A stretch of DNA of 64,000 nt, from NCBI RefSeq assembly GCF_900232825.1, contig NZ_OCTP01000011.1:310001-374000 (forward strand), written 5' to 3'. Source of the DNA: Anaerococcus sp. Marseille-P3625 (lineage in GTDB: Bacteria > Bacillota > Clostridia > Tissierellales > Peptoniphilaceae). Under the pieces are notes generated by a model. It saw only the letters and a program-made list of their open reading frames with translations, was not told the origin of the DNA and made no database searches. This document shows positions 1 to 64,000 of this stretch, in pieces (the first letter of the stretch is position 1; each line of letters starts with the position of its first letter). Position numbers and translations under genes: made by a program.

Positions 1-28
1 TTAAAAGAATTTACATTATCTATAATGT

Positions 29-412
29 TTAATTCATCCATGGTAAAATACCACCTAGACTTTGTATATTTTCACTTGTTTTATATAGGTCTAGCTCTTG
101 CAATCCACTTGTAAAGCTAGCTTTGTTTAGGTGCAAAATATATTCTCTATCCTCAATACTGTTAGGGTTTTTTATTATAATTCTTAAATAAGGATAATAG
201 CAAAATTTCAAAAAATCTGCATCTTCCCCATAATATCTTTTAACTGTTTCTGGATCTATAAATTCATTGGCATTTATATATCCTATAACTTTATAACCGT
301 TAATTTCTAAAATAAGTCTTTTCTTATCTAAGCCGCTTATTTCATATTCCCTAAAATCAATACTTAAATCGTTAGAAGATTTTAATTTTCCATAAATACT
401 AGAATAATCCAT
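29..412 (-). CDS. Hypothetical prophage protein, about 127 aa
   Basis: Function not recognised. It is the leftmost complete gene and reads leftward with the rest of the phage operon. An upstream ATG at 436 lacks a Shine-Dalgarno site; the ATG at 412 has a weak TAGG seven bases before it, so I chose that. The start lies inside the end of the preceding gene, so translation is probably coupled. The protein is soluble, rich in Tyr, Ile and Asn, with no signal or membrane segment. By position, just after the putative small terminase, it belongs to the packaging or head region. Confidence 0.55.
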   Translation of the reverse strand: MDYSSIYGKLKSSNDLSIDFREYEISGLDKKRLILEINGYKVIGYINANEFIDPETVKRYYGEDADFLKFCYYPYLRIIIKNPNSIEDREYILHLNKASFTSGLQELDLYKTSENIQSLGGILPWMN

Positions 413-734
413 CTTTAGGCCTATTTTCTTCATCATTAGTGGTGTTTAAATGTATCAACATTCTGCTATATAGTTCTTTAAGACTATCATCTTCGCTTAA
501 TCCCAATGTATCAAGTAATAAAGCTTTATTGTCTCCATCTCCACTATCCATGCTCTTTAACATTAAACTTATATTAATTAATCGGTTTAAATCTTCTACA
601 TTTTTTGCTCTAACTCTACCCTCTGAAACGTCAATAAAAAAATTAGTAATTAGGGTATCAACAGCACCATTAATTAATTTGTCTTTGCTATATTTAGTTT
701 TTAAATATTTGCTAGCTGAATTAATTCCCATCAT
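399..734 (-). CDS. Hypothetical prophage protein, 111 aa
   Basis: Function not recognised. The start overlaps the end of the putative terminase small subunit by 14 bases and is preceded by AAGGA at 8 bases. The predicted protein is soluble and helical with an acidic middle (SGDGDNK around residue 65). It is co-directional and overlapping on both sides, so it belongs to the packaging segment of the prophage. Confidence 0.65.
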   Translation of the reverse strand: MMGINSASKYLKTKYSKDKLINGAVDTLITNFFIDVSEGRVRAKNVEDLNRLINISLMLKSMDSGDGDNKALLLDTLGLSEDDSLKELYSRMLIHLNTTNDEENRPKDGLF

Positions 735-1425
735 CGCTAATTTCCTTTAGTTTTCTTTGTATTTCTTTTTCGCTTTTTCCTATACTTCGTAAATAATCTT
801 CATAATAGTCTGTGGCTTTGTAATATTCTTCCTCTACGTTTTCAAGTTCTGATAATACCTTTTGTTTTTCATCATCTGGTATATGAGTAAACATTGACTG
901 CAACAGTTGCATATATTTTTTTTCGGTGATTTCTTGCAAGTTTTTAATACCAAATTGAGTTAATCCTCCCAATGCTCCGTCTGTTAATTTATCTTTTAGT
1001 TCTATAGCTTTAAATACATTTTCTATAGTGATAAAATAGTCATTTTCTTTAATCAAGTTTTTTAGCTGATCTGCTCCGGATTGAATAACCATATCCAAAA
1101 ACTCTAAATCATTTTTAAGCTTGTTTGTTTCAGAACCTGGCTGGATTTCTTTTTCTTGTTCTTCTATGAGTTTAGCAATTGGTGCTTTGTTGATAAAATC
1201 CTTTAGGTTGTTTTCTTCGGCTGAATAAGCTTGTCTTATCTTCCTGTATTGGCCTAAATAGGCCCACGATATATTAAAACCCTGCTTATCTAGATATTCT
1301 TTTATAGATTGTATGCTGGTCTTAATATCAATCATTCTATTTACTTCATCAATATATGGACTATCCATTAAAAGTTTAATTTTAGGAGGTATTTTTTTCT
1401 TGCTGTCTATCTTTGTCTTTGCAAT
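721..1425 (-). CDS. Putative phage terminase small subunit-like protein, 234 aa, probable ATT start
   Basis: The N-terminus (about residues 20-60) looks like a helix-turn-helix (IDIKTSIQSIKEYLDKQGF, then SWAYLGQYRKIRQ), followed by long charged helices typical of small terminase oligomerisation regions. The first ATG (1368) has no Shine-Dalgarno site. The frame stays open upstream, and a perfect AGGAGG at 1435-1440 lies nine bases before an in-frame ATT at 1425. This start adds 19 basic residues beginning AKTKIDSKKKIPPK. The terminase assignment rests on the HTH plus coil layout and on position after the late-regulator-like gene. It could be another DNA-binding phage protein. The product name is tentative; the gene itself is well supported. 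Confidence 0.5.
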   Translation of the reverse strand: MAKTKIDSKKKIPPKIKLLMDSPYIDEVNRMIDIKTSIQSIKEYLDKQGFNISWAYLGQYRKIRQAYSAEENNLKDFINKAPIAKLIEEQEKEIQPGSETNKLKNDLEFLDMVIQSGADQLKNLIKENDYFITIENVFKAIELKDKLTDGALGGLTQFGIKNLQEITEKKYMQLLQSMFTHIPDDEKQKVLSELENVEEEYYKATDYYEDYLRSIGKSEKEIQRKLKEISDDGN

Positions 1426-1438
1426 TTTAAAACACCTC

Positions 1439-1765
1439 CTATTCTTCTAAATATATTGTCTTTATGTATAATTCTACTAAGGCTATGGCTCTTGCAAAAC
1501 CCTCTATAATGGCCTCTTCGTCTTTGCTTGAATATTGAGAAATAGCAAGTTCGGAGTTATCTTCTATAAAGTCATGCAAATTATTAATCATAGCTTTAGA
1601 TTCTTGTTCTATATCTTTATGTTCATAATCATAACTATAATTTGGGAAATAGTCCTTGACTGTGTAAGGCTTTTTAGTCTTAATAATATACAAGTTATTT
1701 TCTGATTTTTCGGTATCCATTATTTTATTATCATGATCAACTTTGCTGATATCTTTATGCTTCAT
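1439..1765 (-). CDS. Hypothetical prophage protein, 108 aa
   Basis: Function not recognised. The frame is open to a GTG at 1789, but the ATG at 1765 is preceded by AAGGAAAGAG at good spacing and is preferred. The protein is acidic and soluble, with a C-terminal helix rich in Glu, Ala and Ile. It ends a few bases before the Shine-Dalgarno site of the putative terminase gene and is the first gene left of the structured RNA terminator. Confidence 0.6.
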   Translation of the reverse strand: MKHKDISKVDHDNKIMDTEKSENNLYIIKTKKPYTVKDYFPNYSYDYEHKDIEQESKAMINNLHDFIEDNSELAISQYSSKDEEAIIEGFARAIALVELYIKTIYLEE

Positions 1766-1801
1766 AACTCTTTCCTTGCTATTTTTCACAAATTTATAAA
1801 T

Positions 1802-1828
1802 AAAAAAAGCTTTGAATAAATCAAAGCT
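1802..1828 (-). terminator. Intrinsic terminator of the prophage RNA
   Basis: On the - strand AGCTTTGA (1828-1821) pairs with TCAAAGCT, with a short TTTAT loop, followed by a run of seven or more T. It ends the structured RNA and would separate it from the packaging genes. Confidence 0.85.
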
Positions 1829-1957
1829 AGGGAAACTGACAAATGATGTAGTAGATCAAGGTCGGTAAAAATATTTCTTTCAGGAGTGTTTGGTGTAACA
1901 ATTCATTTAGGCTAGACGTAGGTACTAATGGGTAAAGTGACCTTGATACTACTATAC
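1802..1957 (-). ncRNA. Structured prophage RNA with its own promoter and terminator
   Basis: The about 185-base gap between two phage genes holds a clean RNA unit on the - strand. GTAGTATCAAGGTC (1952-1939) pairs along its whole length with 1863-1848, with one 2-base bulge: a 14-bp closing helix around a 75-base loop rich in ACC and containing CUCCU. A TATAAT at 1969-1964 puts the start just before this helix, and a terminator hairpin closes the unit. No ORF is present. I do not recognise the family. The CUCCU in the loop could face Shine-Dalgarno sequences, suggesting an antisense role, but that is inference. Confidence 0.65.
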
Positions 1958-1963
1958 AGTTAT

Positions 1964-1969
1964 ATTATA
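1964..1969 (-). promoter_or_regulatory. Minus-10 box of the prophage RNA promoter
   Basis: A perfect TATAAT on the - strand lies about seven bases before the 5' arm of the RNA closing helix. The -35 region is poor, so activation by a phage factor is possible; the gene immediately upstream encodes a late-regulator-like protein. Confidence 0.5.
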
Positions 1970-2009
1970 ATCCATTTTTATTTTTAATGTGTCTAATGAT
2001 TTTCTAATT

Positions 2010-2444
2010 TTACGCATCGCCAAACATTTTATAGCTTAATACCTTTAAGGCTTCATTGGCTATATTATATATCTGGGCTCTTTCATAATGATACTTGTCC
2101 ATCAACTCATATACTGCTCCTCTTTCTCCATAAGCATAAAGAGTCATTACTATATCTTTTTCTTTCTCATCAAGGTAGGTTAAAGCGTTTTCTACCATTC
2201 TAACTAGGGCCTTGTTAACTCTGTTATTGCGTTCTAACATAGCTCTCTTAGCTATATTATTTATATATGTATCGTCAAGATTTCTCCCTCCGCCTTGGAC
2301 AGATTCATCCCCATACCTAACTGTAATATTAGTCAATCGATCACTAATTTCGGTTATCTTGTCATCTATTTCTTTTGTAGTAGTTCTCACTTGCAAGTAT
2401 TTTTTTAAAATTTCCTTGCAAAGACATTTATAAAACTCTTGCAC
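2010..2444 (-). CDS. ArpU/RinA-like phage late transcription regulator, 144 aa
   Basis: The protein has the layout of the sigma-like late regulators (DUF1492/ArpU/RinA group): an N-terminal helical part, a middle with KITEISDRLTN, and a C-terminal sigma-region-4-like helix-turn-helix (ALTYLDEKEKDIVMTLY, then YHYERAQIYNIANEALK). These proteins typically activate packaging and structural genes. Position immediately before the packaging segment fits. The frame opens at an ATG at 2486 without a ribosome site; a GTG at 2444 follows GGAGGG by four bases and is the likelier start. It could also drive the weak promoter of the neighbouring RNA. Confidence 0.65.
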   Translation of the reverse strand: MQEFYKCLCKEILKKYLQVRTTTKEIDDKITEISDRLTNITVRYGDESVQGGGRNLDDTYINNIAKRAMLERNNRVNKALVRMVENALTYLDEKEKDIVMTLYAYGERGAVYELMDKYHYERAQIYNIANEALKVLSYKMFGDA

Positions 2445-2550
2445 TATCCCTCCGTATTTTGGAAATATTTTACCATAATAAAGCATATTGATAATTATGC
2501 CTAGTTTTTCTTCGATTTTGTGATTTTTTCACACACTTTTTTGTCGATTT

Positions 2551-2817
2551 TTAATCGTTTTCTTTTAGTATATCGCTCCAATTGACATAATCCAAAGTAA
2601 TACAATCAAGTTTTAATTCAAGTCTTTTTTTAAATCTTTCAAGTCTTACTGGGCCAAATCCAAACTCATCTTTTAGAGTTTCCACAACTAAAGCAAGAAA
2701 TCTTTCTACAAGAAAAACAGTTGTATCTGACTTAGCGATTCTTGCCATTTCTTCTTTGTAGACTCTTTCGGCTTTCATCTTTTTACCTATAGAAGTGCCA
2801 CCTTTGTATCTAAACAT
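2551..2817 (-). CDS. Conserved-looking phage protein, 88 aa
   Basis: Small basic protein of the kind found near the end of phage early operons, function not assigned. It has a strongly helical centre (TTVFLVERFLALVVETLKD) and a C-terminus rich in Arg, Lys and Leu. AAGAAAGG lies six bases before the ATG at 2817; an internal ATG at 2775 is a weaker alternative. It follows the methyltransferase by 57 bases. Confidence 0.65.
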   Translation of the reverse strand: MFRYKGGTSIGKKMKAERVYKEEMARIAKSDTTVFLVERFLALVVETLKDEFGFGPVRLERFKKRLELKLDCITLDYVNWSDILKEND

Positions 2818-2874
2818 TCTAAACCTTTCTTAATTGCTTTATTATGTAGATCAAAATTAATCACATAAATATTT

Positions 2875-3483
2875 TTATATCCACCTGATAACCGGTTCAC
2901 CTTTAAAGCCTTTTTCCCATATATACCAGCAATAGCAAACAGCACTTGACGGATAATTTGTAAAAACTCCATTTCTAACACAATTAGCCCTCTTGCTAAA
3001 TACATATACGTACTTAGGTGGATTTTCTTCAAATAGTTCTCTACGTTTTACACTTTCTAAAAACTGTATTTTAAGCAACATTGCTAGCCTTTTGCCATCA
3101 TCTATAATCTTAATAGAATGCTCTACAAACTCTTTAGCATACTTATAGGGTGGATTAGTAATTATATCTTCATGCCAACTTGTAGTTGTAAAAAAATCCA
3201 TCCCTCCTACTCCATATCCGCGATAATACAGATCCCTAGAAGTTACATTATATTTATTTTCTTCAAGTACTTTTGAAATATGGCCCTCACCACAACAAGG
3301 CTCTAATATGTTTTTATCAAAGCTTTCTACCTTCAATAGTTCTTCAACCGCTTGTGGATCAGTAGCATAATAATCGTGTTGTACTCTTGTAAAGTCTGAA
3401 TGATTGCTTGCCCCCATAATTACAAACATATTGTTATTAGGGTTATAATCCAGCGCGTTTTTATCTTTTTCTCTATCTATAAT
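2875..3483 (-). CDS. Phage adenine-type DNA methyltransferase, 202 aa, possible ATT start
   Basis: The core carries DYYATDPQAVEELL, an SAM-binding segment NILEPCCGEGHISKVLE, and the catalytic motif NPPY in DIITNPPYKYAKEF, as in N6-adenine methyltransferases. It probably modifies phage DNA against host restriction; specificity is not visible. ATGs at 3429 and 3417 lack ribosome sites. The frame is open upstream, and AGAGG lies eight bases before an in-frame ATT at 3483, which would start only 16 bases after dut and give an N-terminus IDREKDKNALDYNPNNN. The enzyme call is firm; the start is inferred. Confidence 0.8.
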   Translation of the reverse strand: MIDREKDKNALDYNPNNNMFVIMGASNHSDFTRVQHDYYATDPQAVEELLKVESFDKNILEPCCGEGHISKVLEENKYNVTSRDLYYRGYGVGGMDFFTTTSWHEDIITNPPYKYAKEFVEHSIKIIDDGKRLAMLLKIQFLESVKRRELFEENPPKYVYVFSKRANCVRNGVFTNYPSSAVCYCWYIWEKGFKGEPVIRWI

Positions 3484-3498
3484 CTTCTTTTCCTCTTT

Positions 3499-3903
3499 CT
3501 ATTTCTTGCCACTTGATCCAAAACCTTTATCACCTCGGCTGGTATCTAAATTTATTTCATCTACTTTACAAGGATAAACATTAATTTCTTGACCAAATAC
3601 TAACTGGGCTATCCTATCACCTTTTTTTATAACATAAGAGTTTTTACTCAAATTTGTAAGACAAACTTTAATCTCGCCCCTATATCCACTATCAACTAAA
3701 CCAGTATGACAAAGAACACCTTTAGATGATAAACCAGACCTAGCTCTAACATCTGCATAATAACCCTTATCAAATTCAAAAAATAATCCGGTTTCTATCA
3801 GTCTTGTATCACCAGATAAAAGAACAACTTCTTTATCAGCCCTTATATCCCAGCCCTGGTCTCCTTTATCTTTGCTTAATTCATATGGTGCTTTATATCT
3901 CAT
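3499..3903 (-). CDS. dut: dUTP diphosphatase, 134 aa
   Basis: Hydrolyses dUTP to dUMP and pyrophosphate, keeping uracil out of phage DNA. All five motifs of trimeric dUTPases are visible: GWDIRA near residue 20, ARSGLSSKGV near 54, GLVDSGYRGEIKV near 68 with the catalytic Asp and Tyr, KGDRIAQLVF near 94, and the C-terminal arm SRGDKGFGSSG. Full length for the family. GAGGAAATAAAAGA precedes the ATG. It overlaps the upstream gene by four bases and sits with nucleotide and DNA modification genes. Confidence 0.95.
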   Translation of the reverse strand: MRYKAPYELSKDKGDQGWDIRADKEVVLLSGDTRLIETGLFFEFDKGYYADVRARSGLSSKGVLCHTGLVDSGYRGEIKVCLTNLSKNSYVIKKGDRIAQLVFGQEINVYPCKVDEINLDTSRGDKGFGSSGKK

Positions 3904-4292
3904 TCTTTTATTTCCTCTAAATTCATATTTTCAAGTCTTATTGTATGAAATTCTCTAGGTAGGCTTTTATCTTTCCAACGGACATATGCAAGTTGTGCAT
4001 AGATTCCATTTGTAGCTTCTACCGTTTTTCTAATTCTATATGTGCCCAATTCCTCTACTATAAATTCTGGACTATCCACTTCTACTACCGTATTTTTATC
4101 TACCTTGCACCAATACTCTAGGTCTATGTGGTCATCTCCTACATCTACTATTGGTCCTACAATGTAGCCTTCTATATAATAGCCATATACATAATTTTCT
4201 TCGTCTATATAGCCTTTTTCCTTACCTTCTATTACAAAGTCGGTATCTTTTATAAGTTTATCTATATCTAGGATTTTTGCTTTAAACATCAT
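3900..4292 (-). CDS. Phage protein of unknown function, 130 aa
   Basis: The frame opens at 4322, but GGAGGAAAATT directly precedes the ATG at 4292 (the next codon is also ATG), which I take as the start. Soluble, acidic, beta-rich, with a repeated Tyr-Gly pattern (YGYYIEGYIVGPIVDVGDD). It recalls YopX-like phage proteins in general make-up but lacks their hallmark segment, so no function is assigned. It overlaps dut by four bases. Confidence 0.7.
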   Translation of the reverse strand: MMFKAKILDIDKLIKDTDFVIEGKEKGYIDEENYVYGYYIEGYIVGPIVDVGDDHIDLEYWCKVDKNTVVEVDSPEFIVEELGTYRIRKTVEATNGIYAQLAYVRWKDKSLPREFHTIRLENMNLEEIKE

Positions 4293-4359
4293 AATTTTCC
4301 TCCGTATCATTGAAATATTCACCCATTACAAGTCTTCCATTTAAAACCTTGGCTATCAT
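4282..4359 (-). CDS. Possible 25-aa leader or small phage protein
   Basis: The ORF starts MIAKVLNGRLVMGEY, has AAGAAGG six bases upstream, and ends overlapping the start of the next gene by 11 bases. An overlapping ORF in another frame, starting about 50 bases upstream, has no ribosome site. It may be a real tiny gene or the remnant of a longer one. Confidence 0.4.
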   Translation of the reverse strand: MIAKVLNGRLVMGEYFNDTEENYDV

Positions 4360-4448
4360 TTCTTGCCTTCTTCATATCAGCCAACTCAAAGCTTTCTTTA
4401 AAGAAAACTGCAATCATAAAAAAGTTAGCAATTTAAGCATATATAAAT

Positions 4449-4721
4449 TCATAGCTCGCTAATCTCTCTTATAGCTCTCTCTTTAATTCTTAAAATAGCT
4501 TCATTTTCTCTCTTATCATAATTTTTAAACCATTTGTTTTTAAATTCCTTTAGACTTTCTCTATAAGTTTCTTCTCCATAATCACGAGACAACCACCATT
4601 CCAAATCATGAGTTAGTTCAGCAAAATCTTTTACAAATTCATTCATGAACTCATCTTGCATTTCACCAACTAAATTATTTTCAATGGTATAACAAATATA
4701 ACTTAAACATCCTCCACTCAT
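4449..4721 (-). CDS. Conserved phage protein of the MSGG type, 90 aa
   Basis: Begins MSGGCLSYICY and has an aromatic, acidic middle (DLEWWLSRDYGEETY). Phage proteins with this MSGG opening are common in Firmicute phages, but I know no proven function. GGAGGGATAAATA precedes the ATG. The start shares one base with the stop of the preceding 30-aa membrane gene, so translation is coupled. Confidence 0.75.
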   Translation of the reverse strand: MSGGCLSYICYTIENNLVGEMQDEFMNEFVKDFAELTHDLEWWLSRDYGEETYRESLKEFKNKWFKNYDKRENEAILRIKERAIREISEL

Positions 4722-4813
4722 TATTTATCCCTCCATATTTTTGTTATCAATATGATTGCATTACCTATCAAGCTTCCTATAACAACCCAGAATATTGTAT
4801 CTAATATATTCAT
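4721..4813 (-). CDS. 30-aa single-pass membrane peptide
   Basis: Too short for ordinary gene calling. It begins MNILDTIFWVVIGSLIG, continues as one hydrophobic helix, and ends in a basic tail. The start overlaps the stop of the upstream gene as ATGA, and its stop overlaps the start of the downstream gene as TAATG; GGAGGTGGGAGA lies just upstream. This double overlap makes it very likely to be translated. No function is known; by position it is an early phage gene. Confidence 0.75.
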   Translation of the reverse strand: MNILDTIFWVVIGSLIGNAIILITKIWRDK

Positions 4814-5004
4814 TCTCCCACCTCCGTCTTATCATATAAATCTTGAAAATCCTCTGCACTAATCTTGTATCTATCGTTATTGTTGCCATCAACAAACACG
4901 ATGCTACCATCCTTGAATATCTCTAAACCAAAATTAAACTCCTTTAGTAGACTTGTAAAACTGCACAATATCAAAGACATTTGATTTTTCCTTTGTATGT
5001 TCAT
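4810..5004 (-). CDS. Hypothetical phage protein, 64 aa
   Basis: Function not recognised. Starts in an ATGA overlap with the upstream gene and is followed by another ATGA overlap. The C-terminal half (GSIVFVDGNNNDRYKISAED) suggests a small beta-hairpin domain. Confidence 0.7.
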   Translation of the reverse strand: MNIQRKNQMSLILCSFTSLLKEFNFGLEIFKDGSIVFVDGNNNDRYKISAEDFQDLYDKTEVGE

Positions 5005-5177
5005 CTCTTTACGATCCTTCTTGTATATTCATGTCCTACTAAGTAAGTCACTAAATCTTCTTTATTTTCAGCAACTGCTAACTGCTTCCACCTATAGGTC
5101 TGGCACGTTCTATTTTTTGTTAGTTCAGTATTTATAATATAAGGCTCTTTGTACTCTAAAACATAATTAAATTTCAT
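5001..5177 (-). CDS. Hypothetical phage protein, 58 aa
   Basis: Function not recognised. The frame opens at 5192, but GGGGAG lies seven bases before the ATG at 5177, giving a start MKFNYVLEYKE. Basic C-terminus (YTRRIVKR). It overlaps its downstream neighbour by four bases. Confidence 0.65.
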   Translation of the reverse strand: MKFNYVLEYKEPYIINTELTKNRTCQTYRWKQLAVAENKEDLVTYLVGHEYTRRIVKR

Positions 5178-5179
5178 AT

Positions 5180-5374
5180 TTAATCTCCCCATTCCAAAGT
5201 CACAAAAACAGTATCAGTTTCATCTAAATAATTAGCATCTGACAAATCTAAAGGTGTATAAATTTCTTCACTACATCCTAAATTTCCGTTATATATTTCC
5301 TCAAACAATTCAATTTTTAATTCACTTTCTGGATCAAAATTATCGAACCATTCTAAAAAATCTTTTACTTTCAT
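5180..5374 (-). CDS. Small phage protein of the MKVKD family, 64 aa
   Basis: Opens MKVKDFLEWFDNFDPESEL, a pattern shared with the gene just upstream (5378-5542) and with 12977-13138: a basic MKxKD start, a short amphipathic helix, then an acidic FDxE segment. I take these as one small paralogous family of unknown function. The rest is acidic and beta-like. Confidence 0.7.
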   Translation of the reverse strand: MKVKDFLEWFDNFDPESELKIELFEEIYNGNLGCSEEIYTPLDLSDANYLDETDTVFVTLEWGD

Positions 5375-5377
5375 AAA

Positions 5378-5542
5378 TCAATACCTTTTAATTTCTTCCA
5401 AATTCAAATAAGGAGCTACGTCATAATCTACTTTAAAATCACATTCATACTCGATATCGTTTTCTTTATCATAAAAATAAGCTAAAACATCATCTTCATC
5501 GTCAAAATAAGATAATTTTTTAATCAAATCTTTAACTTTCAT
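5378..5542 (-). CDS. Small phage protein of the MKVKD family, 54 aa
   Basis: Below the usual length cut-off but clearly placed: starts three bases after the YopX stop, ends three bases before the next gene, and opens MKVKDLIKKLSYFDDEDDV like its downstream neighbour. A GAGG at the end of yopX serves as ribosome site. Very acidic centre. Function unknown. Confidence 0.75.
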   Translation of the reverse strand: MKVKDLIKKLSYFDDEDDVLAYFYDKENDIEYECDFKVDYDVAPYLNLEEIKRY

Positions 5543-5545
5543 TCT

Positions 5546-5926
5546 TTAAACCTCATCTAACAATTCTTTATCTTCGTAAATATTGCCAATAATCGAAATC
5601 TGATACTTATCTAGAAAACTGCTCAAAACTAAAGTAGTTCTAGTATTAGCACCACTTTTATAAGTTGCTACAGTATTCCCATCTTCATGTCTCACTTCTA
5701 CAAAACCTCTTGATCTAGTTTTTAAGATATCTCCCTCGTAAATCTCATTACCATTTTTGTCTTTCAAACCTGTGGATTGCATTAAACTTATATCGTTTGT
5801 AATAAACATATATTCACAGTCTCCATCTCCGTTAAAATCAACTAAAATGCTGTTTTCATTTACAACACCAATGTTATAAATCATTCTTTTGTATTTATTA
5901 AAATATGCTCTAAATTTAGGTATCAT
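5546..5926 (-). CDS. YopX family phage protein, 126 aa
   Basis: Recognised from the family hallmarks PKFRAYFNK at the N-terminus, STGLKDKNGNEIYEGDIL near residue 72, and IIGNIYED near the C-terminus. YopX proteins are widespread in Firmicute phages as beta-rich oligomers; their function is unknown. GGAGG precedes the ATG, which overlaps the upstream stop by four bases. Confidence 0.9.
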   Translation of the reverse strand: MIPKFRAYFNKYKRMIYNIGVVNENSILVDFNGDGDCEYMFITNDISLMQSTGLKDKNGNEIYEGDILKTRSRGFVEVRHEDGNTVATYKSGANTRTTLVLSSFLDKYQISIIGNIYEDKELLDEV

Positions 5927-6348
5927 TCCTCAACCTCCACCAACTCAAAATCAGCTAAATCAGTATCAAACTTTTTCTTGATTTCTTCAATTTCTTTAAG
6001 GGTAAATGTGGTTTTATAACCGTTATTTTCAGTACTGTGACTCAAATAATACTTACCTGTCGGAAAACAAAGTGTTAGATTATTTTCATTTTCATATGCC
6101 ATCCACCTATGCTTCAAATAAAACTTCTTCTCTTCCTCTCTATCCTCTGGAGGTGTAGAAGCATACTCAACAAGCAAGTCAAATAGTGGTTTTTTTACCC
6201 CTCCAAAGTCAGTATTTATTGTAAAAGGCTCATCAATGCTAATATAACATCCATTAAAATAATCACCATCAATATTGATGTATCCGTTTTTAATATCTAC
6301 ATCTAACCCCAACTCTTCAACTCTTTTTATAAATTCCTTAGTCTTCAT
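5923..6348 (-). CDS. Hypothetical phage protein, 141 aa
   Basis: Starts MKTKEFIKRVEELGLDVDIK with GGAGTTGAGAA upstream. The N-terminal region looks like a small alpha-beta domain; the centre is acidic (PPEDREEEKKF) and the C-terminus helical. Function not recognised. It overlaps both neighbours, so it sits within one transcript. Confidence 0.75.
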   Translation of the reverse strand: MKTKEFIKRVEELGLDVDIKNGYINIDGDYFNGCYISIDEPFTINTDFGGVKKPLFDLLVEYASTPPEDREEEKKFYLKHRWMAYENENNLTLCFPTGKYYLSHSTENNGYKTTFTLKEIEEIKKKFDTDLADFELVEVEE

Positions 6349-6868
6349 TTCTCAACTCCACCAGTTCATCTATAATATTTTCCAAATCTTCTATTTCACT
6401 TGTATCAGCACAGTCTTCTTGATAAGTATCCCAAGCTACTCTCAAAGCATTAATAATAACATCCAACTGACTTTCCCTAAGATGCAAACAATAACAACCT
6501 TCGTTTATATTTTGTGCTTTAATTATTTGATCTACCAAACTCAAACATTCTTCTAGTGTATAATATTGATCTTCACGAAATGGATTATCATCTGCTTGAT
6601 TACAATCAAAACCAAGAACCCACTCACCTACTTCGTAAAGCCTACCAGAATAAGTTAACCCACCATGAACATCAAACAAATCTACTAAATCATTATAATC
6701 CACACCATAGTAAGGATGTGTTTTAGGAATAACAACATATCCACAATACCAAAAAGTATTCACATCAAACGAATAAGGCATAAAATGCGGGTTGTCACTC
6801 CAATCTATTCTTTTAACAATAACTTCATAACCTAAGTATTTTCTTCTTATTACAATTCCACTCTTCAT
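6338..6868 (-). CDS. Phage protein with HGG/GFDC motifs, 176 aa
   Basis: Contains GYVVIP, VHGGLTYSG and WVLGFDCNQADDNP in that order, then a helix with EECLSLVDQII. The same series occurs in the 208-aa protein at 7717-8343, so the two are diverged paralogs. The invariant His, Asp, Cys and Asn residues suggest a metal site or hydrolase centre, but no catalytic function is known to me. The C-terminal 60 residues (LRESQLDVIINALRVAWDTY) are specific to this copy. GGGGGAGA precedes the ATG. Confidence 0.75.
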   Translation of the reverse strand: MKSGIVIRRKYLGYEVIVKRIDWSDNPHFMPYSFDVNTFWYCGYVVIPKTHPYYGVDYNDLVDLFDVHGGLTYSGRLYEVGEWVLGFDCNQADDNPFREDQYYTLEECLSLVDQIIKAQNINEGCYCLHLRESQLDVIINALRVAWDTYQEDCADTSEIEDLENIIDELVELRNED

Positions 6869-6887
6869 ATTCTCCCCCTAACAAAAC

Positions 6888-7235
6888 TTACATAATCTCC
6901 CTAAAATCATAATCTGTATATTTTTGCAAAAATAATCTTTTTTTTAATAAATATACACGAGTTTTTGTAGCTACTGACTTCACTTCTTCCACTATCATCT
7001 TTCCAGACTCACAATCTTGATACATAAAATCGGCGATATAGGAAATCTTTGGCAAAGTTTCTTTGTCTGTCCTAATAGTCGGGATAAGCTCAAACTTAGG
7101 TTGTAGCTGTAAATTCTTGATTTTTCCTGCCCTTTCCAAAAGTTTAAGCTCACCATATCTGTGCGACTCCTTGATACTATCAAACTTATGACCATCAACA
7201 ACAACTTTTTTGTTCTTGTACTTCCTATAGCTCAA
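6888..7235 (-). CDS. DUF1064 family protein, predicted nuclease fold, 115 aa, TTG start
   Basis: Matches the DUF1064 pattern: KYKNKKVVVDGHKFDSIKE near the start, a helix ending LERAGKIKNLQLQPKFEL, then YIADFMY and IVEEVKS, which resemble the D and ExK residues of PD-(D/E)XK nucleases. Such proteins sit in phage replication or recombination modules and may resolve DNA structures. The start is a TTG in a TTGA overlap with the ssb stop, with GGGGTG eight bases before. Confidence 0.8.
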   Translation of the reverse strand: MSYRKYKNKKVVVDGHKFDSIKESHRYGELKLLERAGKIKNLQLQPKFELIPTIRTDKETLPKISYIADFMYQDCESGKMIVEEVKSVATKTRVYLLKKRLFLQKYTDYDFREIM

Positions 7236-7723
7236 AACGGAATCACCCCATTGTCAAACTCTTCAAAATCATCCCCAAAGAAATCATCGTTATTTTGCTC
7301 TGTATGCGTTTTATTTTCATTAGCCATATATTTATATGTCTTTTCGTTATTTTTCGCTCCCGCGTAATTCTGCGAAGAATTTGAGCTATTTAAGAACTCC
7401 ACCCTATCCGCAATAACCGTAGTGGTATAAACTTTCTTGCCTGTTTCCCTATCGTCATAAGATCCAGTTTCAATTCTCCCTTCAATTGCACACAAACTGC
7501 CCTTTTTTAGATATCTGCTAGCATTTTCTGCCTGCTTGCCCCAAACTACAACTTTTGGAAAATCAGCGGTAGGATAGGAATTAGCTTCCGCCTCCTCCCT
7601 TTTCTCCCTAGTCATCTGCCTATCACAAGCAAGTGTGAAATTTGCCACCGCTTTATTTGCCTGCGTATATCGTAAATCTATATCTCTAACCAATCTTCCG
7701 ATTAAGATCACCTTATTTAGCAT
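7232..7723 (-). CDS. ssb: Single-stranded DNA-binding protein, 163 aa
   Basis: N-terminal OB fold (LNKVILIGRLVRDIDLRYTQ, VANFTLACDR, FPKVVVWGKQAENASRYLKKG, ALEGR-like IEGRIETGSYDD), a low-complexity Asn-rich linker, and an acidic tip DDFEEFDNGVIPF of the kind that recruits partner proteins. Coats single strands during phage replication and RecT-type recombination. AGGAGTAGG precedes the ATG. It overlaps both neighbours. Confidence 0.95.
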   Translation of the reverse strand: MLNKVILIGRLVRDIDLRYTQANKAVANFTLACDRQMTREKREEAEANSYPTADFPKVVVWGKQAENASRYLKKGSLCAIEGRIETGSYDDRETGKKVYTTTVIADRVEFLNSSNSSQNYAGAKNNEKTYKYMANENKTHTEQNNDDFFGDDFEEFDNGVIPF

Positions 7724-8343
7724 AAATTCCTACTCCTATTTTCCAAATAAAAATTAACAACCGAATCAGCCTCTGCCCGAATTTCACAAATCTTTAAAAC
7801 TTCAATCCATTCGCCCTCGTGGTTTTCCTCAATAACCCAAAAGACTTTATCGCTCAATACATGCTTGACAACAAGCCTAGACTTGCTATCAATATTCCTA
7901 ACTAGATCAACTTCTTTGTTTTTATTATTCACTTTGCAATCATCAAGATTTATTAATTGGTCTATAAGCTTTTTGCATTCATTTTCTACGTATCTTTGGT
8001 TGCAATGTACAGGATTATCCCCTGCATGGTTACAATCAAAACCAAGTACATATCCATCTTCAAGATCCATAACCTCTAAATCCATAATTTTACTCAGATA
8101 ATCCGAAAAAGTTATTCCTCCATGAACTTCTATGTCGTACTCTTTTTCAAATTCTCCATAAAACTTATCAACTAATTCGTGGTCATCTGGTAAAATCACA
8201 TATCCGTTATACCAATCAGTCGACATAAGAGTTCCTTCTAACATTTCTCTAAAAATATTGTCGTATTCTTTATCTCGGTAAATGTGTTTTATAAAAAACA
8301 TATATCCCTTGTAAGTATCTACTCTAGCTAATTTATCAATCAT
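7717..8343 (-). CDS. Phage protein with HGG/GFDC motifs, longer paralog, 208 aa
   Basis: Shares NGYVILP, VHGGITFSD and YVLGFDCNHAGDNP with the protein at 6338-6868. The C-terminal 65 residues differ: SRLVVKHVLSDKVFWVIEE resembles a small beta-sheet binding domain. Function unknown. TTAGGAGAAATAA precedes the ATG. Two copies within 1.5 kb of one early operon argue for a duplicated phage function rather than chance. Confidence 0.75.
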   Translation of the reverse strand: MIDKLARVDTYKGYMFFIKHIYRDKEYDNIFREMLEGTLMSTDWYNGYVILPDDHELVDKFYGEFEKEYDIEVHGGITFSDYLSKIMDLEVMDLEDGYVLGFDCNHAGDNPVHCNQRYVENECKKLIDQLINLDDCKVNNKNKEVDLVRNIDSKSRLVVKHVLSDKVFWVIEENHEGEWIEVLKICEIRAEADSVVNFYLENRSRNLC

Positions 8344-9325
8344 TTATTTCTCCTAACTCCTTTTTGTTTTCCAACATCTTTTCAAATCTCTTTTTCCTTG
8401 CTACTTCTGCGTATGTTATCTGCTCCGAATTTACAGCTTGACCTGTATATGACTTGTCTAAGTAATTGCCCTCCATAACTTTCACAAAGTTATTAGGTCG
8501 GATAAACCAGTCAAAAGTAATTACAAAGTCATTAACATATCCTTTGAGAAAAGTACTGTCATCAATCGACTTAATTGTATCTAAAACCTTGTCTATTCCG
8601 TTTTCGTTAATCCTTGCTTTGGTCATCTTATATCTATCCGTACCAGCATTTAGGGACTGCATCTTAGGTATGTTTACATCAAGCTTATTCCAGGAATTAA
8701 TGATTTGACTCTTCCACGTATCGGTAGACGAATCGGGCAACGTATCGATATCTGTTTCATCTTGAGGATTGTTGAAATCATCACATTCTTCCGAATCGTT
8801 ACACGAATCGGTAGGCGAATAAGTATTAGTATAAGTATTAGTATAAGTATTAGTATAAGTATATATAGATTTCCTTTTCTCAATTTCATCTTCAAAAAGC
8901 TTCATAATCTTTTTATCGATATCTCTTTTTGATAATTGCCACCAACTTTTCATACTTTTGTAAACAACCATAATTAGATCAAGGCTATCTACTCCTTCAA
9001 GTGTTCTACTCGCCATTTCTTCTATAGGTTTTCCTCCACTATTTATTGTGTATTTTAACGAATGGTGTATTGCAATTTCTTGATTTTCATAATTATAAGA
9101 AATTTTTTTATACTTGTTCATAAATCTATCAACTAATGTTCTTATAGCTTCAGGACTATAACCAATTTCAAAAGCCATAAGCTTAATCGGTAACTTAAAA
9201 ATTCCTATCGCATTACCTCTCGGGCAAGTTAAGAGATACATCATAAACAATTTATCCTCGGGAGAAAACTCATCTATGATCTGTTCGTCATTCCAAAAAT
9301 CACGTTCAACAATTGTTTTGCTCAT
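8336..9325 (-). CDS. Phage replisome organizer / DnaD-like replication protein, 329 aa
   Basis: The N-terminus is the winged-helix domain of phage replisome organizers (FWNDEQIIDEFSPEDKLFMM, YLLTCP, then IGYSPEAIRTLVDRF). A low-complexity linker from about residue 150 contains three repeats of the tetrapeptide YTNT and then an acidic Asp/Ser stretch; the C-terminal 110 residues are helical, as in origin-binding or helicase-loading proteins. It probably binds the phage origin and loads the helicase. Neighbours are HNH, recT and ssb genes. AGAGGCAGGAT precedes the ATG. Confidence 0.8.
   Translation of the reverse strand: MSKTIVERDFWNDEQIIDEFSPEDKLFMMYLLTCPRGNAIGIFKLPIKLMAFEIGYSPEAIRTLVDRFMNKYKKISYNYENQEIAIHHSLKYTINSGGKPIEEMASRTLEGVDSLDLIMVVYKSMKSWWQLSKRDIDKKIMKLFEDEIEKRKSIYTYTNTYTNTYTNTYSPTDSCNDSEECDDFNNPQDETDIDTLPDSSTDTWKSQIINSWNKLDVNIPKMQSLNAGTDRYKMTKARINENGIDKVLDTIKSIDDSTFLKGYVNDFVITFDWFIRPNNFVKVMEGNYLDKSYTGQAVNSEQITYAEVARKKRFEKMLENKKELGEIND
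8821..8862. repeat. 12-bp tandem repeat inside the replication gene
   Basis: AAGTATTAGTAT occurs three times in direct succession (8821-8856), followed by a partial copy. In the gene it encodes the repeating YTNT linker. The length is a multiple of three, so copy-number change would lengthen the linker without shifting frame. Shorter imperfect repeats around CGAATCGGTAG lie just left of it. Confidence 0.9.
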
Positions 9326-10064
9326 ATCCTGCCTCTATCTCGATTATGTATTCCATAATCTCTTTAAATTCTGTCCAATTCTTAACCGTCTTTGCAACCT
9401 CGGTTAAGTAGTCTTTATCAATGTATTTAGATGCTCTTTTTAGATAATTAATTCCTACTGGTTTGTTATAATAATAAAGCCTATTGTTCAAGATTCCGCT
9501 TATATAATATAAATCTGTATCTATTGTGGTTTCTGGATTTGCTACATAATAAGCAATTCTTGGTATCATATCAAAGGCTTTATAAACATTTGGATACTGA
9601 ATTATTGATCTATCCATAGCTTCTAACAAGTCTTTTAGCTTATATTTCTTAACCCACTTTTTAACTTGCTTTTTCCCATGTTCCTTGACTCCATAGCCTG
9701 TTGCTTTTTCAAACTCTGCGCAAAGTATTTCTGCTACATCATCATCTAAACTTTTTAATTCTTCGCGCCATTCTAGCATCATGTCTATTTGATTTCGCTT
9801 TTCTTGTAATTCTTCTAGTTCTTTTTGTTGTTTTGTTACCATTGAATCATCTGATAATTTCCTATCTGATTTTCCTCTATTGCAATCTCTGCATGAAGTT
9901 ATTAAGTTCAGTAAATCATTAGTACCGCCTTTACTTACCGGATTTATATGGTCTACCTCCAAAATAACGTCTGGTGCTGTTTTTCCACAATATTGGCAAG
10001 TAAAAGAGTCCCTCTTAAAAACTTCAAACCTTAATTTCTTACTAATTGTTTTTCTATTTGCCAT
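9306..10064 (-). CDS. HNH endonuclease-domain phage protein, 252 aa
   Basis: The first 75 residues are an HNH nuclease with zinc ribbon: FKRDSFTCQYCGK, the catalytic His in LEVDHINPVSKGG, and CRDCNRGKSDR. A helical linker and a 150-residue helical C-terminus of unknown role follow. Such fused HNH proteins commonly sit just before DnaD-like genes in Firmicute phages; they may act in replication rather than as homing enzymes. It overlaps the replisome gene by 20 bases. Start ATG at 10064 follows a GAGGTGGTG stretch at longer than ideal distance. Confidence 0.8.
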   Translation of the reverse strand: MANRKTISKKLRFEVFKRDSFTCQYCGKTAPDVILEVDHINPVSKGGTNDLLNLITSCRDCNRGKSDRKLSDDSMVTKQQKELEELQEKRNQIDMMLEWREELKSLDDDVAEILCAEFEKATGYGVKEHGKKQVKKWVKKYKLKDLLEAMDRSIIQYPNVYKAFDMIPRIAYYVANPETTIDTDLYYISGILNNRLYYYNKPVGINYLKRASKYIDKDYLTEVAKTVKNWTEFKEIMEYIIEIEAGYEQNNC

Positions 10065-10124
10065 CTAGCACACCACCACCTCAATACGAAAATCATCATC
10101 TTTTTTACAAAAATTATTCATCAA

Positions 10125-11051
10125 TTATTCATTTTCACCAACTGGCACAAAGTCATCAGAAAAGAAATCATCTTCTAAAATTTCTCCCGTATCTTTGTCT
10201 ACTTTTTTACTCTTGCTATCGTCATCGGATACTTGCAAAGTCTTTGGATCTTTCGCCTTTTCTTCCTCGCTAACAACTTCATAGTCAATATCGTAAGTAA
10301 TTCCGCCAGTTTCTTTATCAAAAACTGAAGCTTTAAACACTTGATTGTCAAAGGCTATAGCTTGACCCAACTCTGGCTTATCGATAGCTTTAGGTGCGTA
10401 TTTTAAAACTTGTATCAAGCAAGATTTTTTCGCCATTGCATCAAAATTGCTTGTCCAAGGTCCAGAACTATATGACTTAGAAAATGTTCTTCCGTAGTTT
10501 TCCGCATCTTCCTTACTCATATAAAAGCTATCTCTGCCACCCTCTTTAGTTTCATAAACAGCGTAGTATCCTATAACCTCTCCGCTTTCTCCTCGAATAA
10601 CTGGCTTATGAACGATCTCACCTGTACCATAATCAATGGAAAACTTGTCATTATCGTGAACCTCTTTAGCAGTAATTCTTTTAAATTGACCCGTATTGTG
10701 TGCTAACTTTAAAAGTCCTTGATAGCCGATTTGAAAATTAACCGTTGTGATACCTGTTTTTTTATTTTCGTAAGGGATAAGATAAGCCTCCCCAAGTGGA
10801 GTATTAAACTCAAGCCCCAATTGTGCGGAGTTCATAACCGCTGCAATAAGAGATTGAGGGCTACAAGCTAGTAGCTTCGGATTGCTATTTATAGCAGTTA
10901 ATGATGTTCTTATAAACTTTTCAGTTGGTAAATATTGAGGTAAAGCATTCTTGATCTCGCCTTTCATACTCATTAGTAAATTTCTTACATTGTCCTGTGG
11001 TGCTGGTTTACCATTTGTCTTTTTGCTTAATGCTTGTTTTGCGTTAGTCAT
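10125..11051 (-). CDS. recT: RecT single-strand annealing protein, 308 aa
   Basis: Typical RecT: N-terminal NVRNLLMSMKGEIKNALP, LTAINSNPKLLACSPQSL, the core NSAQLGLEFNTPLGEAYLIP, and VNFQIGYQGLLKLAHNTGQ. Anneals complementary strands at ends made by the exonuclease encoded two genes upstream. The acidic C-terminus (DDFFSDDF) resembles an SSB tip. AGGAGGATTAC precedes the ATG. The partner exonuclease is split, which matters for whether the pair works. Confidence 0.95.
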   Translation of the reverse strand: MTNAKQALSKKTNGKPAPQDNVRNLLMSMKGEIKNALPQYLPTEKFIRTSLTAINSNPKLLACSPQSLIAAVMNSAQLGLEFNTPLGEAYLIPYENKKTGITTVNFQIGYQGLLKLAHNTGQFKRITAKEVHDNDKFSIDYGTGEIVHKPVIRGESGEVIGYYAVYETKEGGRDSFYMSKEDAENYGRTFSKSYSSGPWTSNFDAMAKKSCLIQVLKYAPKAIDKPELGQAIAFDNQVFKASVFDKETGGITYDIDYEVVSEEEKAKDPKTLQVSDDDSKSKKVDKDTGEILEDDFFSDDFVPVGENE

Positions 11052-11060
11052 GTAATCCTC

Positions 11061-11300
11061 CTATAAACCCTCGTTTTGTTCTTCTAATACTGATATTTTT
11101 TTCTCGAGTTTTTCTGTCATTTGATAGTATTTGTCCCTTTGTTCTCTAGCTAAATCTAACTGCCCTAAAATCTCATGTTGTTTATTTATGAGCTGAGCCT
11201 TTTCAACTCTCAGCCTAGTAATTTCACTTTTTAATGTCTCAATATAATCTTTTGTTATGTCACTTAAAACATCAGCATAATTTTTGTTTCTATTACTCAC
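11061..11300 (-). CDS. Coiled-coil phage protein, 79 aa, GTG start
   Basis: Almost wholly helical with heptad-like Leu spacing (YIETLKSEITRLRVEKAQL, then a second helix to KKISVLEEQ). AAGGAG lies seven bases before the GTG. It lies between the exonuclease C-terminal piece and recT, so a role as a recombination accessory is possible but unproven. Confidence 0.7.
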   Translation of the reverse strand: MSNRNKNYADVLSDITKDYIETLKSEITRLRVEKAQLINKQHEILGQLDLAREQRDKYYQMTEKLEKKISVLEEQNEGL

Positions 11301-11706
11301 TTACAATCTCCTTAATAAAAAATCTTCTGCTTTCACTTTCTTTTCCATACTTGTCATAAATTTCTGGTGCTTCTTTTTTTATCCTCTTAGTATCAAGCCT
11401 TACAGAAATTGACGGCTTGTAACTTACAGTAAAATAACTTGTTTCTCCGTAATTATTATCAGCAAGCTGGATCTTCAAATCTTGCTCGAATTTTCTATTC
11501 CTATCTTCCAAATCTTTGATCAAATCTTTATTTGCCTTGTATATTTCATAAGAATTTACATCAACATCTAGCTTTATACTATCCTCAATACCACCCTTAA
11601 ATCGTGCCTTTAAAGCATCATCAAAAGCTACTGACCCATCAGGATCTGGCATTAGGTCTTTTTCTACATACTCAGTCCAAAACTCAATTTCCTTATCCCT
11701 AAGCAT
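11293..11706 (-). CDS. C-terminal part of a YqaJ-type exonuclease, separated by an in-frame stop, 137 aa
   Basis: It continues the frame of the gene at 11722-12234 after a single TAA and four codons. The content matches the C-terminal part of YqaJ-family exonucleases: EIEFWTEYVEKDLMPDPDGS, a helical segment, and a final KKEAPEIYDKYGKESESRRF. None of the nuclease residues lie here. Its own ATG has AAGGTG 11 bases upstream, so separate expression is possible, as is stop readthrough. Confidence 0.7.
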   Translation of the reverse strand: MLRDKEIEFWTEYVEKDLMPDPDGSVAFDDALKARFKGGIEDSIKLDVDVNSYEIYKANKDLIKDLEDRNRKFEQDLKIQLADNNYGETSYFTVSYKPSISVRLDTKRIKKEAPEIYDKYGKESESRRFFIKEIVSE

Positions 11707-11721
11707 CTTTATAGTTTCACC

Positions 11722-12234
11722 TTACCAATCAATCTCACGGATAACAAATTCACTACCAAATGCCAAACAAGCCAAATAACACTTTTTAGCACCAGTCACA
11801 CTCATATAATGCAAGCATTGAAGCTCGTACTCTATTGGAATTGCTCCATCTTCCCACTTATATCGGTTATAAGGGCTGGTAGTTTTACACTCAAGGATTG
11901 CATCTTCTCCCACTACTCTTCTGTCAATATCAGCAATCAGAAAAGGATAATCCACATCGCACATCATAAAATTATCACGACGCACTTTTTTACCAGTCGC
12001 CTCAGTAAATCTTCCAGCAACATAATCTTCAAAATCTCGCCCTTGTCTTAAAGCCTCCGATTCATTATCGGAAATCTCAACCTTTGACGTCTTTTCCAAA
12101 AATAGCTGTGCTTGACTTTTCCAATGTGACAAACCACACGCAGCCGCCCCATCAGAACCGCCAATCCCTAATTGTCTAAGCTTTAGCCAATCCTCCCTGC
12201 TAAGCTTTGCAACATTAGCAATAGCATTAGTCAT
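11722..12234 (-). CDS. YqaJ/lambda-exonuclease-type recombinase, N-terminal catalytic part, 170 aa
   Basis: All recognisable catalytic elements are present: LRQLGIGGSDGAAACGLS near residue 20, PFLIADIDRRV near 105 with the metal-binding Asp, ILECKTTSP near 118 with the ExK pair, and YELQCLHYM near 143. These enzymes degrade one strand of duplex DNA to feed RecT. Relatives are roughly twice this length; here the frame hits a TAA after FVIREIDW and resumes as the next gene. Either a nonsense mutation or a two-piece enzyme. GAGGG precedes the ATG, which overlaps the upstream gene. Confidence 0.8.
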   Translation of the reverse strand: MTNAIANVAKLSREDWLKLRQLGIGGSDGAAACGLSHWKSQAQLFLEKTSKVEISDNESEALRQGRDFEDYVAGRFTEATGKKVRRDNFMMCDVDYPFLIADIDRRVVGEDAILECKTTSPYNRYKWEDGAIPIEYELQCLHYMSVTGAKKCYLACLAFGSEFVIREIDW

Positions 12235-12500
12235 AGCAAGCCCTCCTCATACTGTAAATTAAGAAGTCTATCATCTTCCACATCTTGACAATAAAGCATA
12301 TCGCAATACTCTTGGTCTTCATCATCAAGCTTTCCAATCTTTATGTTGTTGATCTCAACTTCTTCATTGATCTTGTTTGCCTTAAACATATACTGCAAAA
12401 CTGCCTCATGCTCGCTCTCAGAAAAGTCTTCAACAAACTCCTTATATGGGATATCCACCTCATAATCTTTATAAATACACTTTGTAAAAGTTACTCTCAT
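12231..12500 (-). CDS. Hypothetical phage protein, 89 aa
   Basis: Function not recognised. Acidic, soluble; contains DIPYKEFVEDFSESEHEAV and an acidic C-terminus. AGGAGAGAGT precedes the ATG, and it overlaps the exonuclease start by four bases, so the two are coupled. Confidence 0.65.
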   Translation of the reverse strand: MRVTFTKCIYKDYEVDIPYKEFVEDFSESEHEAVLQYMFKANKINEEVEINNIKIGKLDDEDQEYCDMLYCQDVEDDRLLNLQYEEGLL

Positions 12501-12508
12501 ACTCTCTC

Positions 12509-12691
12509 CTACTTATCTAAATAATTTTTCAACTTAAAACGCCTTTTAATCTCTAATTTAAGCAATAAAATCTTATCTTCCCTATCCTTTAAATCCTTAT
12601 TACTAGTCAAACACTCAAGTAGAGTAGTAAGACCATCATCAGAAATAGTCATAATCTTTCTTCTAAACTCATCAAAATCGTAGCAATTCAC
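12509..12691 (-). CDS. Small helical phage protein, 60 aa, GTG start
   Basis: Function not recognised. Starts with a GTG after AAAGGATATTTAAA. Helical, with a basic C-terminus (KLEIKRRFKLKNYLDK). It is separated from the next upstream gene by an 85-base gap that holds an inverted repeat. Confidence 0.6.
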   Translation of the reverse strand: MNCYDFDEFRRKIMTISDDGLTTLLECLTSNKDLKDREDKILLLKLEIKRRFKLKNYLDK

Positions 12692-12740
12692 TTTAAATAT
12701 CCTTTACAAATGGTATAGTAATAGAGAATATTTTTTGTTC

Positions 12741-12778
12741 AATCTCGCTAAATTCCTACATTCAAGCGAGATTTTTTT
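12741..12778 (+). terminator. Terminator-like hairpin facing against the operon
   Basis: AATCTCGC (12741-12748) pairs perfectly with GCGAGATT (12766-12773), followed on the + strand by a run of seven T. On the - strand, the direction of all surrounding genes, there is no T-run. It could end antisense transcription entering the early operon, or act as a processing or regulatory stem for the operon mRNA. Confidence 0.6.
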
Positions 12779-12965
12779 ATGCCAAGCACTCATCATAGAT
12801 CTCACAAACTTTTTTAAAATTTTCTTTTCTTCCTCTAAGGTTCATTTTTCTGATCTCTTCACTTCTATAAAAATTCTCCCTTGCCTCCTTTTGCTTTCTT
12901 TCTTCTCTCAAAACTCTTCTTTTATCCAAACTTGCAAATAATTCGTTAATTCTAATACTCATCAT
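12777..12965 (-). CDS. Small basic helical phage protein, 62 aa
   Basis: Function not recognised. Highly charged single helix (LDKRRVLREERKQKEARENF). AAGGGAGG lies five bases before the ATG. It follows the 53-aa gene directly. Confidence 0.65.
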   Translation of the reverse strand: MMSIRINELFASLDKRRVLREERKQKEARENFYRSEEIRKMNLRGRKENFKKVCEIYDECLA

Positions 12966-12976
12966 AAATTCCTCCC

Positions 12977-13138
12977 TTACTCATCTTTAGAAAATATATA
13001 AATTTTATCAGCTTCATTATCAGCAAATAAACCTTTTATTTCTACCACATAATCTGCTCCATCAACTCTTATAAGACTTTCTATTTCCTCATCTTCATCG
13101 TAAATGTCTAATAAGTTTTTTAGATCCTTTATTTTCAT
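12977..13138 (-). CDS. Small acidic phage protein of the MKVKD family, 53 aa
   Basis: Opens MKIKDLKNLLDIYDEDEEI, like the genes at 5180-5374 and 5378-5542. GGGGGTG precedes the ATG, which overlaps the upstream 22-aa gene as ATGA. Function unknown. Confidence 0.7.
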   Translation of the reverse strand: MKIKDLKNLLDIYDEDEEIESLIRVDGADYVVEIKGLFADNEADKIYIFSKDE

Positions 13139-13203
13139 ATTTGCACCCCCATATCTTTTCTGATACGGTCACCTATCTTTACTTTTTCAATATCAATTAG
13201 CAT
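13135..13203 (-). CDS. 22-aa phage peptide
   Basis: A tiny ORF opening MLIDIEKVKIGDRIRKD, with a perfect AGGAGG four bases before the ATG and an ATGA overlap with the next gene. The sequence resembles the start of a larger protein, so it is either a genuine peptide that couples translation or a truncated remnant. Confidence 0.6.
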   Translation of the reverse strand: MLIDIEKVKIGDRIRKDMGVQI

Positions 13204-13211
13204 TTATCCTC

Positions 13212-13409
13212 CTAAGCTCTCTTACTATCTAAAAACTCTATAATATCTTCTTTCTTGTAATATTTTGACTCTCGATTTAAAAAACAAATTTTAAGACCAT
13301 CTTTCTCCCAATTATCTACAGTCCTTGTAGAGATTTGAAAATAATTTTTCATATCGCTTAAAGTCATGTAGTCTTTTAAAACAGTCAACCTTTCTTCCAC
13401 TTTTTCCAT
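13212..13409 (-). CDS. Excisionase-like helix-turn-helix protein, 65 aa
   Basis: A MerR/excisionase-type winged helix: MTLSDMKNYFQISTRTVDNW followed by KICFLNRESKYYKKEDIIEFL, in which the recognition helix and wing are easy to see. It may help excision or act as an early regulator. TTAGGAGAAAAA precedes the ATG. It is the second gene of the leftward early operon. Confidence 0.75.
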   Translation of the reverse strand: MEKVEERLTVLKDYMTLSDMKNYFQISTRTVDNWEKDGLKICFLNRESKYYKKEDIIEFLDSKRA

Positions 13410-13422
13410 TTTTTCTCCTAAT

Positions 13423-13620
13423 TTAATCTTCGTAAAGTTCCCACCAATTAAACTTGAAATACTTACCTAATTTTTTTGCGTGCCTAACAGGCAATTCCAC
13501 TTGTCCATACTCATACTTTTGATACATATTAGCACTAGTTCCTAAAATCTCTCCTATTTCTTTTTGAGTCTTCTTATTTTTCAACCTCAAATCTCTTATT
13601 CTACTATATGTAGTATTCAT
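13423..13620 (-). CDS. Cro-like XRE helix-turn-helix repressor, 65 aa
   Basis: A minimal XRE domain: IRDLRLKNKKTQKEIGEILG, then the recognition helix TSANMYQKYEYGQVELPVRH. It is first in the leftward operon and divergent from the DUF1883 gene. Two copies of CTATATGTRGTAT, one inside its first codons and one over the divergent promoter, are probable operators, so it likely represses both sides. GGGGG precedes the ATG at nine bases. Confidence 0.8.
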   Translation of the reverse strand: MNTTYSRIRDLRLKNKKTQKEIGEILGTSANMYQKYEYGQVELPVRHAKKLGKYFKFNWWELYED

Positions 13621-13649
13621 TTTATATAACCCCCTATATGTGGTATAAT
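13604..13649. promoter_or_regulatory. Divergent control region with two 13-bp operator-like repeats
   Basis: CTATATGTAGTAT (13604-13616) and CTATATGTGGTAT (13634-13646) are direct repeats 30 bp apart, about three helical turns. The second overlaps a TGG-extended -10 box TATAAT at 13644-13649 that would drive the + strand gene. The first overlaps the start of the Cro-like gene. The pattern fits cooperative binding of that repressor. Confidence 0.65.
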
Positions 13650-13675
13650 ATATAAAAATGAAGAAAGGAGGCCTT

Positions 13676-13912
13676 ATGGTAAAAATTCCTTACTGCGATA
13701 GCAATGGTATTCTAACAGCAGAGGTAATACTTAAAAACCAATCCAATGTGTTTTTACTTGATCAGACCAACTACAATAGATACAAACAAGGTCAATCATT
13801 TAATTACTATGGCGGCTATTATAAGCAAAACCCTGTAAGGATAACAGTTAAGGGTACAAAGCGCTGGTATTTAATCGTTGAGAATAGTGCCTGCAGCTAT
13901 AGATTTATCTGA
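13676..13912 (+). CDS. DUF1883 domain protein, 78 aa
   Basis: Recognised as DUF1883 from SNVFLLDQTNYNRYKQGQ, the aromatic core YYGGYYKQNPVRITV and WYLIVENS. Function unknown; the domain is a small beta-barrel. An ATG at 13658 lies almost at the predicted transcription start; AAGGAGG before 13676 supports this later start. It stands alone on the + strand among leftward genes, under a promoter overlapped by the operator repeats, so it may be expressed in the lysogen or very early. Confidence 0.75.
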   Translation: MVKIPYCDSNGILTAEVILKNQSNVFLLDQTNYNRYKQGQSFNYYGGYYKQNPVRITVKGTKRWYLIVENSACSYRFI

Positions 13913-14089
13913 TATGAATTGGATGTAGATTTCTACATCCTTTTTATTTACCTCGAGATTCTCTTCTAAAAAGACTCTCACATCCTCAACAAGGTCATCC
14001 AAATTCTTAAAAGTCATATTATAATTTGACATAATCTCTAAAATTTCTTTAAAGGCTTTATTCTCTTCATTTTTTGACATAATTTTCAT
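13871..14089 (-). CDS. Small acidic phage protein, 72 aa
   Basis: Function not recognised. AAGGA precedes the ATG and overlaps the stop of the upstream gene. Its last codons run antisense through the terminator and the end of the DUF1883 gene, a 42-base tail-to-tail overlap. Helical, with LDDLVEDVRVFLEENLEV. Confidence 0.6.
   Translation of the reverse strand: MKIMSKNEENKAFKEILEIMSNYNMTFKNLDDLVEDVRVFLEENLEVNKKDVEIYIQFISDKSIAAGTILND
13921..13945 (+). terminator. Intrinsic terminator of the DUF1883 gene
   Basis: GGATGTAGA pairs with TCTACATCC (13921-13940), followed by TTTTT. It lies eight bases past the stop codon. Confidence 0.8.
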
Positions 14090-14098
14090 AATTTTTCC

Positions 14099-14368
14099 TT
14101 ATCTTTGTGTGATTAATTTTTCTATTGTTTTTGTAATAAGATCTATATGATCCGAAGAAAGTTTTTCTTGTTTGATATCAATATTTACAGAATGATTTGA
14201 ACATGAATAAATTCTATTAAGTATTTCTTCAATATCAGAGTCGTTCAAAATTATTTGATCGGCTCTTTTTCTTTCTTGATAATCTACACACTTGTTTAGT
14301 TCTTCCCACTCCAATTTGCTAAATTTTCTTCTGAATTTTAAAAATTCTTTTACATCAGATAATTTCAT
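14099..14368 (-). CDS. Hypothetical phage protein, 89 aa
   Basis: Function not recognised. Basic N-terminal helix (VKEFLKFRRKFSKLEWEEL) and an amphipathic C-terminus. GGAGGGAAAT precedes the ATG. It belongs to a short leftward gene set (14698 to 13871) between the two divergent switch regions. Confidence 0.65.
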   Translation of the reverse strand: MKLSDVKEFLKFRRKFSKLEWEELNKCVDYQERKRADQIILNDSDIEEILNRIYSCSNHSVNIDIKQEKLSSDHIDLITKTIEKLITQR

Positions 14369-14377
14369 ATTTCCCTC

Positions 14378-14581
14378 CTAATCTAATTTAAAATCTGACA
14401 TCCTTTTACTTTGCTTAAAATCGTTATTATTTCTTAATCCGCCAAGAAAATTTCCTTTATCATCTCTTATATCTATTTGATATTCAAAGCTTAAATTATA
14501 TTTTCTTTTATACTTTTTCTCATAATGTGATAATGCGAGTTCCAAGTACTCTATATCTTTTGCAATTTCTAATTTTTCCAT
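14378..14581 (-). CDS. Small phage protein with a GNFLGGLRNNND motif, 67 aa
   Basis: Function not recognised. An N-terminal amphipathic helix is followed by IDIRDDKGNFLGGLRNNND near residue 45. The twelve-residue motif GNFLGGLRNNND recurs, with nearly identical DNA, at the end of the 32-aa product encoded just upstream. The start lies after a spaced AGGGC, a weak ribosome site. Confidence 0.65.
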   Translation of the reverse strand: MEKLEIAKDIEYLELALSHYEKKYKRKYNLSFEYQIDIRDDKGNFLGGLRNNNDFKQSKRMSDFKLD

Positions 14582-14599
14582 TTAATTTGCCCTCATATT

Positions 14600-14698
14600 T
14601 TAAAGATCATTATTATTTCTTAATCCACCAAGAAAATTTCCTTTTTCAAATCTCTTTAATTTGATTCTGTTTCTAATTCTTTTTATAAAATCAACCAT
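14600..14698 (-). CDS. 32-aa basic peptide ending in GNFLGGLRNNND
   Basis: Opens MVDFIKRIRNRIKLKR, strongly basic and amphipathic, and ends GNFLGGLRNNNDL. AAGGAG lies seven bases before the ATG. The 3' part of the gene repeats about 40 bases of the next gene with few changes. It may be a partial duplication or a pair of peptides with a shared signal. Confidence 0.65.
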   Translation of the reverse strand: MVDFIKRIRNRIKLKRFEKGNFLGGLRNNNDL

Positions 14699-14775
14699 TT
14701 TAAGTCTCCTTTTTGTCCTTTTAATAATTTTTCCTATAAGCTATAATGTAAGTAAATATAATTTAGGAGATTAAT

Positions 14776-15276
14776 ATGCAAAAATTCAATACAATCATTT
14801 CTTTACTAGCCTTAGTCGCATCATTCTTTTCTGTTTGGCAATCTAATAAGGCCAATAGATTTGAATTAATTCTTCTAAATCCAACCTATAAACGTATGGG
14901 AAAATATACTAGGCTTAATTTTGATATTCTTAATAATTCTTCAAAATCTTTAATGATTGAAGATATAAAACTTAAAACTCAAATAACAAACCATAATTTG
15001 CCTATACAATATTTCAATGTTTTCGAGATTTTCGATAAGCAAAATCAAATAAATATGTCTAGGTCTGATTTCCCTACCCTTCCCCCTATGCCTGAAGAAA
15101 AAGATTTTCCAACTGATTTACATAATCTTATCTTGTCCCCTTTCCAACTCAAAAATATGACTTTTTATATATTAGAAAAAGAACATTTAATAGACGTTTG
15201 CATAGATGCTAGTCAAAGAATAGATTATTTTAGCAAAAATAAATCATTTCCACTTGTCTTCGTTAAGTCTGCATAA
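14776..15276 (+). CDS. Membrane-anchored protein of unknown function, 166 aa
   Basis: One N-terminal membrane helix (FNTIISLLALVASFFSVWQS) anchors a soluble domain with beta-rich character (TRLNFDILNNSSKSLMIED). TTAGGAGATTA precedes the ATG. A TATAAT box lies about 35 bases upstream. It sits next to the CI switch on the lysogenic strand, so expression from the prophage and a role at the host membrane, for example blocking other phages, are reasonable guesses. Confidence 0.65.
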   Translation: MQKFNTIISLLALVASFFSVWQSNKANRFELILLNPTYKRMGKYTRLNFDILNNSSKSLMIEDIKLKTQITNHNLPIQYFNVFEIFDKQNQINMSRSDFPTLPPMPEEKDFPTDLHNLILSPFQLKNMTFYILEKEHLIDVCIDASQRIDYFSKNKSFPLVFVKSA

Positions 15277-15333
15277 AATTATCAAATTAAGTATTAAGTG
15301 TATAACTAAAAACACTGTGGTTAATATTTCCAT
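15244..15333 (-). CDS. 29-aa membrane peptide, toxin-like
   Basis: Opens MEILTTVFLVIHLILNLI, one hydrophobic helix with a short basic tail. AGGAGGAAGAC directly precedes the ATG. Its 3' end overlaps the end of the + strand gene by 33 bases. Size and layout resemble small holin-like or type I toxins, and it is clearly related to the peptide encoded just upstream. Function unproven. Confidence 0.7.
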   Translation of the reverse strand: MEILTTVFLVIHLILNLIILCRLNEDKWK

Positions 15334-15363
15334 GTCTTCCTCCTGTGATTTTTTCTAAGATGT

Positions 15364-15450
15364 TTATTCTTTAAATTTGTGGATGCTGTATAAAATTGCT
15401 ACATCAATTATCAAATGCACTACCAATAGTGATATGGTAAAATCTTCCAT
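15364..15450 (-). CDS. 28-aa membrane peptide, toxin-like
   Basis: Opens MEDFTISLLVVHLIIDVAIL, a hydrophobic helix with a short charged tail. AGAGGAGACTTAT precedes the ATG. Shares the ME start and the VxHLIxxxxIL pattern with its neighbour, so the two arose by duplication. Both follow the Cro-like gene on the lytic strand. Confidence 0.7.
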   Translation of the reverse strand: MEDFTISLLVVHLIIDVAILYSIHKFKE

Positions 15451-15491
15451 ATAAGTCTCCTCTACTTTAAGGCCATTATTTTATTTTTCTT

Positions 15492-15737
15492 TTAACAACT
15501 AAGCTTCTTAATAGTGTCCAAATCGTCTACTTTTTCATCAAAAAAAATTTCTTGTCTATCTGAAGGATCTAAATTTAATAAATCACTCAAGGCTTGAATT
15601 TCACTTGCCAAAAATTCAGTTTTGTTATTAATTTTGTTATATAGTCCAGCCCTTGATAATCCAAGCTTTTCAGCTAGAAATCCTAAACGGTAACCACTCA
15701 CTTTGATTTTATAATTTAACAAAACACTATTTGTCAT
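15492..15737 (-). CDS. Cro-like XRE repressor opposite CI, 81 aa
   Basis: The HTH SGYRLGFLAEKLGLSRAGLYNKI matches small XRE regulators placed opposite phage CI genes, and the C-terminus REIFFDEKVDDLD-like is typical of these. AGGAGG lies six bases before the ATG. It starts the lytic transcript, followed by the two membrane peptides. Confidence 0.8.
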   Translation of the reverse strand: MTNSVLLNYKIKVSGYRLGFLAEKLGLSRAGLYNKINNKTEFLASEIQALSDLLNLDPSDRQEIFFDEKVDDLDTIKKLSC

Positions 15738-15766
15738 TCATTACCTCCTTTCCTATCGTTAAAATT

Positions 15767-15795
15767 ATTATACAGCAAAGTTTCCTTTTTGTCTA
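15767..15795 (-). promoter_or_regulatory. Promoter of the Cro-like gene
   Basis: On the - strand TAGACA (15795-15790), a 17-base spacer, then TATAAT (15772-15767). It diverges from the CI promoter about 50 bases away, so one control region serves both. Confidence 0.7.
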
Positions 15796-15842
15796 CTATT
15801 TTCTTAAAATTTTTCAATTTTTTTCTCAAACGTATAAAATTA

Positions 15843-15871
15843 TTGACGATATGGCGACTTAATGATAGAAT
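15843..15871 (+). promoter_or_regulatory. Promoter of the CI repressor gene
   Basis: TTGACG (15843-15848), exactly 17 bases, then TAGAAT (15866-15871), followed by AAAAGGAGG and the CI start. This is the lysogenic maintenance promoter by position. Confidence 0.75.
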
Positions 15872-15895
15872 GTATATATAAAAAGGAGGTACTAA

Positions 15896-16531
15896 ATGGC
15901 TACTCTAAATCAAAATATAAAGAAAAGAAGAATTGAGTTAAATATGACTCAAGAAGAGCTAGCATTGAAAACGGGTTACAAATCAAAGAGTGCAATTTCT
16001 AAAATAGAATTAGGAAATCGAGATTTATCACAATCACAAATATCGGTTTTCGCTAAAGCCCTAAATACTACTCCAGGCTATCTAATGGGATGGAAAGATG
16101 ATCCAGACTACTCCAAAATCCCAGGAATAAAAATAATAAAAAAATTCGTAAATGTTCCAATACTTGGAGAAATAGCCTGTGGTCAACCTATGTTTTGTGA
16201 AGAAAACTTTGAGGGGATATTTCAAATAGATGAGGACTTAGATCAGCCTGATTTTTGTCTTATAGCAAGAGGTGACTCTATGATCGATGCAGGTATCCAC
16301 GATGGTGATATAGCTTTTATGAGAAAAACTCCAATAGTTGAAAACGGAAAAATAGCAGCAGTTTATTATGATGAAGATGTCACACTAAAAAGATACTACA
16401 GCAAAGGCAATCAAGTAATACTCCAACCAGAAAATAAATTCTATTCCCCTATTATAATCGATTTATACGAAGATATCCCCCTTCAAATACTAGGAGAGCT
16501 TATAGGTGTTTATTCTAAAGTTAGTAGATAA
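15896..16531 (+). CDS. LexA-like CI repressor with S24 autoprotease, 211 aa
   Basis: N-terminal XRE helix-turn-helix (MTQEELALKTGYKSKSAISK, residues 18-37) and a C-terminal S24 peptidase domain. The cleavage site is Cys95-Gly96 (IACGQ), the catalytic Ser128 lies in RGDSMIDAG and Lys165 in TLKRY, with the 37-residue spacing known from LexA. RecA-stimulated self-cleavage would therefore induce the prophage. AAAAGGAGG precedes the ATG. It is divergent from the Cro-like gene. Confidence 0.9.
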   Translation: MATLNQNIKKRRIELNMTQEELALKTGYKSKSAISKIELGNRDLSQSQISVFAKALNTTPGYLMGWKDDPDYSKIPGIKIIKKFVNVPILGEIACGQPMFCEENFEGIFQIDEDLDQPDFCLIARGDSMIDAGIHDGDIAFMRKTPIVENGKIAAVYYDEDVTLKRYYSKGNQVILQPENKFYSPIIIDLYEDIPLQILGELIGVYSKVSR

Positions 16532-16548
16532 GATTAAAACACTAACTG

Positions 16549-16605
16549 GGGTACATTTTGTACCCTATAAGGTGGAAAATAAGTGTACGATTTTTTTCGT
16601 ACACT
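16549..16605 (+). other. Two perfect hairpins with GTAC cores downstream of CI
   Basis: GGGTACA-TTT-TGTACCC (16549-16565) and AGTGTACGA-TTTTTT-TCGTACACT (16582-16605) follow the CI stop by 17 and 50 bases. Neither has a T-run after it, so they are not ordinary terminators. They may be protein-binding palindromes or mRNA 3' stabilisers. Confidence 0.6.
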
Positions 16606-16949
16606 CTACTAAATAAATTAATAAAAACCGAGTTCATTACCTCTGATAATGCAAAAAGATATAAAACTTATTATTGCTCGCAACTGCTAAACCTAATCTA
16701 ATAAAAAGTATTAAACGTCACTTATATATTTTTAAGCGAAGTATATTCGATATTATTTCACTTACAAATATTTAAGCGAAATTTACAACAATATATTTCA
16801 TTTACTGCCTAAAGTAAGATAAACTTTATTAATTCAAAACTTTAATAAAATTTAAAATTATATATAAATAGACATTTAAACAAGTTACTAACAAAATGCA
16901 AAGCTCAAACAAAGTGTTGTTTTGCTAGATGATGAAAAGGGAGAAAATT
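16606..16949. other. Non-coding stretch before the lipoprotein gene
   Basis: About 340 bases without a credible gene. The sequence is very AT-rich and contains an imperfect 40-base tandem repeat (16720-16805, annotated separately) and, just before the lipoprotein gene, a 10-codon ORF without a ribosome site. A promoter for the lipoprotein must lie here but no clear -35/-10 pair stands out. Confidence 0.6.
16720..16805. repeat. Imperfect 40-bp tandem repeat
   Basis: Two units share CACTTA, then TTTAAGCGAA at 16731 and 16771, then a TTTCA..TTAC end; the second unit is followed by the start of a third. Iteron-like layout in an AT-rich gap suggests a site for a DNA-binding protein such as integrase arm binding or a lysogenic regulator. 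Confidence 0.55.
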
Positions 16950-17930
16950 ATGAAGAAAAAATCATTGGTGCTTGCACTTGCTATGCTAGCACTTGTAGGT
17001 TGCGATACTAAAAAAGATGATACCAAGGAAGTCAAAGATGATGCAAGACCAAAAACACAAACAACATCTAAGGCCGAAGAAAAAGAACTTAGTTATAGCG
17101 AGCAAATAGCAAAAAACCTTGAAGAAAATAAAAAGAAGCCTGAAAAGGAACTTGCCGAAGCAAAAACCAATAATCCGACCATAGATGAAATTATCAGCAA
17201 AGAACCCACCATTAATGTAGAAAACTTTAGCGACAAGCTTATCTTAAATGCTTATAAAAACCCAAATAGTATGTACGAGCAATACTTATCAGATAGCATG
17301 ACTTGGTATGAAGTACCTGAAGATCAGGTTATAAATGCCTTAAAATCAATGATAAGTGAAGGTGTTAAATTGTCACAAGAATTGGGAATAACCCTTGATT
17401 CTTTGCCAATATATTATGCTATTGATAAAGAAGCATATAAAGTCAGAGAAGATGTTTACTCTAGGGGTAAAGCTAGCTGTATGAAAGGTTTTGATATTAA
17501 TGGTATGTATATTGATAATTTTAATGCCTTCTTAGATCCTAATATTGCTAATGATTATAGATTGATGCTTAGCACGTATGAATTAAGAGATTATTTAGCA
17601 AGGTGCTATGCGAAATCAATAGGGCTTGGAGAACCTCTTGGTAAGTGGTTTTTATCGTATAGTGGTAGCATAGACAATATGTTAGACCCAGAAAATTATC
17701 CAGGAGGAATTACAGCTGCCACACTAATTACCACCTCATATGACCCTTATCCATGCTATGTAACTATAATAGATGAAACGAATAACCCAGTCAAAGTTGG
17801 ATACTCGCTTAATCAAATATGGGTAATGCCTATAAATTTATTTACACTAGATGCTAGTACACCAAATCGCATAGATATGTTGCCAGTACCGCATATGATA
17901 ACAGGACCAGGATTTATGTATCTGAATTAA
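16950..17930 (+). CDS. Prophage lipoprotein, 326 aa
   Basis: The signal peptide KKKSLVLALAMLALVGC ends in a lipobox with the lipidated Cys, followed by a charged, disordered stretch to about residue 80 and a globular domain with several Tyr-rich segments. ATGs at 16929 and 16932 are poorer starts; GGGAG precedes 16950. Function not recognised. As a surface lipoprotein between CI and integrase on the lysogenic strand, it is a good candidate for superinfection exclusion or host surface change, by analogy with other phage lipoproteins. Confidence 0.7.
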   Translation: MKKKSLVLALAMLALVGCDTKKDDTKEVKDDARPKTQTTSKAEEKELSYSEQIAKNLEENKKKPEKELAEAKTNNPTIDEIISKEPTINVENFSDKLILNAYKNPNSMYEQYLSDSMTWYEVPEDQVINALKSMISEGVKLSQELGITLDSLPIYYAIDKEAYKVREDVYSRGKASCMKGFDINGMYIDNFNAFLDPNIANDYRLMLSTYELRDYLARCYAKSIGLGEPLGKWFLSYSGSIDNMLDPENYPGGITAATLITTSYDPYPCYVTIIDETNNPVKVGYSLNQIWVMPINLFTLDASTPNRIDMLPVPHMITGPGFMYLN

Positions 17931-18067
17931 ATAAAAAAGACCCCCACAATCACCACAAAAGCAAGGATCTTTTTAAATAGGATATATAAACATAGTGCGA
18001 ATATGCTTATATTCCTATTATAGCAAAAATAATCAAAAAATAACAGGTTAAATAATAGGAGGAAAAA

Positions 18068-19129
18068 ATGAAAATTGAATCTTACAAAATAAAAAGCGGA
18101 ACTAGATACAGATTCCAAATCAGACTAGGAGAAAAAGTAACAACAAGATCCGGATTTAGAACTAAAAATTCAGCAATCTTTGCCTATACTCAATTGCTAG
18201 AAGAATATCAAAACGGTGTTGAAGGTAACGTAACCTACCAACAGGTCTATGATGAGTGGTTAGAAGTTTATAAGACTAAAGTTAAGGAAGCAACCCTACA
18301 ATCGACTACAACCATCTTTAAGATTCATATCCTACCAGTCTTTGCCCAGAAAAGAATAGGAGATATAACCACTAAAGATTGTCAGAAATTTGCTCTAAAT
18401 CTCACACAATTTGTAAAAGGTAAAGAATATTATTACCATGCTAAAAGGATAATGAACTATGCACAAGGTATATACAAGATACAAGAAAACCCCTTTAATA
18501 TACCAATTATGCCAAACTTCAAAGAGTCTGACAAAAAAGTGGACTTCCTAGAACCAGATGATGCAAATAGGCTCATAGAATACTTTAATGATGATATTTA
18601 TCGGAAAGCTATGTTCAGAATTTTTATTTACGCCGGATTAAGAAGAGGAGAATGTTTAGCTTTGACCTGGAACGATATAGATTTTAAAAGAAAAGGTGTA
18701 GATATAAATAAAACCCTTACGACAGGGATAGATAATAAACTTGTAGTATCAAGTCCTAAAACAAAAAAATCTAAAGCCTTTATAGAGTTAGACAAAGAAA
18801 CTTTGCTTATACTAAAAGAGCTGAAATTGCAATCAAAAAACAATATAATATTTCCTAACAACAAGGGAGAATATAGAAGACTCTCTGATCCTGATATTAG
18901 GCTAAAAAAAGCCTTAAAAGACCTGGGCCTAAAGCCTATAAGAGTCCACGACCTAAGACACACCCACGCAAGCCTACTCTTCTACTTTGGTTGGGATGTA
19001 AAATCTGTACAAGAAAGATTAAGACACGCAAGCTCAAAAACCACCATGGACATATACATCCACGTCACCAAGAAAAAACCAAAACAAGACATTAATAGTT
19101 TTGCAGAAAAAATGGATAAATTTGCCTAG
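18068..19129 (+). CDS. int: Phage tyrosine integrase, 353 aa
   Basis: N-terminal arm-binding domain (SGTRYRFQIRL), core-binding domain from about residue 55 (VTYQQVYDEWLEVY), and catalytic domain with Arg192 (AGLRRGECLAL), a Lys near 231-234, His294 and Arg297 (RVHDLRHTHAS), His320 (RLRHASS) and nucleophile Tyr330 (MDIYIHV). Full length for this family. AGGAGG precedes the ATG. It lies next to an array resembling tRNA-Pro 3' ends, its likely attachment site. Confidence 0.95.
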   Translation: MKIESYKIKSGTRYRFQIRLGEKVTTRSGFRTKNSAIFAYTQLLEEYQNGVEGNVTYQQVYDEWLEVYKTKVKEATLQSTTTIFKIHILPVFAQKRIGDITTKDCQKFALNLTQFVKGKEYYYHAKRIMNYAQGIYKIQENPFNIPIMPNFKESDKKVDFLEPDDANRLIEYFNDDIYRKAMFRIFIYAGLRRGECLALTWNDIDFKRKGVDINKTLTTGIDNKLVVSSPKTKKSKAFIELDKETLLILKELKLQSKNNIIFPNNKGEYRRLSDPDIRLKKALKDLGLKPIRVHDLRHTHASLLFYFGWDVKSVQERLRHASSKTTMDIYIHVTKKKPKQDINSFAEKMDKFA

Positions 19130-19217
19130 AAAAAATAGTTGTAGCTATTATGTAGTTATTCAAATTAAAAACATTGCAAAATCAACACTCAAAAGCCTAA
19201 TGTTTAAGACCTTTCAC

Positions 19218-19580
19218 CCCGACCATCTTAATCAGACTTGAATGTCTGATTTTTTTGTACTTATTTTTAAACCACAAAATTTTATTGCTAACTCTAGGCT
19301 TTGAGAAGGTGAGCTCCAAAGCTTCGAATCCTTTGGCCCCGACCATCTTAATCAGACTTGAATGTCTGATTTTTTTGTACTTATTTTTAAACCAGAAAAT
19401 TTATTGATAACTCTAGGCTTTGAGAAGGTGAGCTCCGAAGGTTCGAATCCTTTGGCCACAACCATCTTAATCAGACTTGAATGTCTGATTTTTTTGTACT
19501 TATTTTTAAACCACAAAATTTATTGATAACTCTAGACTTTGAGAAAGTGAGTTCCTAAGATTGCAATCTTCATAACTGTT
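19218..19580. repeat. Tandem array of tRNA-Pro-like 3' ends with terminators; probable attachment site
   Basis: Three units of 119-120 bp begin at 19218, 19338 and 19457, with a partial fourth ending near 19580. Each starts with a tRNA-like end (CCCCGACCA in units 1 and 2, CCACAACCA in unit 3), then a perfect terminator hairpin AATCAGAC..GTCTGATT plus T7, then a spacer. Units 2 and 3 are preceded by a T-arm-like stem and loop (GAAGG-TTCGAAT-CCTTT). G72 with discriminator A and CCA points to tRNA-Pro. No complete tRNA is present. The array adjoins int, so it holds the right prophage junction. Confidence 0.75.
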
Positions 19581-19594
19581 GCCATGTTAATAGA

Positions 19595-19630
19595 TAAAAA
19601 ACCTGTAGCTTTTGGCTACAGGTTTTATTT
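19595..19630 (-). terminator. Terminator of the zinc-ribbon protein gene
   Basis: AAACCTGTAG pairs with CTACAGGTTT (19599-19625). T-runs occur on both strands, so it can end the leftward host gene and any rightward read-through from the prophage. Confidence 0.85.
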
Positions 19631-21945
19631 TATCTTTGAATTTTATTAAAGCTTTGACTCTTCATCTCGCCTTGTTCACTTATATTTATTGATCCATTTT
19701 CATATTTTCCATTGATTGGAGTGTCGACGTTTACGCCTTGGATGGTCAATGAAACTTCTCCATTGTTTTCTTGGTAAGTTCCTTGGTGAACTCTATTTTC
19801 TATTTGATATCTCAATGTTCCATCTGTTCTTAGACTTAGTCTTGTGTTATTTCCTTGATATTCTCCAGCTACTGAATCTGATTTTGTAAAGTATGAATTT
19901 TGATCAACAGCTATTGAATTTGCAATTTCCAAGCCTGATAGGGCATTGTTTACTCTGTCTAATACTTCGTCTAAGAATGAGAAACCATAGTATGGAATTT
20001 CATAGTAGGTGTAGTCATCTTCAACAAAGAATTTGTGATAGATTTCATTGTCGGTTGTTAGTGGACCATCAGTGTAGAATTTACCATCTTCATCTTTTTT
20101 AGATTTAACATTTTTATATTCTACAAATGAATAGTAGGTAAATTCGTTTTTGTATTTTTCTTCATAATTTTCATTTGTTTTTATCTCATAGATTAGCATG
20201 ACTCTGTTTTTGAGGTTTTCATCGCCAGATTTTTTACCTGTTATGGCGCCAAGATAATTTATATTTGAGATTTTTGTAAATGATCTTTCTTGGAATGTTT
20301 CTTTTATTAATTTTCCAGCATGCTCTTTTAATGTTCCTAGTAAATCTTTGTCAAGATCATCTACTGTCGTGATGTATCCTTCGTTATCAGTTGATTTTTC
20401 TTGGTCATTTTCTTTTTCTTCAACTGTGAAAGTCTTTTCGATTGGACTTAAAGTTACTCCAAAATCATTTTTGAGAGCATCTTGATCAAATTCTAAGCTA
20501 ATCTGATATTCTTCTCCACTAGATAATTCACTGGTTTTGCTTGGATTAATCTTAATTTGTGACATATAATCCGGAGCATCTTCTGTTAGGCTTGTCTTTA
20601 GATTTATATTTGGACTTTCTCCCTCATATTCTACCTTAATGTAGTTAAAAGGATCGACGCTTTCTTCCAAAGTTAGATTATCAACTATCACAGGCTTTAT
20701 CGTGCTTGTAAATAAGACGTTGTAGCTATCTAGTAGACTTTGGTCTGAAATATTTGCCACAACAGTTATCTCTTCACCGTTTGATAGGTTGTTATCCTTG
20801 CTAAAGTTAAAGCTTGTTGTTTGTTCAAGTTCATCTACAAATTGTTTAGCGGCTGAATCATATTGGTCAGATTTTCTATCTTTTTTCTTATAGACAATTT
20901 GATTTCCAAAATCTGCTAACAAACGATCTTTATCTAGGCTAGCAGATGGGCTTGCTTGACCATCTTCTCCTGTAAATGTAACGTTAATGTAGTTTGAAAG
21001 ATCAATTTCTACATCTTTTGCTTTTTTATTTAGGAATAAATAGGCAATTATTATTCCTGCTACTAGTAGAATGATTGGTAGAAAATATATAGGCTTGAAA
21101 GAAAAAGGTTTTTTATTTTCTTCTATTTTTCTCTCTTTTATTTCTACATTTTCATTTACCGCTTTTGTGCTTTCTAAAATTTCCCTATTTTCTCTTGGAA
21201 ATTCATGGTTTTTTTGTGAAAAATCTTCCTTAATTTCTTTTTCTACATATGAATTTGAATTTTCTTTTTGAAAATATCTTATGGCTTGTGGAATATTAGA
21301 AGGATCAAGAGTTTCTTTTTTATGCTTCAAGTCGTTAAGATTATCAGATTTTAAAATCCTAGCTACTCTAGCTTCAACGTATTCGTAAGGAATATTTTTT
21401 TCTCTTGTGGTCTTGTTTTTTATCTTATTTGACTGATTGAATGGATTTTCCTTTAGTTTTACACCTTTATTTGCTAGTTTTTTATCAAGCAAATTAGAAA
21501 ATCTTTCTCCATTTTCCTTATGCCTAATATATCTGCTTTTTCTTTCATCGGTTGGATTGTAGCCATAATAAGCTGACGGAATTTCTTTGTTATCAGTTTC
21601 TGCTTTTTCCTCGATTTTTTCATTATCTTTAGCAATTATATTTTCATCAAAGACTTCATCATTTTCTTTATCAGCATTTGTATCTACTGATGCTTTTTTC
21701 TTAATTTTGAAGTTTTTAAGCAAATTGTCAAATTTACTATTAGAACTTACTTCTTTTTCCTTATTTTCTATTTGATTTTCTTTATCTGTAAGTGATTTAT
21801 AGGTGGAATTTTCTTTTTCTTCTAAATCTTCAACTGAATCTTCAATTGAAATTTTTGAATAATTTTCATTTTTTAATTTATTTCCACAAACAGGGCAAAA
21901 TTTTTCATCCCCATCTATTTTAGCACCACAATAAGTACAATACAT
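19630..21945 (-). CDS. Zinc-ribbon membrane protein with extracellular repeats, 771 aa
   Basis: Starts with a cytoplasmic zinc ribbon (Cys3, Cys6, Cys17, Cys20; MYCTYCGAKIDGDEKF), then a 260-residue charged, disordered stretch, one membrane helix near residues 290-310 (YFLPIILLVAGIIIAYLFL), and a large outside region with two related modules beginning YINVTFTGEDG and YIKVEYEGES. The layout recalls TcaA-like envelope sensors, which are tied to cell-wall stress, but the sequence alone does not prove it. GAGGAGATTAA precedes the ATG. Confidence 0.8.
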   Translation of the reverse strand: MYCTYCGAKIDGDEKFCPVCGNKLKNENYSKISIEDSVEDLEEKENSTYKSLTDKENQIENKEKEVSSNSKFDNLLKNFKIKKKASVDTNADKENDEVFDENIIAKDNEKIEEKAETDNKEIPSAYYGYNPTDERKSRYIRHKENGERFSNLLDKKLANKGVKLKENPFNQSNKIKNKTTREKNIPYEYVEARVARILKSDNLNDLKHKKETLDPSNIPQAIRYFQKENSNSYVEKEIKEDFSQKNHEFPRENREILESTKAVNENVEIKERKIEENKKPFSFKPIYFLPIILLVAGIIIAYLFLNKKAKDVEIDLSNYINVTFTGEDGQASPSASLDKDRLLADFGNQIVYKKKDRKSDQYDSAAKQFVDELEQTTSFNFSKDNNLSNGEEITVVANISDQSLLDSYNVLFTSTIKPVIVDNLTLEESVDPFNYIKVEYEGESPNINLKTSLTEDAPDYMSQIKINPSKTSELSSGEEYQISLEFDQDALKNDFGVTLSPIEKTFTVEEKENDQEKSTDNEGYITTVDDLDKDLLGTLKEHAGKLIKETFQERSFTKISNINYLGAITGKKSGDENLKNRVMLIYEIKTNENYEEKYKNEFTYYSFVEYKNVKSKKDEDGKFYTDGPLTTDNEIYHKFFVEDDYTYYEIPYYGFSFLDEVLDRVNNALSGLEIANSIAVDQNSYFTKSDSVAGEYQGNNTRLSLRTDGTLRYQIENRVHQGTYQENNGEVSLTIQGVNVDTPINGKYENGSINISEQGEMKSQSFNKIQR

Positions 21946-22023
21946 TTAATCTCCTCGTTTCGGCTTATATATATTAATATACATCATTAGCATAAATTTA
22001 TAAAGCAAAACATTTATTTATTT

Positions 22024-22248
22024 TCAATTGTTAGGTAAGCTTTGCAGGATGCCTTTGGAGCTATCGATCTTTATCAAGGCTGAATAGGCTTTAATTGGCT
22101 AGTGACCAGAAAATATTAATACAAAAGTTCCAACAGCAAGGCCTAAAAATATGGAAATTATTGTAAAAAGAATCTTTGAATTTTTAATATTTATTTTCTT
22201 TTTTACTTTAGTTTCTGCTATTTTGTTCGATTTTGCTAGCCTCTTCAC
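22024..22248 (-). pseudogene. Remnant of an ABC sugar/nucleoside permease gene
   Basis: From a GTG at 22248 the frame reads a basic start and KILFTIISIFLGLAVGTFVL, then IFSGH, a TAG stop at 22099, and in the same frame PIKAYSALIK. This is the usual N-terminus of NupP/YufP-type permeases, in which a GxxPxxAYxAL motif follows the first helix. The frame ends about 25 codons later and nothing else of the gene remains. It is a decayed fragment. Confidence 0.7.
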
Positions 22249-22362
22249 CAATTTCCAATTTCTTCCCCAATAAATATTACTCTTATATCATTATGTTAAT
22301 AAATATGTATCTTTTCCTGATTTTGCAAAATAATGTATTTCATAATTATTTTTTAAAAATGC

Positions 22363-22390
22363 TTGCTATTTTTTTTATTTGTGTTATAAT
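22363..22390 (+). promoter_or_regulatory. Promoter of glpF
   Basis: TTGCTA (22363-22368), 16 bases, then TATAAT (22385-22390). The transcript would begin near 22397 and pass through the terminator-like leader. Confidence 0.7.
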
Positions 22391-22424
22391 GAGTATAGAA
22401 CTGAAAAGGTTTCCACAAAATATT

Positions 22425-22464
22425 ATGACGAGAGCGAGAGTTGATTTATTCACTCGCTCTTTTT
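22425..22464 (+). promoter_or_regulatory. Leader terminator of glpF, probable GlpP antitermination site
   Basis: AGAGCGAG (22431-22438) pairs with CTCGCTCT (22453-22460), followed by TTTTT, all upstream of the gene, so transcription should stop unless antiterminated. ATGACGAGAGCGAG (22425-22438) recurs with two changes in the glpP leader. GlpP is encoded in the window, so control by glycerol 3-phosphate is likely. Confidence 0.75.
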
Positions 22465-22482
22465 GTCTATAAGGAGGTATTT

Positions 22483-23202
22483 ATGAGAGATATTTTTGTG
22501 GCTGAATTAGTCGGAACTTTTTTACTAATTCTACTAGGAGACGGTGTTGTTGCAAACGTATTAACTAGAAAAAGTGGTATGCATGGTGCAGGCCCTGTAC
22601 AAATCACTCTTGCTTGGGGTCTTGCAGTTATGATTCCAGCAACAATATTTGGAGCCATGAGTGGCGCACACTTTAACCCTGCACTTACAATCGCACTTGC
22701 ATTTAAGGGTGACATAGGCTGGGATACATTGCTTCCTTACATAGGCGGACAAATGATAGGCGCAATGCTTGGTGCTTTATGCGTTTACATTTTGTACAAA
22801 GATCACTTTGAAGATCAATGTGACGAAGATCCAGCAACAGTACGTGGCTGCTTCTGTACTGGACCATCAATACCAAATACTGGAAGAAACCTATTATCTG
22901 AAATAATTGGTACTTTTGTTTTAGTTTTTGCTATTTTAGGCTTTGGTAATGTTGATGGCGCTGCAGGCGTTGGTGTTAACTATCTATTTGTTAACGGATT
23001 AATCGTATCTATTGGTATGAGTTTAGGCGGACTTACAGGTTATGCTATTAACCCTGCCCGTGACCTTGGACCAAGAATTATGTATGCAATACTACCTTTC
23101 AAGAAAAAAGTTGAACCTAATTGGGAATATGGCTGGATTCCAGTAGTTGGACCAATTATCGGTGGTATTTTAGCAGTTATTATCTTTAATATTGTATTTT
23201 AA
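22483..23202 (+). CDS. glpF: Glycerol uptake facilitator GlpF, 239 aa
   Basis: Aquaglyceroporin of the MIP family: six membrane segments and both NPA boxes (SGAHFNPALTIA near residue 65, GYAINPARDLGPR near 190), the second with the Asp of glycerol channels. Lets glycerol diffuse into the cell for GlpK. AAGGAGG lies six bases before the ATG at 22483; the frame is open further upstream, into the leader hairpin, but lacks a site there. Confidence 0.95.
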   Translation: MRDIFVAELVGTFLLILLGDGVVANVLTRKSGMHGAGPVQITLAWGLAVMIPATIFGAMSGAHFNPALTIALAFKGDIGWDTLLPYIGGQMIGAMLGALCVYILYKDHFEDQCDEDPATVRGCFCTGPSIPNTGRNLLSEIIGTFVLVFAILGFGNVDGAAGVGVNYLFVNGLIVSIGMSLGGLTGYAINPARDLGPRIMYAILPFKKKVEPNWEYGWIPVVGPIIGGILAVIIFNIVF

Positions 23203-23232
23203 TTTATATTAAGATTAATGTTGTAAATTTAT

Positions 23233-23259
23233 AAAGGCAAGTATTTTTACTTGCCTTTT
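23233..23259 (+). terminator. Hairpin between glpF and the next gene
   Basis: AAAGGCAAGTA pairs with TACTTGCCTTT, loop TTTT, then a short T-run. It may end glpF transcripts partially or serve as another leader attenuator for the dehydrogenase gene that starts 24 bases later. Confidence 0.65.
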
Positions 23260-23282
23260 GTCTATTAAGAATTGAGGTAAAA

Positions 23283-24788
23283 ATGTATGATGTTTTAATT
23301 ATTGGTGCTGGCGTTACAGGTGCATCAATTGCTCGTAATTTATCCAGATATAAACTTGATATTGCAATTTTAGAAAAAGCAAACGATGTTTCTATGGGCG
23401 CAAGCAAAGCCAATTCTGCAATTATTCATGGTGGTTATGCTGAACCACATAGAGAACTTCGTGGTAGAATATGCTATCCAGGAAGACAACAATTTAAAAA
23501 ATTAAATGAAGAATTAAATTTTGGTTTTCTTGAAAATGGATCTTTGGTTTTAGCTTTCCAAGAAGAAGATATGAAAGCTTTGCAAAAACTTTATGATATG
23601 GGAATAGAAAATGGCTTGGATGATATAGAAATTATCAATCAAGGAAAACTTAGAGAAATTGAACCAAATGTATCTGATGATGCCATTGCAGCTTTATATT
23701 GCAAGGGCGCAGGAGTTTGCTCTCCTTACGAATATGTAATAGCTTTAGTAGAAAATTCTCTTACCAATGGCGCTGAGCTTTTCTTAAATTCTAGAGTTTG
23801 TAAGATTTCAAAAGATGAACATTTTACTGTCGAAACTGAAGATGGCAAAAAATTTGAAGCTAAATATGTTATTAATGCCTCAGGACTTGAAGGGGCAAAA
23901 GTTTCAAATATGATTGCCGAAACTAATTTTGATATTCATCCTAGAAGTGGCGAATATTTGATTTTCCAAAAAGGAACAGGTCAAAGAATTAAACAAGTTT
24001 TATTCCAAGTTCCTACAGAAAAATCCAAGGGAATTCTTGCAACAAGAACTTACCACAACAATATCCTTCTTGGTCCCGATGCCATAGATGAAGAAGAAAT
24101 CGACTTATCAACTCATGAAGATAGGTTGATGTATATTTACAAAGAAGCTTTAAAATCAGTTAAGGATGATGTAATAAATCTAAGAGAATTTATAAGATCT
24201 TTTACAGGTCTTAGACCAGCAAGTTCAACTCATGATTTTATTATAGAAGAATCAGATATAAAAGGTTTTATCAATGTTGTTGGAATCCAATCCCCAGGAA
24301 TTACATCAAGTCCAGAAATTGCAAAAATTGTAGAAAATATTTTAAAAGAATCTGGTTTAGCTGTGGAAAATGATCCTAATTTCAACCCTCATAGAGATCC
24401 AATTATTACTTACAAAGATTTGGAAGATATGAATAAAATCAAAGATAAGGTTGATTTACCAATGGGTAATCCTGACAGAATTGTTTGTAGGTGCGAACAA
24501 GTAAAAGAATCTACAATTAGAGATGCTATGAACCGTGGAATCCCTGTAGAAACTTTTGATGCTGTAAAAAGAAGAACTAGATGTGGAATGGGATTTTGCC
24601 AAGGACAGTTTTGTAGACCAAGAGTTCTTGAAGTTATGGAAGATGAAATGGGCAAAAAACCAATTGACGATCTTTTTGATAGCGAAAGAAATGGTCTTTC
24701 TAGACTAAATAAAAAAAGAATAAATGAACTTATCAAAGAAATGGAAGAAACTTCAAAAGCGGAAATAGAGCAAAAGGAAGAAGAATAA
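23283..24788 (+). CDS. glpA: GlpA-type anaerobic glycerol-3-phosphate dehydrogenase subunit / FAD oxidoreductase, 501 aa
   Basis: N-terminal FAD fold (DVLIIGAGVTGASIARNLSRY), substrate domain of the DAO/LhgO group, and a C-terminal BFD-like [2Fe-2S] region (RIVCRCEQVKE, then RCGMGFCQGQFC). Known GlpA-type proteins oxidise glycerol 3-phosphate to dihydroxyacetone phosphate and pass electrons onward. GAGG precedes the ATG. Downstream of glpF on the + strand. A paralog with the same domains is at 26494-27921; which one is the main dehydrogenase cannot be told. Confidence 0.8.
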   Translation: MYDVLIIGAGVTGASIARNLSRYKLDIAILEKANDVSMGASKANSAIIHGGYAEPHRELRGRICYPGRQQFKKLNEELNFGFLENGSLVLAFQEEDMKALQKLYDMGIENGLDDIEIINQGKLREIEPNVSDDAIAALYCKGAGVCSPYEYVIALVENSLTNGAELFLNSRVCKISKDEHFTVETEDGKKFEAKYVINASGLEGAKVSNMIAETNFDIHPRSGEYLIFQKGTGQRIKQVLFQVPTEKSKGILATRTYHNNILLGPDAIDEEEIDLSTHEDRLMYIYKEALKSVKDDVINLREFIRSFTGLRPASSTHDFIIEESDIKGFINVVGIQSPGITSSPEIAKIVENILKESGLAVENDPNFNPHRDPIITYKDLEDMNKIKDKVDLPMGNPDRIVCRCEQVKESTIRDAMNRGIPVETFDAVKRRTRCGMGFCQGQFCRPRVLEVMEDEMGKKPIDDLFDSERNGLSRLNKKRINELIKEMEETSKAEIEQKEEE

Positions 24789-24793
24789 ATTAT

Positions 24794-24840
24794 ATGAAAA
24801 GTCCCCAAAACTTTTAAGATTTTGGGGGCTTTTCATTTTT
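24794..24840 (+). terminator. Terminator between convergent glp genes
   Basis: GAAAAGTCCCCAAAA pairs with TTTTGGGGGCTTTTC with one bulge, then a T-rich run. Ends the + strand glp unit, and the stem may also affect the leftward transcript. Confidence 0.8.
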
Positions 24841-24870
24841 AGGGTTTTTATTTTTATGTCTAGTAAGACC

Positions 24871-25227
24871 TTATAATCTTTCATCTGTTGCAATAACGTC
24901 AACTCCTGTATCAAGTACATTTGCTATTACAACATCACCTATATGAACAGGTGCTTTGATTTCTGCATCGTTAATTTGTTTCATACATTCAAATATCAAT
25001 CCCTTTGGAATAGCGCTTGCAGTTTTTACTGGAACGCTGTAGTGAGAACTTCCATCAACTCTTACTGTTGAGCAAACCATTCTTTTTGGATCTTTTATTT
25101 CATTTCTTACGTATTCTTCGCCTTTTATGCAGCTATTTCCTGTAATATCGATTATTTCATCACCTTCCATAGTTACTACTACTTGGCAACCTAGTGGGCA
25201 GTTGATGCATGTAAATTGTTTTTTCAT
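24871..25227 (-). CDS. DUF1667 iron-sulfur-type protein of the glp operon, 118 aa
   Basis: Cys-rich N-terminus (TCINCPLGCQVVV) and a further Cys pattern (GNSCIKGEEY) typical of DUF1667. In Firmicutes this protein follows a GlpA-like dehydrogenase and an NAD(P)/FAD oxidoreductase, so it probably forms the electron-transfer part of that complex. Starts in an ATGATG run overlapping the upstream stop, after GGAGG. Confidence 0.85.
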   Translation of the reverse strand: MKKQFTCINCPLGCQVVVTMEGDEIIDITGNSCIKGEEYVRNEIKDPKRMVCSTVRVDGSSHYSVPVKTASAIPKGLIFECMKQINDAEIKAPVHIGDVVIANVLDTGVDVIATDERL

Positions 25228-26483
25228 CATTCCTCCAATTGTATAGTTATTTTCTTACTATTTGGGTCAATGTCTTCTTTTTTAAGTTTAATCAATTCCA
25301 TTTCACCTGGGGCTAAAACTCTCTTTTTGCGGCTTAAGATACATTTGTCATCATTATAAACGGCAATTTTTCTTGAAGGATAAACATTGTTTACTCTAAA
25401 TTTTACAATTATAGACTCATCCATGTTATCATAGTCAATATATTGTGGCAATGTATAAGATATGCAATCTCCAGCTACTAGGTCGATTTTGTGAGATCCA
25501 TCTTTTTTGAATTCGCCTTTTATATATTTGGCTGCATTTTCTGCTGCAAGTTCACTTTCTTCTGATACAAAATCTACCAAATCGTGTACGTGCAAAACAT
25601 TTCCTGCTGCAAATATTCCATCAACGCTTGTCATTAGTTTATCTGAAACTACAGCGCCTTTGGTTTTTGGATCAATTTCTATGTTTGCTTCTTTGGTCAA
25701 TTCATTTTCTGGCAATAAGCCTACAGATAGTAAAATTGTATCGCATTCTATGAATTGCTCGCTTCCTTCAATTACTTTCAAGTGTTCATCAACTTTTGAT
25801 AGATAAACTCCCTCTACTCTTTCGGTTCCTTTTATTCCTGAAATTGTAGTTGAATAGTAAAGTGGTATGTCATAATCGTGCAAGCATTGTACTATATTTC
25901 TTTTTAGACCACCTGAAAATGGCATAAGCTCTGCAACGCATTCAACTTTTGCACCTTCAAGAGTCATACGTCTTGCCATTATTAGTCCTATATCTCCTGA
26001 TCCTAGGATTACAACTTTCTTGCCTGGCATATATCCATCAATGTTTACAAGTTTTTGAGCTGTTCCTGCACTATAAACTCCAGCAGGTCTACTTCCTGGC
26101 GTGTTTAAAGCTCCTCTTGGACGTTCTCTACAACCCATAGCAAGGATAATTGCCTTTGGTTTTATTACAAACATTCCATTTTCTTCATTCATCAATAGCA
26201 AAGTTTTATCTTCGTGCATATCCATTACTATTGTATTTAGCATTATATCTATGTCGCGTTTTTTAACTTCTACTATGAATCTTTGAGCATATTCTGGGCC
26301 TGTTAATTCTTCTTTAAATCTTTGAAGTCCAAAGCCATTGTGGATACATTGATTAAGAATTCCGCCTAATTTGTTATCACGTTCTACAATTAGGATATTT
26401 TTGATACCTTCATCGTAAGCTCTTACGGCTGCAGAAAGTCCAGCTGGGCCTCCACCAATTATTACTAAATCATAATCGCGCAT
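25227..26483 (-). CDS. NAD(P)/FAD-dependent oxidoreductase of the glp operon, 418 aa
   Basis: Two Rossmann motifs: an FAD site YDLVIIGGGPAGLSAAVRA at the N-terminus and an NAD-type site GKKVVILGSGDIGLIMARR near residue 150, as in the thioredoxin-reductase-like class. The C-terminal 90 residues are an additional domain. Between a GlpA-like protein and DUF1667, it likely reduces NAD(P) with electrons from glycerol 3-phosphate or works as the GlpB-like partner. AAGGAGAAATAG precedes the ATG. Confidence 0.85.
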   Translation of the reverse strand: MRDYDLVIIGGGPAGLSAAVRAYDEGIKNILIVERDNKLGGILNQCIHNGFGLQRFKEELTGPEYAQRFIVEVKKRDIDIMLNTIVMDMHEDKTLLLMNEENGMFVIKPKAIILAMGCRERPRGALNTPGSRPAGVYSAGTAQKLVNIDGYMPGKKVVILGSGDIGLIMARRMTLEGAKVECVAELMPFSGGLKRNIVQCLHDYDIPLYYSTTISGIKGTERVEGVYLSKVDEHLKVIEGSEQFIECDTILLSVGLLPENELTKEANIEIDPKTKGAVVSDKLMTSVDGIFAAGNVLHVHDLVDFVSEESELAAENAAKYIKGEFKKDGSHKIDLVAGDCISYTLPQYIDYDNMDESIIVKFRVNNVYPSRKIAVYNDDKCILSRKKRVLAPGEMELIKLKKEDIDPNSKKITIQLEE

Positions 26484-26493
26484 CTATTTCTCC

Positions 26494-27921
26494 TTATTTA
26501 ACTCTCTTTTCGATATAGAAAGAATCTTTACCTTTTTTGGTTACATCTTTCTCATCAATTCCCAATTCTCTGGATAGAATTTCTATGATTGAAGGTAGGC
26601 AGAAGCCACCCTGGCATCTTCCTGCTGTAGCTCTAACACGTCTTTTGATTCCATCAACTGTTCTTGCTCCAACTGGTGCATGGATTGCATCTAAGATTTC
26701 ACCTTCAGTTACTCTTTCACAACGGCAAATTATTTTACCATATTTAGGGTTTTTCTTGATTAGTTCGTTGTGTTCTTCAGCAGTCATTTCGCAAGTTTTT
26801 GGAATTGGATTTCTTCCTGGTTTAAATTCAGTATTTTCTTCTAATTGCATAGATTCTGCTACCATATCTGCCATATATTTGCCTATAGCAGGAGCTGAAG
26901 TAAGACCTGGTGATTCTATACCGATGCAATCGAAAAATCCTTTTCTACTTTCTTCAAGAACGAAATCTCCACCAACTTCATGAGCTCTGTTTCCAGAAAA
27001 AGATGTGATTACTTGTCTTACTGGTACATTTTCTACAGTATCTTCGACTTTTTCTACTACTTCTTCCAAAGCTTTTCTTGTTGTAACTAAATCTGACTTA
27101 TCATCTACAAAGTCAGCTGTTGGTCCAATTATTGTATTGCCATCGCAAGTTGGGCTTACAAGAATTCCCTTACCTTTTTCTGTTGGAAGATTAAACAAAA
27201 CATGGTTTACAAAGCCATTTGTTGCCTTATCCAAAAGCATATATTCGCCACGTCTAGCTTTAATGTTAAACTTATGATCATTAAATACTAAATCGTGGAT
27301 TTGATCTGAAAATAATCCTGCAGCATTTACAACAGCCTTTGTTTCCAATTCTTCTCCATCAGCTGTGATTAATTTATAATGATCATCTTCTATGATTATA
27401 TCTTTAATTTCAGTGTCTAATTTGTATTCAACACCATTAAGATTTGAACCTTCAGCATATGCAATATTCATCAAAAACGGATCTACTATTCCAGCATTTT
27501 TTGAATATAAAGCTGCATAGATATTTTTTTCAACTTTAGGTTCCATTTTTAGAATTTCATCATGATAGATAATTTCCATTCCGCTAACACCGTTTTCTAT
27601 ACCTTGATCATAAAGTTTTTGTAAATTTGGAAAATCTTTCTCATCATGGCACAAAACCAATGTTCCAATTTCTTTATATGGGAAATGCAATTCATCTGCC
27701 ATTTCTCTCATCATATGGTTACCTAAAACATTCATTTTTGCTTTTAATGTTCCAGGTTCTGCATCATAACCACCATGGCAAATAGCTGAATTTGCTTTTG
27801 ATGTACCTTCGCAAACGTCAGAATTCTTATCAACTACAAGAAAATCTCCCTTATATTTTGATAAATTATAAGCTAGAGAAGTGCCGGTTACGCCTGCACC
27901 TATTATAATAACATCTTTCAT
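26494..27921 (-). CDS. GlpA/LhgO-like FAD dehydrogenase with BFD iron-sulfur domain, 475 aa
   Basis: FAD fold KDVIIIGAGVTGTSLAYNL, DAO-type core, and C-terminal BFD region (IICRCERVTEGEI, GRCQGGFCLP). Probably the glycerol 3-phosphate dehydrogenase of the leftward glp operon. It is preceded by two hairpins, the second a terminator, between glpK and this gene. Ends ten bases before the NAD(P)/FAD partner. A paralog is on the + strand at 23283. Confidence 0.8.
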   Translation of the reverse strand: MKDVIIIGAGVTGTSLAYNLSKYKGDFLVVDKNSDVCEGTSKANSAICHGGYDAEPGTLKAKMNVLGNHMMREMADELHFPYKEIGTLVLCHDEKDFPNLQKLYDQGIENGVSGMEIIYHDEILKMEPKVEKNIYAALYSKNAGIVDPFLMNIAYAEGSNLNGVEYKLDTEIKDIIIEDDHYKLITADGEELETKAVVNAAGLFSDQIHDLVFNDHKFNIKARRGEYMLLDKATNGFVNHVLFNLPTEKGKGILVSPTCDGNTIIGPTADFVDDKSDLVTTRKALEEVVEKVEDTVENVPVRQVITSFSGNRAHEVGGDFVLEESRKGFFDCIGIESPGLTSAPAIGKYMADMVAESMQLEENTEFKPGRNPIPKTCEMTAEEHNELIKKNPKYGKIICRCERVTEGEILDAIHAPVGARTVDGIKRRVRATAGRCQGGFCLPSIIEILSRELGIDEKDVTKKGKDSFYIEKRVK

Positions 27922-27939
27922 CTTTTCTCCTTATATGTA

Positions 27940-28005
27940 ATAAAAAAGAGCCACTTTAGGGCTCTTTTTTGGGCAAAGAGCACCTATTAATTAAGTGACT
28001 CTTTC
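27940..28005 (-). promoter_or_regulatory. Double-hairpin attenuator between glpK and the dehydrogenase gene
   Basis: On the - strand an outer stem AAAGAGTCACTT / AGGTGCTCTTT (28005-27975, one bulge) is followed by AAGAGCC / GGCTCTT (27966-27946) and a T-run of six. The second is a classical terminator 25 bases before the coding start. It should reduce expression of the dehydrogenase relative to glpK unless antiterminated. Confidence 0.75.
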
Positions 28006-28020
28006 TCTATAAAATATTAT

Positions 28021-30104
<2,084 letters not shown>

Positions 30105-30117
30105 CATACCTCCAATA

Positions 30118-30165
30118 AAAGAACAAAACGAGCCCCTAAAAATTACATTGGCTCGTTCTCATCAT
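30118..30165 (-). promoter_or_regulatory. Leader terminator of glpP-glpK
   Basis: On the - strand AACGAGCC (30157-30150) pairs with GGCTCGTT (30134-30127), then TTGTTCTTTT. ATGATGAGAACGAG (30165-30152) overlaps the 5' arm and matches the glpF leader at 12 of 14 bases. Probable autogenous GlpP site. Confidence 0.7.
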
Positions 30166-30229
30166 TCATCTTATTATATATATATTTTATCATATATTTT
30201 TATTTTTGCAAATCTTTTCCTAAGTTTTT

Positions 30230-30826
30230 TTAAAATTCTTTTTTGCCCTCGCTAACCCCTTCAGCTTTCAATACTTTTGGTATGGTTTTTAGCAAAATTT
30301 TCAAATCATTTACAAAACTGATATCATTTGCATAGATTCCATCAGTTTTGGCTTTTATTGCTGGTGGGAGATTATCTCTTCCAGAAATTTGCGAAAGACC
30401 AGTGATTCCTGGCTTTACACTTGCCGCTCCATTTTCATATCTTAGATCTAACAACTCTTTTTCTTTTAGTATTACAGGTCTTGGCCCTATAAAACTCATG
30501 TCGCCTTTTAAGATATTAAATAATTGAGGAATTTCATCAATTGAGGTTTTTCTTAAGAATTTCCCCCAAGGAGTTATAAATTCATCTGGATTTTCAATTT
30601 CATAGGTAGAAGCATTTTTAGGTGCCGTAATTTTCATAGATCTAAATTTATAGCAAGTAAAAGCTTTATTATCAACTCCAGCTCTTTTTTGTTTAAATAA
30701 TATAGTTGCCTTAGGCTCATATATTTTCGAAATAATTCCAACTATCAAAATCAATGGACTTAGAATTATTAGAAATATTAATGAAAATATAAAATCTAAT
30801 ATGTTTTTTATATATTTTTTGTACAT
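30230..30826 (-). CDS. Undecaprenyl-phosphate sugar-1-phosphate transferase, 198 aa
   Basis: Starts polysaccharide repeat-unit synthesis on the lipid carrier. One N-terminal membrane helix (ILDFIFSLIFLIILSPLIL), then the polyisoprenyl transferase core with FKQKRAG, TCYKFRSM, RKTSIDEIPQLFNILKGDMS and FIGPRPV. The length corresponds to the minimal catalytic form. It stands alone here; other exopolysaccharide genes lie over 30 kb away. Confidence 0.9.
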   Translation of the reverse strand: MYKKYIKNILDFIFSLIFLIILSPLILIVGIISKIYEPKATILFKQKRAGVDNKAFTCYKFRSMKITAPKNASTYEIENPDEFITPWGKFLRKTSIDEIPQLFNILKGDMSFIGPRPVILKEKELLDLRYENGAASVKPGITGLSQISGRDNLPPAIKAKTDGIYANDISFVNDLKILLKTIPKVLKAEGVSEGKKEF

Positions 30827-30870
30827 TTCTTTAACCCCTCATCCATAGTATTTTTTTATTATATTACAAA

Positions 30871-31569
30871 TTAATCCAAAAACAAAGATAAATCTTCTTT
30901 AGATAATTCTATATATTCTCCTTCTTTTAACACAGGATCAAGTTCTAAATTGCCAATTGCAATTCTTTTTAAGCCTACTACTTCATTAGAAAGATTTGAA
31001 AATAATCTTTTCACCAGGTGAAATTTCCCTTCGGTAACTTTTACCAAGGCTTTTTTATCTTCTAAAATTTCTAATTTTGCAGGTCTTGCTGTATAATTAT
31101 CTTCCTTAATATAGACGCCTTTTTTAAATTCCTCTATAAGCGACTTATCTATTTTATCTCTTGTTTCTACCAGATAAGTTTTCTCAATATTAGAATTTGG
31201 GCTTGTAACTTTGTGGATAAATTTACCATCGGTGGATAGTAGAATCAATCCTCTTGTGTCCTTGTCTAATCTTCCAGCTATTGATAAATTAAGTCCTTGA
31301 TAAAATTCATCAAGCAAATCTATTACTGTTCTTTCTTTATCGTCAGTAGCAGATAAAACTCCTGCTGGTTTATTCATCATTATATAAATATTTTCAAAAT
31401 AATCTACGAATTCTCCCATATAGAAAACTTGGTCGACCTTTGGATCTACTTGAGTTGAAGAATCTTTTACTATTTCCCCATTTATTACTAAGCCACCTTT
31501 TTTGGCGTTTTTCTTGATATTTTTTCTCGTATCAAGATTAGAATTGCCAATCATTTTATCTACTCTCAT
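30871..31569 (-). CDS. RsuA-family rRNA pseudouridine synthase, 232 aa
   Basis: N-terminal S4 domain (MRVDKMIGNSNLDTRK), then the catalytic domain with AGRLDKDTRGLILLS holding the active-site Asp, and KFHLVKRLFSNLSNEVVGL. Makes pseudouridine in small-subunit or similar rRNA. Overlaps padR by four bases, so it is under the same promoter. Confidence 0.9.
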   Translation of the reverse strand: MRVDKMIGNSNLDTRKNIKKNAKKGGLVINGEIVKDSSTQVDPKVDQVFYMGEFVDYFENIYIMMNKPAGVLSATDDKERTVIDLLDEFYQGLNLSIAGRLDKDTRGLILLSTDGKFIHKVTSPNSNIEKTYLVETRDKIDKSLIEEFKKGVYIKEDNYTARPAKLEILEDKKALVKVTEGKFHLVKRLFSNLSNEVVGLKRIAIGNLELDPVLKEGEYIELSKEDLSLFLD

Positions 31570-31892
31570 TTTTTATTCCCATCTATTACATTATTAACAC
31601 AAACTGAAAGTTCTTCATAGCTTTTATAAAAGCTTGATAAATAGACTTTTCCAGCGTGGGTTATATAATAATATTTTCTTCTAGGTCCTATTTCAGATTT
31701 TTTAAAAGCTCCCAAAATAAGGCCTTTTTGGTTTAATCTTTTTAAAATTGGATAGACAGTTCCTTCTGTCATCGTGTAAAATCCATTTCTTTTTAGCTCT
31801 TCTACAAGCTCGTAACCATAGGTTTGGTTATTTTTTATTATATGAAGGATAACTCCTTCTATTACTCCCTTTAACATTTGAGATTCTATCAT
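31566..31892 (-). CDS. PadR-family transcriptional regulator, 108 aa
   Basis: Winged helix of the PadR type: QTYGYELVEELKRNGFYTMTEGTVYPILKRL, then PRRKYYYITHAG and a C-terminal dimerisation helix. Binds DNA as a dimer and usually represses itself and membrane stress genes. An inverted repeat just upstream is a likely operator. Only rsuA follows, so its other targets are not visible. Confidence 0.85.
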   Translation of the reverse strand: MIESQMLKGVIEGVILHIIKNNQTYGYELVEELKRNGFYTMTEGTVYPILKRLNQKGLILGAFKKSEIGPRRKYYYITHAGKVYLSSFYKSYEELSVCVNNVIDGNKK

Positions 31893-31901
31893 ATTATCAC
31901 C

Positions 31902-31925
31902 CTACTATATTGTATTACACAGTAG
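31902..31925. promoter_or_regulatory. PadR-operator-like inverted repeat
   Basis: CTACT...AGTAG with a partly symmetrical TATA/TACA core lies nine bases upstream of the padR start. Spacing and location fit autoregulation. Confidence 0.55.
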
Positions 31926-31932
31926 AATTTTA

Positions 31933-34503
31933 TCAAGGACGATTACAATAAAATTTCATTGGACAATATTTGCAAAGCTTTAAATCATCGGTTTTTTCAT
32001 AAATATTTTCGCTTAAAATATTTTTTGCTATCCTATCAATACTTTCTATGTCGAATGTTTTTTCATCAACTTTTATAAGCTCATCTTTTTCGATAAAATA
32101 AAGTAGCAAATCTTTTGTAGGAGCATCATTAATTTCCCTTAAATATTTGTAGGTGATTAATTGTTTTTGATAGGCTTTTAGGCTTTCCTCTGTGTAGGAT
32201 CCTGTTTTAAAATCGATAATTGATCCATCAGAAAAAATGGCGTCGATATTTCCTTGAAGTATATAAAAATCCCTATCAGCCTTGTAATTCACCTCACTAG
32301 CAAGTATAGGAAAATCTTTTTCCCTAAAATTTCTTATAGAATTTTTGTAAGCTGGATTTTTTTCCAAGAAAATATTAAGATTATAATCTAGCTTTGGATT
32401 TTCCCTATTTTCCCCTATATATTGGCAAATTTGGTGAACTCTACTTCCAAAAATTAGACTTGGATTTTTTGGCAGGGTAAATCTTAATTTTCTAAGAAAT
32501 TTATATTTTAATGGGCAAGACTCGTAAATTTCAATATCTGTTGTAAAGGCAAGAATTTCTTTTTCAATCTTTTCTTCATAGCGTATGAAATTAATAGTAG
32601 AAAGTTTTGAGCTATCATCAAGATTGTTGGCAAAATCAATTATCCTAGGATCTGTTGAATTATCCAAAATTACCAAGAGATTTTTTGCTCTGGTAAAGGC
32701 AGTGTAATATTTTCTGTAAAAATCAATTTCTTCCAAATTTTTTTCCTTAGATGAAATTTTATACTTTTCTAATATACCATCACTATTTGCTCTTGGAAAA
32801 TCATTTAATCCTGATACAAAAACTACATCAAATTCAAGACCCTTGGAATTGTGTATGGTCATAAAATTTATAGCATCGTAAGTTTTATCGATTTCATCAA
32901 ATTCCTTTATGGAATTGTTCTTGAAAAAATAGAAAATATAACCAAAAATAAATTCTAGAAAATAATTTTCCCTATCACTTGCAAAAATTTCCTCATATTC
33001 GCTAACTAGCTTTGTGAAAGTTCCTATATTATTTAAGGCTCTATCATTTTCCAAATCTCCAAGCTTTTTTCCTAAGATTTCCTTTAATTTTTTAAGCTCA
33101 AAAGACTTATAGATTATCTCGCTAATGGTTTTTGGACCAATATTTCTAATTTTTTCTATAAAACTATCTAGTTCTTTATTCTTAAAGCTTTGATCGTTAA
33201 AAAGCTCTGCTAAATATCTCCTAAAATATAATTTTTTCATTTCTTCGTAGGATAAATCTTTTTGATAGGAAAGATTTGACGGATAAGAGCTAAAAATTTT
33301 TACTAAAATGTAGATTAAAATCCTAATCTCATCCCTTTCAAAGAACTGACTTCTGCCCAAATTTAGAACTTTAAGTCCTCTTTTTTCCAAATAGTTTTGT
33401 AAATTTTTTGGATAATTAGAATTTAAAGTTGGAAATAAAAATCCAATCTGGTTAAGGGCGATTTTCTCATTTAAAATTTTGATAATCTTGTATAAATTTT
33501 CAAAATTATCAGCCCTAGCCCTTACTAGGCAGTTGGCATTTTCATTTTCATCAAAGGCCACAATTTCTTTTTTATTAACAATTCCACTTGTATTTAAAAA
33601 TTTCTGTGCCTTATCAATTATAGCTTGATTTGACCTATAATTAATATCCAATTTGTAAAAATTCGCAGAAACACCCAATTTTTCCTGACAAATCTCATCA
33701 AAATTTGTGATATTTTTAGGATCTGCTCCTCTAAATCTGTAAAGAGCCTGGTCGTCATCTCCAAAAACCATGATATTTTTGCCCTTTAATAATTTAAAGG
33801 CAATTTCTTGTTGGATAAAATTTGTATCTTGGTACTCGTCGATTATTACAAAATCGATGGAATTTCTGATCTGATCTCCAGTTTCCTTATCAGCAAGTAG
33901 GTCGTAAAAATTTTTCAAAATCATTTGAAAATTCAACAAATGATTATCTTTTAGAAGTTTTACGTGGCTTTGGTAAATTTCATAGGCAAATCTATCTTTT
34001 GGATCTTTTGAATTTTTAAGGGCTCCAAGATCAATAAGATTGTTGGTAATTTCTGCAAAAATCCCTTGGATTTCCAAAACTTTATTTGCTCCCAAATATT
34101 TGTCAAAACCATCTATTTTTTCAAATAAGGATAGGTTTTTTTCTAACAAATATTGCTCAAAGTATGAATCTATAACTTTTTCTTTGAAAAAATCATCGTC
34201 AAGTTTTTTGTATTTATCTATATAAATATTTGCCAGAGAGTGAAAATTACCGATTTTTAGGTCAATTAAGTTGGAATTTATTCCCTCTTTCTTAAATTCG
34301 CTGATGATTCTAGTATTTAATTCCTTACTGGCTTTTTTTGTAAAAGTTGTAATTAGAATTTTATTGGCGGCAATTCCCTCGACTTTTATAAGTTCAATAA
34401 CTTTTTTTACAATAGTAAAAGTCTTGCCAGTTCCTGGCCCTGCAATGATTGCTGCTGGAGTTTTTGCATCATATATTACTTCTTTTTGTTTGTCATTAAT
34501 CAT
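31933..34503 (-). CDS. UvrD/AddB-like ATP-dependent helicase with PD-(D/E)XK nuclease, 856 aa
   Basis: Superfamily 1 helicase motifs: Walker A GPGTGKTFTIV near residue 25, IIDEYQDTN near 225, ALYRFRGADP and NYRS-type LDINYRSNQA, and TIHNSKGLEFDVVFV near 560. The C-terminal 200 residues carry a nuclease (GNIDAIFSDG, IDFKTG) and four Cys (YESCPLKY, LCKYCPMKFYC) that fit a 4Fe-4S cluster as in AddB. Repair of double-strand breaks is the likely role. Overlaps the upstream GNAT gene by four bases. Confidence 0.85.
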   Translation of the reverse strand: MINDKQKEVIYDAKTPAAIIAGPGTGKTFTIVKKVIELIKVEGIAANKILITTFTKKASKELNTRIISEFKKEGINSNLIDLKIGNFHSLANIYIDKYKKLDDDFFKEKVIDSYFEQYLLEKNLSLFEKIDGFDKYLGANKVLEIQGIFAEITNNLIDLGALKNSKDPKDRFAYEIYQSHVKLLKDNHLLNFQMILKNFYDLLADKETGDQIRNSIDFVIIDEYQDTNFIQQEIAFKLLKGKNIMVFGDDDQALYRFRGADPKNITNFDEICQEKLGVSANFYKLDINYRSNQAIIDKAQKFLNTSGIVNKKEIVAFDENENANCLVRARADNFENLYKIIKILNEKIALNQIGFLFPTLNSNYPKNLQNYLEKRGLKVLNLGRSQFFERDEIRILIYILVKIFSSYPSNLSYQKDLSYEEMKKLYFRRYLAELFNDQSFKNKELDSFIEKIRNIGPKTISEIIYKSFELKKLKEILGKKLGDLENDRALNNIGTFTKLVSEYEEIFASDRENYFLEFIFGYIFYFFKNNSIKEFDEIDKTYDAINFMTIHNSKGLEFDVVFVSGLNDFPRANSDGILEKYKISSKEKNLEEIDFYRKYYTAFTRAKNLLVILDNSTDPRIIDFANNLDDSSKLSTINFIRYEEKIEKEILAFTTDIEIYESCPLKYKFLRKLRFTLPKNPSLIFGSRVHQICQYIGENRENPKLDYNLNIFLEKNPAYKNSIRNFREKDFPILASEVNYKADRDFYILQGNIDAIFSDGSIIDFKTGSYTEESLKAYQKQLITYKYLREINDAPTKDLLLYFIEKDELIKVDEKTFDIESIDRIAKNILSENIYEKTDDLKLCKYCPMKFYCNRP

Positions 34504-35000
34504 AAGACCAACTCATAGGCGAATCTTTTTATAAAAACGCCGCTATCATCAATAAAAATTTCTCCTACATAAGAAAAATTCATTTTGCTAATCAAAGATC
34601 TCATCCTAAAATTATCCTCGTGAGTATCGATTCTTAGACAATCTTTGCCTCTTTTTTTGGCTTTTTTTATAATTTCATCAAAAAAAATACTTGCAAGGCC
34701 TTCTCCTCTGTGATCTGTGTCCACACAAAAAGTATGGATTACGAAATAATTTTCTCCCTTCATTTTATTTTTAATAGGCTCGTAGGTCTTTTCTTCTTCA
34801 TCGGATAAAAAAGCGTAGGCTAATATTTCTCCGTTTTTTTCAAGAACATAGGATTTGCCACTTGATATTTGACGGATCAAAAGTTTTTCATCTGGATTTC
34901 CTCTTTGCCATTGGTCTACACAGTCATTTTTTAGTGAAATTTTTGCTTTTTTTATAATTTCTTTAATTTTTTCTAAATCATTTGTATTTGCTTTTCTCAT
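34500..35000 (-). CDS. GNAT acetyltransferase, 166 aa
   Basis: GNAT fold: YVLEKNGEILAYAFL, the acetyl-CoA site VIHTFCVDTDHRGEGLASIFF near residue 92, and LRIDTHEDN. Substrate unknown. It is first in the operon with the helicase. A TGG-extended TATAAT ends six bases before the ATG and there is no ribosome site, so the mRNA probably starts at the ATG itself. Confidence 0.85.
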   Translation of the reverse strand: MRKANTNDLEKIKEIIKKAKISLKNDCVDQWQRGNPDEKLLIRQISSGKSYVLEKNGEILAYAFLSDEEEKTYEPIKNKMKGENYFVIHTFCVDTDHRGEGLASIFFDEIIKKAKKRGKDCLRIDTHEDNFRMRSLISKMNFSYVGEIFIDDSGVFIKRFAYELVL

Positions 35001-35006
35001 AAGATT

Positions 35007-35015
35007 ATTATACCA
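35007..35015 (-). promoter_or_regulatory. Extended -10 promoter of the GNAT-helicase operon
   Basis: TGGTATAAT on the - strand (35015-35007), followed by six bases and the ATG. No good -35 box, which is usual with an extended -10. Confidence 0.65.
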
Positions 35016-35094
35016 TTTGACTTTAATGTAATTTGTTAAATTTAGGGTAAAATTTATGTATAGAGTAAATTATAGAATTAAAAAAGAGGTGTAA

Positions 35095-36270
35095 ATGTAC
35101 GATTATTTAATTATAGGTAACGGCATAGCAGGTCTTGCCGCTGCAGAAGAAATAAGAAAAAACGATGAAAATGGTAAAATTTTAATAGTTTCAAAAGAAG
35201 AAATACCAACATACTGGAGAACAAGACTTTCAGCTTTGATAGCTAAAGATTTTGACAAAGATGATATATATGTCAAAAAAGATGCTTGGTACCAAGAAAA
35301 AAATATCGAAGAAAAGTTAGATACTGAAGTTGAAAAACTAGATTTAGAAAATAATAAGGCTATTTTGGCAAATGGAGAAGAAATAGAATATGGGAAAGTT
35401 CTTTTGGCAACTGGAGCAAGAGCTTTCGTTCCTCCAATCAAAAATGTTGAAAGCAAGGGCGTATTTGCTATAAGAAGTCTTGATGATTTGATAAGTTTTA
35501 AAGAATATGCTGCTGATAAGAAAGAAGTTGTAATAATTGGTGGAGGAATCCTAGGTCTTGAAGCTGCTTTTTCTGTAAAGGAATTAGGCAAAGAAGTTTC
35601 TGTTATCGAGGCAGCTGATTATATTCTAAATCGTCAATTAGATCATGCGCTTTCTAAAAAACTTGAAGAATCATTAAATGAAATGGGCATCAAAACTTAT
35701 ACTGGCAAAGCAACAGAAGAAATTTTGGCAAATGATGGCAAAGTTTCTGGCATCAAACTTTCTAACGGTGAAGAAATAAAAGCAGATGTGATAATGGTTC
35801 AAGCAGGAGTTAGATCAATTATCGATCTAGCAAAAAATTCTAATCTTGAAGTTGACCGTGGAATAATTGTTAATGACAATTTACAAAGCAAAAAAGAAAA
35901 TGTATATGCTGCAGGCGACTGTGCACAAATTGGAAACTTTACCATTGGTCTATGGACGGCAAGTCAAGAAATGGGCAAAATTGTCGGTCGCAATATGACT
36001 GGGGCAAAGGAAACTTACGAAAAACCAAAACCATTTTCAACTTTGATGATTGGAAATATCAAAGTATTTTCAGCAGGAATGACTTCTGGAGAAGGCATTG
36101 AAGAAATGAAAGCCGAAAAAGATGGCAATATCTACAAACTTTTCAAAAAAGACGGCAAATTTGTAGGTGGCATCCTTTGGAATGATATAAAAATGCAAAA
36201 TGATGTAAAAGACCTTGTCTTTAACGGCAAAAATTTAGAAGATACAAAATTAGCAGAAATTTTCAAATAA
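35095..36270 (+). CDS. FAD-dependent NAD(P)H oxidoreductase, rubredoxin/nitrite reductase-like, 391 aa
   Basis: FAD site YDYLIIGNGIAGLAAAEEI, NAD site KKEVVIIGGGILGLEAAFSV near residue 142, and FAD-contact VYAAGDCAQ near 270. The small C-terminal domain resembles that of NirB or rubredoxin reductases. May pass electrons from NADH to rubredoxin-like or oxygen-detoxifying partners; none is encoded beside it. GAGGTG precedes the ATG, and a strong terminator follows. Confidence 0.85.
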   Translation: MYDYLIIGNGIAGLAAAEEIRKNDENGKILIVSKEEIPTYWRTRLSALIAKDFDKDDIYVKKDAWYQEKNIEEKLDTEVEKLDLENNKAILANGEEIEYGKVLLATGARAFVPPIKNVESKGVFAIRSLDDLISFKEYAADKKEVVIIGGGILGLEAAFSVKELGKEVSVIEAADYILNRQLDHALSKKLEESLNEMGIKTYTGKATEEILANDGKVSGIKLSNGEEIKADVIMVQAGVRSIIDLAKNSNLEVDRGIIVNDNLQSKKENVYAAGDCAQIGNFTIGLWTASQEMGKIVGRNMTGAKETYEKPKPFSTLMIGNIKVFSAGMTSGEGIEEMKAEKDGNIYKLFKKDGKFVGGILWNDIKMQNDVKDLVFNGKNLEDTKLAEIFK

Positions 36271-36278
36271 TTCTTTCA

Positions 36279-36320
36279 AAAAAACAGCTGACTTAGATTT
36301 TTTCTAAGCAGCTGTTTTTC
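36279..36320. terminator. Bidirectional terminator between convergent genes
   Basis: AAAACAGCTGACTTAGA pairs with TCTAAGCAGCTGTTTT with one bulge, with T-runs on both strands. It ends the + oxidoreductase gene and the leftward ilvA-murE operon. Confidence 0.9.
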
Positions 36321-36323
36321 TTT

Positions 36324-37616
36324 TTATAGTTTCATTGAATTTTGTCTACGTCTTAATCTTGTTATGGTAGCTTTTTCGTCAATTTCTACCATGGACATAT
36401 CTATAAGACTATCTTTTTTGATATCACAAATTGCCTTGGTTTTTGGTGTTATCATACCTATTGGCAACAAATCTTCATCAATTGAGCGAACATGGCTTGT
36501 TAGTTTGCCAAAAACTTTTTCTGAACCAATTCCATCCAAAGTTTCACCTTTTTTGATATCTCTTTTTGCAACTGTGACTGTATCTGCAACTTGGCCTTGA
36601 ATTGGAACTATAGTGGCTTCATTTTCCACAACTGCCTTATAAATTGTAATTGGCGCTTCAAGGCTTGTTAGATGGTATGGCCTATACATCAAATAATTTG
36701 GTCCATCACCAAAGCCTAAAAATTTCATCAAATCTCTTACATCTTCCTTATCACTTGTAACGATGATGAAAACTCCAGGTGCCATTCCTTGGGAAAATTC
36801 TACGACCTTATAATTATTTAAAATTCCCCCATCTTTTTTTAATTTAAAATCTTCGACAGCTGTTTCTGGACTTGTTTTTATTCCATGGCAACCAAAGGTA
36901 TCTGGCAAAAATCCAAGAGCATTGCAAACACTATTTAGCTCTATCATAGTGTTAGTTCCATCTACAAAACTAGTTAGCATTTTTGGATTAAGATCTTTTT
37001 CTTTAGCTTCTTCCATAAGATTTTCTGGAGTTTGGTAATTATCAAGTCTGTTATTTTTGCCCTTAGCGGCTACCAAAACTTCAAGTCCCATACCAAAAGC
37101 ATATTCGCAAAGATCAATTATAGCTCCCGGCTCATCTCCCAAAATTCCAGTATAAACAACTCCAGCTTTTCTTGCCATATCTGCCAAAACAGGTCCAACT
37201 GTCGCTTCACATTCCACATTAAAAGAAATCATGTGTTTATGATATTGGATAGTTTTTCTTGCAATAACTGCCCCAAAAGGAGGATTTCCCGTACAATCGA
37301 TAACTGCATTTATTTGCAAAAGTTTGTAAGAAAGTCTGTAATTTGTTGAAACACAAACATAACCCTTTTCCAAAATTTCATAGCCTTCGTTATAATCATC
37401 TGTATAAATTATCTTATCTTCATTAACTCCAGATTTTACCAAGGCTTTGATAGCTTTTTGCGGAGTTTTATCGACTACAAGCTTAACCTCCATGGCATCG
37501 ATATTTGCAAGCTGTGAAATAAGAGAAGTTCCCATTTTCCCACAGCCAATTATAGCAAGTTTTATCGACTCGCCGTTATATTTCATTTCATTTAAATTTC
37601 TACTAATTTTAAACAT
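36324..37616 (-). CDS. COG4091-type homoserine dehydrogenase-like protein with SAF domain, 430 aa
   Basis: N-terminal NAD(P) fold (IKLAIIGCGKMGTSLISQL), a middle with CTGNPPFGA and GDEPGAIIDLCEYA, and a C-terminal SAF-like part (AKRDIKKGETLDGIG, LPIGMITPK). The layout matches COG4091 proteins, called homoserine dehydrogenase-like but with unproven substrates. Last gene of the overlapping chain ilvA, murE, flavoprotein, this one. AGGAGC precedes the ATG. Confidence 0.8.
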   Translation of the reverse strand: MFKISRNLNEMKYNGESIKLAIIGCGKMGTSLISQLANIDAMEVKLVVDKTPQKAIKALVKSGVNEDKIIYTDDYNEGYEILEKGYVCVSTNYRLSYKLLQINAVIDCTGNPPFGAVIARKTIQYHKHMISFNVECEATVGPVLADMARKAGVVYTGILGDEPGAIIDLCEYAFGMGLEVLVAAKGKNNRLDNYQTPENLMEEAKEKDLNPKMLTSFVDGTNTMIELNSVCNALGFLPDTFGCHGIKTSPETAVEDFKLKKDGGILNNYKVVEFSQGMAPGVFIIVTSDKEDVRDLMKFLGFGDGPNYLMYRPYHLTSLEAPITIYKAVVENEATIVPIQGQVADTVTVAKRDIKKGETLDGIGSEKVFGKLTSHVRSIDEDLLPIGMITPKTKAICDIKKDSLIDMSMVEIDEKATITRLRRRQNSMKL

Positions 37617-38817
37617 TTAAGCTCCTTAAATAATCAGCTAAAACTTTTGCAGAAGATGCTGCCCATTGGATATTATAGCCTCCACAAGCTCCATTAACAT
37701 CCAAAATTTCTCCGATAAAGAACACATTCGGGAAAATTTTTGACTCCATAGTTTTAGGATTTACAAATTTAGTGTCAACTCCACCAATTGTCAGCTGGGC
37801 ATTTTCACAATCGTGAATTTTTGTAATTTCAAAGCTTAGATTTTTTAAAGTTTTAACTAATTTTTTCAAGTCGTAAGTTTTTAATTCACATAATTTTTTC
37901 TTAGGACTTAGCTCTAGCAATTTAATTACATCTCCTATAAGCTTCTCATTTATTATACCGATTAATAAATCGTATAAAGATTTATTTGGAAAATTATTTC
38001 TTATTTTTTCTAAAAAATCATAAAATTCATCGTAAGTTTTCTCTGGATAAAAGTCAACTTCAACAGATGCTTTTTTCTTATCTCTTAAAGCAAGAGATAG
38101 GTCATTTGAAATATCCAAAATTGCAGTGCCAGTAAGTCCATAATCTTGAAAAATTATATCATCTATTGATGATTTTATAAATTTTCCTTCCACAAACAAG
38201 CTAGCCTTGCCGGTAATTCTCGTTCCCTTGGTTTTTTTGCTAAATTTTTCTTTACTTTCAAAATTTGTAATCCCATAGGTCATTTTTGTAAGAGGAATTT
38301 CATTTCTTATTAAAGCAAAAATTTTGCCATCAGATCCAGAATTTGCCAAGCTTTTGCCACCTGTTGCAAAAACTAATTTGTCATAGGCATATGATTTTTC
38401 ATTAGTTACAACTTCTTTTTTTGAAAAATCTATAGCTTCTACTTCTTGATTAAAGATAAATTTAGCATTTTCTTTTGAAGAATTATACAAAGCATCTCTA
38501 ATTGTTTTACTTGACATGGTTTTTGGATAACATCTGCCAGAAGGAAGATTTGTCGTTGCAATTCCAATATCATTTAGATATTTTATCAAATCGTAATTTG
38601 TAAAATTATCTAAGGCATATTTGAAAAAGTCTTCATTTTCTGATTTATAAAAATCGTATGAAAAATTTAGATTTGTAAAGTTACAGCGACCATTTCCACT
38701 TGCAAGTAATTTTCTGCCAGAAAATTCGTTTTTTTCTAAAATTGTAAGTTCACCACAGTCCATAAAATTTGCAAAAAATAAGCCTGCAACTCCTGCTCCA
38801 ATTACTAAGATTTTCAT
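37609..38817 (-). CDS. HI0933/BaiN-like flavoprotein, 402 aa
   Basis: FAD site MKILVIGAGVAGLFFANFM, the family motif LLASGNGRCNFTN near residue 37, YDKLVFATGGKSLANSGSDG, and C-terminal GACGGYNIQWAASSAKVLA. Physiological role in most bacteria unknown. Overlaps murE and the COG4091 gene by a few bases. Confidence 0.85.
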   Translation of the reverse strand: MKILVIGAGVAGLFFANFMDCGELTILEKNEFSGRKLLASGNGRCNFTNLNFSYDFYKSENEDFFKYALDNFTNYDLIKYLNDIGIATTNLPSGRCYPKTMSSKTIRDALYNSSKENAKFIFNQEVEAIDFSKKEVVTNEKSYAYDKLVFATGGKSLANSGSDGKIFALIRNEIPLTKMTYGITNFESKEKFSKKTKGTRITGKASLFVEGKFIKSSIDDIIFQDYGLTGTAILDISNDLSLALRDKKKASVEVDFYPEKTYDEFYDFLEKIRNNFPNKSLYDLLIGIINEKLIGDVIKLLELSPKKKLCELKTYDLKKLVKTLKNLSFEITKIHDCENAQLTIGGVDTKFVNPKTMESKIFPNVFFIGEILDVNGACGGYNIQWAASSAKVLADYLRSLNV

Positions 38818-40241
38818 ATTTCCCTTAAAGCTTCGAGTATGGTTTCATATTCATTATAATATGTTTTTTCGTTGCCGTGATGTTTTAGAAATCTTTCTTC
38901 GCCCTTGCCAAGAGTTACTATATAATCGCCTTTGTTGGCGTTTTTTATAGCCCATTTGATGGCTTCTTTGCGATTTTCGATCTTTATATATTCTCCATGA
39001 AATTCTTCAATTCCAGAAATTACATCACTTGTTATATTTTCATAAGTATCAAATTTATTATCATCTGTTGTAAGAACTGCAAATACCTTGTTTTTGGCAC
39101 AAACATTTCCAGTAGATTTTCTAAATTCATAATTTCTATCCCCATTTACTCCAAAAACTGCGTAAGTTTTTACATCTTTTGGAATTGTCTTAAAAAGCGA
39201 ATCAAAAGCTACTGGGGTGTGAGCAAAATCTATTACTATATTTTTGCCCAAATCATTTTCTATAAATTGAAATCTTGATGGAATTCCTTTAAATTTGATG
39301 AGATTTTCTGAGATTTCTTTAAGATCAACGCCCATCTGATTTAGACAAGTTATGGCAGCAAGTGAGTTATAAACTTCATAATCTGCTATGGAATTAATAG
39401 TAAAATCTTGATCTTTTACTTTAAAATGTGTAGTTTTTTCTATTTTTTTGACCTCATAAGCTCTATAATCAGAGCCTTCATTTAGCCCAAAAGTAATTAC
39501 ATCATCAAAAAGTTCTTTAGATTTTCTCCCATAAGGATCGTCAAAATTTGCAATTTTTACCTTGCTAACCTCAAAAAGTTTCATTTTTGCAGAAAAATAA
39601 TTATCCATTGTCTTATGATAATCTAAATGCTCTGCTGAAAGATTTGTAAAAACTCCGTAATCGAAATTTATTCCCAAAAGTCTGTTTTGGTCAAGGCCGT
39701 GGGAGCTTGCTTCAATTACAGCCCTATTAATATTTTTTTCAAGACTTTCATTTAAAACTTTGTTTATGAAAAATATATTAGGTGTTGTGTTTGGAGTTTC
39801 AATCCTTTGACCATTTACAAAGGCTCCGTCTGTGCCAATGTTTGTGGCAGATCCAAAAATTTCCTTAATCAAAAAATAAATCAAAGAAGCAGTTGTGGTT
39901 TTGCCGTTGGTGCCAGTTACTCCAACAAGGGTCATTTTTTTTGCTGGAAAATCTGCCAAAATATTTGAAATTTCTGAGGTTATTTTTCTGCTATCAGAAA
40001 CTTTTATGTAATTGATATTATCCAAATAATCAATATCTTCAGTGTGGATTATAGTTTTTGCTCCATATTTTATTGCATCTTCTATGTATTTATGACCATC
40101 TAAGACATTGCCCTTGATTGCAGCAAAAGTATCAGCATGGCTACAATCCTTGGAATTATTGCTAATTTCTTTTATTTCAAAATCATTTTGTTTTTTTGCT
40201 GATATATAAGAAATTTTCTTAATCAATTGTTCAAATTTCAA
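38814..40241 (-). CDS. murE: UDP-MurNAc-tripeptide synthetase (MurE-like), 475 aa
   Basis: Adds the third residue to the peptidoglycan stem peptide. Mur ligase order: N-terminal UDP-binding part (TFAAIKGNVLDGHKYI), ATP site GVTGTNGKTTTASLIY near residue 108, EASSHGLDQNRL, SAEHLDYHKTMDNYF, and C-terminal GKGEERFLKHHG. The DNPR motif that selects diaminopimelate is absent; the aligned position reads DDNKFD, so the added residue is probably Lys, ornithine or another diamino acid. Overlaps ilvA by four bases. Confidence 0.85.
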   Translation of the reverse strand: MKFEQLIKKISYISAKKQNDFEIKEISNNSKDCSHADTFAAIKGNVLDGHKYIEDAIKYGAKTIIHTEDIDYLDNINYIKVSDSRKITSEISNILADFPAKKMTLVGVTGTNGKTTTASLIYFLIKEIFGSATNIGTDGAFVNGQRIETPNTTPNIFFINKVLNESLEKNINRAVIEASSHGLDQNRLLGINFDYGVFTNLSAEHLDYHKTMDNYFSAKMKLFEVSKVKIANFDDPYGRKSKELFDDVITFGLNEGSDYRAYEVKKIEKTTHFKVKDQDFTINSIADYEVYNSLAAITCLNQMGVDLKEISENLIKFKGIPSRFQFIENDLGKNIVIDFAHTPVAFDSLFKTIPKDVKTYAVFGVNGDRNYEFRKSTGNVCAKNKVFAVLTTDDNKFDTYENITSDVISGIEEFHGEYIKIENRKEAIKWAIKNANKGDYIVTLGKGEERFLKHHGNEKTYYNEYETILEALREI

Positions 40242-41422
40242 TGTATTATATATCCTTTCTTAATAATTACATCTCTAATTTTATTTACATGATCCATACC
40301 ATTTGTTTCTAGGGTAATTTCTACATTTATATTTTTATATCTGCTTGAAGCTTTTAGGCTATCATGGTTTATTGAAATAACATTGGCCTTGGTATAAGCA
40401 ATATCAGATAAAAGTGCCTGAAGTTTTCCTGGAATATTTGGTATTTCTACAGTAATTCTTGTAATTCTTCCTGTTTCATATAGACCTCTATTTATAAGTT
40501 GAGAAATAAAGCTCATATCGATATTACCACCACTTACAAGTGAAACTACGTTTTTGTTATAAAAATTTAATTTGCTCAAGGCTGCTAAGGACAAGGCCCC
40601 TGATGGTTCTGCTATTAATTTGTGACGCTCCATTAGGCTAATTAGTGCCATTAAAATTTCTTCATCACTAACACTTACCCAATCATCTACATAATCTTTA
40701 GCTATTTCATAAGTGTATTTGCCAACTTCAGCAACAGCAGTTCCATCTGCTATGGTATCAACTCCGTCTAATTTTACTATTTTACCTTTTTTGATTGCCT
40801 CTTGCATGGAAGCTGCACTTACTGGCTCTACGCCAATTACTTTTATTAAAGGACTAATTTGTTTGATACATTTGGCAAGACCTGCTATAAGGCCGCCACC
40901 GCCAACTGGAACTATCACATAATCCACATATTCAAGTTCATCGACAATTTCTAAGGCTATGGTTCCTTGACCTTCTATAACGTCCAAATCATCAAATGGC
41001 GGAATAAAGGTAAAGCCTTTTTCTTCGGCTAATTTTATGGCATGCTCTTTACATTCGTCAAAATTTTCTCCATATAAAACGACATTTGCCCCATATTTTA
41101 AAGTTCCCTCGACTTTTATCATCGGAGTTTGCTCCGGCATACAAATTGTAGCATCAATTCCTAATTTATTGGCAGAAAAAGCTACCCCTTGGGCGTGATT
41201 TCCAGCTGATGCTGTAATAATTCCCTTTTCTTTTTGACTATCATCAAGTTTTGATAACTTATTGTAGGCACCTCTTATCTTAAAAGATCCAGTTTTTTGC
41301 AAATTCTCCGGTTTTATGTACACATTGTTATTTGACAAATCTGAAAAATAATCTGAATAAAACAAATGAGTTTTGTTTATTACTTGGTCAACTCTTTCTT
41401 TAGCACTTATAAAATCAAACAT
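40238..41422 (-). CDS. ilvA: Threonine ammonia-lyase, 394 aa
   Basis: Converts threonine to 2-oxobutyrate and ammonia. PLP lysine in KTGSFKIRGAYN near residue 50, TASAGNHAQGVAFSA, the phosphate loop PVGGGGLIAGLA near 175, and SGGNIDMSF. C-terminal ACT domain (RITVEIPNIPGKLQALLSD) as in the shorter biodegradative-type enzymes. The frame opens at 41497, but AGGAGGAATACA precedes the ATG at 41422. First gene of the four-gene operon with murE. Confidence 0.9.
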   Translation of the reverse strand: MFDFISAKERVDQVINKTHLFYSDYFSDLSNNNVYIKPENLQKTGSFKIRGAYNKLSKLDDSQKEKGIITASAGNHAQGVAFSANKLGIDATICMPEQTPMIKVEGTLKYGANVVLYGENFDECKEHAIKLAEEKGFTFIPPFDDLDVIEGQGTIALEIVDELEYVDYVIVPVGGGGLIAGLAKCIKQISPLIKVIGVEPVSAASMQEAIKKGKIVKLDGVDTIADGTAVAEVGKYTYEIAKDYVDDWVSVSDEEILMALISLMERHKLIAEPSGALSLAALSKLNFYNKNVVSLVSGGNIDMSFISQLINRGLYETGRITRITVEIPNIPGKLQALLSDIAYTKANVISINHDSLKASSRYKNINVEITLETNGMDHVNKIRDVIIKKGYIIH

Positions 41423-41474
41423 TGTATTCCTCCTAGTCATATTATAGCATTTTTTTAAAACTAATATATAAAAA

Positions 41475-41530
41475 CAGAAAAAAACTGTTGCTTGCAAAAC
41501 TTTTATCTAAAGTTCATTTAGCAACAGTTT
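41475..41530 (-). terminator. Terminator after the glutaredoxin gene
   Basis: On the - strand AAACTGTTGC (41530-41521) pairs with GCAACAGTTT (41491-41482), 29-base loop, then T7. It separates grx from ilvA, whose promoter must lie between this stem and 41422. Confidence 0.75.
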
Positions 41531-41536
41531 TTAATT

Positions 41537-41767
41537 TTATAGGCCTAATTTTTTTTCAATAGCTGCCTTATCAAATCCTACGATGTCCTCACCATCGATA
41601 TTTATTACTGGAACTCCTCTGTATCCTTTGGAAACAAGGTATTCCACAGCATCTGGATTCTCATCGATGTTCATTTCTTTAAATTCGATATTATTTTCAT
41701 TAAAATATTGTTTTGCAGCCTTGCAAAAAACACAAGTATTTGATGTATAAATTTTTATTTCTGCCAT
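41537..41767 (-). CDS. Glutaredoxin-like protein, 76 aa
   Basis: Thioredoxin fold with the redox pair CVFC at residues 12-15 (SNTCVFCKAAKQYF) and cis-Pro in GVPVINIDG. It resembles the short NrdH/YruB-type glutaredoxins of anaerobes; partner unknown. Confidence 0.9.
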   Translation of the reverse strand: MAEIKIYTSNTCVFCKAAKQYFNENNIEFKEMNIDENPDAVEYLVSKGYRGVPVINIDGEDIVGFDKAAIEKKLGL

Positions 41768-41812
41768 TATTAACTCCTTTTATATTCTACTTAAAGATTT
41801 ATACCCGATTTT

Positions 41813-42646
41813 TTATAAAATATCAGCTAATTTGATAAAATCATCTAAAGATAAATTTTCAGCTCGTAAATTTTCCTTAAGGCCTGTTTTTTCAAAGGCT
41901 ATTTTAAGATCATCTTTATTTGCCACATCCGATAATGAATTTAAAATCGTCTTTCTTCTTTTGTTAAAGCCTGCTCTAACAAGATTAAATAATTTCTTTT
42001 GATCAACTTTTTCATCATAAATTCTAAGTTTTAGATTCAAAATGCTTGAATCAATTTTTGGCTGAGGCATAAAGACTGTTTTTGGCAAATTCACCAAAAT
42101 TTTGGCATCGCTATAAAATTTAACAAAGACTGACAGTGACGAATAATCTTTGTCATTAGCACTTGCCACCATCCTTTGAGCAACTTCTTTTTGAACCATA
42201 ATGGTCATATCCTTGCAAGGGAAATTAGATGTGATTAGTAGTTCGATTATTGGCGTTGTGATGTAGTAGGGAAGATTTGAAACAACCTTAAAACTTTGAT
42301 TGTTAAATTCTTCTTCTATAAGTTTTTTTAGGTCGACTTTTAAGATATCTTGGTTGATAACTTTGACATTTGAAAATTCTTCAAGATTTTGCTTTAATAT
42401 TGGAATTAAATTTTCATCTATCTCTACTGCTAGGACTTTTTTGGCTGTTTTTGCCATTTCATAAGTGATAGTTCCAATTCCAGGCCCAATTTCAAGGACA
42501 TTTTCATTTTCTATATCTGCTATATCAATTATTTTATCTACAAAATTCTTATCGATTAGGAAATTTTGTCCAAGAGATTTTTTGAATTTAAAATCGTAGA
42601 GATCTATTATCTCTTTTACAATTTTTGGTGAATAAAGTTTTTTCAT
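41813..42646 (-). CDS. rsmA: 16S rRNA dimethyladenosine transferase RsmA (KsgA), 277 aa
   Basis: Dimethylates two adjacent adenines near the 3' end of 16S rRNA. Motifs KKSLGQNFLIDKNF near residue 18, SAM site VLEIGPGIGTITYEMA near 50, LAVEIDE, and catalytic SNLPYYITTPI near 117. Overlaps rnmV by four bases; the pair metG-tatD-rnmV-rsmA is a classic Firmicute order. Confidence 0.95.
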   Translation of the reverse strand: MKKLYSPKIVKEIIDLYDFKFKKSLGQNFLIDKNFVDKIIDIADIENENVLEIGPGIGTITYEMAKTAKKVLAVEIDENLIPILKQNLEEFSNVKVINQDILKVDLKKLIEEEFNNQSFKVVSNLPYYITTPIIELLITSNFPCKDMTIMVQKEVAQRMVASANDKDYSSLSVFVKFYSDAKILVNLPKTVFMPQPKIDSSILNLKLRIYDEKVDQKKLFNLVRAGFNKRRKTILNSLSDVANKDDLKIAFEKTGLKENLRAENLSLDDFIKLADIL

Positions 42647-43173
42647 AATTTTTCTACCGCCTGGTTAAAGTCTTCTCTTTTGATTCCAAATGAATTTAGT
42701 TTGGATAAGAGTTGTTTGGAATTGTAATAGCCTATACCCAATAAATCTCCAAGCTTTTCGCGTCTAATCTTGGAGTTTTTGCCTATGGTTAGGTCATTTT
42801 CTAACAAATCAGCCATGGTAAATTCATTTCTTTTTTCAACAACTTCCGCTTTAGCTCTATTTAATGCTTCTATTATAACTTGAGGATCTGCATTTTCTAC
42901 TCCCAAGTCATTTTTTTTGATAGCATTTTTTCTGTCGATATAGGCGTCTTTGGCTGTTGGAATCTCTCTTTTTATCCTGGCTCTGATTTTTTTTCCAGCA
43001 TAATCTGGATCTGTCAAAATTATTATCCCCGTAAGGTCATTTATTTTTTTAAGTTTTTCTATCAAATCCTTGCCAAAGCTTAGACCATTTGTGCAAATCA
43101 TCTCGCAATCTACTGCTCTTTTTACATTTGCTATGTCATCTTTGCCTTCGACAACTATTGTTTCTTTAATCAT
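42643..43173 (-). CDS. rnmV: Ribonuclease M5, 176 aa
   Basis: Matures 5S rRNA. N-terminal Toprim domain: IVVEGKDDIANVKRAVD with the catalytic Glu near residue 8 and IIILTDPDYAGKKIRARI near 50 with the DxD pair. The C-terminal third binds the RNA complex. Start overlaps tatD stop. Confidence 0.95.
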   Translation of the reverse strand: MIKETIVVEGKDDIANVKRAVDCEMICTNGLSFGKDLIEKLKKINDLTGIIILTDPDYAGKKIRARIKREIPTAKDAYIDRKNAIKKNDLGVENADPQVIIEALNRAKAEVVEKRNEFTMADLLENDLTIGKNSKIRREKLGDLLGIGYYNSKQLLSKLNSFGIKREDFNQAVEKL

Positions 43174-43931
43174 AAATTAAAAAACTCCTTGGTATTGTTG
43201 TAAGTTTTTTTACAAAGCTTTTCTAATTTCATATCCCTAAGTTCGGCGATTTTTCTTGCTACTTCGATGATTTTTCTTGGATCATTTCTAAGTCCTCTGT
43301 AAGGCTCTGGGCTAAGGTAAGGACTATCTGTTTCAAGCATTAATCTATCCAAATTTACATTTCTTGCGGCAATTTGTTCATTTTTGCCATTGGAAAACGT
43401 TACAACTCCGCCAATAGAGATGTAAAAACCCATATTCATATAAGTTTCTAAAGTTTCCAAATCATCAGAAAAGCAATGAATTTGAATTTTTAAGTCTGTG
43501 AAATTTTTTAAAATCTCAATAGTATCTTCTTTTGAAGATCTTTGATGGATAACTGCTGGCAAATTTAATTTTCTTGCCAAATCAAGCTGTTTTATAAAAA
43601 TTTCTTTTTGTTTTTCCTTATTGTCATCTCTCCAATAATAATCAAGACCGATTTCACCTATTGCTACGATTTTTTCATTTTTTGCTAAATCTTCAATTTT
43701 TTCCAAATCGCAATCGCCTATATGGTCGACTTCTTCTGGATGAAGGCCTACCATGGGGTAGATGTTATCGTAAGCTTTTGAAAGTTTAATATTTTCTAGT
43801 GAATCTTCTAGGTTTGTGGCTGGCAAGATGAGGGCATTTACAGAAAAATTAGACAGGTCACTAATTATAAATGACCTGTCATTGTCAAACTTGCCATCGC
43901 AAATATGGCAGTGTGAATCAATTAATTTCAT
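43170..43931 (-). CDS. tatD: TatD-family metal-dependent nuclease, 253 aa
   Basis: TIM-barrel hydrolase: IDSHCHICDGKF near residue 4, GLHPEEVD, GEIGLDYYW near 93, VIHQRS-type VIHQRSSKED, QIHCFSDD and METDSPYL-type LETDSPYLSPEPYRG near 200. Acts as a 3'-5' DNA/RNA exonuclease in known cases. Shares its first base with the metG stop. Confidence 0.95.
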   Translation of the reverse strand: MKLIDSHCHICDGKFDNDRSFIISDLSNFSVNALILPATNLEDSLENIKLSKAYDNIYPMVGLHPEEVDHIGDCDLEKIEDLAKNEKIVAIGEIGLDYYWRDDNKEKQKEIFIKQLDLARKLNLPAVIHQRSSKEDTIEILKNFTDLKIQIHCFSDDLETLETYMNMGFYISIGGVVTFSNGKNEQIAARNVNLDRLMLETDSPYLSPEPYRGLRNDPRKIIEVARKIAELRDMKLEKLCKKTYNNTKEFFNL

Positions 43932-45877
43932 TATGAAACCTTACTTCCTGGCTTCATATCGCTTAGGGTGGTTAAAATTGATAAGTCTTCATCAAATTCT
44001 GCTGATAAAATCATTCCCTGGCTTTCAATGCCACGCATTTTTCGAGGAGCAAGGTTTTTAACCACTATAACATTTTTGCCAACTAAATCGCTTGGCTCAT
44101 ACCATTTTTTGATGCCAGAAATGATTGTTCTTGGCTTATCTTCGCCAATATCAACGCTAAATACTAATAATTTGTCAGCATCTGGATGATTTTTGCATTC
44201 CAAAACTTTGCCAACGACAAAATCAACTTTGGCAAAATCGTCATAAGAGATTTCATTTTTTTCTTCTTCTTTTTCGCTTGATTTATTCTTGCCAAGTCTT
44301 TTTTCGATTAGGGCATTGTTTTTATCGTGTAATTTTTCTAATTCTTTGTCTATATCCAATCTATCAAATAAATTAGCACCCTTATTTACCTTTAATCCTT
44401 CTTCTAGAAGTCCAAATTCTCCCGCAGAAACAAAGCCTTTATTTTCGCAAGCAAGTTTTTTCAAAATTTCCTTGCTGGTATTTTTCATCACTGGCTCTAT
44501 TAATTGAGCTACAATTCTTAAAGATTCTGCCAAATTATATAAAACAGTGTTTAATCTTTCTTTGTTAGCTTCATCTCTTCCCAAAATCCAAGGCTCAGTT
44601 TCATCTACATATTTGTTGGCACGTCTGATGAAAGTCCAAAGGCTTTGTAGGGCATCGTTAAATTTAAAGGCATCCATTTGACTTACAAAATTATGGTAAG
44701 TTTCATTTGCTAAAGCTTTTAACTGATCATCAACATCCTCAGAAACACTTCCTTTAGCGATTATGCCACCGTTATATTTATCAATCATTGATGTAGTTCT
44801 TGAAAGAAGATTACCCAAGTCATTTACTAAGTCGGAATTATATCTTTCCATAAATTTTCTGCTTGAGAAATTTCCATCAGAACCAAAATTAAATTCACGA
44901 AGAACAAAATATTTTAGGGCGTCCACTCCATAAAGCTCACAAAGTGGTTCTGGATACATGATATTTCCCTTAGATTTGCTCATCTTATCGTTATCAAACA
45001 AAATCCAACCATGGGCAAAAACTTTTTCTGGAAGTGGCAAATCAAGAGCCATCAAAAGTGCTGGCCAAATAATAGTGTGAAATCTTACTATATCTTTGCC
45101 TATTAAATGAACGCTTGCTGGCCAATATTTATTAAATTTCTCCTTATCATCTCCATAACCAATGGCTGATAAATAACAAGATAAGGCGTCAATCCAAACA
45201 TAAACTACATGCTTATTATCAAAAGGAACATCAACTCCCCAATCAAAAGAATTACGGGTTACAGATAAATCTGTAAGGCCTTTCTCGATAAAATTGTTAA
45301 GCATTTCTTTTTGTCTAAATTGAGGTTCTAGAAATTCTGGATGATTTTTAAATAGTTCCTTTAATTTATCTTCGTATTTTGAAAGTCTAAAAAAGTAAGT
45401 TTCTTCTTCTTGATATTCCACATCTCTTCCGCAATCAGGGCATTTGCCATCTACTAATTGAGCTTCAGTCCAAAAAGCTTCGCAAGGTGTGCAATAATAT
45501 CCTTTGTATTCACCCTTGTAAATATCGCCTTTTTCATAAAGTTTGGTAAAAATATTTTTTACATCATCTTCATGTTGGGCTTCTGTTGAGCGGATAAAAC
45601 AATCATAATCAATTTCAAGTTTTTTCCAAAGTTCTATGGTTTCTTCTGCAATTTTATCTACAAATTCTTTAGGAGATTTGCCAGCATTTATTGCGCTTCT
45701 CATGATTTTTTGACCATGCTCATCAGTTCCTGTTGTAAGATAAGCATCATAGCCTTGTAAATTTTTATATCTTTTTAAAACATCTGCGATAATTGAAGTA
45801 TAAGTATTTCCAATATGTAAGTTGCTATTAGGATAATATATTGGAGTGGTTATATAATATGGTTTTTTCTCTGTCAT
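43931..45877 (-). CDS. metG: Methionyl-tRNA synthetase, 648 aa
   Basis: Class I synthetase: PIYYPNSNLHIGNTYTS near residue 12, zinc-binding pairs (YCTPCEAFW, GKCPDCGRD), and MSKSKG in DNDKMSKSKGNIMYP near 300. A C-terminal OB-fold tRNA-binding domain (FAKVDFVVGKVLECKNHPDADKLLVF) follows a linker, giving the long, dimeric form. First gene of the rsmA operon. Confidence 0.95.
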   Translation of the reverse strand: MTEKKPYYITTPIYYPNSNLHIGNTYTSIIADVLKRYKNLQGYDAYLTTGTDEHGQKIMRSAINAGKSPKEFVDKIAEETIELWKKLEIDYDCFIRSTEAQHEDDVKNIFTKLYEKGDIYKGEYKGYYCTPCEAFWTEAQLVDGKCPDCGRDVEYQEEETYFFRLSKYEDKLKELFKNHPEFLEPQFRQKEMLNNFIEKGLTDLSVTRNSFDWGVDVPFDNKHVVYVWIDALSCYLSAIGYGDDKEKFNKYWPASVHLIGKDIVRFHTIIWPALLMALDLPLPEKVFAHGWILFDNDKMSKSKGNIMYPEPLCELYGVDALKYFVLREFNFGSDGNFSSRKFMERYNSDLVNDLGNLLSRTTSMIDKYNGGIIAKGSVSEDVDDQLKALANETYHNFVSQMDAFKFNDALQSLWTFIRRANKYVDETEPWILGRDEANKERLNTVLYNLAESLRIVAQLIEPVMKNTSKEILKKLACENKGFVSAGEFGLLEEGLKVNKGANLFDRLDIDKELEKLHDKNNALIEKRLGKNKSSEKEEEKNEISYDDFAKVDFVVGKVLECKNHPDADKLLVFSVDIGEDKPRTIISGIKKWYEPSDLVGKNVIVVKNLAPRKMRGIESQGMILSAEFDEDLSILTTLSDMKPGSKVS

Positions 45878-45940
45878 TACTAATCCTTTCGATTGAAATA
45901 TAATTATATTTTACTTCTTTTAAGCTTTATTTCATTTTCC

Positions 45941-45968
45941 TTGTTAATTGCTAATAAAAGTGTATACT
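45941..45968 (+). promoter_or_regulatory. Promoter of the tyrS T-box transcript
   Basis: TTGTTA (45941-45946), 16 bases, then TATACT (45963-45968). Transcription would begin near 45975, leaving a leader of about 160 bases. Confidence 0.7.
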
Positions 45969-45974
45969 AAAAAT

Positions 45975-46117
45975 AAATATAAACTTATAAGAAAGACCAG
46001 TAGGATTATTCCGAATTACAACTTTTTTTTGTTTTACGCCAGCCTTGGGTCTGTCAAGGCATAGAGTATAAAAAGAGGTGGTACCGCGATTTTCGCCCTC
46101 TTATGCTCTTTTTTTGT
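45975..46117 (+). promoter_or_regulatory. Compact T-box leader of tyrS
   Basis: AGAGGTGGTACCGCG (46074-46088) is the conserved T-box, followed by the terminator right arm CCTCTTATGCTC and T7 (46096-46115). A short hairpin GCCTTG/CAAGGC lies just upstream, in the place of stem III. Uncharged tRNA-Tyr would favour the antiterminator. Only about 60 bases are left for Stem I, far shorter than usual; a TAC triplet in GAATTACAAC may be the specifier. Confidence 0.85.
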
Positions 46118-46137
46118 GCTTATTTTTAGGAGGAATT

Positions 46138-47388
46138 ATGTTACACACTTACAAAAAAGAATACGATAATATTTTTGACGAGCTAGTTGATCGTGGATAT
46201 TATGAACAATCTACAAATGAAGAAGAACTAAAGAAAAAACTTAAAAATGAATCCGTTAAATTTTATTGTGGCTTTGACGCTACTGCAGATTCTCTAACTG
46301 TTGGCCATTTAATTCAAATTATGGTTATGATGCGCATGCAAAATTATGGTCATAGACCTGTTGCCCTACTAGGTGGCGGAACAACCCTAATCGGTGACCC
46401 ATCAGGAAGAAGCGATATGCGACAAGTTATGACAGTAGAAAAAATAAACCACAATGCAGACTGTTTTTACAAACAATTCCAAAGATTTTTGGATTTTTCT
46501 GATGGAAAAGCAACTTTGTTAAATAACAAAGATTGGCTACTTGAGTTAAAATTCTTAGAATTTTTAAGAGATGTCGGTAGCGAATTTTTGGTAAATGAAA
46601 TGCTTAAAAAAGATGCCTACAAAAATCGTATGGCAGCTGGCGGCCTTACATTTTTTGAATTTTCTTATATGCTTTTGCAATCCTACGATTTTCTTAAAAT
46701 GTATAGAGATGATGGAGTTACTCTTGAAATAGGCGGCTCTGACCAATGGTCAAACATCATAGGTGGAGTTGATCTAATCAAAAAACACGAAAATGGCGAA
46801 GCTTACGGAATGACTTTTTCACTTCTTACAACAGCTGATGGAGTAAAAATGGGCAAAAGTCAAAAAGGAGCTGTATGGCTAGATAGCGAAAAGACAAGTC
46901 CTTATGAACTTTTCCAATATATGAGAAATGTAGATGATAGAGATGTTGAAAAATTCCTATTGCAATTGACATTTTTACCAACTGAAGAATGTAGGAAATT
47001 AGGGCAAGCCAAAGATGCAGGAGAAATAAACCGCGCTAAAGAAATCTTAGCCTTTGAGATTACAAAATTAGTCCATGGCGAAGAAGAAGCAAAGAAGGCC
47101 CTTGATGCTGCAAAAGCTTTATTTGCCGGAGCTGGCAATGAAGATGCTATGCCAACTACAAATATCAGCAAAAATGATTTGCCAAAGGGACTTTTGCAAA
47201 TGATGACAGACCTTGGACTTACAAAATCTAATGGAGAAGCAAGAAGACTTGTAAGCCAAGGCGGCGTTTCTATCGATGATGAAAAAATCACAGATACTGG
47301 CTTTGAGATTACAGAAGATTTGTTTAAAGATGGAAAAATAATAATAAGAAAAGGTAAAAAAGTTTTCCACAGAGTATTGATAGGATAA
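46138..47388 (+). CDS. tyrS: Tyrosyl-tRNA synthetase, 416 aa
   Basis: Class I synthetase: FYCGFDATADSLTVGHLIQI near residue 40, LGGGTTLIGDPSGR, GGSDQWSNIIGG near 200 and the KMSKS equivalent KMGKSQKG near 240. C-terminal S4 RNA-binding domain (SNGEARRLVSQGGVSIDDEKI). AGGAGGAATT precedes the ATG at 46138; the frame is open upstream only through the leader. Confidence 0.95.
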   Translation: MLHTYKKEYDNIFDELVDRGYYEQSTNEEELKKKLKNESVKFYCGFDATADSLTVGHLIQIMVMMRMQNYGHRPVALLGGGTTLIGDPSGRSDMRQVMTVEKINHNADCFYKQFQRFLDFSDGKATLLNNKDWLLELKFLEFLRDVGSEFLVNEMLKKDAYKNRMAAGGLTFFEFSYMLLQSYDFLKMYRDDGVTLEIGGSDQWSNIIGGVDLIKKHENGEAYGMTFSLLTTADGVKMGKSQKGAVWLDSEKTSPYELFQYMRNVDDRDVEKFLLQLTFLPTEECRKLGQAKDAGEINRAKEILAFEITKLVHGEEEAKKALDAAKALFAGAGNEDAMPTTNISKNDLPKGLLQMMTDLGLTKSNGEARRLVSQGGVSIDDEKITDTGFEITEDLFKDGKIIIRKGKKVFHRVLIG

Positions 47389-47407
47389 TTTTTAAAAAAG
47401 ATTTAAA

Positions 47408-47453
47408 TAAAAAAGCAATCACTGGGCTAAATAGCTAAATGATTGCTTTTTTA
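47408..47453. terminator. Terminator after tyrS
   Basis: AAAAAAGCAATCA pairs with TGATTGCTTTTTT around an 18-base loop, with T-runs on both strands. Confidence 0.85.
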
Positions 47454-47479
47454 CTGTTTGTGTTTACGCATGTACTATT

Positions 47480-47516
47480 CTATCGGTTATTTTATATTGG
47501 AGACCTTTACCGATAG
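47480..47516. other. Inverted repeat downstream of the DUF3793 gene
   Basis: CTATCGGT (47480-47487) and ACCGATAG (47509-47516) form a perfect 8-bp palindrome with a 21-base spacer. No T-run adjoins. It may be a weak terminator for the leftward gene or a protein site. Confidence 0.4.
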
Positions 47517-47542
47517 CTATTAATTTTTCAACAATTACTATA

Positions 47543-48091
47543 TTAATTTTTCTTAACTAATACGTTTTTTAATTCTATGTTTTTATCCACCATCGCCTTA
47601 TACTCAGTCCTAATTTTATTATACATTTCAAAAAGCTTTAGTTTTGCTTCCTTATTTTTATAAACTTTGAAATAACCACTGCATAAATAATTTTTGCCAT
47701 TATTTTCTATAAATCCCATGACATCTTCGTAAGGATATCCCAAAAATAGTCCAATTTCATGGGGAAAATTATTGGCCAAAAGTTTTTTTTGCAAACATTT
47801 TATGCAAGTATCAAGGTTATTTGTCTGATAACCACAAGAAGTCAAATAAATTTTTGTTTGTTTGGAATTTATTGATTCAAGTAGATTAGCCTTTCTAAAA
47901 CAAAGTATTGAGGATGTATTTTTTCTCTTTGAGATAAGGATAAAGTAAATATCAATCTTGTTAAAATCCTTATTCCAAACTTTTATCAAATAATCCACAT
48001 CATAGGCTTCATTGGAAATAGTAAATAAATTAGCAGGCTTAATTTTGCCTAAAACTTGGCTACAGTATAAAGCTAAAATTTCATCCGCCAT
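47543..48091 (-). CDS. DUF3793 family protein, 182 aa
   Basis: Recognised by FPHEIGLFLGYPYEDVMGFI, NYLCSGYFKVY and the N-terminal LYCSQVLGKIKPANLF. These proteins often sit beside flavodoxin genes in clostridia; function unknown, possibly iron or haem related. Its ATG lies directly after the flavodoxin stop without a ribosome site of its own, so it depends on coupling. Confidence 0.85.
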   Translation of the reverse strand: MADEILALYCSQVLGKIKPANLFTISNEAYDVDYLIKVWNKDFNKIDIYFILISKRKNTSSILCFRKANLLESINSKQTKIYLTSCGYQTNNLDTCIKCLQKKLLANNFPHEIGLFLGYPYEDVMGFIENNGKNYLCSGYFKVYKNKEAKLKLFEMYNKIRTEYKAMVDKNIELKNVLVKKN

Positions 48092-48520
48092 CTACAATTT
48101 TGCAAGGAGATCATCTGCTAAATCTTTACAAGCATCAATTGCCTCATCATCAGGATAGTCATAAGCTGCGAGTCCATCAGAAGCAAGGTTGATATTGTCA
48201 TTTTCACATCTTTCTTGCCAAGTTCTCATCCATTCTCCATCATTCCACTCATAAGAACCAAATATCACAACAGGTTTTCCTGCTAAATCATTTTCAACGC
48301 TTGCAAACATTGGTTCAAATTCGCTATCTTCTAGCTCTTCATTTCCCATCGCTGGGCAACCAAAAGCAAATCCATCAAATTCTTTAATTCTATCTTTTGA
48401 AAATTCGCCGCAAGTTACAAATAAAGCTTCGTTCTTCTCATTTATTCTATTTGCAATAGCATTTGCCATTGCTTCTGTATTACCGGTTCCTGACCAGTAA
48501 ATTATTGCTATTTTTGCCAT
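48092..48520 (-). CDS. Flavodoxin, 142 aa
   Basis: FMN-binding electron carrier. The phosphate loop IYWSGTGNTEAMANAIA near residue 8, FGCPAMGNEELED near 53, and FGSYEWNDGEWMRTW near 87 are typical. Replaces ferredoxin when iron is short. AAGGAGAAAATT precedes the ATG. A Fur-like box overlaps its promoter, in agreement with iron control. Confidence 0.95.
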   Translation of the reverse strand: MAKIAIIYWSGTGNTEAMANAIANRINEKNEALFVTCGEFSKDRIKEFDGFAFGCPAMGNEELEDSEFEPMFASVENDLAGKPVVIFGSYEWNDGEWMRTWQERCENDNINLASDGLAAYDYPDDEAIDACKDLADDLLAKL

Positions 48521-48563
48521 AATTTTCTCCTTAAATTTTATTTGATATTATTATATCATATTA

Positions 48564-48584
48564 TGATATTGATTATCAATACCA
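48564..48584. promoter_or_regulatory. Fur-like box in the flavodoxin promoter
   Basis: TGATATTGATTATCAATACC has the palindromic 7-1-7 pattern of Fur boxes. It overlaps a -35 TTGATA that is followed, 18 bases later, by TATAAT on the - strand. Repression when iron is plentiful is the expected effect. Confidence 0.7.
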
Positions 48585-48629
48585 TAATGTGAAATTTTTG
48601 ATTTTTTTAAACTTTTTTGAAAAAAATAT

Positions 48630-48666
48630 AAAAAAACTAATCCAAGAAAACAAGGATTAGTTTTTA
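48630..48666 (-). terminator. Terminator of the feo operon
   Basis: AAAAACTAATCC pairs with GGATTAGTTTTT around a 10-base loop, seven bases past the Cys-rich peptide gene. Confidence 0.85.
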
Positions 48667-48672
48667 AATTCA

Positions 48673-48819
48673 TTATTTGTTGTTAAATAATTTATTATTA
48701 TTATGGCAAGAGCAGTCCTTACAGCCTGTTTTGTTGTCATTTACTATAAATCTTTTATAGACTATATATGCACAAAGACAAACTATTAATATTAGTAAAA
48801 TCCATGATTGTAAATTCAT
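48673..48819 (-). CDS. FeoB-associated Cys-rich membrane protein, 48 aa
   Basis: Below the usual length limit. One membrane helix (SWILLILIVCLCAYIVYKRF) and a cytoplasmic Cys motif TGCKDCSCH that should bind iron, as in the known FeoB-associated family. TTGGAGGATTT precedes the ATG, 14 bases after feoB. Probably passes Fe(II) from the transporter. Confidence 0.9.
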   Translation of the reverse strand: MNLQSWILLILIVCLCAYIVYKRFIVNDNKTGCKDCSCHNNNKLFNNK

Positions 48820-48833
48820 AAATCCTCCAAATC

Positions 48834-50984
48834 TTAGGCAAGTTCTGCCTTAAATGTTTCACTTTCTTTTCTAGCTTTTGCCGGTCTAAATAATAAGTAT
48901 AACATTACAATCAATAATGCTAGAGCTATAGCTGTTGTAATTGTGAAAATTCCATTAGCAAATAGGTTGGCAAATTGGTAGAATATAAAGCTTATTACAT
49001 AAGCAAAGCACATTTGATAAGTCACTGTTATTAAAGTCCACTTGTTATCTCCCATTTCAGTTTTTATTGCACCAACTGCAGCAAAGCATGGCATACAAAG
49101 CATATTAAATAGTAAGAATGAATAGCCAGCTATTGGAGTTCCTATTGCAGCGTTGAAAGCAGCTAATAGTTCTGGACTTTCTTCTGTTACATCAGCTCCA
49201 AGCCCTAAAACAATTCCCATGGTATTTACAACATTTTCTTTTGCTACAAAGCCTGAAACTGTTGCAACTACGCCTTGCCAAGTTCCAAAACCAACAGGTT
49301 TAAATATAAAACCAATTTTTGATCCAATAACTCCTATAATTGAATTTGCACCATCTTCTTCAACTAAATTTAAGCTAAAGTCAAAGTTAGTTAAAAACCA
49401 AATTACTATAGCTGAAAGTAAGATTATCGTTCCAGCACGTTTTGCGTAAGATTTTGATTTATTAAAGACATCTTGTAATACTGAGGTTGCTCTTGGAGCA
49501 TGGTATGGAGGTAATTCCATTATGAAAGGAGCTGGATCTGATTGTAATATTTTAAATTTCTTTAAAATAATTCCACTAATAACTATTGCTAAAATTCCAA
49601 CAAAGTAGAAAGAAAATGTAATTAGTGATCTATTTGTAGGGAAAAATGCACCTGCTATAAGAGCAATTACAGGAAGTTTTGCTCCACATGGCATAAATGA
49701 GGTAGTCATTACTGTTAATCTTCTATCTCTATCATTTTCTATAGTTCTAGATGCTTGGATTCCAGGAACTGCACAGCCTGTTGATACCATTGCTGGAATA
49801 AAAGATTTTCCTGAAAGACCAAATCTTCTAAAAATTCTATCCATAATAAATGCAACTCTTGACATATAACCTATATCTTCAAGTATTGATAAAAGAGCAA
49901 ATAATACCATCATTTGTGGCAAAAATCCAAGAACAGCACCAACGCCGGCAAATATACCATCAGTTATAAGTCCACTAAGAACTTCATTTATTTGCATAGA
50001 TTCTAAAAGTGATCCAACAGCTGGAATTAAAGTATCATCAAAAAATCCATTTACAGCTTCAGTTGCCATTGTTCCTGGTGAATACTTATTAACGGCTAGT
50101 GAATAAACCACAAACATTACAAGGGCAAAAATTGGAAGACCCAAAATTCTTGATGTTACAATCTTATCTATCTTATCAGTTGTACTTAACTTTGGAGCTG
50201 CTTTTTTCAATATTTTTTCGCTTAAAGTTTCAAGCGCATCGTATCTTTCGCTAGTAATTATAGATTCAGCATCATCATCTAAATCTTCTTCTATTTTTTC
50301 TCTCATATCTAAGATTTTTTTCTTATCTACTTCTGATAAAGAAATTTTATCTAACATTTCTTCATCATTTTCAAAAGCTTTAATTGTATAGAAACGTGAT
50401 AAATTATTATCCACATATGGATCTACAATATTTTTGATATCCAAAAGCGAATTTTCCAAATTGTTTTCATAGACGAAATAATTAGGTTCGGTTTTCTTAT
50501 CGATTTCTTTATTTATCTCTGCTATTAAATTTTTAATTCCAACTTTTCTGCTGGCAACAATCTCAATTACAGGACATCCTATAGCTTTGCTAAGAGCATC
50601 TATATCTATGTAATCCCCTCTTTGCTTTACAATATCGGTCATATTTAAGGCGATTATTGTCGGTATTCCCAATTCCAAAAATTGGCTAGTTAAATATAAA
50701 TTTCTAATTAAATTTGATCCATCGACTAAATCTACAATTAAATCTGGCCTTTCATTTACTAAATATTCTCTAGCAACTTTTTCTTCCAAAGTATAAGGTG
50801 ATAGAGAATAAATTCCAGGCAAATCTTGGATAATTATTTCTTTATGTCCTTTTAGATTTCCTTCTTTTTTATCAACTGTAACCCCTGGCCAGTTTCCTAC
50901 TCTTTGATTTGAGCCTGTTAAGGCATTAAAAAGAGTAGTCTTGCCTGAATTTGGGTTTCCAGCTAGTGCTACTTTAAATGTCAT
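48834..50984 (-). CDS. feoB: Ferrous iron transporter FeoB, 716 aa
   Basis: N-terminal G domain: GNPNSGKTTLFNALTG near residue 9, VDKKEG, DLPGIYSL near 52 and NMTD near 113; then a helical GDI-like region and a membrane part with two Gate modules (VAFIMDRIFRRFG, CGAKLPVIALI, CFAAVGAIK). Imports Fe(II) through the membrane. Overlaps feoA by four bases. Confidence 0.95.
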   Translation of the reverse strand: MTFKVALAGNPNSGKTTLFNALTGSNQRVGNWPGVTVDKKEGNLKGHKEIIIQDLPGIYSLSPYTLEEKVAREYLVNERPDLIVDLVDGSNLIRNLYLTSQFLELGIPTIIALNMTDIVKQRGDYIDIDALSKAIGCPVIEIVASRKVGIKNLIAEINKEIDKKTEPNYFVYENNLENSLLDIKNIVDPYVDNNLSRFYTIKAFENDEEMLDKISLSEVDKKKILDMREKIEEDLDDDAESIITSERYDALETLSEKILKKAAPKLSTTDKIDKIVTSRILGLPIFALVMFVVYSLAVNKYSPGTMATEAVNGFFDDTLIPAVGSLLESMQINEVLSGLITDGIFAGVGAVLGFLPQMMVLFALLSILEDIGYMSRVAFIMDRIFRRFGLSGKSFIPAMVSTGCAVPGIQASRTIENDRDRRLTVMTTSFMPCGAKLPVIALIAGAFFPTNRSLITFSFYFVGILAIVISGIILKKFKILQSDPAPFIMELPPYHAPRATSVLQDVFNKSKSYAKRAGTIILLSAIVIWFLTNFDFSLNLVEEDGANSIIGVIGSKIGFIFKPVGFGTWQGVVATVSGFVAKENVVNTMGIVLGLGADVTEESPELLAAFNAAIGTPIAGYSFLLFNMLCMPCFAAVGAIKTEMGDNKWTLITVTYQMCFAYVISFIFYQFANLFANGIFTITTAIALALLIVMLYLLFRPAKARKESETFKAELA

Positions 50985-51208
50985 ATTTTCTCCACAAGAA
51001 TATTTTCTGCATCATGTTTTCTAATAGTAAGTTCATAACCTCTTAAATTAATTTGTACGGGATCGCCCAAAGGTGCGACTTTTCTTACAAAAAGTTCAGT
51101 TTTCTTTGTAATTCCCATATCCATTATTCTTCTTTTAGTAGGACCATCTCCTTCAATCTTTGCGACCCTTAGATTTTCGCCTACTTTAGCATCTCTTAAA
51201 GATTTCAC
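50981..51208 (-). CDS. feoA: FeoA, second copy, 75 aa, GTG start
   Basis: SH3-like FeoA domain: GENLRVAKIEGDGPTKRRIMDMGITKKTELFV and GDPVQINLRGYELTIRKHDAENI. Cytoplasmic helper of FeoB. GGGAGG lies seven bases before the GTG. Follows another feoA directly. Confidence 0.9.
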   Translation of the reverse strand: MKSLRDAKVGENLRVAKIEGDGPTKRRIMDMGITKKTELFVRKVAPLGDPVQINLRGYELTIRKHDAENILVEKI

Positions 51209-51429
51209 TAAATAACCTCCCTAACATAAATTCTTTTTGCTATCTCTTTTGATAAAGCAAGTCTGTTTCCGTCAATTGCAAATATGTAATTTACTCCATC
51301 AAATCTTTGCAGAGTTATTTCTTTGCCCTTTACAATTCCCAGATCTGATAAATGTCTTTTCACTTCATCTTTTCCTTTTAAGTCGACAACTATAACCGTA
51401 TCGCCTTCATTACATAAAGTTATCGGCAT
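51208..51429 (-). CDS. feoA: FeoA, first copy, 73 aa
   Basis: SH3-like FeoA domain of a different sub-type: MPITLCNEGDTVIVVDLKGK, KRHLSDLGIVKGKEITLQRF and LALSKEIAKRIYV. It starts the feo operon with AAAGGAGGATAT. Two separate FeoA proteins before FeoB is common in clostridia. It shares one base with its neighbour. Confidence 0.9.
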   Translation of the reverse strand: MPITLCNEGDTVIVVDLKGKDEVKRHLSDLGIVKGKEITLQRFDGVNYIFAIDGNRLALSKEIAKRIYVREVI

Positions 51430-51809
51430 ATATCCTCCTTTAAGAAATTTTATATATCTTTAAATTTTATTTTAAAAAATAGTGTTTTCTTATGTAATAA
51501 GTATACCATATCATATTTTAAAAAAATCACTTTATGAGTATATACCAACAACCTTAATATTTCAAGCTTGTGTAAAGAAAAATTTATTTTTAATTATATT
51601 AAAGCCTAAAAATAAATCGAAAGAAACCAGCCTTTTTGAGATGAATAAACAATTAAAAATATATGAGAATAATTAAAAATTTTAAATATCTAAATAAAAT
51701 TTTTTTAGTGAACAATAATATTATAAGACCCTTTTTTATTTTTCTAAATTTTTATGATTTTTCCGATTTTTTGATATAATGATAGTATAAATTTTTATGA
51801 GAGGATATT
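51430..51809. other. Non-coding region between feoA and the MORN gene
   Basis: About 380 very AT-rich bases. On the - strand GGTATACTTATT (about 51512-51501) resembles an extended -10 for the feo operon; no Fur box is clear. On the + strand ATATAATGATAGTATAA (about 51774-51790) is a likely -10 region for the MORN gene. A 64-codon ORF in the middle has no ribosome site. I see no RNA structure. Confidence 0.5.
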
Positions 51810-52196
51810 ATGGAGAATAAAAAATTTACATCTTATTTTGGATTATTTATTGGTATTTTTATAATTATTTCCCTTATTTATATTTTTTCTCTGAAAAAAT
51901 CTAGGGAAGTTAGTGATTATAAACTAAGCGAAGATATTTCTTATAGTGGGAAAATTGTCGAGAATAAATTTTCTGGCGATGGAGAGCTAAAAAGCCCTTA
52001 CGGAAAATATATTGGAAATTTTGAAGATGGTAGATTTAAGGGATCTGGAAAATTTGTAAACGAAGATTTTACCTATGAAGCTAATTTTGATAAGGATAAG
52101 GGCAACAAAGATATGAAAATTACCTTAAAAGATGGATCTGTTTACAAAAAAGTTGATGATACTTGGAGGAAGATAGATGAAAAGAACAAAGATTAA
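51810..52196 (+). CDS. Membrane-anchored MORN-repeat protein, 128 aa
   Basis: N-terminal membrane helix (SYFGLFIGIFIIISLIYIFSL), then MORN-like repeats: ISYSGKIVENKFSGDGEL, YIGNFEDGRFKGSGKF. Such repeats form a beta sheet of unknown binding role outside the cell. GAGAGGATATT precedes the ATG. Its end overlaps the acyltransferase start by 20 bases, so the two are probably linked in function. Confidence 0.8.
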   Translation: MENKKFTSYFGLFIGIFIIISLIYIFSLKKSREVSDYKLSEDISYSGKIVENKFSGDGELKSPYGKYIGNFEDGRFKGSGKFVNEDFTYEANFDKDKGNKDMKITLKDGSVYKKVDDTWRKIDEKNKD

Positions 52197-53994
52197 TGGA
52201 CTTGATTATATACGCGTCTTGGGGATTTTTCTTGTTATTTCTTACCATTTGTTTCCACAAGTTGTAAGAGGTGGTTTTCTTGGCGTTAATGTTTTATTTA
52301 TTTTGTCAGGATTTTTAATTACCTATCATCTCTTAGATGAATTGTATGAAAATGGCAATATTGATTTAAAAAATTTTTATAACAAGAGATTTATAAGGAT
52401 TTTTCCTCCAGTTTTGCTTATGGTCTTTCTTACAACAATCTTTTCCTTTTTTATTAACAAAGATTACACCGTAAGATTTTTTGACCAATTTATAGCAGCG
52501 ATTTCTTTTAATTACAACATCTTTGAAATTATAAGAGGCGGTTCTTACGAAGCTCAATTTATTAAACAGCTTTTCATGCACACCTGGTCTTTGGCTATAG
52601 AAGTTCATTTTTATATACTTTGGCCACTTTTAATTTCTTTAATCTTTGCAAAGATTAAAAATAAGGGCCACATAAAAAGAAGATTTTCTTCTAAATTTAT
52701 GAATTTGTGCCTAGGCTTATACTTATTTTCTTACATACTTACTTTGGCTTCGGTGCTTGTAAATAAGGATAATATTTCCTTTGCCTATTTTTTTGATTTT
52801 ACACGCATGGGATCTTTTGTAATTGGCTCGCTTTTGGGATCTTTTGTAAAAAGATTTTCTTTTAAGAAGTTATCTTATTACAAACTTACTCTCATCTTTA
52901 GCCTAATCTTATTGGCATTTTCCTTTGCCTTTTCCTATAACAACAGGCTAACTTACGGACTTGGATTTTTGCTTGCTGATATAATTACAGTTTTATTAAT
53001 CTTTGTCGCTTATTCAAATAAAGATCTTAAAGAAAATAAGCTTGTTACAAAACTTTCCAACTATTCTTATGGAATATATGTTTTCCATTGGCCAGTTTTA
53101 GTAATAATTTCAAGTTTTATCGACAATTACTTGCTAGCCTTATTAGTTACTGTAATTGTAACAGGATTATTAGTTTTATTTAACTATCACATCTTCGAGC
53201 CACTTTTTGTCGGCAAAGATGTCGACCTTAATTTTATAAAAAATATTAAAATTAACCATGAAAAATACAAAATTTTAATTCAATCTTTGATGATTTTTAT
53301 CTTTATTGCATCTATGAGTTTTGCCTACGCTGTTAGCGAAAATTCTTCCGATATGGTAAGTCTTGAAAAAACAATTTTAGTCGAATCAATCAATCAAGAT
53401 ATTGATAAAATAAAGCTTGATAAAGAAAAAGTTGATGAGCTTATAAAAAAAGACGAAGATGAAAGATACAAAAAAGCCAAGGAATCTAATCAAGGCATAA
53501 CAGTTTTGGCAGATAGCGTTTTGCTAGGCAATAGAAATATGCTAGAAGAAAATATCAAAAATTTACACGTCAATGCTGAAGGTTCAAGGCCTCTTGAAAA
53601 TGGAGCAGAAATAATAAGACAGTTGCAAAAAGAAGGCAACTTAGGATCTATAGTAGTAATTGCTCTTGGTACAAATGCCATAGCAGAACCAAAGGAAAGC
53701 TTGGAAAATATAGTAAAAACTTTGCCAAATGGGGACAGATTGATCTTTGTAACCTGCTATGACAACAGATATGACCAACCTCACAGAGTTTCTACTGCCA
53801 TGCAAGAAGTTGCCAAAAAATATGATTTTATTACTCTCATGGAATGGGAAAAAGAAGGAATGGCTCATCCAGAATATTACAAGGGAACCGATGGAGTACA
53901 TTTTTATGGAGTCCAAAAAGCTTACGATGCTTACTTAAAAATGTTAAAAGAAACAATAGACAAATCTCTAAAAAGCAAAGCAAAAGGAGAATAA
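52177..53994 (+). CDS. OatA-like membrane O-acyltransferase with SGNH domain, 605 aa
   Basis: The N-terminal acyltransferase-3 domain has about ten membrane helices: GLDYIRVLGIFLVISYHLFP with the essential His, FLGVNVLFILSGFLITY, FYNKRFIRIFPP and HTWSLAIEVHFYI. The C-terminal 160 residues are an SGNH esterase-like part (GITVLADSVLLGNRNM, VIALGTNA, DGVHF). This layout transfers acetyl groups to peptidoglycan or another wall glycan and gives lysozyme resistance in known cases. GGAGGAAG precedes the ATG. Confidence 0.85.
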   Translation: MKRTKINGLDYIRVLGIFLVISYHLFPQVVRGGFLGVNVLFILSGFLITYHLLDELYENGNIDLKNFYNKRFIRIFPPVLLMVFLTTIFSFFINKDYTVRFFDQFIAAISFNYNIFEIIRGGSYEAQFIKQLFMHTWSLAIEVHFYILWPLLISLIFAKIKNKGHIKRRFSSKFMNLCLGLYLFSYILTLASVLVNKDNISFAYFFDFTRMGSFVIGSLLGSFVKRFSFKKLSYYKLTLIFSLILLAFSFAFSYNNRLTYGLGFLLADIITVLLIFVAYSNKDLKENKLVTKLSNYSYGIYVFHWPVLVIISSFIDNYLLALLVTVIVTGLLVLFNYHIFEPLFVGKDVDLNFIKNIKINHEKYKILIQSLMIFIFIASMSFAYAVSENSSDMVSLEKTILVESINQDIDKIKLDKEKVDELIKKDEDERYKKAKESNQGITVLADSVLLGNRNMLEENIKNLHVNAEGSRPLENGAEIIRQLQKEGNLGSIVVIALGTNAIAEPKESLENIVKTLPNGDRLIFVTCYDNRYDQPHRVSTAMQEVAKKYDFITLMEWEKEGMAHPEYYKGTDGVHFYGVQKAYDAYLKMLKETIDKSLKSKAKGE

Positions 53995-55008
53995 ATGTAT
54001 TTTTTCGTAAATGACTACAACGATTTAGCAAGAGATGATATCTTGGAAGCTTTAGTAAAAGCAAGTAGTGAAAATAATTATGGCTATGGTTTTGATATGC
54101 ATAGCGAAAACGCTAGAAAATTAATAAAAAAAGCACTTGCAAACGAAAATATCGATATACATTTTATACCAGGTGGAACAGGAGCAAATGTCTTAGGCCT
54201 TGCTTGTGGGATGCAACAAGAAAATTCCGTACTTGCAGTAAAAACTGGTCATATACAAGGCCACGAAGCAGGATCCATAGAAGCAACGGGAATAAAAATT
54301 GAAACAATAATTTCCCCTAACGGAAAATTAAGCCTTAAATTATTACAAGAAAAACTTGCTCATTTTGGCAGTGAATATCTAACAGTTCCAAAAAAAGTTT
54401 ATATTTCAAATACCACAGAACTTGGAGAAGTTTATAGAAAAAAAGAATTAGAGGAAATTTATAATTTTTGCAAGGAAAATGGCCTATATTTATTTATGGA
54501 TGGTGCTCGCCTTGCCCACGCCCTTGCCAGCCAAAAGTGCGATTACAAATTAGAAGATATCCCAAATCTTTGCGATATTTTCTATCTTGGCGGCACGAAA
54601 AATGGCTTTTTGTACACAGAAGCTTTGGTAATTGTAAATGATAAGCTAAAGAAAAATTTTATAAATTTGCAAAAGCAAAAAGGATCTCTAATGGCAAAAA
54701 CTTTTGTAGCCGGGATTATGTATGAAACTGTATTTGCTAAAGAAAATGGCTATTTAGAAGGGGCAGAAAATGCTTATAAAATGGCAGAAATTCTTGCAAA
54801 TGGAATTGTTAAAAAAGGCTTTGGCCTTGCCTATCCTTTTGAATCAAACCAAATTTTTGTAAAAATAAAGAATGAGGACTTAGAGAAATGGCAGGAATTT
54901 GCAGCCTTTGAAATTATGGAAAAAGAAAATGGAGTAAATATCGTTAGACTAGTTACAAGTTATAGAACTAAAAAAGAAGATGTTGAAGGATTTTTAGCTA
55001 AGATATAA
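53995..55008 (+). CDS. Low-specificity L-threonine aldolase, 337 aa
   Basis: PLP enzyme of the beta-eliminating lyase group: FIPGGTGANVLGLACGM near residue 57, KTGHIQGHEAGSIEATGIK, LFMDGARLAHAL near 163, and the PLP lysine in YLGGTKNGFL near 200. Splits threonine into glycine and acetaldehyde. AAAAGGAGAATAA precedes the ATG, which follows the acyltransferase stop directly. A strong terminator follows. Confidence 0.9.
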   Translation: MYFFVNDYNDLARDDILEALVKASSENNYGYGFDMHSENARKLIKKALANENIDIHFIPGGTGANVLGLACGMQQENSVLAVKTGHIQGHEAGSIEATGIKIETIISPNGKLSLKLLQEKLAHFGSEYLTVPKKVYISNTTELGEVYRKKELEEIYNFCKENGLYLFMDGARLAHALASQKCDYKLEDIPNLCDIFYLGGTKNGFLYTEALVIVNDKLKKNFINLQKQKGSLMAKTFVAGIMYETVFAKENGYLEGAENAYKMAEILANGIVKKGFGLAYPFESNQIFVKIKNEDLEKWQEFAAFEIMEKENGVNIVRLVTSYRTKKEDVEGFLAKI

Positions 55009-55050
55009 TAGTAAAAGCTCGATTTATAAATCGAGCTTTTACTATTATTT
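55007..55050. terminator. Terminator after the aldolase gene
   Basis: AATAGTAAAAGCTCGATT pairs with its perfect complement (55007-55046, 18 bp stem, loop TATA). T-rich tail on the + strand; a very stable stem that also faces the convergent leftward gene. Confidence 0.9.
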
Positions 55051-55072
55051 TAGGATAAATATATGAAAAAAA

Positions 55073-55570
55073 TTATTTTATATCTTTAGCTATATCTTCG
55101 CCTTTTTTCTTTACATCTTCTACAAATTCTTCGCCTTTTTTCTTAGCGTCATTGAGAGCTTTTTCTGCTTCATTTTTGGCATCATTTGCTAAATCTTTGC
55201 CCTCTTCTAAAGCTTTTTTGCCTTCTTCTTCGCCTTTTTTAATTAACTCTTCACCTTTTTTTAATACATCATCAAACATTTCTTTGCCTCCTTCTTTGGC
55301 TTTTTTACCTTTTTTCTTTAATGCCTTGCTATTGCTGTAAATTAAATAAGTAGCTGTAGCTGCCGCTACTCCTATCATCAAATTTCTACGCCTTTGTTCT
55401 TTTTCATATTCATAGTCATCAAAAAAATCAAAGTCTGGAATATAATCTGTTGGGTCAAAACGCTTAATCTTATAAGCGGTACTTGCTAGAGATACTAAAT
55501 CTCCTGCATCCAACAAACCAAGCCTATTATTTAACTTTAATAAATTCATGGCTAATCTTAATTTTCCCAT
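55073..55570 (-). CDS. Membrane-anchored lysine/glutamate-repeat protein, 165 aa
   Basis: A short N-terminal part, one membrane helix near residue 70 (NLMIGVAAATATYLIYSNS), then an 11-residue-like amphipathic repeat rich in Lys, Glu, Ala and Gly (KKGEELIKKGEEEGKKALEE). The tail resembles stress or YtxH-like membrane proteins. AGAGGTG precedes the ATG at 55570. Function unknown. Confidence 0.75.
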   Translation of the reverse strand: MGKLRLAMNLLKLNNRLGLLDAGDLVSLASTAYKIKRFDPTDYIPDFDFFDDYEYEKEQRRRNLMIGVAAATATYLIYSNSKALKKKGKKAKEGGKEMFDDVLKKGEELIKKGEEEGKKALEEGKDLANDAKNEAEKALNDAKKKGEEFVEDVKKKGEDIAKDIK

Positions 55571-55615
55571 CTTATTCACCTCTTATAATTTTATACCCAA
55601 TTTATTTCAAATCTT

Positions 55616-55822
55616 TCATCTACAATCGCTACAATCATCTAAATTTTTATGTTCATCTTCATAATTATAAATAAAACTTGAATTTATCTTCTTTGCCTTG
55701 GGTATTTCTCTTATTTCAATTAATTTATCTCCATAAAAAATTTCCTGATCACTTTTTTTATCAGCTTGCATTGAGCAGGAACTTAATAAAAGGACAAATA
55801 ACATTATAAATATTTTTTTCAT
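55616..55822 (-). CDS. Small lipoprotein, 68 aa
   Basis: Signal peptide MKKIFIMLFVLLLSSC with lipobox LSSC, then a short charged chain and two Cys at the end (DDCSDCR). Function unknown. It follows the 154-aa gene by nine bases and is co-directional with the repeat protein. Confidence 0.75.
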   Translation of the reverse strand: MKKIFIMLFVLLLSSCSMQADKKSDQEIFYGDKLIEIREIPKAKKINSSFIYNYEDEHKNLDDCSDCR

Positions 55823-55831
55823 CTCTAAACC

Positions 55832-56296
55832 TTAAACAATGTGCGGATTTTTCATTAAACTTATGTAAAGCTCTGAGTTTCCAATTCTTTTATTTTCCAT
55901 ATCGTATTGGTAAAACTCTACATCACTTGATAAATTGTGAAAATATTTTTTGTTAGGAAAAAATTCTTCATAAGCATATCTATAAGCATCTTCCAAACTT
56001 TCTTCTTCATTTAGGAAAATTTCTAAATAAAGACTCTGATCGATTTGTCTATCTATAAAATCAAGATCATCTAAAATTTCATTATCGGCAATTTCAAAGC
56101 CAAGAAAATAAGTGTAGGAATCATCCATTGCATCATATTGCATAAGTCCGCAAAAAGACTCTAGGTCAACAAGCTTACTATCTATATAAGATTTAACAAA
56201 ATCATTTCTAATAGCTAAGGCCTCATCCCTGTTTTTAATCTTAAAAGATTTGCCCTTCAATTTGATAGCAGATTTTTTATCAATATTAGTATCCAT
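55832..56296 (-). CDS. Hypothetical protein, 154 aa
   Basis: Function not recognised. Acidic, soluble, with alternating strands and helices (YTYFLGFEIADNEILDDL, YLEIFLNEEESLEDAYRYA); the pattern faintly recalls GyrI/AraC-type effector-binding domains. The ATG at 56296 is preceded by GGTGG. Confidence 0.6.
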   Translation of the reverse strand: MDTNIDKKSAIKLKGKSFKIKNRDEALAIRNDFVKSYIDSKLVDLESFCGLMQYDAMDDSYTYFLGFEIADNEILDDLDFIDRQIDQSLYLEIFLNEEESLEDAYRYAYEEFFPNKKYFHNLSSDVEFYQYDMENKRIGNSELYISLMKNPHIV

Positions 56297-56359
56297 CAAA
56301 CCACCAACTTTCTTTGCTCTTATATATACCCAAAAATAAACGAAATATTAAAAACTTAA

Positions 56360-56417
56360 AATAAAAATTGTGTACAAGCCAAAATCACATTTAATAATAA
56401 AGGCATATACACAATCT
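56360..56417 (-). terminator. Terminator of the PTS operon
   Basis: On the - strand GATTGTGTATATGCC (56416-56402) pairs with GGCTTGTACACAAT around a 21-base loop with one mismatch, then TTTTATTTT. It ends the PTS-SIS transcript. Confidence 0.8.
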
Positions 56418-56433
56418 TACTCAAAGTTTTTTA

Positions 56434-57177
56434 TCAGTATAATTTATATCTAATATTGTTTTTATACTTTGAAAATAATTCTTTGTTTTTATCATCTCCA
56501 CCATCAATATTTGCACTATAGAATATAGGTATATCTAAAAAATTTTCATTGGCCAGCTCATATATTGCCTGTGTTAAAATCTCTTGTGCAATATAAATTG
56601 ATGTTATACTACTTGTCGCAGTAACTTTCATATCCAATTTTTCTATGAATACGCTAGCATCTCCAACGTCTCCATGATTATCCAAAATAATATCTGACAC
56701 TTCAAATAATTTTTTACCTGAACTATGTCTTGAATTAACAGACTTACTATAATTAATGTTTGTGATACAAATTACTTTTGCTCCTTTGGATTTTGCTTCA
56801 ATGGCCATATCTATTGTTTGTGGGTTGCGACCAGATACTGAATGAACAATAAGAATATCATCTTTAAGAAATCCAATTTCTTCTGCTATAATTTTCCCAT
56901 ATCCTTCTAATCTTTCCATTTTTGATGTTCTTGTTATTGGAGATGTATCAAGCATAGTTTCTCTAGGAAATATTGGGTTAATGACCATCAACCCTCCAGC
57001 TCTATAATACAATTCCTGAGATAAAATTCCTGCATGTGAAGACCCAAAAACGTAAATATTATTTTTATTCAAAATAGCTTTCTTAATTTCACAAACAGCA
57101 GCATCCATAGCATATGTTTCATATTTTGTAATTTCTTCTAATATTTGTTTAATCCTATTAATATATAAGAAGTTCAT
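56434..57177 (-). CDS. SIS-domain phosphosugar protein, 247 aa
   Basis: SIS fold with NNIYVFGSSHAGILSQELYYRAGG near residue 40, DILIVHSVSGRNPQTIDMAIEAK near 108 and VICITN. Of the UPF0309 type: probably an isomerase, ligand-binding or deaminase-like protein for a phosphorylated (amino)sugar. As last gene of the PTS operon it likely handles the sugar phosphate imported. TAGGAGTAAAGA precedes the ATG. Confidence 0.85.
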   Translation of the reverse strand: MNFLYINRIKQILEEITKYETYAMDAAVCEIKKAILNKNNIYVFGSSHAGILSQELYYRAGGLMVINPIFPRETMLDTSPITRTSKMERLEGYGKIIAEEIGFLKDDILIVHSVSGRNPQTIDMAIEAKSKGAKVICITNINYSKSVNSRHSSGKKLFEVSDIILDNHGDVGDASVFIEKLDMKVTATSSITSIYIAQEILTQAIYELANENFLDIPIFYSANIDGGDDKNKELFSKYKNNIRYKLY

Positions 57178-57186
57178 TCTTTACTC

Positions 57187-58422
57187 CTAAAATATTGACA
57201 TGATTAATTTAACCAGAGAACCGAAAATAGAAAAATCATTTCCTCCAAAAATAAGCATCCAGTTTGAAATTGTATTTGAATAGATGTCTGCGGATATCCC
57301 TAGAACCAATATCATTACTATGGAAGCAACAGCTGTTCCAATAATACATCCTCTTAGACCTCCCTGACCATCTGCAATTACAGCAGCTGCTCCACATTCA
57401 AAAAAGCATGTTATTACTAAAGGAAGTAAAAATGTATGGAATAATCCTAATTGATTAACAATGATAAGCGTTATAGTTGAAACTATCATCGCTACAACAA
57501 ATCCAATTAGTACAGCATTTGGTCTGTAGTTAAAAATAACTGGACAATCAAAAGCTGGAAGTGCATCTGGAACAATCTTTTCAGAAATACCATGAAAAGC
57601 CGGAACGATTTGGTTAATTAACATTCTAACTCCTTGTAGCATGATTAATAACCCAGCTCCAAATTTTAGACCTTGATTTATAGATTCAAATGCTAAATTA
57701 TTTTCGGTTAAGCTTGGTACTATTATTCCAACAACTACCCATATAATCATTATAATTAAACCACCAGTAATTGGTACTTCTCTAAAAAATGACATACTCT
57801 CTGGAAATTTAATGTCTTCAGTAGTTCTATCTTTATTTCCTACAAATTTTGCCACAGTACCAGCTATTATAGACAATACTCCTGTCGGATGGCCTAAAGT
57901 GAATGATTGATCGCCAATAACATCAAACACATATTTTCTAAGTATCCAAGGCATTATTGACCAATATAAGGCTGAAAAAATTGCTGATGATCCTATTAAA
58001 ATAGGACCACTCAATCCTGCTTCAACACCAGCTGCAACAAAAATAAAAGGAAACCACCAAATCATATGACCAGTTAAAAATATAGTTTTAATTGGAGTAA
58101 ATTTTGCTATGATTAAATGTAGTATTAAGCCTATAAACATTGACAAACCTACTTCTCCTCCAAAGCTTGCTGTAAATGTCGCATCATTTAATCCTTCTCC
58201 TACGCTACCATTAATTACTTTTGAAAATGCACCATTAATCGGTGCTATACTTCCAACTAAAATCCCTACACCTGTGTCAAGAATTATCATTCCAAAAGCC
58301 GCCATAAGAGTCCCTTTTATAACTTCTGACAATGATTTTCCTTGTAATAATAGACCAATCATTGCGATTAAGCCAAGTAACACTGGTGGATTTCTTAAAA
58401 TATTAGTAGTTAAAAAATTCAT
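57187..58422 (-). CDS. PTS EIIC, ascorbate/UlaA type, 411 aa
   Basis: Integral membrane transporter with about ten helices: NPPVLLGLIAMIGLLLQGKSL, FGMIILDTGVGILVG, FLTGHMIWWFPFIFV, GQGGLRGCIIGTAVA. The UlaA/SgaT class carries ascorbate or related sugar acids; exact substrate unknown. AAGGAGGAATT precedes the ATG, which overlaps the EIIB stop by four bases. Confidence 0.9.
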   Translation of the reverse strand: MNFLTTNILRNPPVLLGLIAMIGLLLQGKSLSEVIKGTLMAAFGMIILDTGVGILVGSIAPINGAFSKVINGSVGEGLNDATFTASFGGEVGLSMFIGLILHLIIAKFTPIKTIFLTGHMIWWFPFIFVAAGVEAGLSGPILIGSSAIFSALYWSIMPWILRKYVFDVIGDQSFTLGHPTGVLSIIAGTVAKFVGNKDRTTEDIKFPESMSFFREVPITGGLIIMIIWVVVGIIVPSLTENNLAFESINQGLKFGAGLLIMLQGVRMLINQIVPAFHGISEKIVPDALPAFDCPVIFNYRPNAVLIGFVVAMIVSTITLIIVNQLGLFHTFLLPLVITCFFECGAAAVIADGQGGLRGCIIGTAVASIVMILVLGISADIYSNTISNWMLIFGGNDFSIFGSLVKLIMSIF

Positions 58423-58703
58423 AATTCCTCCTTATTATTAAAATATTTTTTTAATTTCAACTCAACTTCATTAACGTCCATATACTTATAAATCGGTATA
58501 ACTGGAACTTTTACTGATGACTCTAATTCTCGAGCTAATTCATTACTAGTAAGTATTAAATCTGATTCTGCTCCTCTAGCTCCGGATAAATCAGTATTCT
58601 CAACTTCTCCTTTTATTCCTAAATTTTTTAAAGCTTTTTCCGCACTCATTTTTAATATCATACTTGAACCCACTCCAAAACCACATACTGCTAAAATTTT
58701 CAT
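58419..58703 (-). CDS. PTS EIIB, ascorbate/UlaB type, 94 aa
   Basis: P-loop MKILAVCGFGVGSSMILKM with the phosphorylated Cys at residue 7, then NTDLSGARG and TSNELARELE. Passes phosphate from EIIA to the sugar. A GGAGG lies 12 bases before the ATG, a little far. Confidence 0.9.
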   Translation of the reverse strand: MKILAVCGFGVGSSMILKMSAEKALKNLGIKGEVENTDLSGARGAESDLILTSNELARELESSVKVPVIPIYKYMDVNEVELKLKKYFNNKEEL

Positions 58704-58710
58704 CCTATAA

Positions 58711-59142
58711 CTAACCCTCCTTTATTAATAAATTGATTGCATCAAGATTACCACTTAGAAATATTTTTTTGTTTTTTTCATCCATTAATAATTCCGATAA
58801 TTCTGATAAATCCATTAGATGCTTTGTCCTGTCAACTGGAGCTAAAACAATTATAAGTTTTACATCTTTTCCTTTGAAATCTACTGCTTCCTCTAAAAAT
58901 AATAAACTCATTGATTCTTTTATGACATTATTCTTTGAAATTGCATGAGGTATTGCTATATAATCATCAACAACAACATAAGGCCCGAATTTTTCTATAC
59001 TATCAATCATTTCATTTACATATTGAGCTTTAATAGAGGAATCATCTATTAATGGGGTTGAAGCAAAATTAATCGCCTCTTTCCAATTGTGTGCAGATTT
59101 CATTCTCATCATTCGTTTTCTTGTAAGAACTTCACTTAACAT
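58711..59142 (-). CDS. PTS EIIA, fructose/mannitol/ascorbate type, 143 aa
   Basis: EIIA-2 fold: KFGPYVVVDDYIAIPHAIS with the phosphorylated His near residue 67, EAVDFKGKDVKLIIVLAP, and a C-terminal helix. Receives phosphate from HPr. AAAAGGAGAATTA precedes the ATG. It overlaps the regulator stop by one base. Confidence 0.9.
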   Translation of the reverse strand: MLSEVLTRKRMMRMKSAHNWKEAINFASTPLIDDSSIKAQYVNEMIDSIEKFGPYVVVDDYIAIPHAISKNNVIKESMSLLFLEEAVDFKGKDVKLIIVLAPVDRTKHLMDLSELSELLMDEKNKKIFLSGNLDAINLLIKEG

Positions 59143-61124
59143 TAATTCTCCTTTTTTAATTTATAATTCAAATTTTTCCTAATGATTTCATATGCTTCTA
59201 CTGAATTATTTGCTTTCAGCAATTCATTTTTGAAATTATCATCTGAAAACAAAATGGTTATATCAAATAATGCACTCAAATGACTTTTATAATCTAAAGT
59301 CGCGAACATTATAATAAAATTTATTTTTTCTTTTGTATTATTATCAAAAAATATCGGATTTCGGATTATTAAAAGAGAAAATCCAATTGCCATAATTTCA
59401 TTTGAGATATCTGCATGAGGTAAAGCAGTCCTATCAGCTATTATTATGTACGGTCCTTTTTCTTTTATATTCTTAATGCAGTTAATTACATAACCCTTAT
59501 CGACAACATTATTTTTTATCAATAAATCTCCTGCAATTTTAATGGCTTCTTCCCAACTTTTAACATCATCGGTTACTTTAATATAATCGACAGTTAAGTA
59601 TTCTTTTAATGATTTGCTTTTATTATTTCTCAATAAAATATCTTCCTTTAAAATGGGTTGATTAAAATAATAATTAATTTTTTTATATGAAATTTTATTT
59701 ATTTTTGCTTCTATTAAATTAATATCATTTGAAGACAAAACAGAATTTACATACAAAGATGGGAAATGTATATGGTCTAATACAACAGTCGATATTATCA
59801 AATCACACTGGTTCAAATCTAAGTCCATTATTTCTCTCTTATTAAAAACGCCTAGAATTTGAAAGTTGAATTTCTGTTTTAGCTTCAACTTTAAAAGCTG
59901 ACTAGTACCTATACCTGAATTGCATATAATAGCTATTTTAATATTATTTATTACACTTTGTTTTATTTTTTCATATGATCCATAAAAATAAATCAATATA
60001 TATGAAATTTCATTATTAGTTAGTTCTCTAGAAAAAAAATTATTGAGCAAATACAAGTTTTTTCTAACTGACGAATCAATATGAATATTTTCTATTGTAA
60101 ATAAGCTTAAATCCGGTGCTTCATCTTCTACATCTGTATGATATGAATATATTCTAAGAATATGATTCGAAAGATTTTCAAATAATTGGTAATCCTTGTG
60201 AAATGGCACTTGTAATTCAAGAGAAATTTTGTCAATAAATTTTCTAGTAATTATTTGAATTGATGGAGATTTAGATGATTTTACAACATTTGATTTATAT
60301 TTCATGTTACTAATTAATTCCTCGAAAAAATCGATTTTTTCTTTAGGCAAATCTATTCCCAAATACTTCTTAATCAAGGGCAGTAATATTTTCATATCAT
60401 ATGATAATTTTATATTGCTTGCGGAATTATCTAATTGATTTTTATTTGATCTATAATAGAAAATCATTAAATAATAAGTTAAAACTAAATTAGACTGATC
60501 AAACAAATTTATATCTTTAGAATTCTCAAAAACATTTACTAATTTAGATACTCTAGTTTTTAAATTAATATAGTTATTAGATACAGATATTGTATAATTA
60601 TTACTATTAAATAGTATCTGAAGCAGATATATTTTTTCATTTAATATATTTAGAATAAATCTATTTATATAATATTCATTTGATTGAATAGTTAATCCTA
60701 TGCTATGAATATTTAATAAATCAAATTTATAATTTAATAAAAAATTTCTAAATTCATCTAACTCCAAATAAAATGTTGATTTTGAAATTTCTAGAATTTC
60801 AATTATCTTTTCATAATTGAGACCTTCATTGTTTATAATTAATAGAGTAGTAATTAAATCAAATCTTTCACATTTTGTTAATTTATAATCTTTAATTTCT
60901 AATTCGTTTAATAAAATATCTAGAAATTGTTTATTATTTATTGAGACAACATTCTCATTTATTCTTATATTTAGACCAATCTTATTTACTTCATCGTTAA
61001 TATTTGCAATAATCATTCTGATATATCTTTTAGTTACATGAAATTTGTTAGCTATTAAATCAATAGTTAGTTTTTTTTCTGAATTTACAATAAATTTTAT
61101 TAAATCTAAATCTCTCTTATTTAT
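59142..61124 (-). CDS. PRD-containing BglG/MtlR-type PTS regulator, 660 aa, probable ATA start
   Basis: Regulator with two PRDs, a B-type domain (IAIICNSGIGTSQLLKLKL near residue 420) and a C-terminal EIIA-2 domain with YIIIADRTALPHADIS. Controls its PTS through phosphorylation. The first ATG (61016) starts inside the DNA-binding domain. In frame upstream lies a full helix-turn-helix (LTIDLIANKFHVTKRYIRM) open back to a TAA, with no ATG, GTG or TTG; the only codon well placed behind GGAGG (7 bases) is ATA at 61124. Confidence 0.8.
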   Translation of the reverse strand: MNKRDLDLIKFIVNSEKKLTIDLIANKFHVTKRYIRMIIANINDEVNKIGLNIRINENVVSINNKQFLDILLNELEIKDYKLTKCERFDLITTLLIINNEGLNYEKIIEILEISKSTFYLELDEFRNFLLNYKFDLLNIHSIGLTIQSNEYYINRFILNILNEKIYLLQILFNSNNYTISVSNNYINLKTRVSKLVNVFENSKDINLFDQSNLVLTYYLMIFYYRSNKNQLDNSASNIKLSYDMKILLPLIKKYLGIDLPKEKIDFFEELISNMKYKSNVVKSSKSPSIQIITRKFIDKISLELQVPFHKDYQLFENLSNHILRIYSYHTDVEDEAPDLSLFTIENIHIDSSVRKNLYLLNNFFSRELTNNEISYILIYFYGSYEKIKQSVINNIKIAIICNSGIGTSQLLKLKLKQKFNFQILGVFNKREIMDLDLNQCDLIISTVVLDHIHFPSLYVNSVLSSNDINLIEAKINKISYKKINYYFNQPILKEDILLRNNKSKSLKEYLTVDYIKVTDDVKSWEEAIKIAGDLLIKNNVVDKGYVINCIKNIKEKGPYIIIADRTALPHADISNEIMAIGFSLLIIRNPIFFDNNTKEKINFIIMFATLDYKSHLSALFDITILFSDDNFKNELLKANNSVEAYEIIRKNLNYKLKKEN

Positions 61125-61146
61125 GTCTATACCTCCTTATTTATAT

Positions 61147-61160
61147 TGTAAACGTTTTTT
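61147..61160 (-). promoter_or_regulatory. Possible catabolite-response (cre-like) half site
   Basis: TGTAAACGTTTTTT matches the first ten positions of the CcpA cre consensus but not its last two. It lies 23 bases before the regulator gene, suitable for glucose repression. Confidence 0.4.
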
Positions 61161-61196
61161 TATTAATTTTCTAGATTAATACTATTCACTTATGGA

Positions 61197-61232
61197 ACAA
61201 AAAAAGACTGTATAAAGTATTCCACAGTCTTC
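61197..61232 (-). terminator. Terminator of the polysaccharide operon end
   Basis: On the - strand AGACTGT pairs with ACAGTCT around a 12-base loop, followed by T7. Six bases after the four-helix membrane protein gene. Confidence 0.85.
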
Positions 61233-61237
61233 TTATT

Positions 61238-61567
61238 TTAATTTTCAATCAAGTTAAATCTTAATAGCAAGATAAGCATTACAAGCATCAATAAGATTCC
61301 TATAATTGTAAAAGCGTCTATTCTTTTTTTAAGGGCTAGTATTACTAGTGATATGGATAGGAGGAACATAAATAAATAGATTTGTAAAAAAATATATTCT
61401 CCATCATTTTTTATGATAAAAAACATGGCAACAAAGCCCAATATTGTTGATATTATTCCTAAATATTTGCTTGATTTTTTTCTATCTAGTATATATTCTA
61501 GAAAACTTATAACCCCAATAGTAAGTATTGCCGGCCATATCATGTTTTTTACTAACAATAATCCCAT
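61238..61567 (-). CDS. Small four-helix membrane protein, 109 aa
   Basis: Four predicted membrane helices, e.g. IWPAILTIGVISFLEYIL and IIGILLMLVMLILLL, joined by short loops. Function not recognised. TGGAGGGAAA precedes the ATG. Last gene of the leftward polysaccharide-related operon. Confidence 0.8.
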   Translation of the reverse strand: MGLLLVKNMIWPAILTIGVISFLEYILDRKKSSKYLGIISTILGFVAMFFIIKNDGEYIFLQIYLFMFLLSISLVILALKKRIDAFTIIGILLMLVMLILLLRFNLIEN

Positions 61568-61588
61568 TTTCCCTCCATTTTACTAGAT

Positions 61589-62023
61589 TTATTTTTCTTT
61601 TAATAAATCAGATCTAATGTATCCTGTTTGGCCGTTTATGCTTACTCTTGTCCAATCGTCTGATTCTCCAAGTTTTATTATCTCATCTCCAGCATTTACT
61701 GTAGTAAGTATTTGTGATGTTTCACTTGGAGCCACTCTTACATTTACCAAGCCATCTACTGTGTAGATTACTCCGTCGGAAGATTCTTCATTTTCTTTAG
61801 TATCTTCGCCTGTAGTTTCTTTTTCATCAGTTTTCTCACTGGCTTTCTCATCAGTATTTTCATCAGTTTTTTCTTTATCATCTTTTTTATCATTTAAATT
61901 ATTTTCATTTTCTTGACTAGTTTCTGTATCTTCTGGATGTCTAACTGAAACATATCTATCTTGTGTGCATCCTGTTATTGAAATTGCTAGTAAAAAAATT
62001 AAGAGAATTTTTATTTTATTCAT
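61589..62023 (-). CDS. SH3-domain lipoprotein, 144 aa
   Basis: Signal peptide KIKILLIFLLAISITGC with lipobox, then a 60-residue low-complexity stretch of Lys, Glu, Asp and Thr, and a C-terminal bacterial SH3 domain (DGLVNVRVAPSETSQIL, WTRVSINGQTGYIRSDLL) that should bind the cell wall. The frame opens at 62044; GGAGG is best placed for the ATG at 62023. It overlaps the CpsD-like gene end. Confidence 0.85.
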   Translation of the reverse strand: MNKIKILLIFLLAISITGCTQDRYVSVRHPEDTETSQENENNLNDKKDDKEKTDENTDEKASEKTDEKETTGEDTKENEESSDGVIYTVDGLVNVRVAPSETSQILTTVNAGDEIIKLGESDDWTRVSINGQTGYIRSDLLKEK

Positions 62024-62681
62024 CATTACCTCCAAACAAGTCATCTAATTCGTCTTCACCGTATTCATAGCCTGTGATTACTATTCCTAAAATATTGGCG
62101 TTGACTTTTTCTAGTTGCTCAATTGATTTTTGAGTTGTTTTTGCAAAACTTTGCTCATCTGTTGCAAATACTATGCAGTAATCTGCATTTGCAGCAAACA
62201 TATTTGCTTCAGCTATGTCAGTATTTTCAGATATATTTATAAATACAAAATCATATATATTGGAAATATCCTTAAAGAAATTTTTTATAATCTTTGGCTC
62301 TAGAAACTTATCTGCATAATCGATAACTTTTCCAACATTAAGATAGGCTAAGTTATCGAATTTATCGTCAATTTCTACTAGGCTATCGATATCATAACCT
62401 CCAAGTATTACGTCTATAAAACCTCTATCGTTTGGCTTTTTGATTAGTAAGTCAAAGTCTGAATCTCTAAGATTTGCATCTATGATAAGTATATTGTTGC
62501 CATCTTCTGCAAGATGCCTTGCAATATTTATAATATTTTCTTCTTTTTGAGTATCCTTGCTTGATGCAGTAAAGGCTATGCTTACGTTTGATTTGCCAAT
62601 TTTTTCTGTGATTTTGTCTTCTAAATTATAAAAAGATTGGAGAAGAATTTCTCTATTCTCGTCTGTTTTTTTTCTAAACAT
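62016..62681 (-). CDS. CpsD/CapB-like protein with degenerate nucleotide site, 221 aa
   Basis: Aligns by eye with bacterial tyrosine kinases of polysaccharide export: VSIAFTASSKDT, ILIIDANLRDSDFDLLIKKP, GFIDVILGG, YDFVFINISENTD and VNANILGIVITGYEYG. However, the Walker A GEGKST is missing (TQKEENI stands there), the Walker B Asp is Asn (VFINI), and there is no C-terminal Tyr cluster. It is probably a non-catalytic partner of the CpsC-like protein. AAGGAGAGATAG precedes the ATG. Confidence 0.75.
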   Translation of the reverse strand: MFRKKTDENREILLQSFYNLEDKITEKIGKSNVSIAFTASSKDTQKEENIINIARHLAEDGNNILIIDANLRDSDFDLLIKKPNDRGFIDVILGGYDIDSLVEIDDKFDNLAYLNVGKVIDYADKFLEPKIIKNFFKDISNIYDFVFINISENTDIAEANMFAANADYCIVFATDEQSFAKTTQKSIEQLEKVNANILGIVITGYEYGEDELDDLFGGNDE

Positions 62682-63456
62682 CTATCTCTCCTTTTTTATA
62701 GCTTGGAATTCTTCCTAGGACTTCATATTTGCTAGATTTTTCTCGACTCATTTCTTTAATTTCTTTGGCATCAATTACCTGAGTGTTTGCATTTTCTTTG
62801 TTTGGATCTTCATTATCTAATTTCAAGTCTTTTTTCTTTGACTTATCAGATACTTCCCTAAGTTCTTTTACTTGATTAGCTTTTGATGCCGACAAATTTT
62901 CCTTTTCAACTTTTCTATTGTAAGAATTTATCCTAATAATTTGAATTAGTCCCCACAAAACAAGGGCAATTGAGCCTGCAATTATAGAATATCTCATGCT
63001 ATTATCTAAAATACCAGCAGAGCCATAAGAATATTCCATAACACTTGCTCCAGAATTATAAATATTATTTAAAACTCTAACTGAATATTCGGCATATTGA
63101 TCTGCCAAGTCCTCTGCTCTAAGCTTATTTGTATCAACAACCACGATGTCGATTATTGAAGAATCTTTTGTTGGTTTGATTTCAAGCTTGGAATCAAATT
63201 TCCCGACATTCCAATCGATAGCCAAAGTTTCCAAAGTTTTTTGTTTGATCTTTGAGCTATTAATAGTTGCTGCATAAGTTTTTGCAGTATCTTTGGCATC
63301 GTCAATATTTTCGACGTTTGTAGTTATAACTTTTGCCTGAGCCTTGTATTCTTTGTAACCTCCAAAGTTTAGAGCAAAGTAAGTTATCATTCCAACAATA
63401 ATCCCTGCAATAATTGCAGATGGGATTGCTAGAAATAAAGATTTTTTATTTCTCAT
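62674..63456 (-). CDS. CpsC/Wzz-like polysaccharide chain-length regulator, 260 aa
   Basis: Two membrane helices, near residues 8-30 (FLAIPSAIIAGIIVGMITYF) and near 155 (SIIAGSIALVLWGLIQII), enclosing an extracellular domain (KAQAKVITTNVENIDDAK). A long charged cytoplasmic tail ends YEVLGRIPSYKK, the usual spot for contact with CpsD. GGAGGAG precedes the ATG at 63456, so the track start at 63483 is too early. It overlaps the glycosyltransferase end. Confidence 0.8.
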   Translation of the reverse strand: MRNKKSLFLAIPSAIIAGIIVGMITYFALNFGGYKEYKAQAKVITTNVENIDDAKDTAKTYAATINSSKIKQKTLETLAIDWNVGKFDSKLEIKPTKDSSIIDIVVVDTNKLRAEDLADQYAEYSVRVLNNIYNSGASVMEYSYGSAGILDNSMRYSIIAGSIALVLWGLIQIIRINSYNRKVEKENLSASKANQVKELREVSDKSKKKDLKLDNEDPNKENANTQVIDAKEIKEMSREKSSKYEVLGRIPSYKKGEIDV

Positions 63457-64000
63457 TTTCTCCTCCAAATTCTTTTGCCCCATTAATCATCAATTTTCGG
63501 GCAATTTTTATATCATTTATTTTTTCTCTATGATTTCTTAAAAAATATTCTATGTAAAGTCTATAAGCTCTTGGAAATAAGGCCTTGGAGAGTTTTCCCT
63601 TGTCAAAGAAAAATTTGTCATTGTAGCCAGTAAACCAAGTGGAATTGTCATTATAGATTTTAGCTATTAATTTTGTACTAGTCCTAAGTCTTAGACCTTT
63701 TTTGAAACAATCTCTTATAAAAAGACTATCTTCTCCAGAACCATTATCAGTTCCTGCCCCAAAATATGTTGAAATGGAAATGTTATTTCGCCTTATAGCT
63801 TCTTTTTTGAAGGCAAAATGCACTGATCCATATTTTAAAGACTTATAAAATTTAAGATTTGAATCTTCTTTTACTTTTATAATTTTCTCGTCATTTTGGT
63901 AGATAATAGTTTTAAATATGAAAAAATCTACATCAGGATAAGCTTTAAATTCGCTTAAAATCTTATTATTGTAGCCTTCTTCAAAAACTTCATCATCATC
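63446..64000 (-). CDS. Family 2 glycosyltransferase, C-terminal part, cut by window edge
   Basis: The frame is open to the last base and has no start inside the window. The visible N-terminus reads DDDDEVFEEGY, like the metal-binding acidic motif of GT-A enzymes, then SVHFAFKKEAI, and the GTDNGSGEDSLFI acceptor motif (ED) near residue 100, and a basic helical tail. It probably adds a sugar to the exopolysaccharide. Start and donor domain lie to the right. Confidence 0.8.
   Translation of the reverse strand, partial: DDDEVFEEGYNNKILSEFKAYPDVDFFIFKTIIYQNDEKIIKVKEDSNLKFYKSLKYGSVHFAFKKEAIRRNNISISTYFGAGTDNGSGEDSLFIRDCFKKGLRLRTSTKLIAKIYNDNSTWFTGYNDKFFFDKGKLSKALFPRAYRLYIEYFLRNHREKINDIKIARKLMINGAKEFGGENEK

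Follow-up and report, generated by a model that had tools for sequence, protein, structure and literature searches.

A predicted structured leader RNA between a putative late promoter and an intrinsic terminator at the early/late boundary of an Anaerococcus prophage

The gap between the regulator gene and the late operon

The DNA analysed here (the window, 64,000 nucleotides from Anaerococcus sp. Marseille-P3625) carries near its start the early/late boundary of a prophage, where a gene for an ArpU/Ltr-type transcription regulator is followed, across a short gap, by the first genes of the late operon (Table 1). Profile searches related the regulator to phrog_36, phrog_248 and phrog_8834 (PHROGs, E up to 0.01), and its best Pfam match (E up to 0.1) was DUF1492, with a score of 20.0 that lies under the cut-off of 21.5. 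Neither search returned a Q family, and we therefore did not file the locus as a Q system. A Foldseek search gave no match below E=0.38; the lack of a Q structure among the matches listed proves nothing. An ArpU/DUF1492-like protein with a helix-turn-helix (HTH) at the early/late boundary is what is expected beside an Ltr/ArpU-regulated late promoter. The first late gene, for which the ORF list gives a longer version with a GTG start at 1789, is followed by a relative of SPO1 gp36.2 (Herelleviridae) just ahead of the probable small terminase gene (terS), and the large terminase gene comes next, beyond the window (GpA_ATPase, E=2.2e-23). In the original prediction, the RNA lay between the regulator and a small terminase; the regulator is indeed its neighbour, whereas two genes separate it from the weak terS match.

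The gap encodes a predicted RNA on the minus strand. The first base of its putative -10 box, TATAAT, is the 41st after the regulator stop codon. This box has no properly spaced -35 element, TAGACA (1995-1990) being 20 nt off; an alternative pairing on the same strand, TAGACA-17-GATTAT, scores 9/12. The 5' end of the RNA is predicted to pair with the part preceding the terminator in a closing helix of 15 bp with a one-base bulge and a 75-nt loop, the computed pair probabilities being 0.93-1.0 for the inner nine base pairs and 0.70-0.96 for the outer six. A closing helix had thus been correctly predicted, but its size, given as 14 bp with a 2-base bulge, needed revision. In the terminator, the hairpin spans 1828-1808 and the U run 1808-1802, with the first U inside the stem; alone, this modest, A/U-rich hairpin reaches -8.9 kcal/mol. 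As in a late leader of the lambda type, a promoter, recognised by sequence match only, stands between the regulator gene and the late operon, and a terminator stands between this promoter and the first late gene, with no second -10-like box (5 of 6) between the terminator and the late start codon at 1765. The order of elements in the sequence is therefore -10 box after the regulator gene, foldable leader, terminator and first late gene.

Table 1. Features of the late-operon boundary, in window coordinates
Feature	Coordinates	Strand	Basis or remark
ArpU/Ltr-type late transcription regulator	2010..2486	-	two long helices; HTH at the C terminus, similar to sigma region 4
Candidate regulator boxes ATTAGAAA / ATTAGACA / ATTAAAAA, an imperfect direct repeat in three copies	1981..2008	-	weak, AT-rich
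TATAAT, putative late-promoter -10 box	1964..1969	-	sequence match only
Leader RNA, ~156 nt	1802..1957	-	both ends predicted (start ~1957)
Closing helix, 5' arm, bulged U at 1948	1939..1954	-	fold and 5'-3' pairing test
C/A-rich 75-nt loop with CUCCU	1864..1938	-	fold
Closing helix, 3' arm	1849..1863	-	fold and 5'-3' pairing test
Intrinsic terminator: 8-bp stem, 5-nt loop, seven U	1802..1828	-	terminator scan
First late gene, without assigned function	1439..1765	-	ATG at 1765, SD-like AAGGAAAG
Late-operon gene, phrog_1007, related to SPO1 gp36.2	721..1368	-	profile match
Probable small terminase	399..734	-	phrog_1063, E=3.5e-4 (weak)

The RNA had been described as free-standing. The terminator of this RNA, however, lies on the way into the late operon and, because the first late start codon lies only 36 nt past the U-tract, the RNA is best read as an aborted late leader. 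Other parts of that description are borne out: on the minus strand, a structured RNA with a promoter-like box and a terminator lies beside an ArpU-like regulator at the early/late boundary, and its predicted length agrees with the ~155 bases without an ORF proposed before, 1800-1960 containing no minus-strand ORF of >=25 codons (the longest has 24 codons, starting from TTG).

Fold statistics gave a z-score of -4.0 for the minus strand, with none of 200 shuffles equally good, and of -4.9 for the plus strand, as inverted repeats do; since both strands fold well, energy alone cannot pick the strand. Pairing of the 5' end with the 3' half had an energy of -21.6 kcal/mol, compared with a mean of -7.1 in shuffles (p=0.001, the lowest value that 1000 shuffles allow). 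The RNA had been assigned to no known family, in keeping with an Rfam scan of the window that returned nothing at gathering score; permissive scans of 1780-2020 and of 14 relatives gave weak matches only, all below gathering score, the one in 1780-2020 being on the plus strand (E=2). A nucleotide search with the RNA retrieved only matches of 22-30 nt from 50,697 phage records and, from 61 genomes, three identical copies, all in its own genome; the other matches listed in the latter search covered <=55 query bases (best E=5e-4). Counting against these assignments, across 1-6000 of the window promoter-like matches (30 vs 32.1 in shuffles) and terminator-like matches on both strands (1 vs 1.6) showed no excess. 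The best promoter-like match of this region, TTGATA-17-TATAAT (11/12, 1943-1971), is on the plus strand, overlaps a helix arm and the -10 region and points antisense into the regulator gene; it could be a source of RNA antisense to the regulator. We also noticed by eye that the 5' arm might alternatively pair with the terminator's own arm; this switch was not seen in two long leaders of other loci (L182 and L152) and was discarded.

Terminators downstream of ArpU/RinA/Ltr-type regulator genes

We examined the gaps after ArpU-like genes in the genus, the family and named phages, which gave 57 loci, 45 of them non-redundant. Excluded from this first set were 15 phrog_36 loci that by eye are not phage late boundaries (L212, L218, L221, L224-L232, L235, L237, L239), L196, L202 and L206 together with repeats of places already included, Javan191 (L247), whose next gene is unannotated, and phage stretches missing the gap (L250-L252); L158, L159 and L161 were added, L160 was left out, and L186, L189 and L191 were retained. 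A sense intrinsic terminator lay within 260 nt of the regulator stop codon at 33 of the 45 loci, as compared to 7 of 900 shuffles under the same rule. The density of sense terminators was 2.93 per kb in this 260-nt bin vs 0.1-0.73 per kb further downstream, and the controls yielded 2 terminators in 76 kb upstream and 1 antisense terminator in the same bin. In the first set, most ArpU/RinA/Ltr loci thus have a terminator recognisable in the sequence at this position.

A second set was drawn from IMG/VR with the rule unchanged, a first-set protein being the query for 65 of the 67 loci. Setting aside 20 loci like the first set and 26 like each other, with none dropped by kind, left 21 new non-redundant loci, and 10 of these carried the terminator (44/67 overall); the corresponding controls gave no sense terminator across the 25 kb upstream, but 4 antisense ones in the same bin. 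The strict scan accordingly missed 12/45 loci of the first set and 11/21 of the second. Inspected by eye, these 11 comprised 3 of a non-phage type, 2 without a gap, four with imperfect hairpins or T-runs (L383, L391, L409, L414), and L408 and L411, which seem to be without a terminator.

A -10-like hexamer precedes the terminator in 32/33 loci, which is weak evidence in such AT-rich DNA; at L189, and perhaps at L186 and L191, the terminator is not simply downstream of the promoter-like box. In 17/32 loci the next start codon is <=60 nt from the terminator, so that at these loci transcription of the late operon has to run across it. Many of the homologous leaders are short (~25-65 nt).

Two features of individual loci came up during inspection. 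In the late promoters of L241, L243, L246, L249, L236 and L240, two or three -10-like hexamers are closely spaced (TATTATTAGAAT in L241 and L243, an extra TAGAAT in L246 and L249); the second hexamers of several relatives were seen by eye, without statistics. Lambda pR' has a sigma-dependent pause site, and by analogy these clusters could mark such a site. In L192 and L195, ~100-120 nt past the regulator stop codon, TACCGCGG occurs within GGTACCGCGG (L192) or AGTACCGCGG (L195) and adjoins a possible long-range hairpin. We take this motif to resemble that of T-boxes, but a T-box reading of GGTACCGCGG in these two loci found no Rfam match and was dropped.

Among named phages, phi13 has a terminator between its P23 TATAAT and the late genes (gap positions 64-88, ~26-50 nt downstream of the likely start); its repeats, too, are upstream of the TATA box. 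According to the main text of PMC13123087, P23 is a late promoter that depends on Ltr, needs the upstream repeats and is essential for phage particles, and it was located at a start site predicted from earlier TSS mapping. Given that P23 is essential and that a terminator-like sequence lies downstream, essential late transcription must cross a terminator-like sequence in phi13. The same order recurs in the rinA-terS gap of phi11, with a 10-bp hairpin and six T, whereas in TP901-1 and A118 the terminator-like sites lie deeper in the gap, emerge under a looser rule only and count as misses among the 45 loci. The window thus resembles phi13 and phi11 in gene position, in the late operon downstream and in a terminator at the same place, and resembles phi13 also in a TATA box, possibly with activator repeats upstream, the candidate repeats of the window being imperfect and AT-rich. 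It differs in its longer, folded leader, and Ltr, RinA, ArpU and Alt are described as promoter activators. The words 'terminator' and 'antitermination' occur 0 times in the main text of PMC13123087, and the tabulation of ArpU-family and terS genes in PMC3952083 carries no remark on the gap between them.

The nearest relative is a syntenic prophage found in Peptoniphilus ovalis (L342, which shares its contig position with G151), whose TerL is 65% identical and whose gp36.2-like gene is 37% identical to that of the window. A homologue of the first late gene stands in the same place (37% identity over 81 residues), and the regulator is a different protein, sigma-region-4-like. The L342 gap contains direct repeats (a period of 20 bp as computed, ~10 bp by eye), a TATAAT and a 79-nt predicted RNA that ends in a terminator ahead of the same first late gene. 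This leader is short, unstructured and unpaired between its ends, and the closing helix and loop are absent. Judged by sequence, the layout is therefore conserved between the window and L342, whereas the closing helix is not.

We next considered whether the helix recurs elsewhere, using 16 hand-chosen loci; 5 leaders were too short, and of the 11 tested, five had >=90 nt before the terminator. In four of these five long leaders (window, L182, L152, L238), the first 24 nt pair with the part before the terminator, with p=0.001 for the window and p-values for L182 (0.006), L238 (0.003) and L152 (0.08) that are optimistic, as these three had been spotted by eye before testing. The fifth, L259, showed no 5'-3' pairing (p=0.87). 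Among the six shorter leaders only L190 (p=0.02) fell below 0.1, and no such pairing was found in phi11 (p=0.83), L200 (0.69) and some others of the 11 tested. The four helix-bearing leaders cannot be aligned by eye, so what recurs is a shape, and this is not covariation. Their loops vary: CCUCCU is present in the L182 loop, and no more than UUCCU in the L152 loop. Conservation of the helix, which the original prediction had proposed as a check, thus gave a mixed outcome: the layout is kept, and three other long leaders of dissimilar sequence have such a helix, but L342 lacks it.

A probable late leader and its alternatives

In phage lambda, the late leader is made up of the promoter pR', the 6S RNA (194 nt) and the terminator tR', with Q as the antiterminator. 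The window is similar in that a putative late promoter directly follows the regulator gene and is succeeded by a leader, an intrinsic terminator and, beyond it, the late genes; it differs in its regulator, which is ArpU/DUF1492-like, gave no Q-family match in the profile searches run, and is assigned antitermination here by inference. On balance, we lean towards reading the window RNA as a promoter-proximal leader of the late operon, similar to pR'/6S/tR', with the regulator probably helping polymerase past the terminator; among the roles suggested originally, we thus favour that in the late switch.

Host polymerase coming from the early operon, or initiating weakly at the window promoter, would stop at the terminator and release the ~156-nt RNA. 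Accumulated regulator would then sit just upstream of the -10 box and recruit polymerase in place of a -35 element, as suggested by the resemblance of its C-terminal domain to sigma region 4. Polymerases started under its control would pass the terminator into the late genes more often than others. In the least certain step, the closing helix would bring the 5' end near the terminator and stabilise the released RNA. The put RNA of HK022 offers a further analogy, as a structured nascent leader could itself affect read-through of the terminator; put differs in having two stem-loops and in acting without a phage protein.

By inference from this analogy, the regulators would work like lambda Q without being relatives of Q. 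We tentatively extend the idea to the whole group: it is possible that the ArpU/RinA/Ltr regulators, mostly of Gram-positive phages, constitute a further class of processive antiterminators that load at the late promoter and take polymerase past a terminator ~25-150 nt downstream, structured leaders such as that of the window tuning or reporting the step. If the layout means the same as in lambdoid phages, both initiation and termination would govern the late switch. Such dual control would cover a large group of phages, including the well-studied staphylococcal ones, and reporter fusions ending before the terminator would miss half of the late switch.

The same leader could also operate without antitermination, the terminator blocking read-through from early transcription, the strong activated promoter leaking past it and the RNA being a by-product. 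This account, which we regard as somewhat unlikely, agrees with the description of ArpU/RinA/Ltr-class regulators as promoter activators in the main text of PMC13123087. Moreover, the A/U-rich, modest stem of the window terminator makes leakage plausible, and the titles retrieved from the literature on RinA or ArpU with antitermination are unrelated to the subject, none dealing with the promoter-terminator layout. A terminator that serves only to stop early read-through, however, should stand ahead of the late promoter, whereas in 32/33 loci it comes after a -10-like box, a count whose weight is reduced by the AT-rich DNA.

Under both this account and the late-leader reading with antitermination, the closing helix could be an inverted repeat that arose by chance, only the promoter and terminator of an otherwise ordinary leader being of importance. 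Absence of the helix from L342 and L259 fits such a view, but the pairing statistics of the window and of three long leaders of unrelated sequence (p=0.001, and 0.003, 0.006 and 0.08) make it unlikely.

We consider it quite improbable that the RNA is a trans-acting sRNA whose CUCCU loop targets ribosome-binding sites on host or phage messages by base pairing, read-through into the late operon being incidental. The stable closed fold, the RNA's own promoter-like box and terminator, and the CCUCCU in the L182 loop would suit this function; against it, loop sequences differ among leaders, L342 has no such loop and many homologous leaders span only ~25-65 nt. Pairing with Shine-Dalgarno sequences had been suggested before, and we found no evidence for it in the one duplex tried, that with the nearest start site, of the next gene, which reached only -7.1 kcal/mol. 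An element acting as DNA, either a packaging site of the cos or pac kind or a protein-binding inverted repeat, might be suspected from the nearby terminase genes and from the folding of both strands, but is extremely unlikely: on one strand a promoter-like box immediately precedes it and a terminator immediately follows, inspection by eye shows no GC-rich core, and the layout is shared with loci that have no visible inverted repeat; for the packaging role once proposed we found no evidence.

R1 elements and a probable prophage array

In sister prophages of the genus, we observed a second structured RNA, R1, after the late terminator (L185, L190, L193, L194, L198, L199, L200, L201, L204). Its ~25-bp helix encloses ~40-125 nt, and most copies have CUCC immediately inside the 5' arm; in several loci the element stands directly before the start of a terS, HNH or ParB-like gene (genes named by eye). 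In the R1 alignment, 13/24 pairs are changed on both sides and 97.7% of cells pair; none of 500 shuffles reached the covariation score. The R1 model further finds six loci outside its build (L179, L180, L186, L187, L189, L191), and in each of them the strand of the regulator gives the higher score. A search of 249 genomes of the order located R1 in at least 11, each of them one of the 31 that belong to the genus; this number is a lower bound, as the filters were strict and two further genomes of the genus are the source of L186 and L187. No Rfam match was obtained in the loci scanned. As a structured RNA, R1 has stronger support than the one in the window.

R1 and the window RNA are alike in having a long-range helix, with CUCC inside it in most R1 copies, and in lying between late promoter and late genes; they differ in that R1 comes after the terminator. 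Membership of the window RNA in R1 was rejected, as the covariance model, taken up to E=5, did not hit 1800-1970, its only match in the window being 53035-53171 (E=0.76).

The prophage itself occurs in three tandem copies, arranged head to tail, each of 62,841 bp and sharing a 17-bp core, the array occupying 1-19226 of the window and G000:C1:140687-329226 of the contig. Differences between the copies are confined to two short clusters of sites. This triplication may be a real triple lysogen or an effect of assembly, and the clustering of the differences favours a real array. At 11720-12149, the window differs from the preceding copy at eight single bases, six of them within 43 bases; the eight sit at the two ends of the ORF 11722-12234, where the first copy differs from that of the window as well. 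From its sequence, this cluster looks like a recombination or conversion tract.
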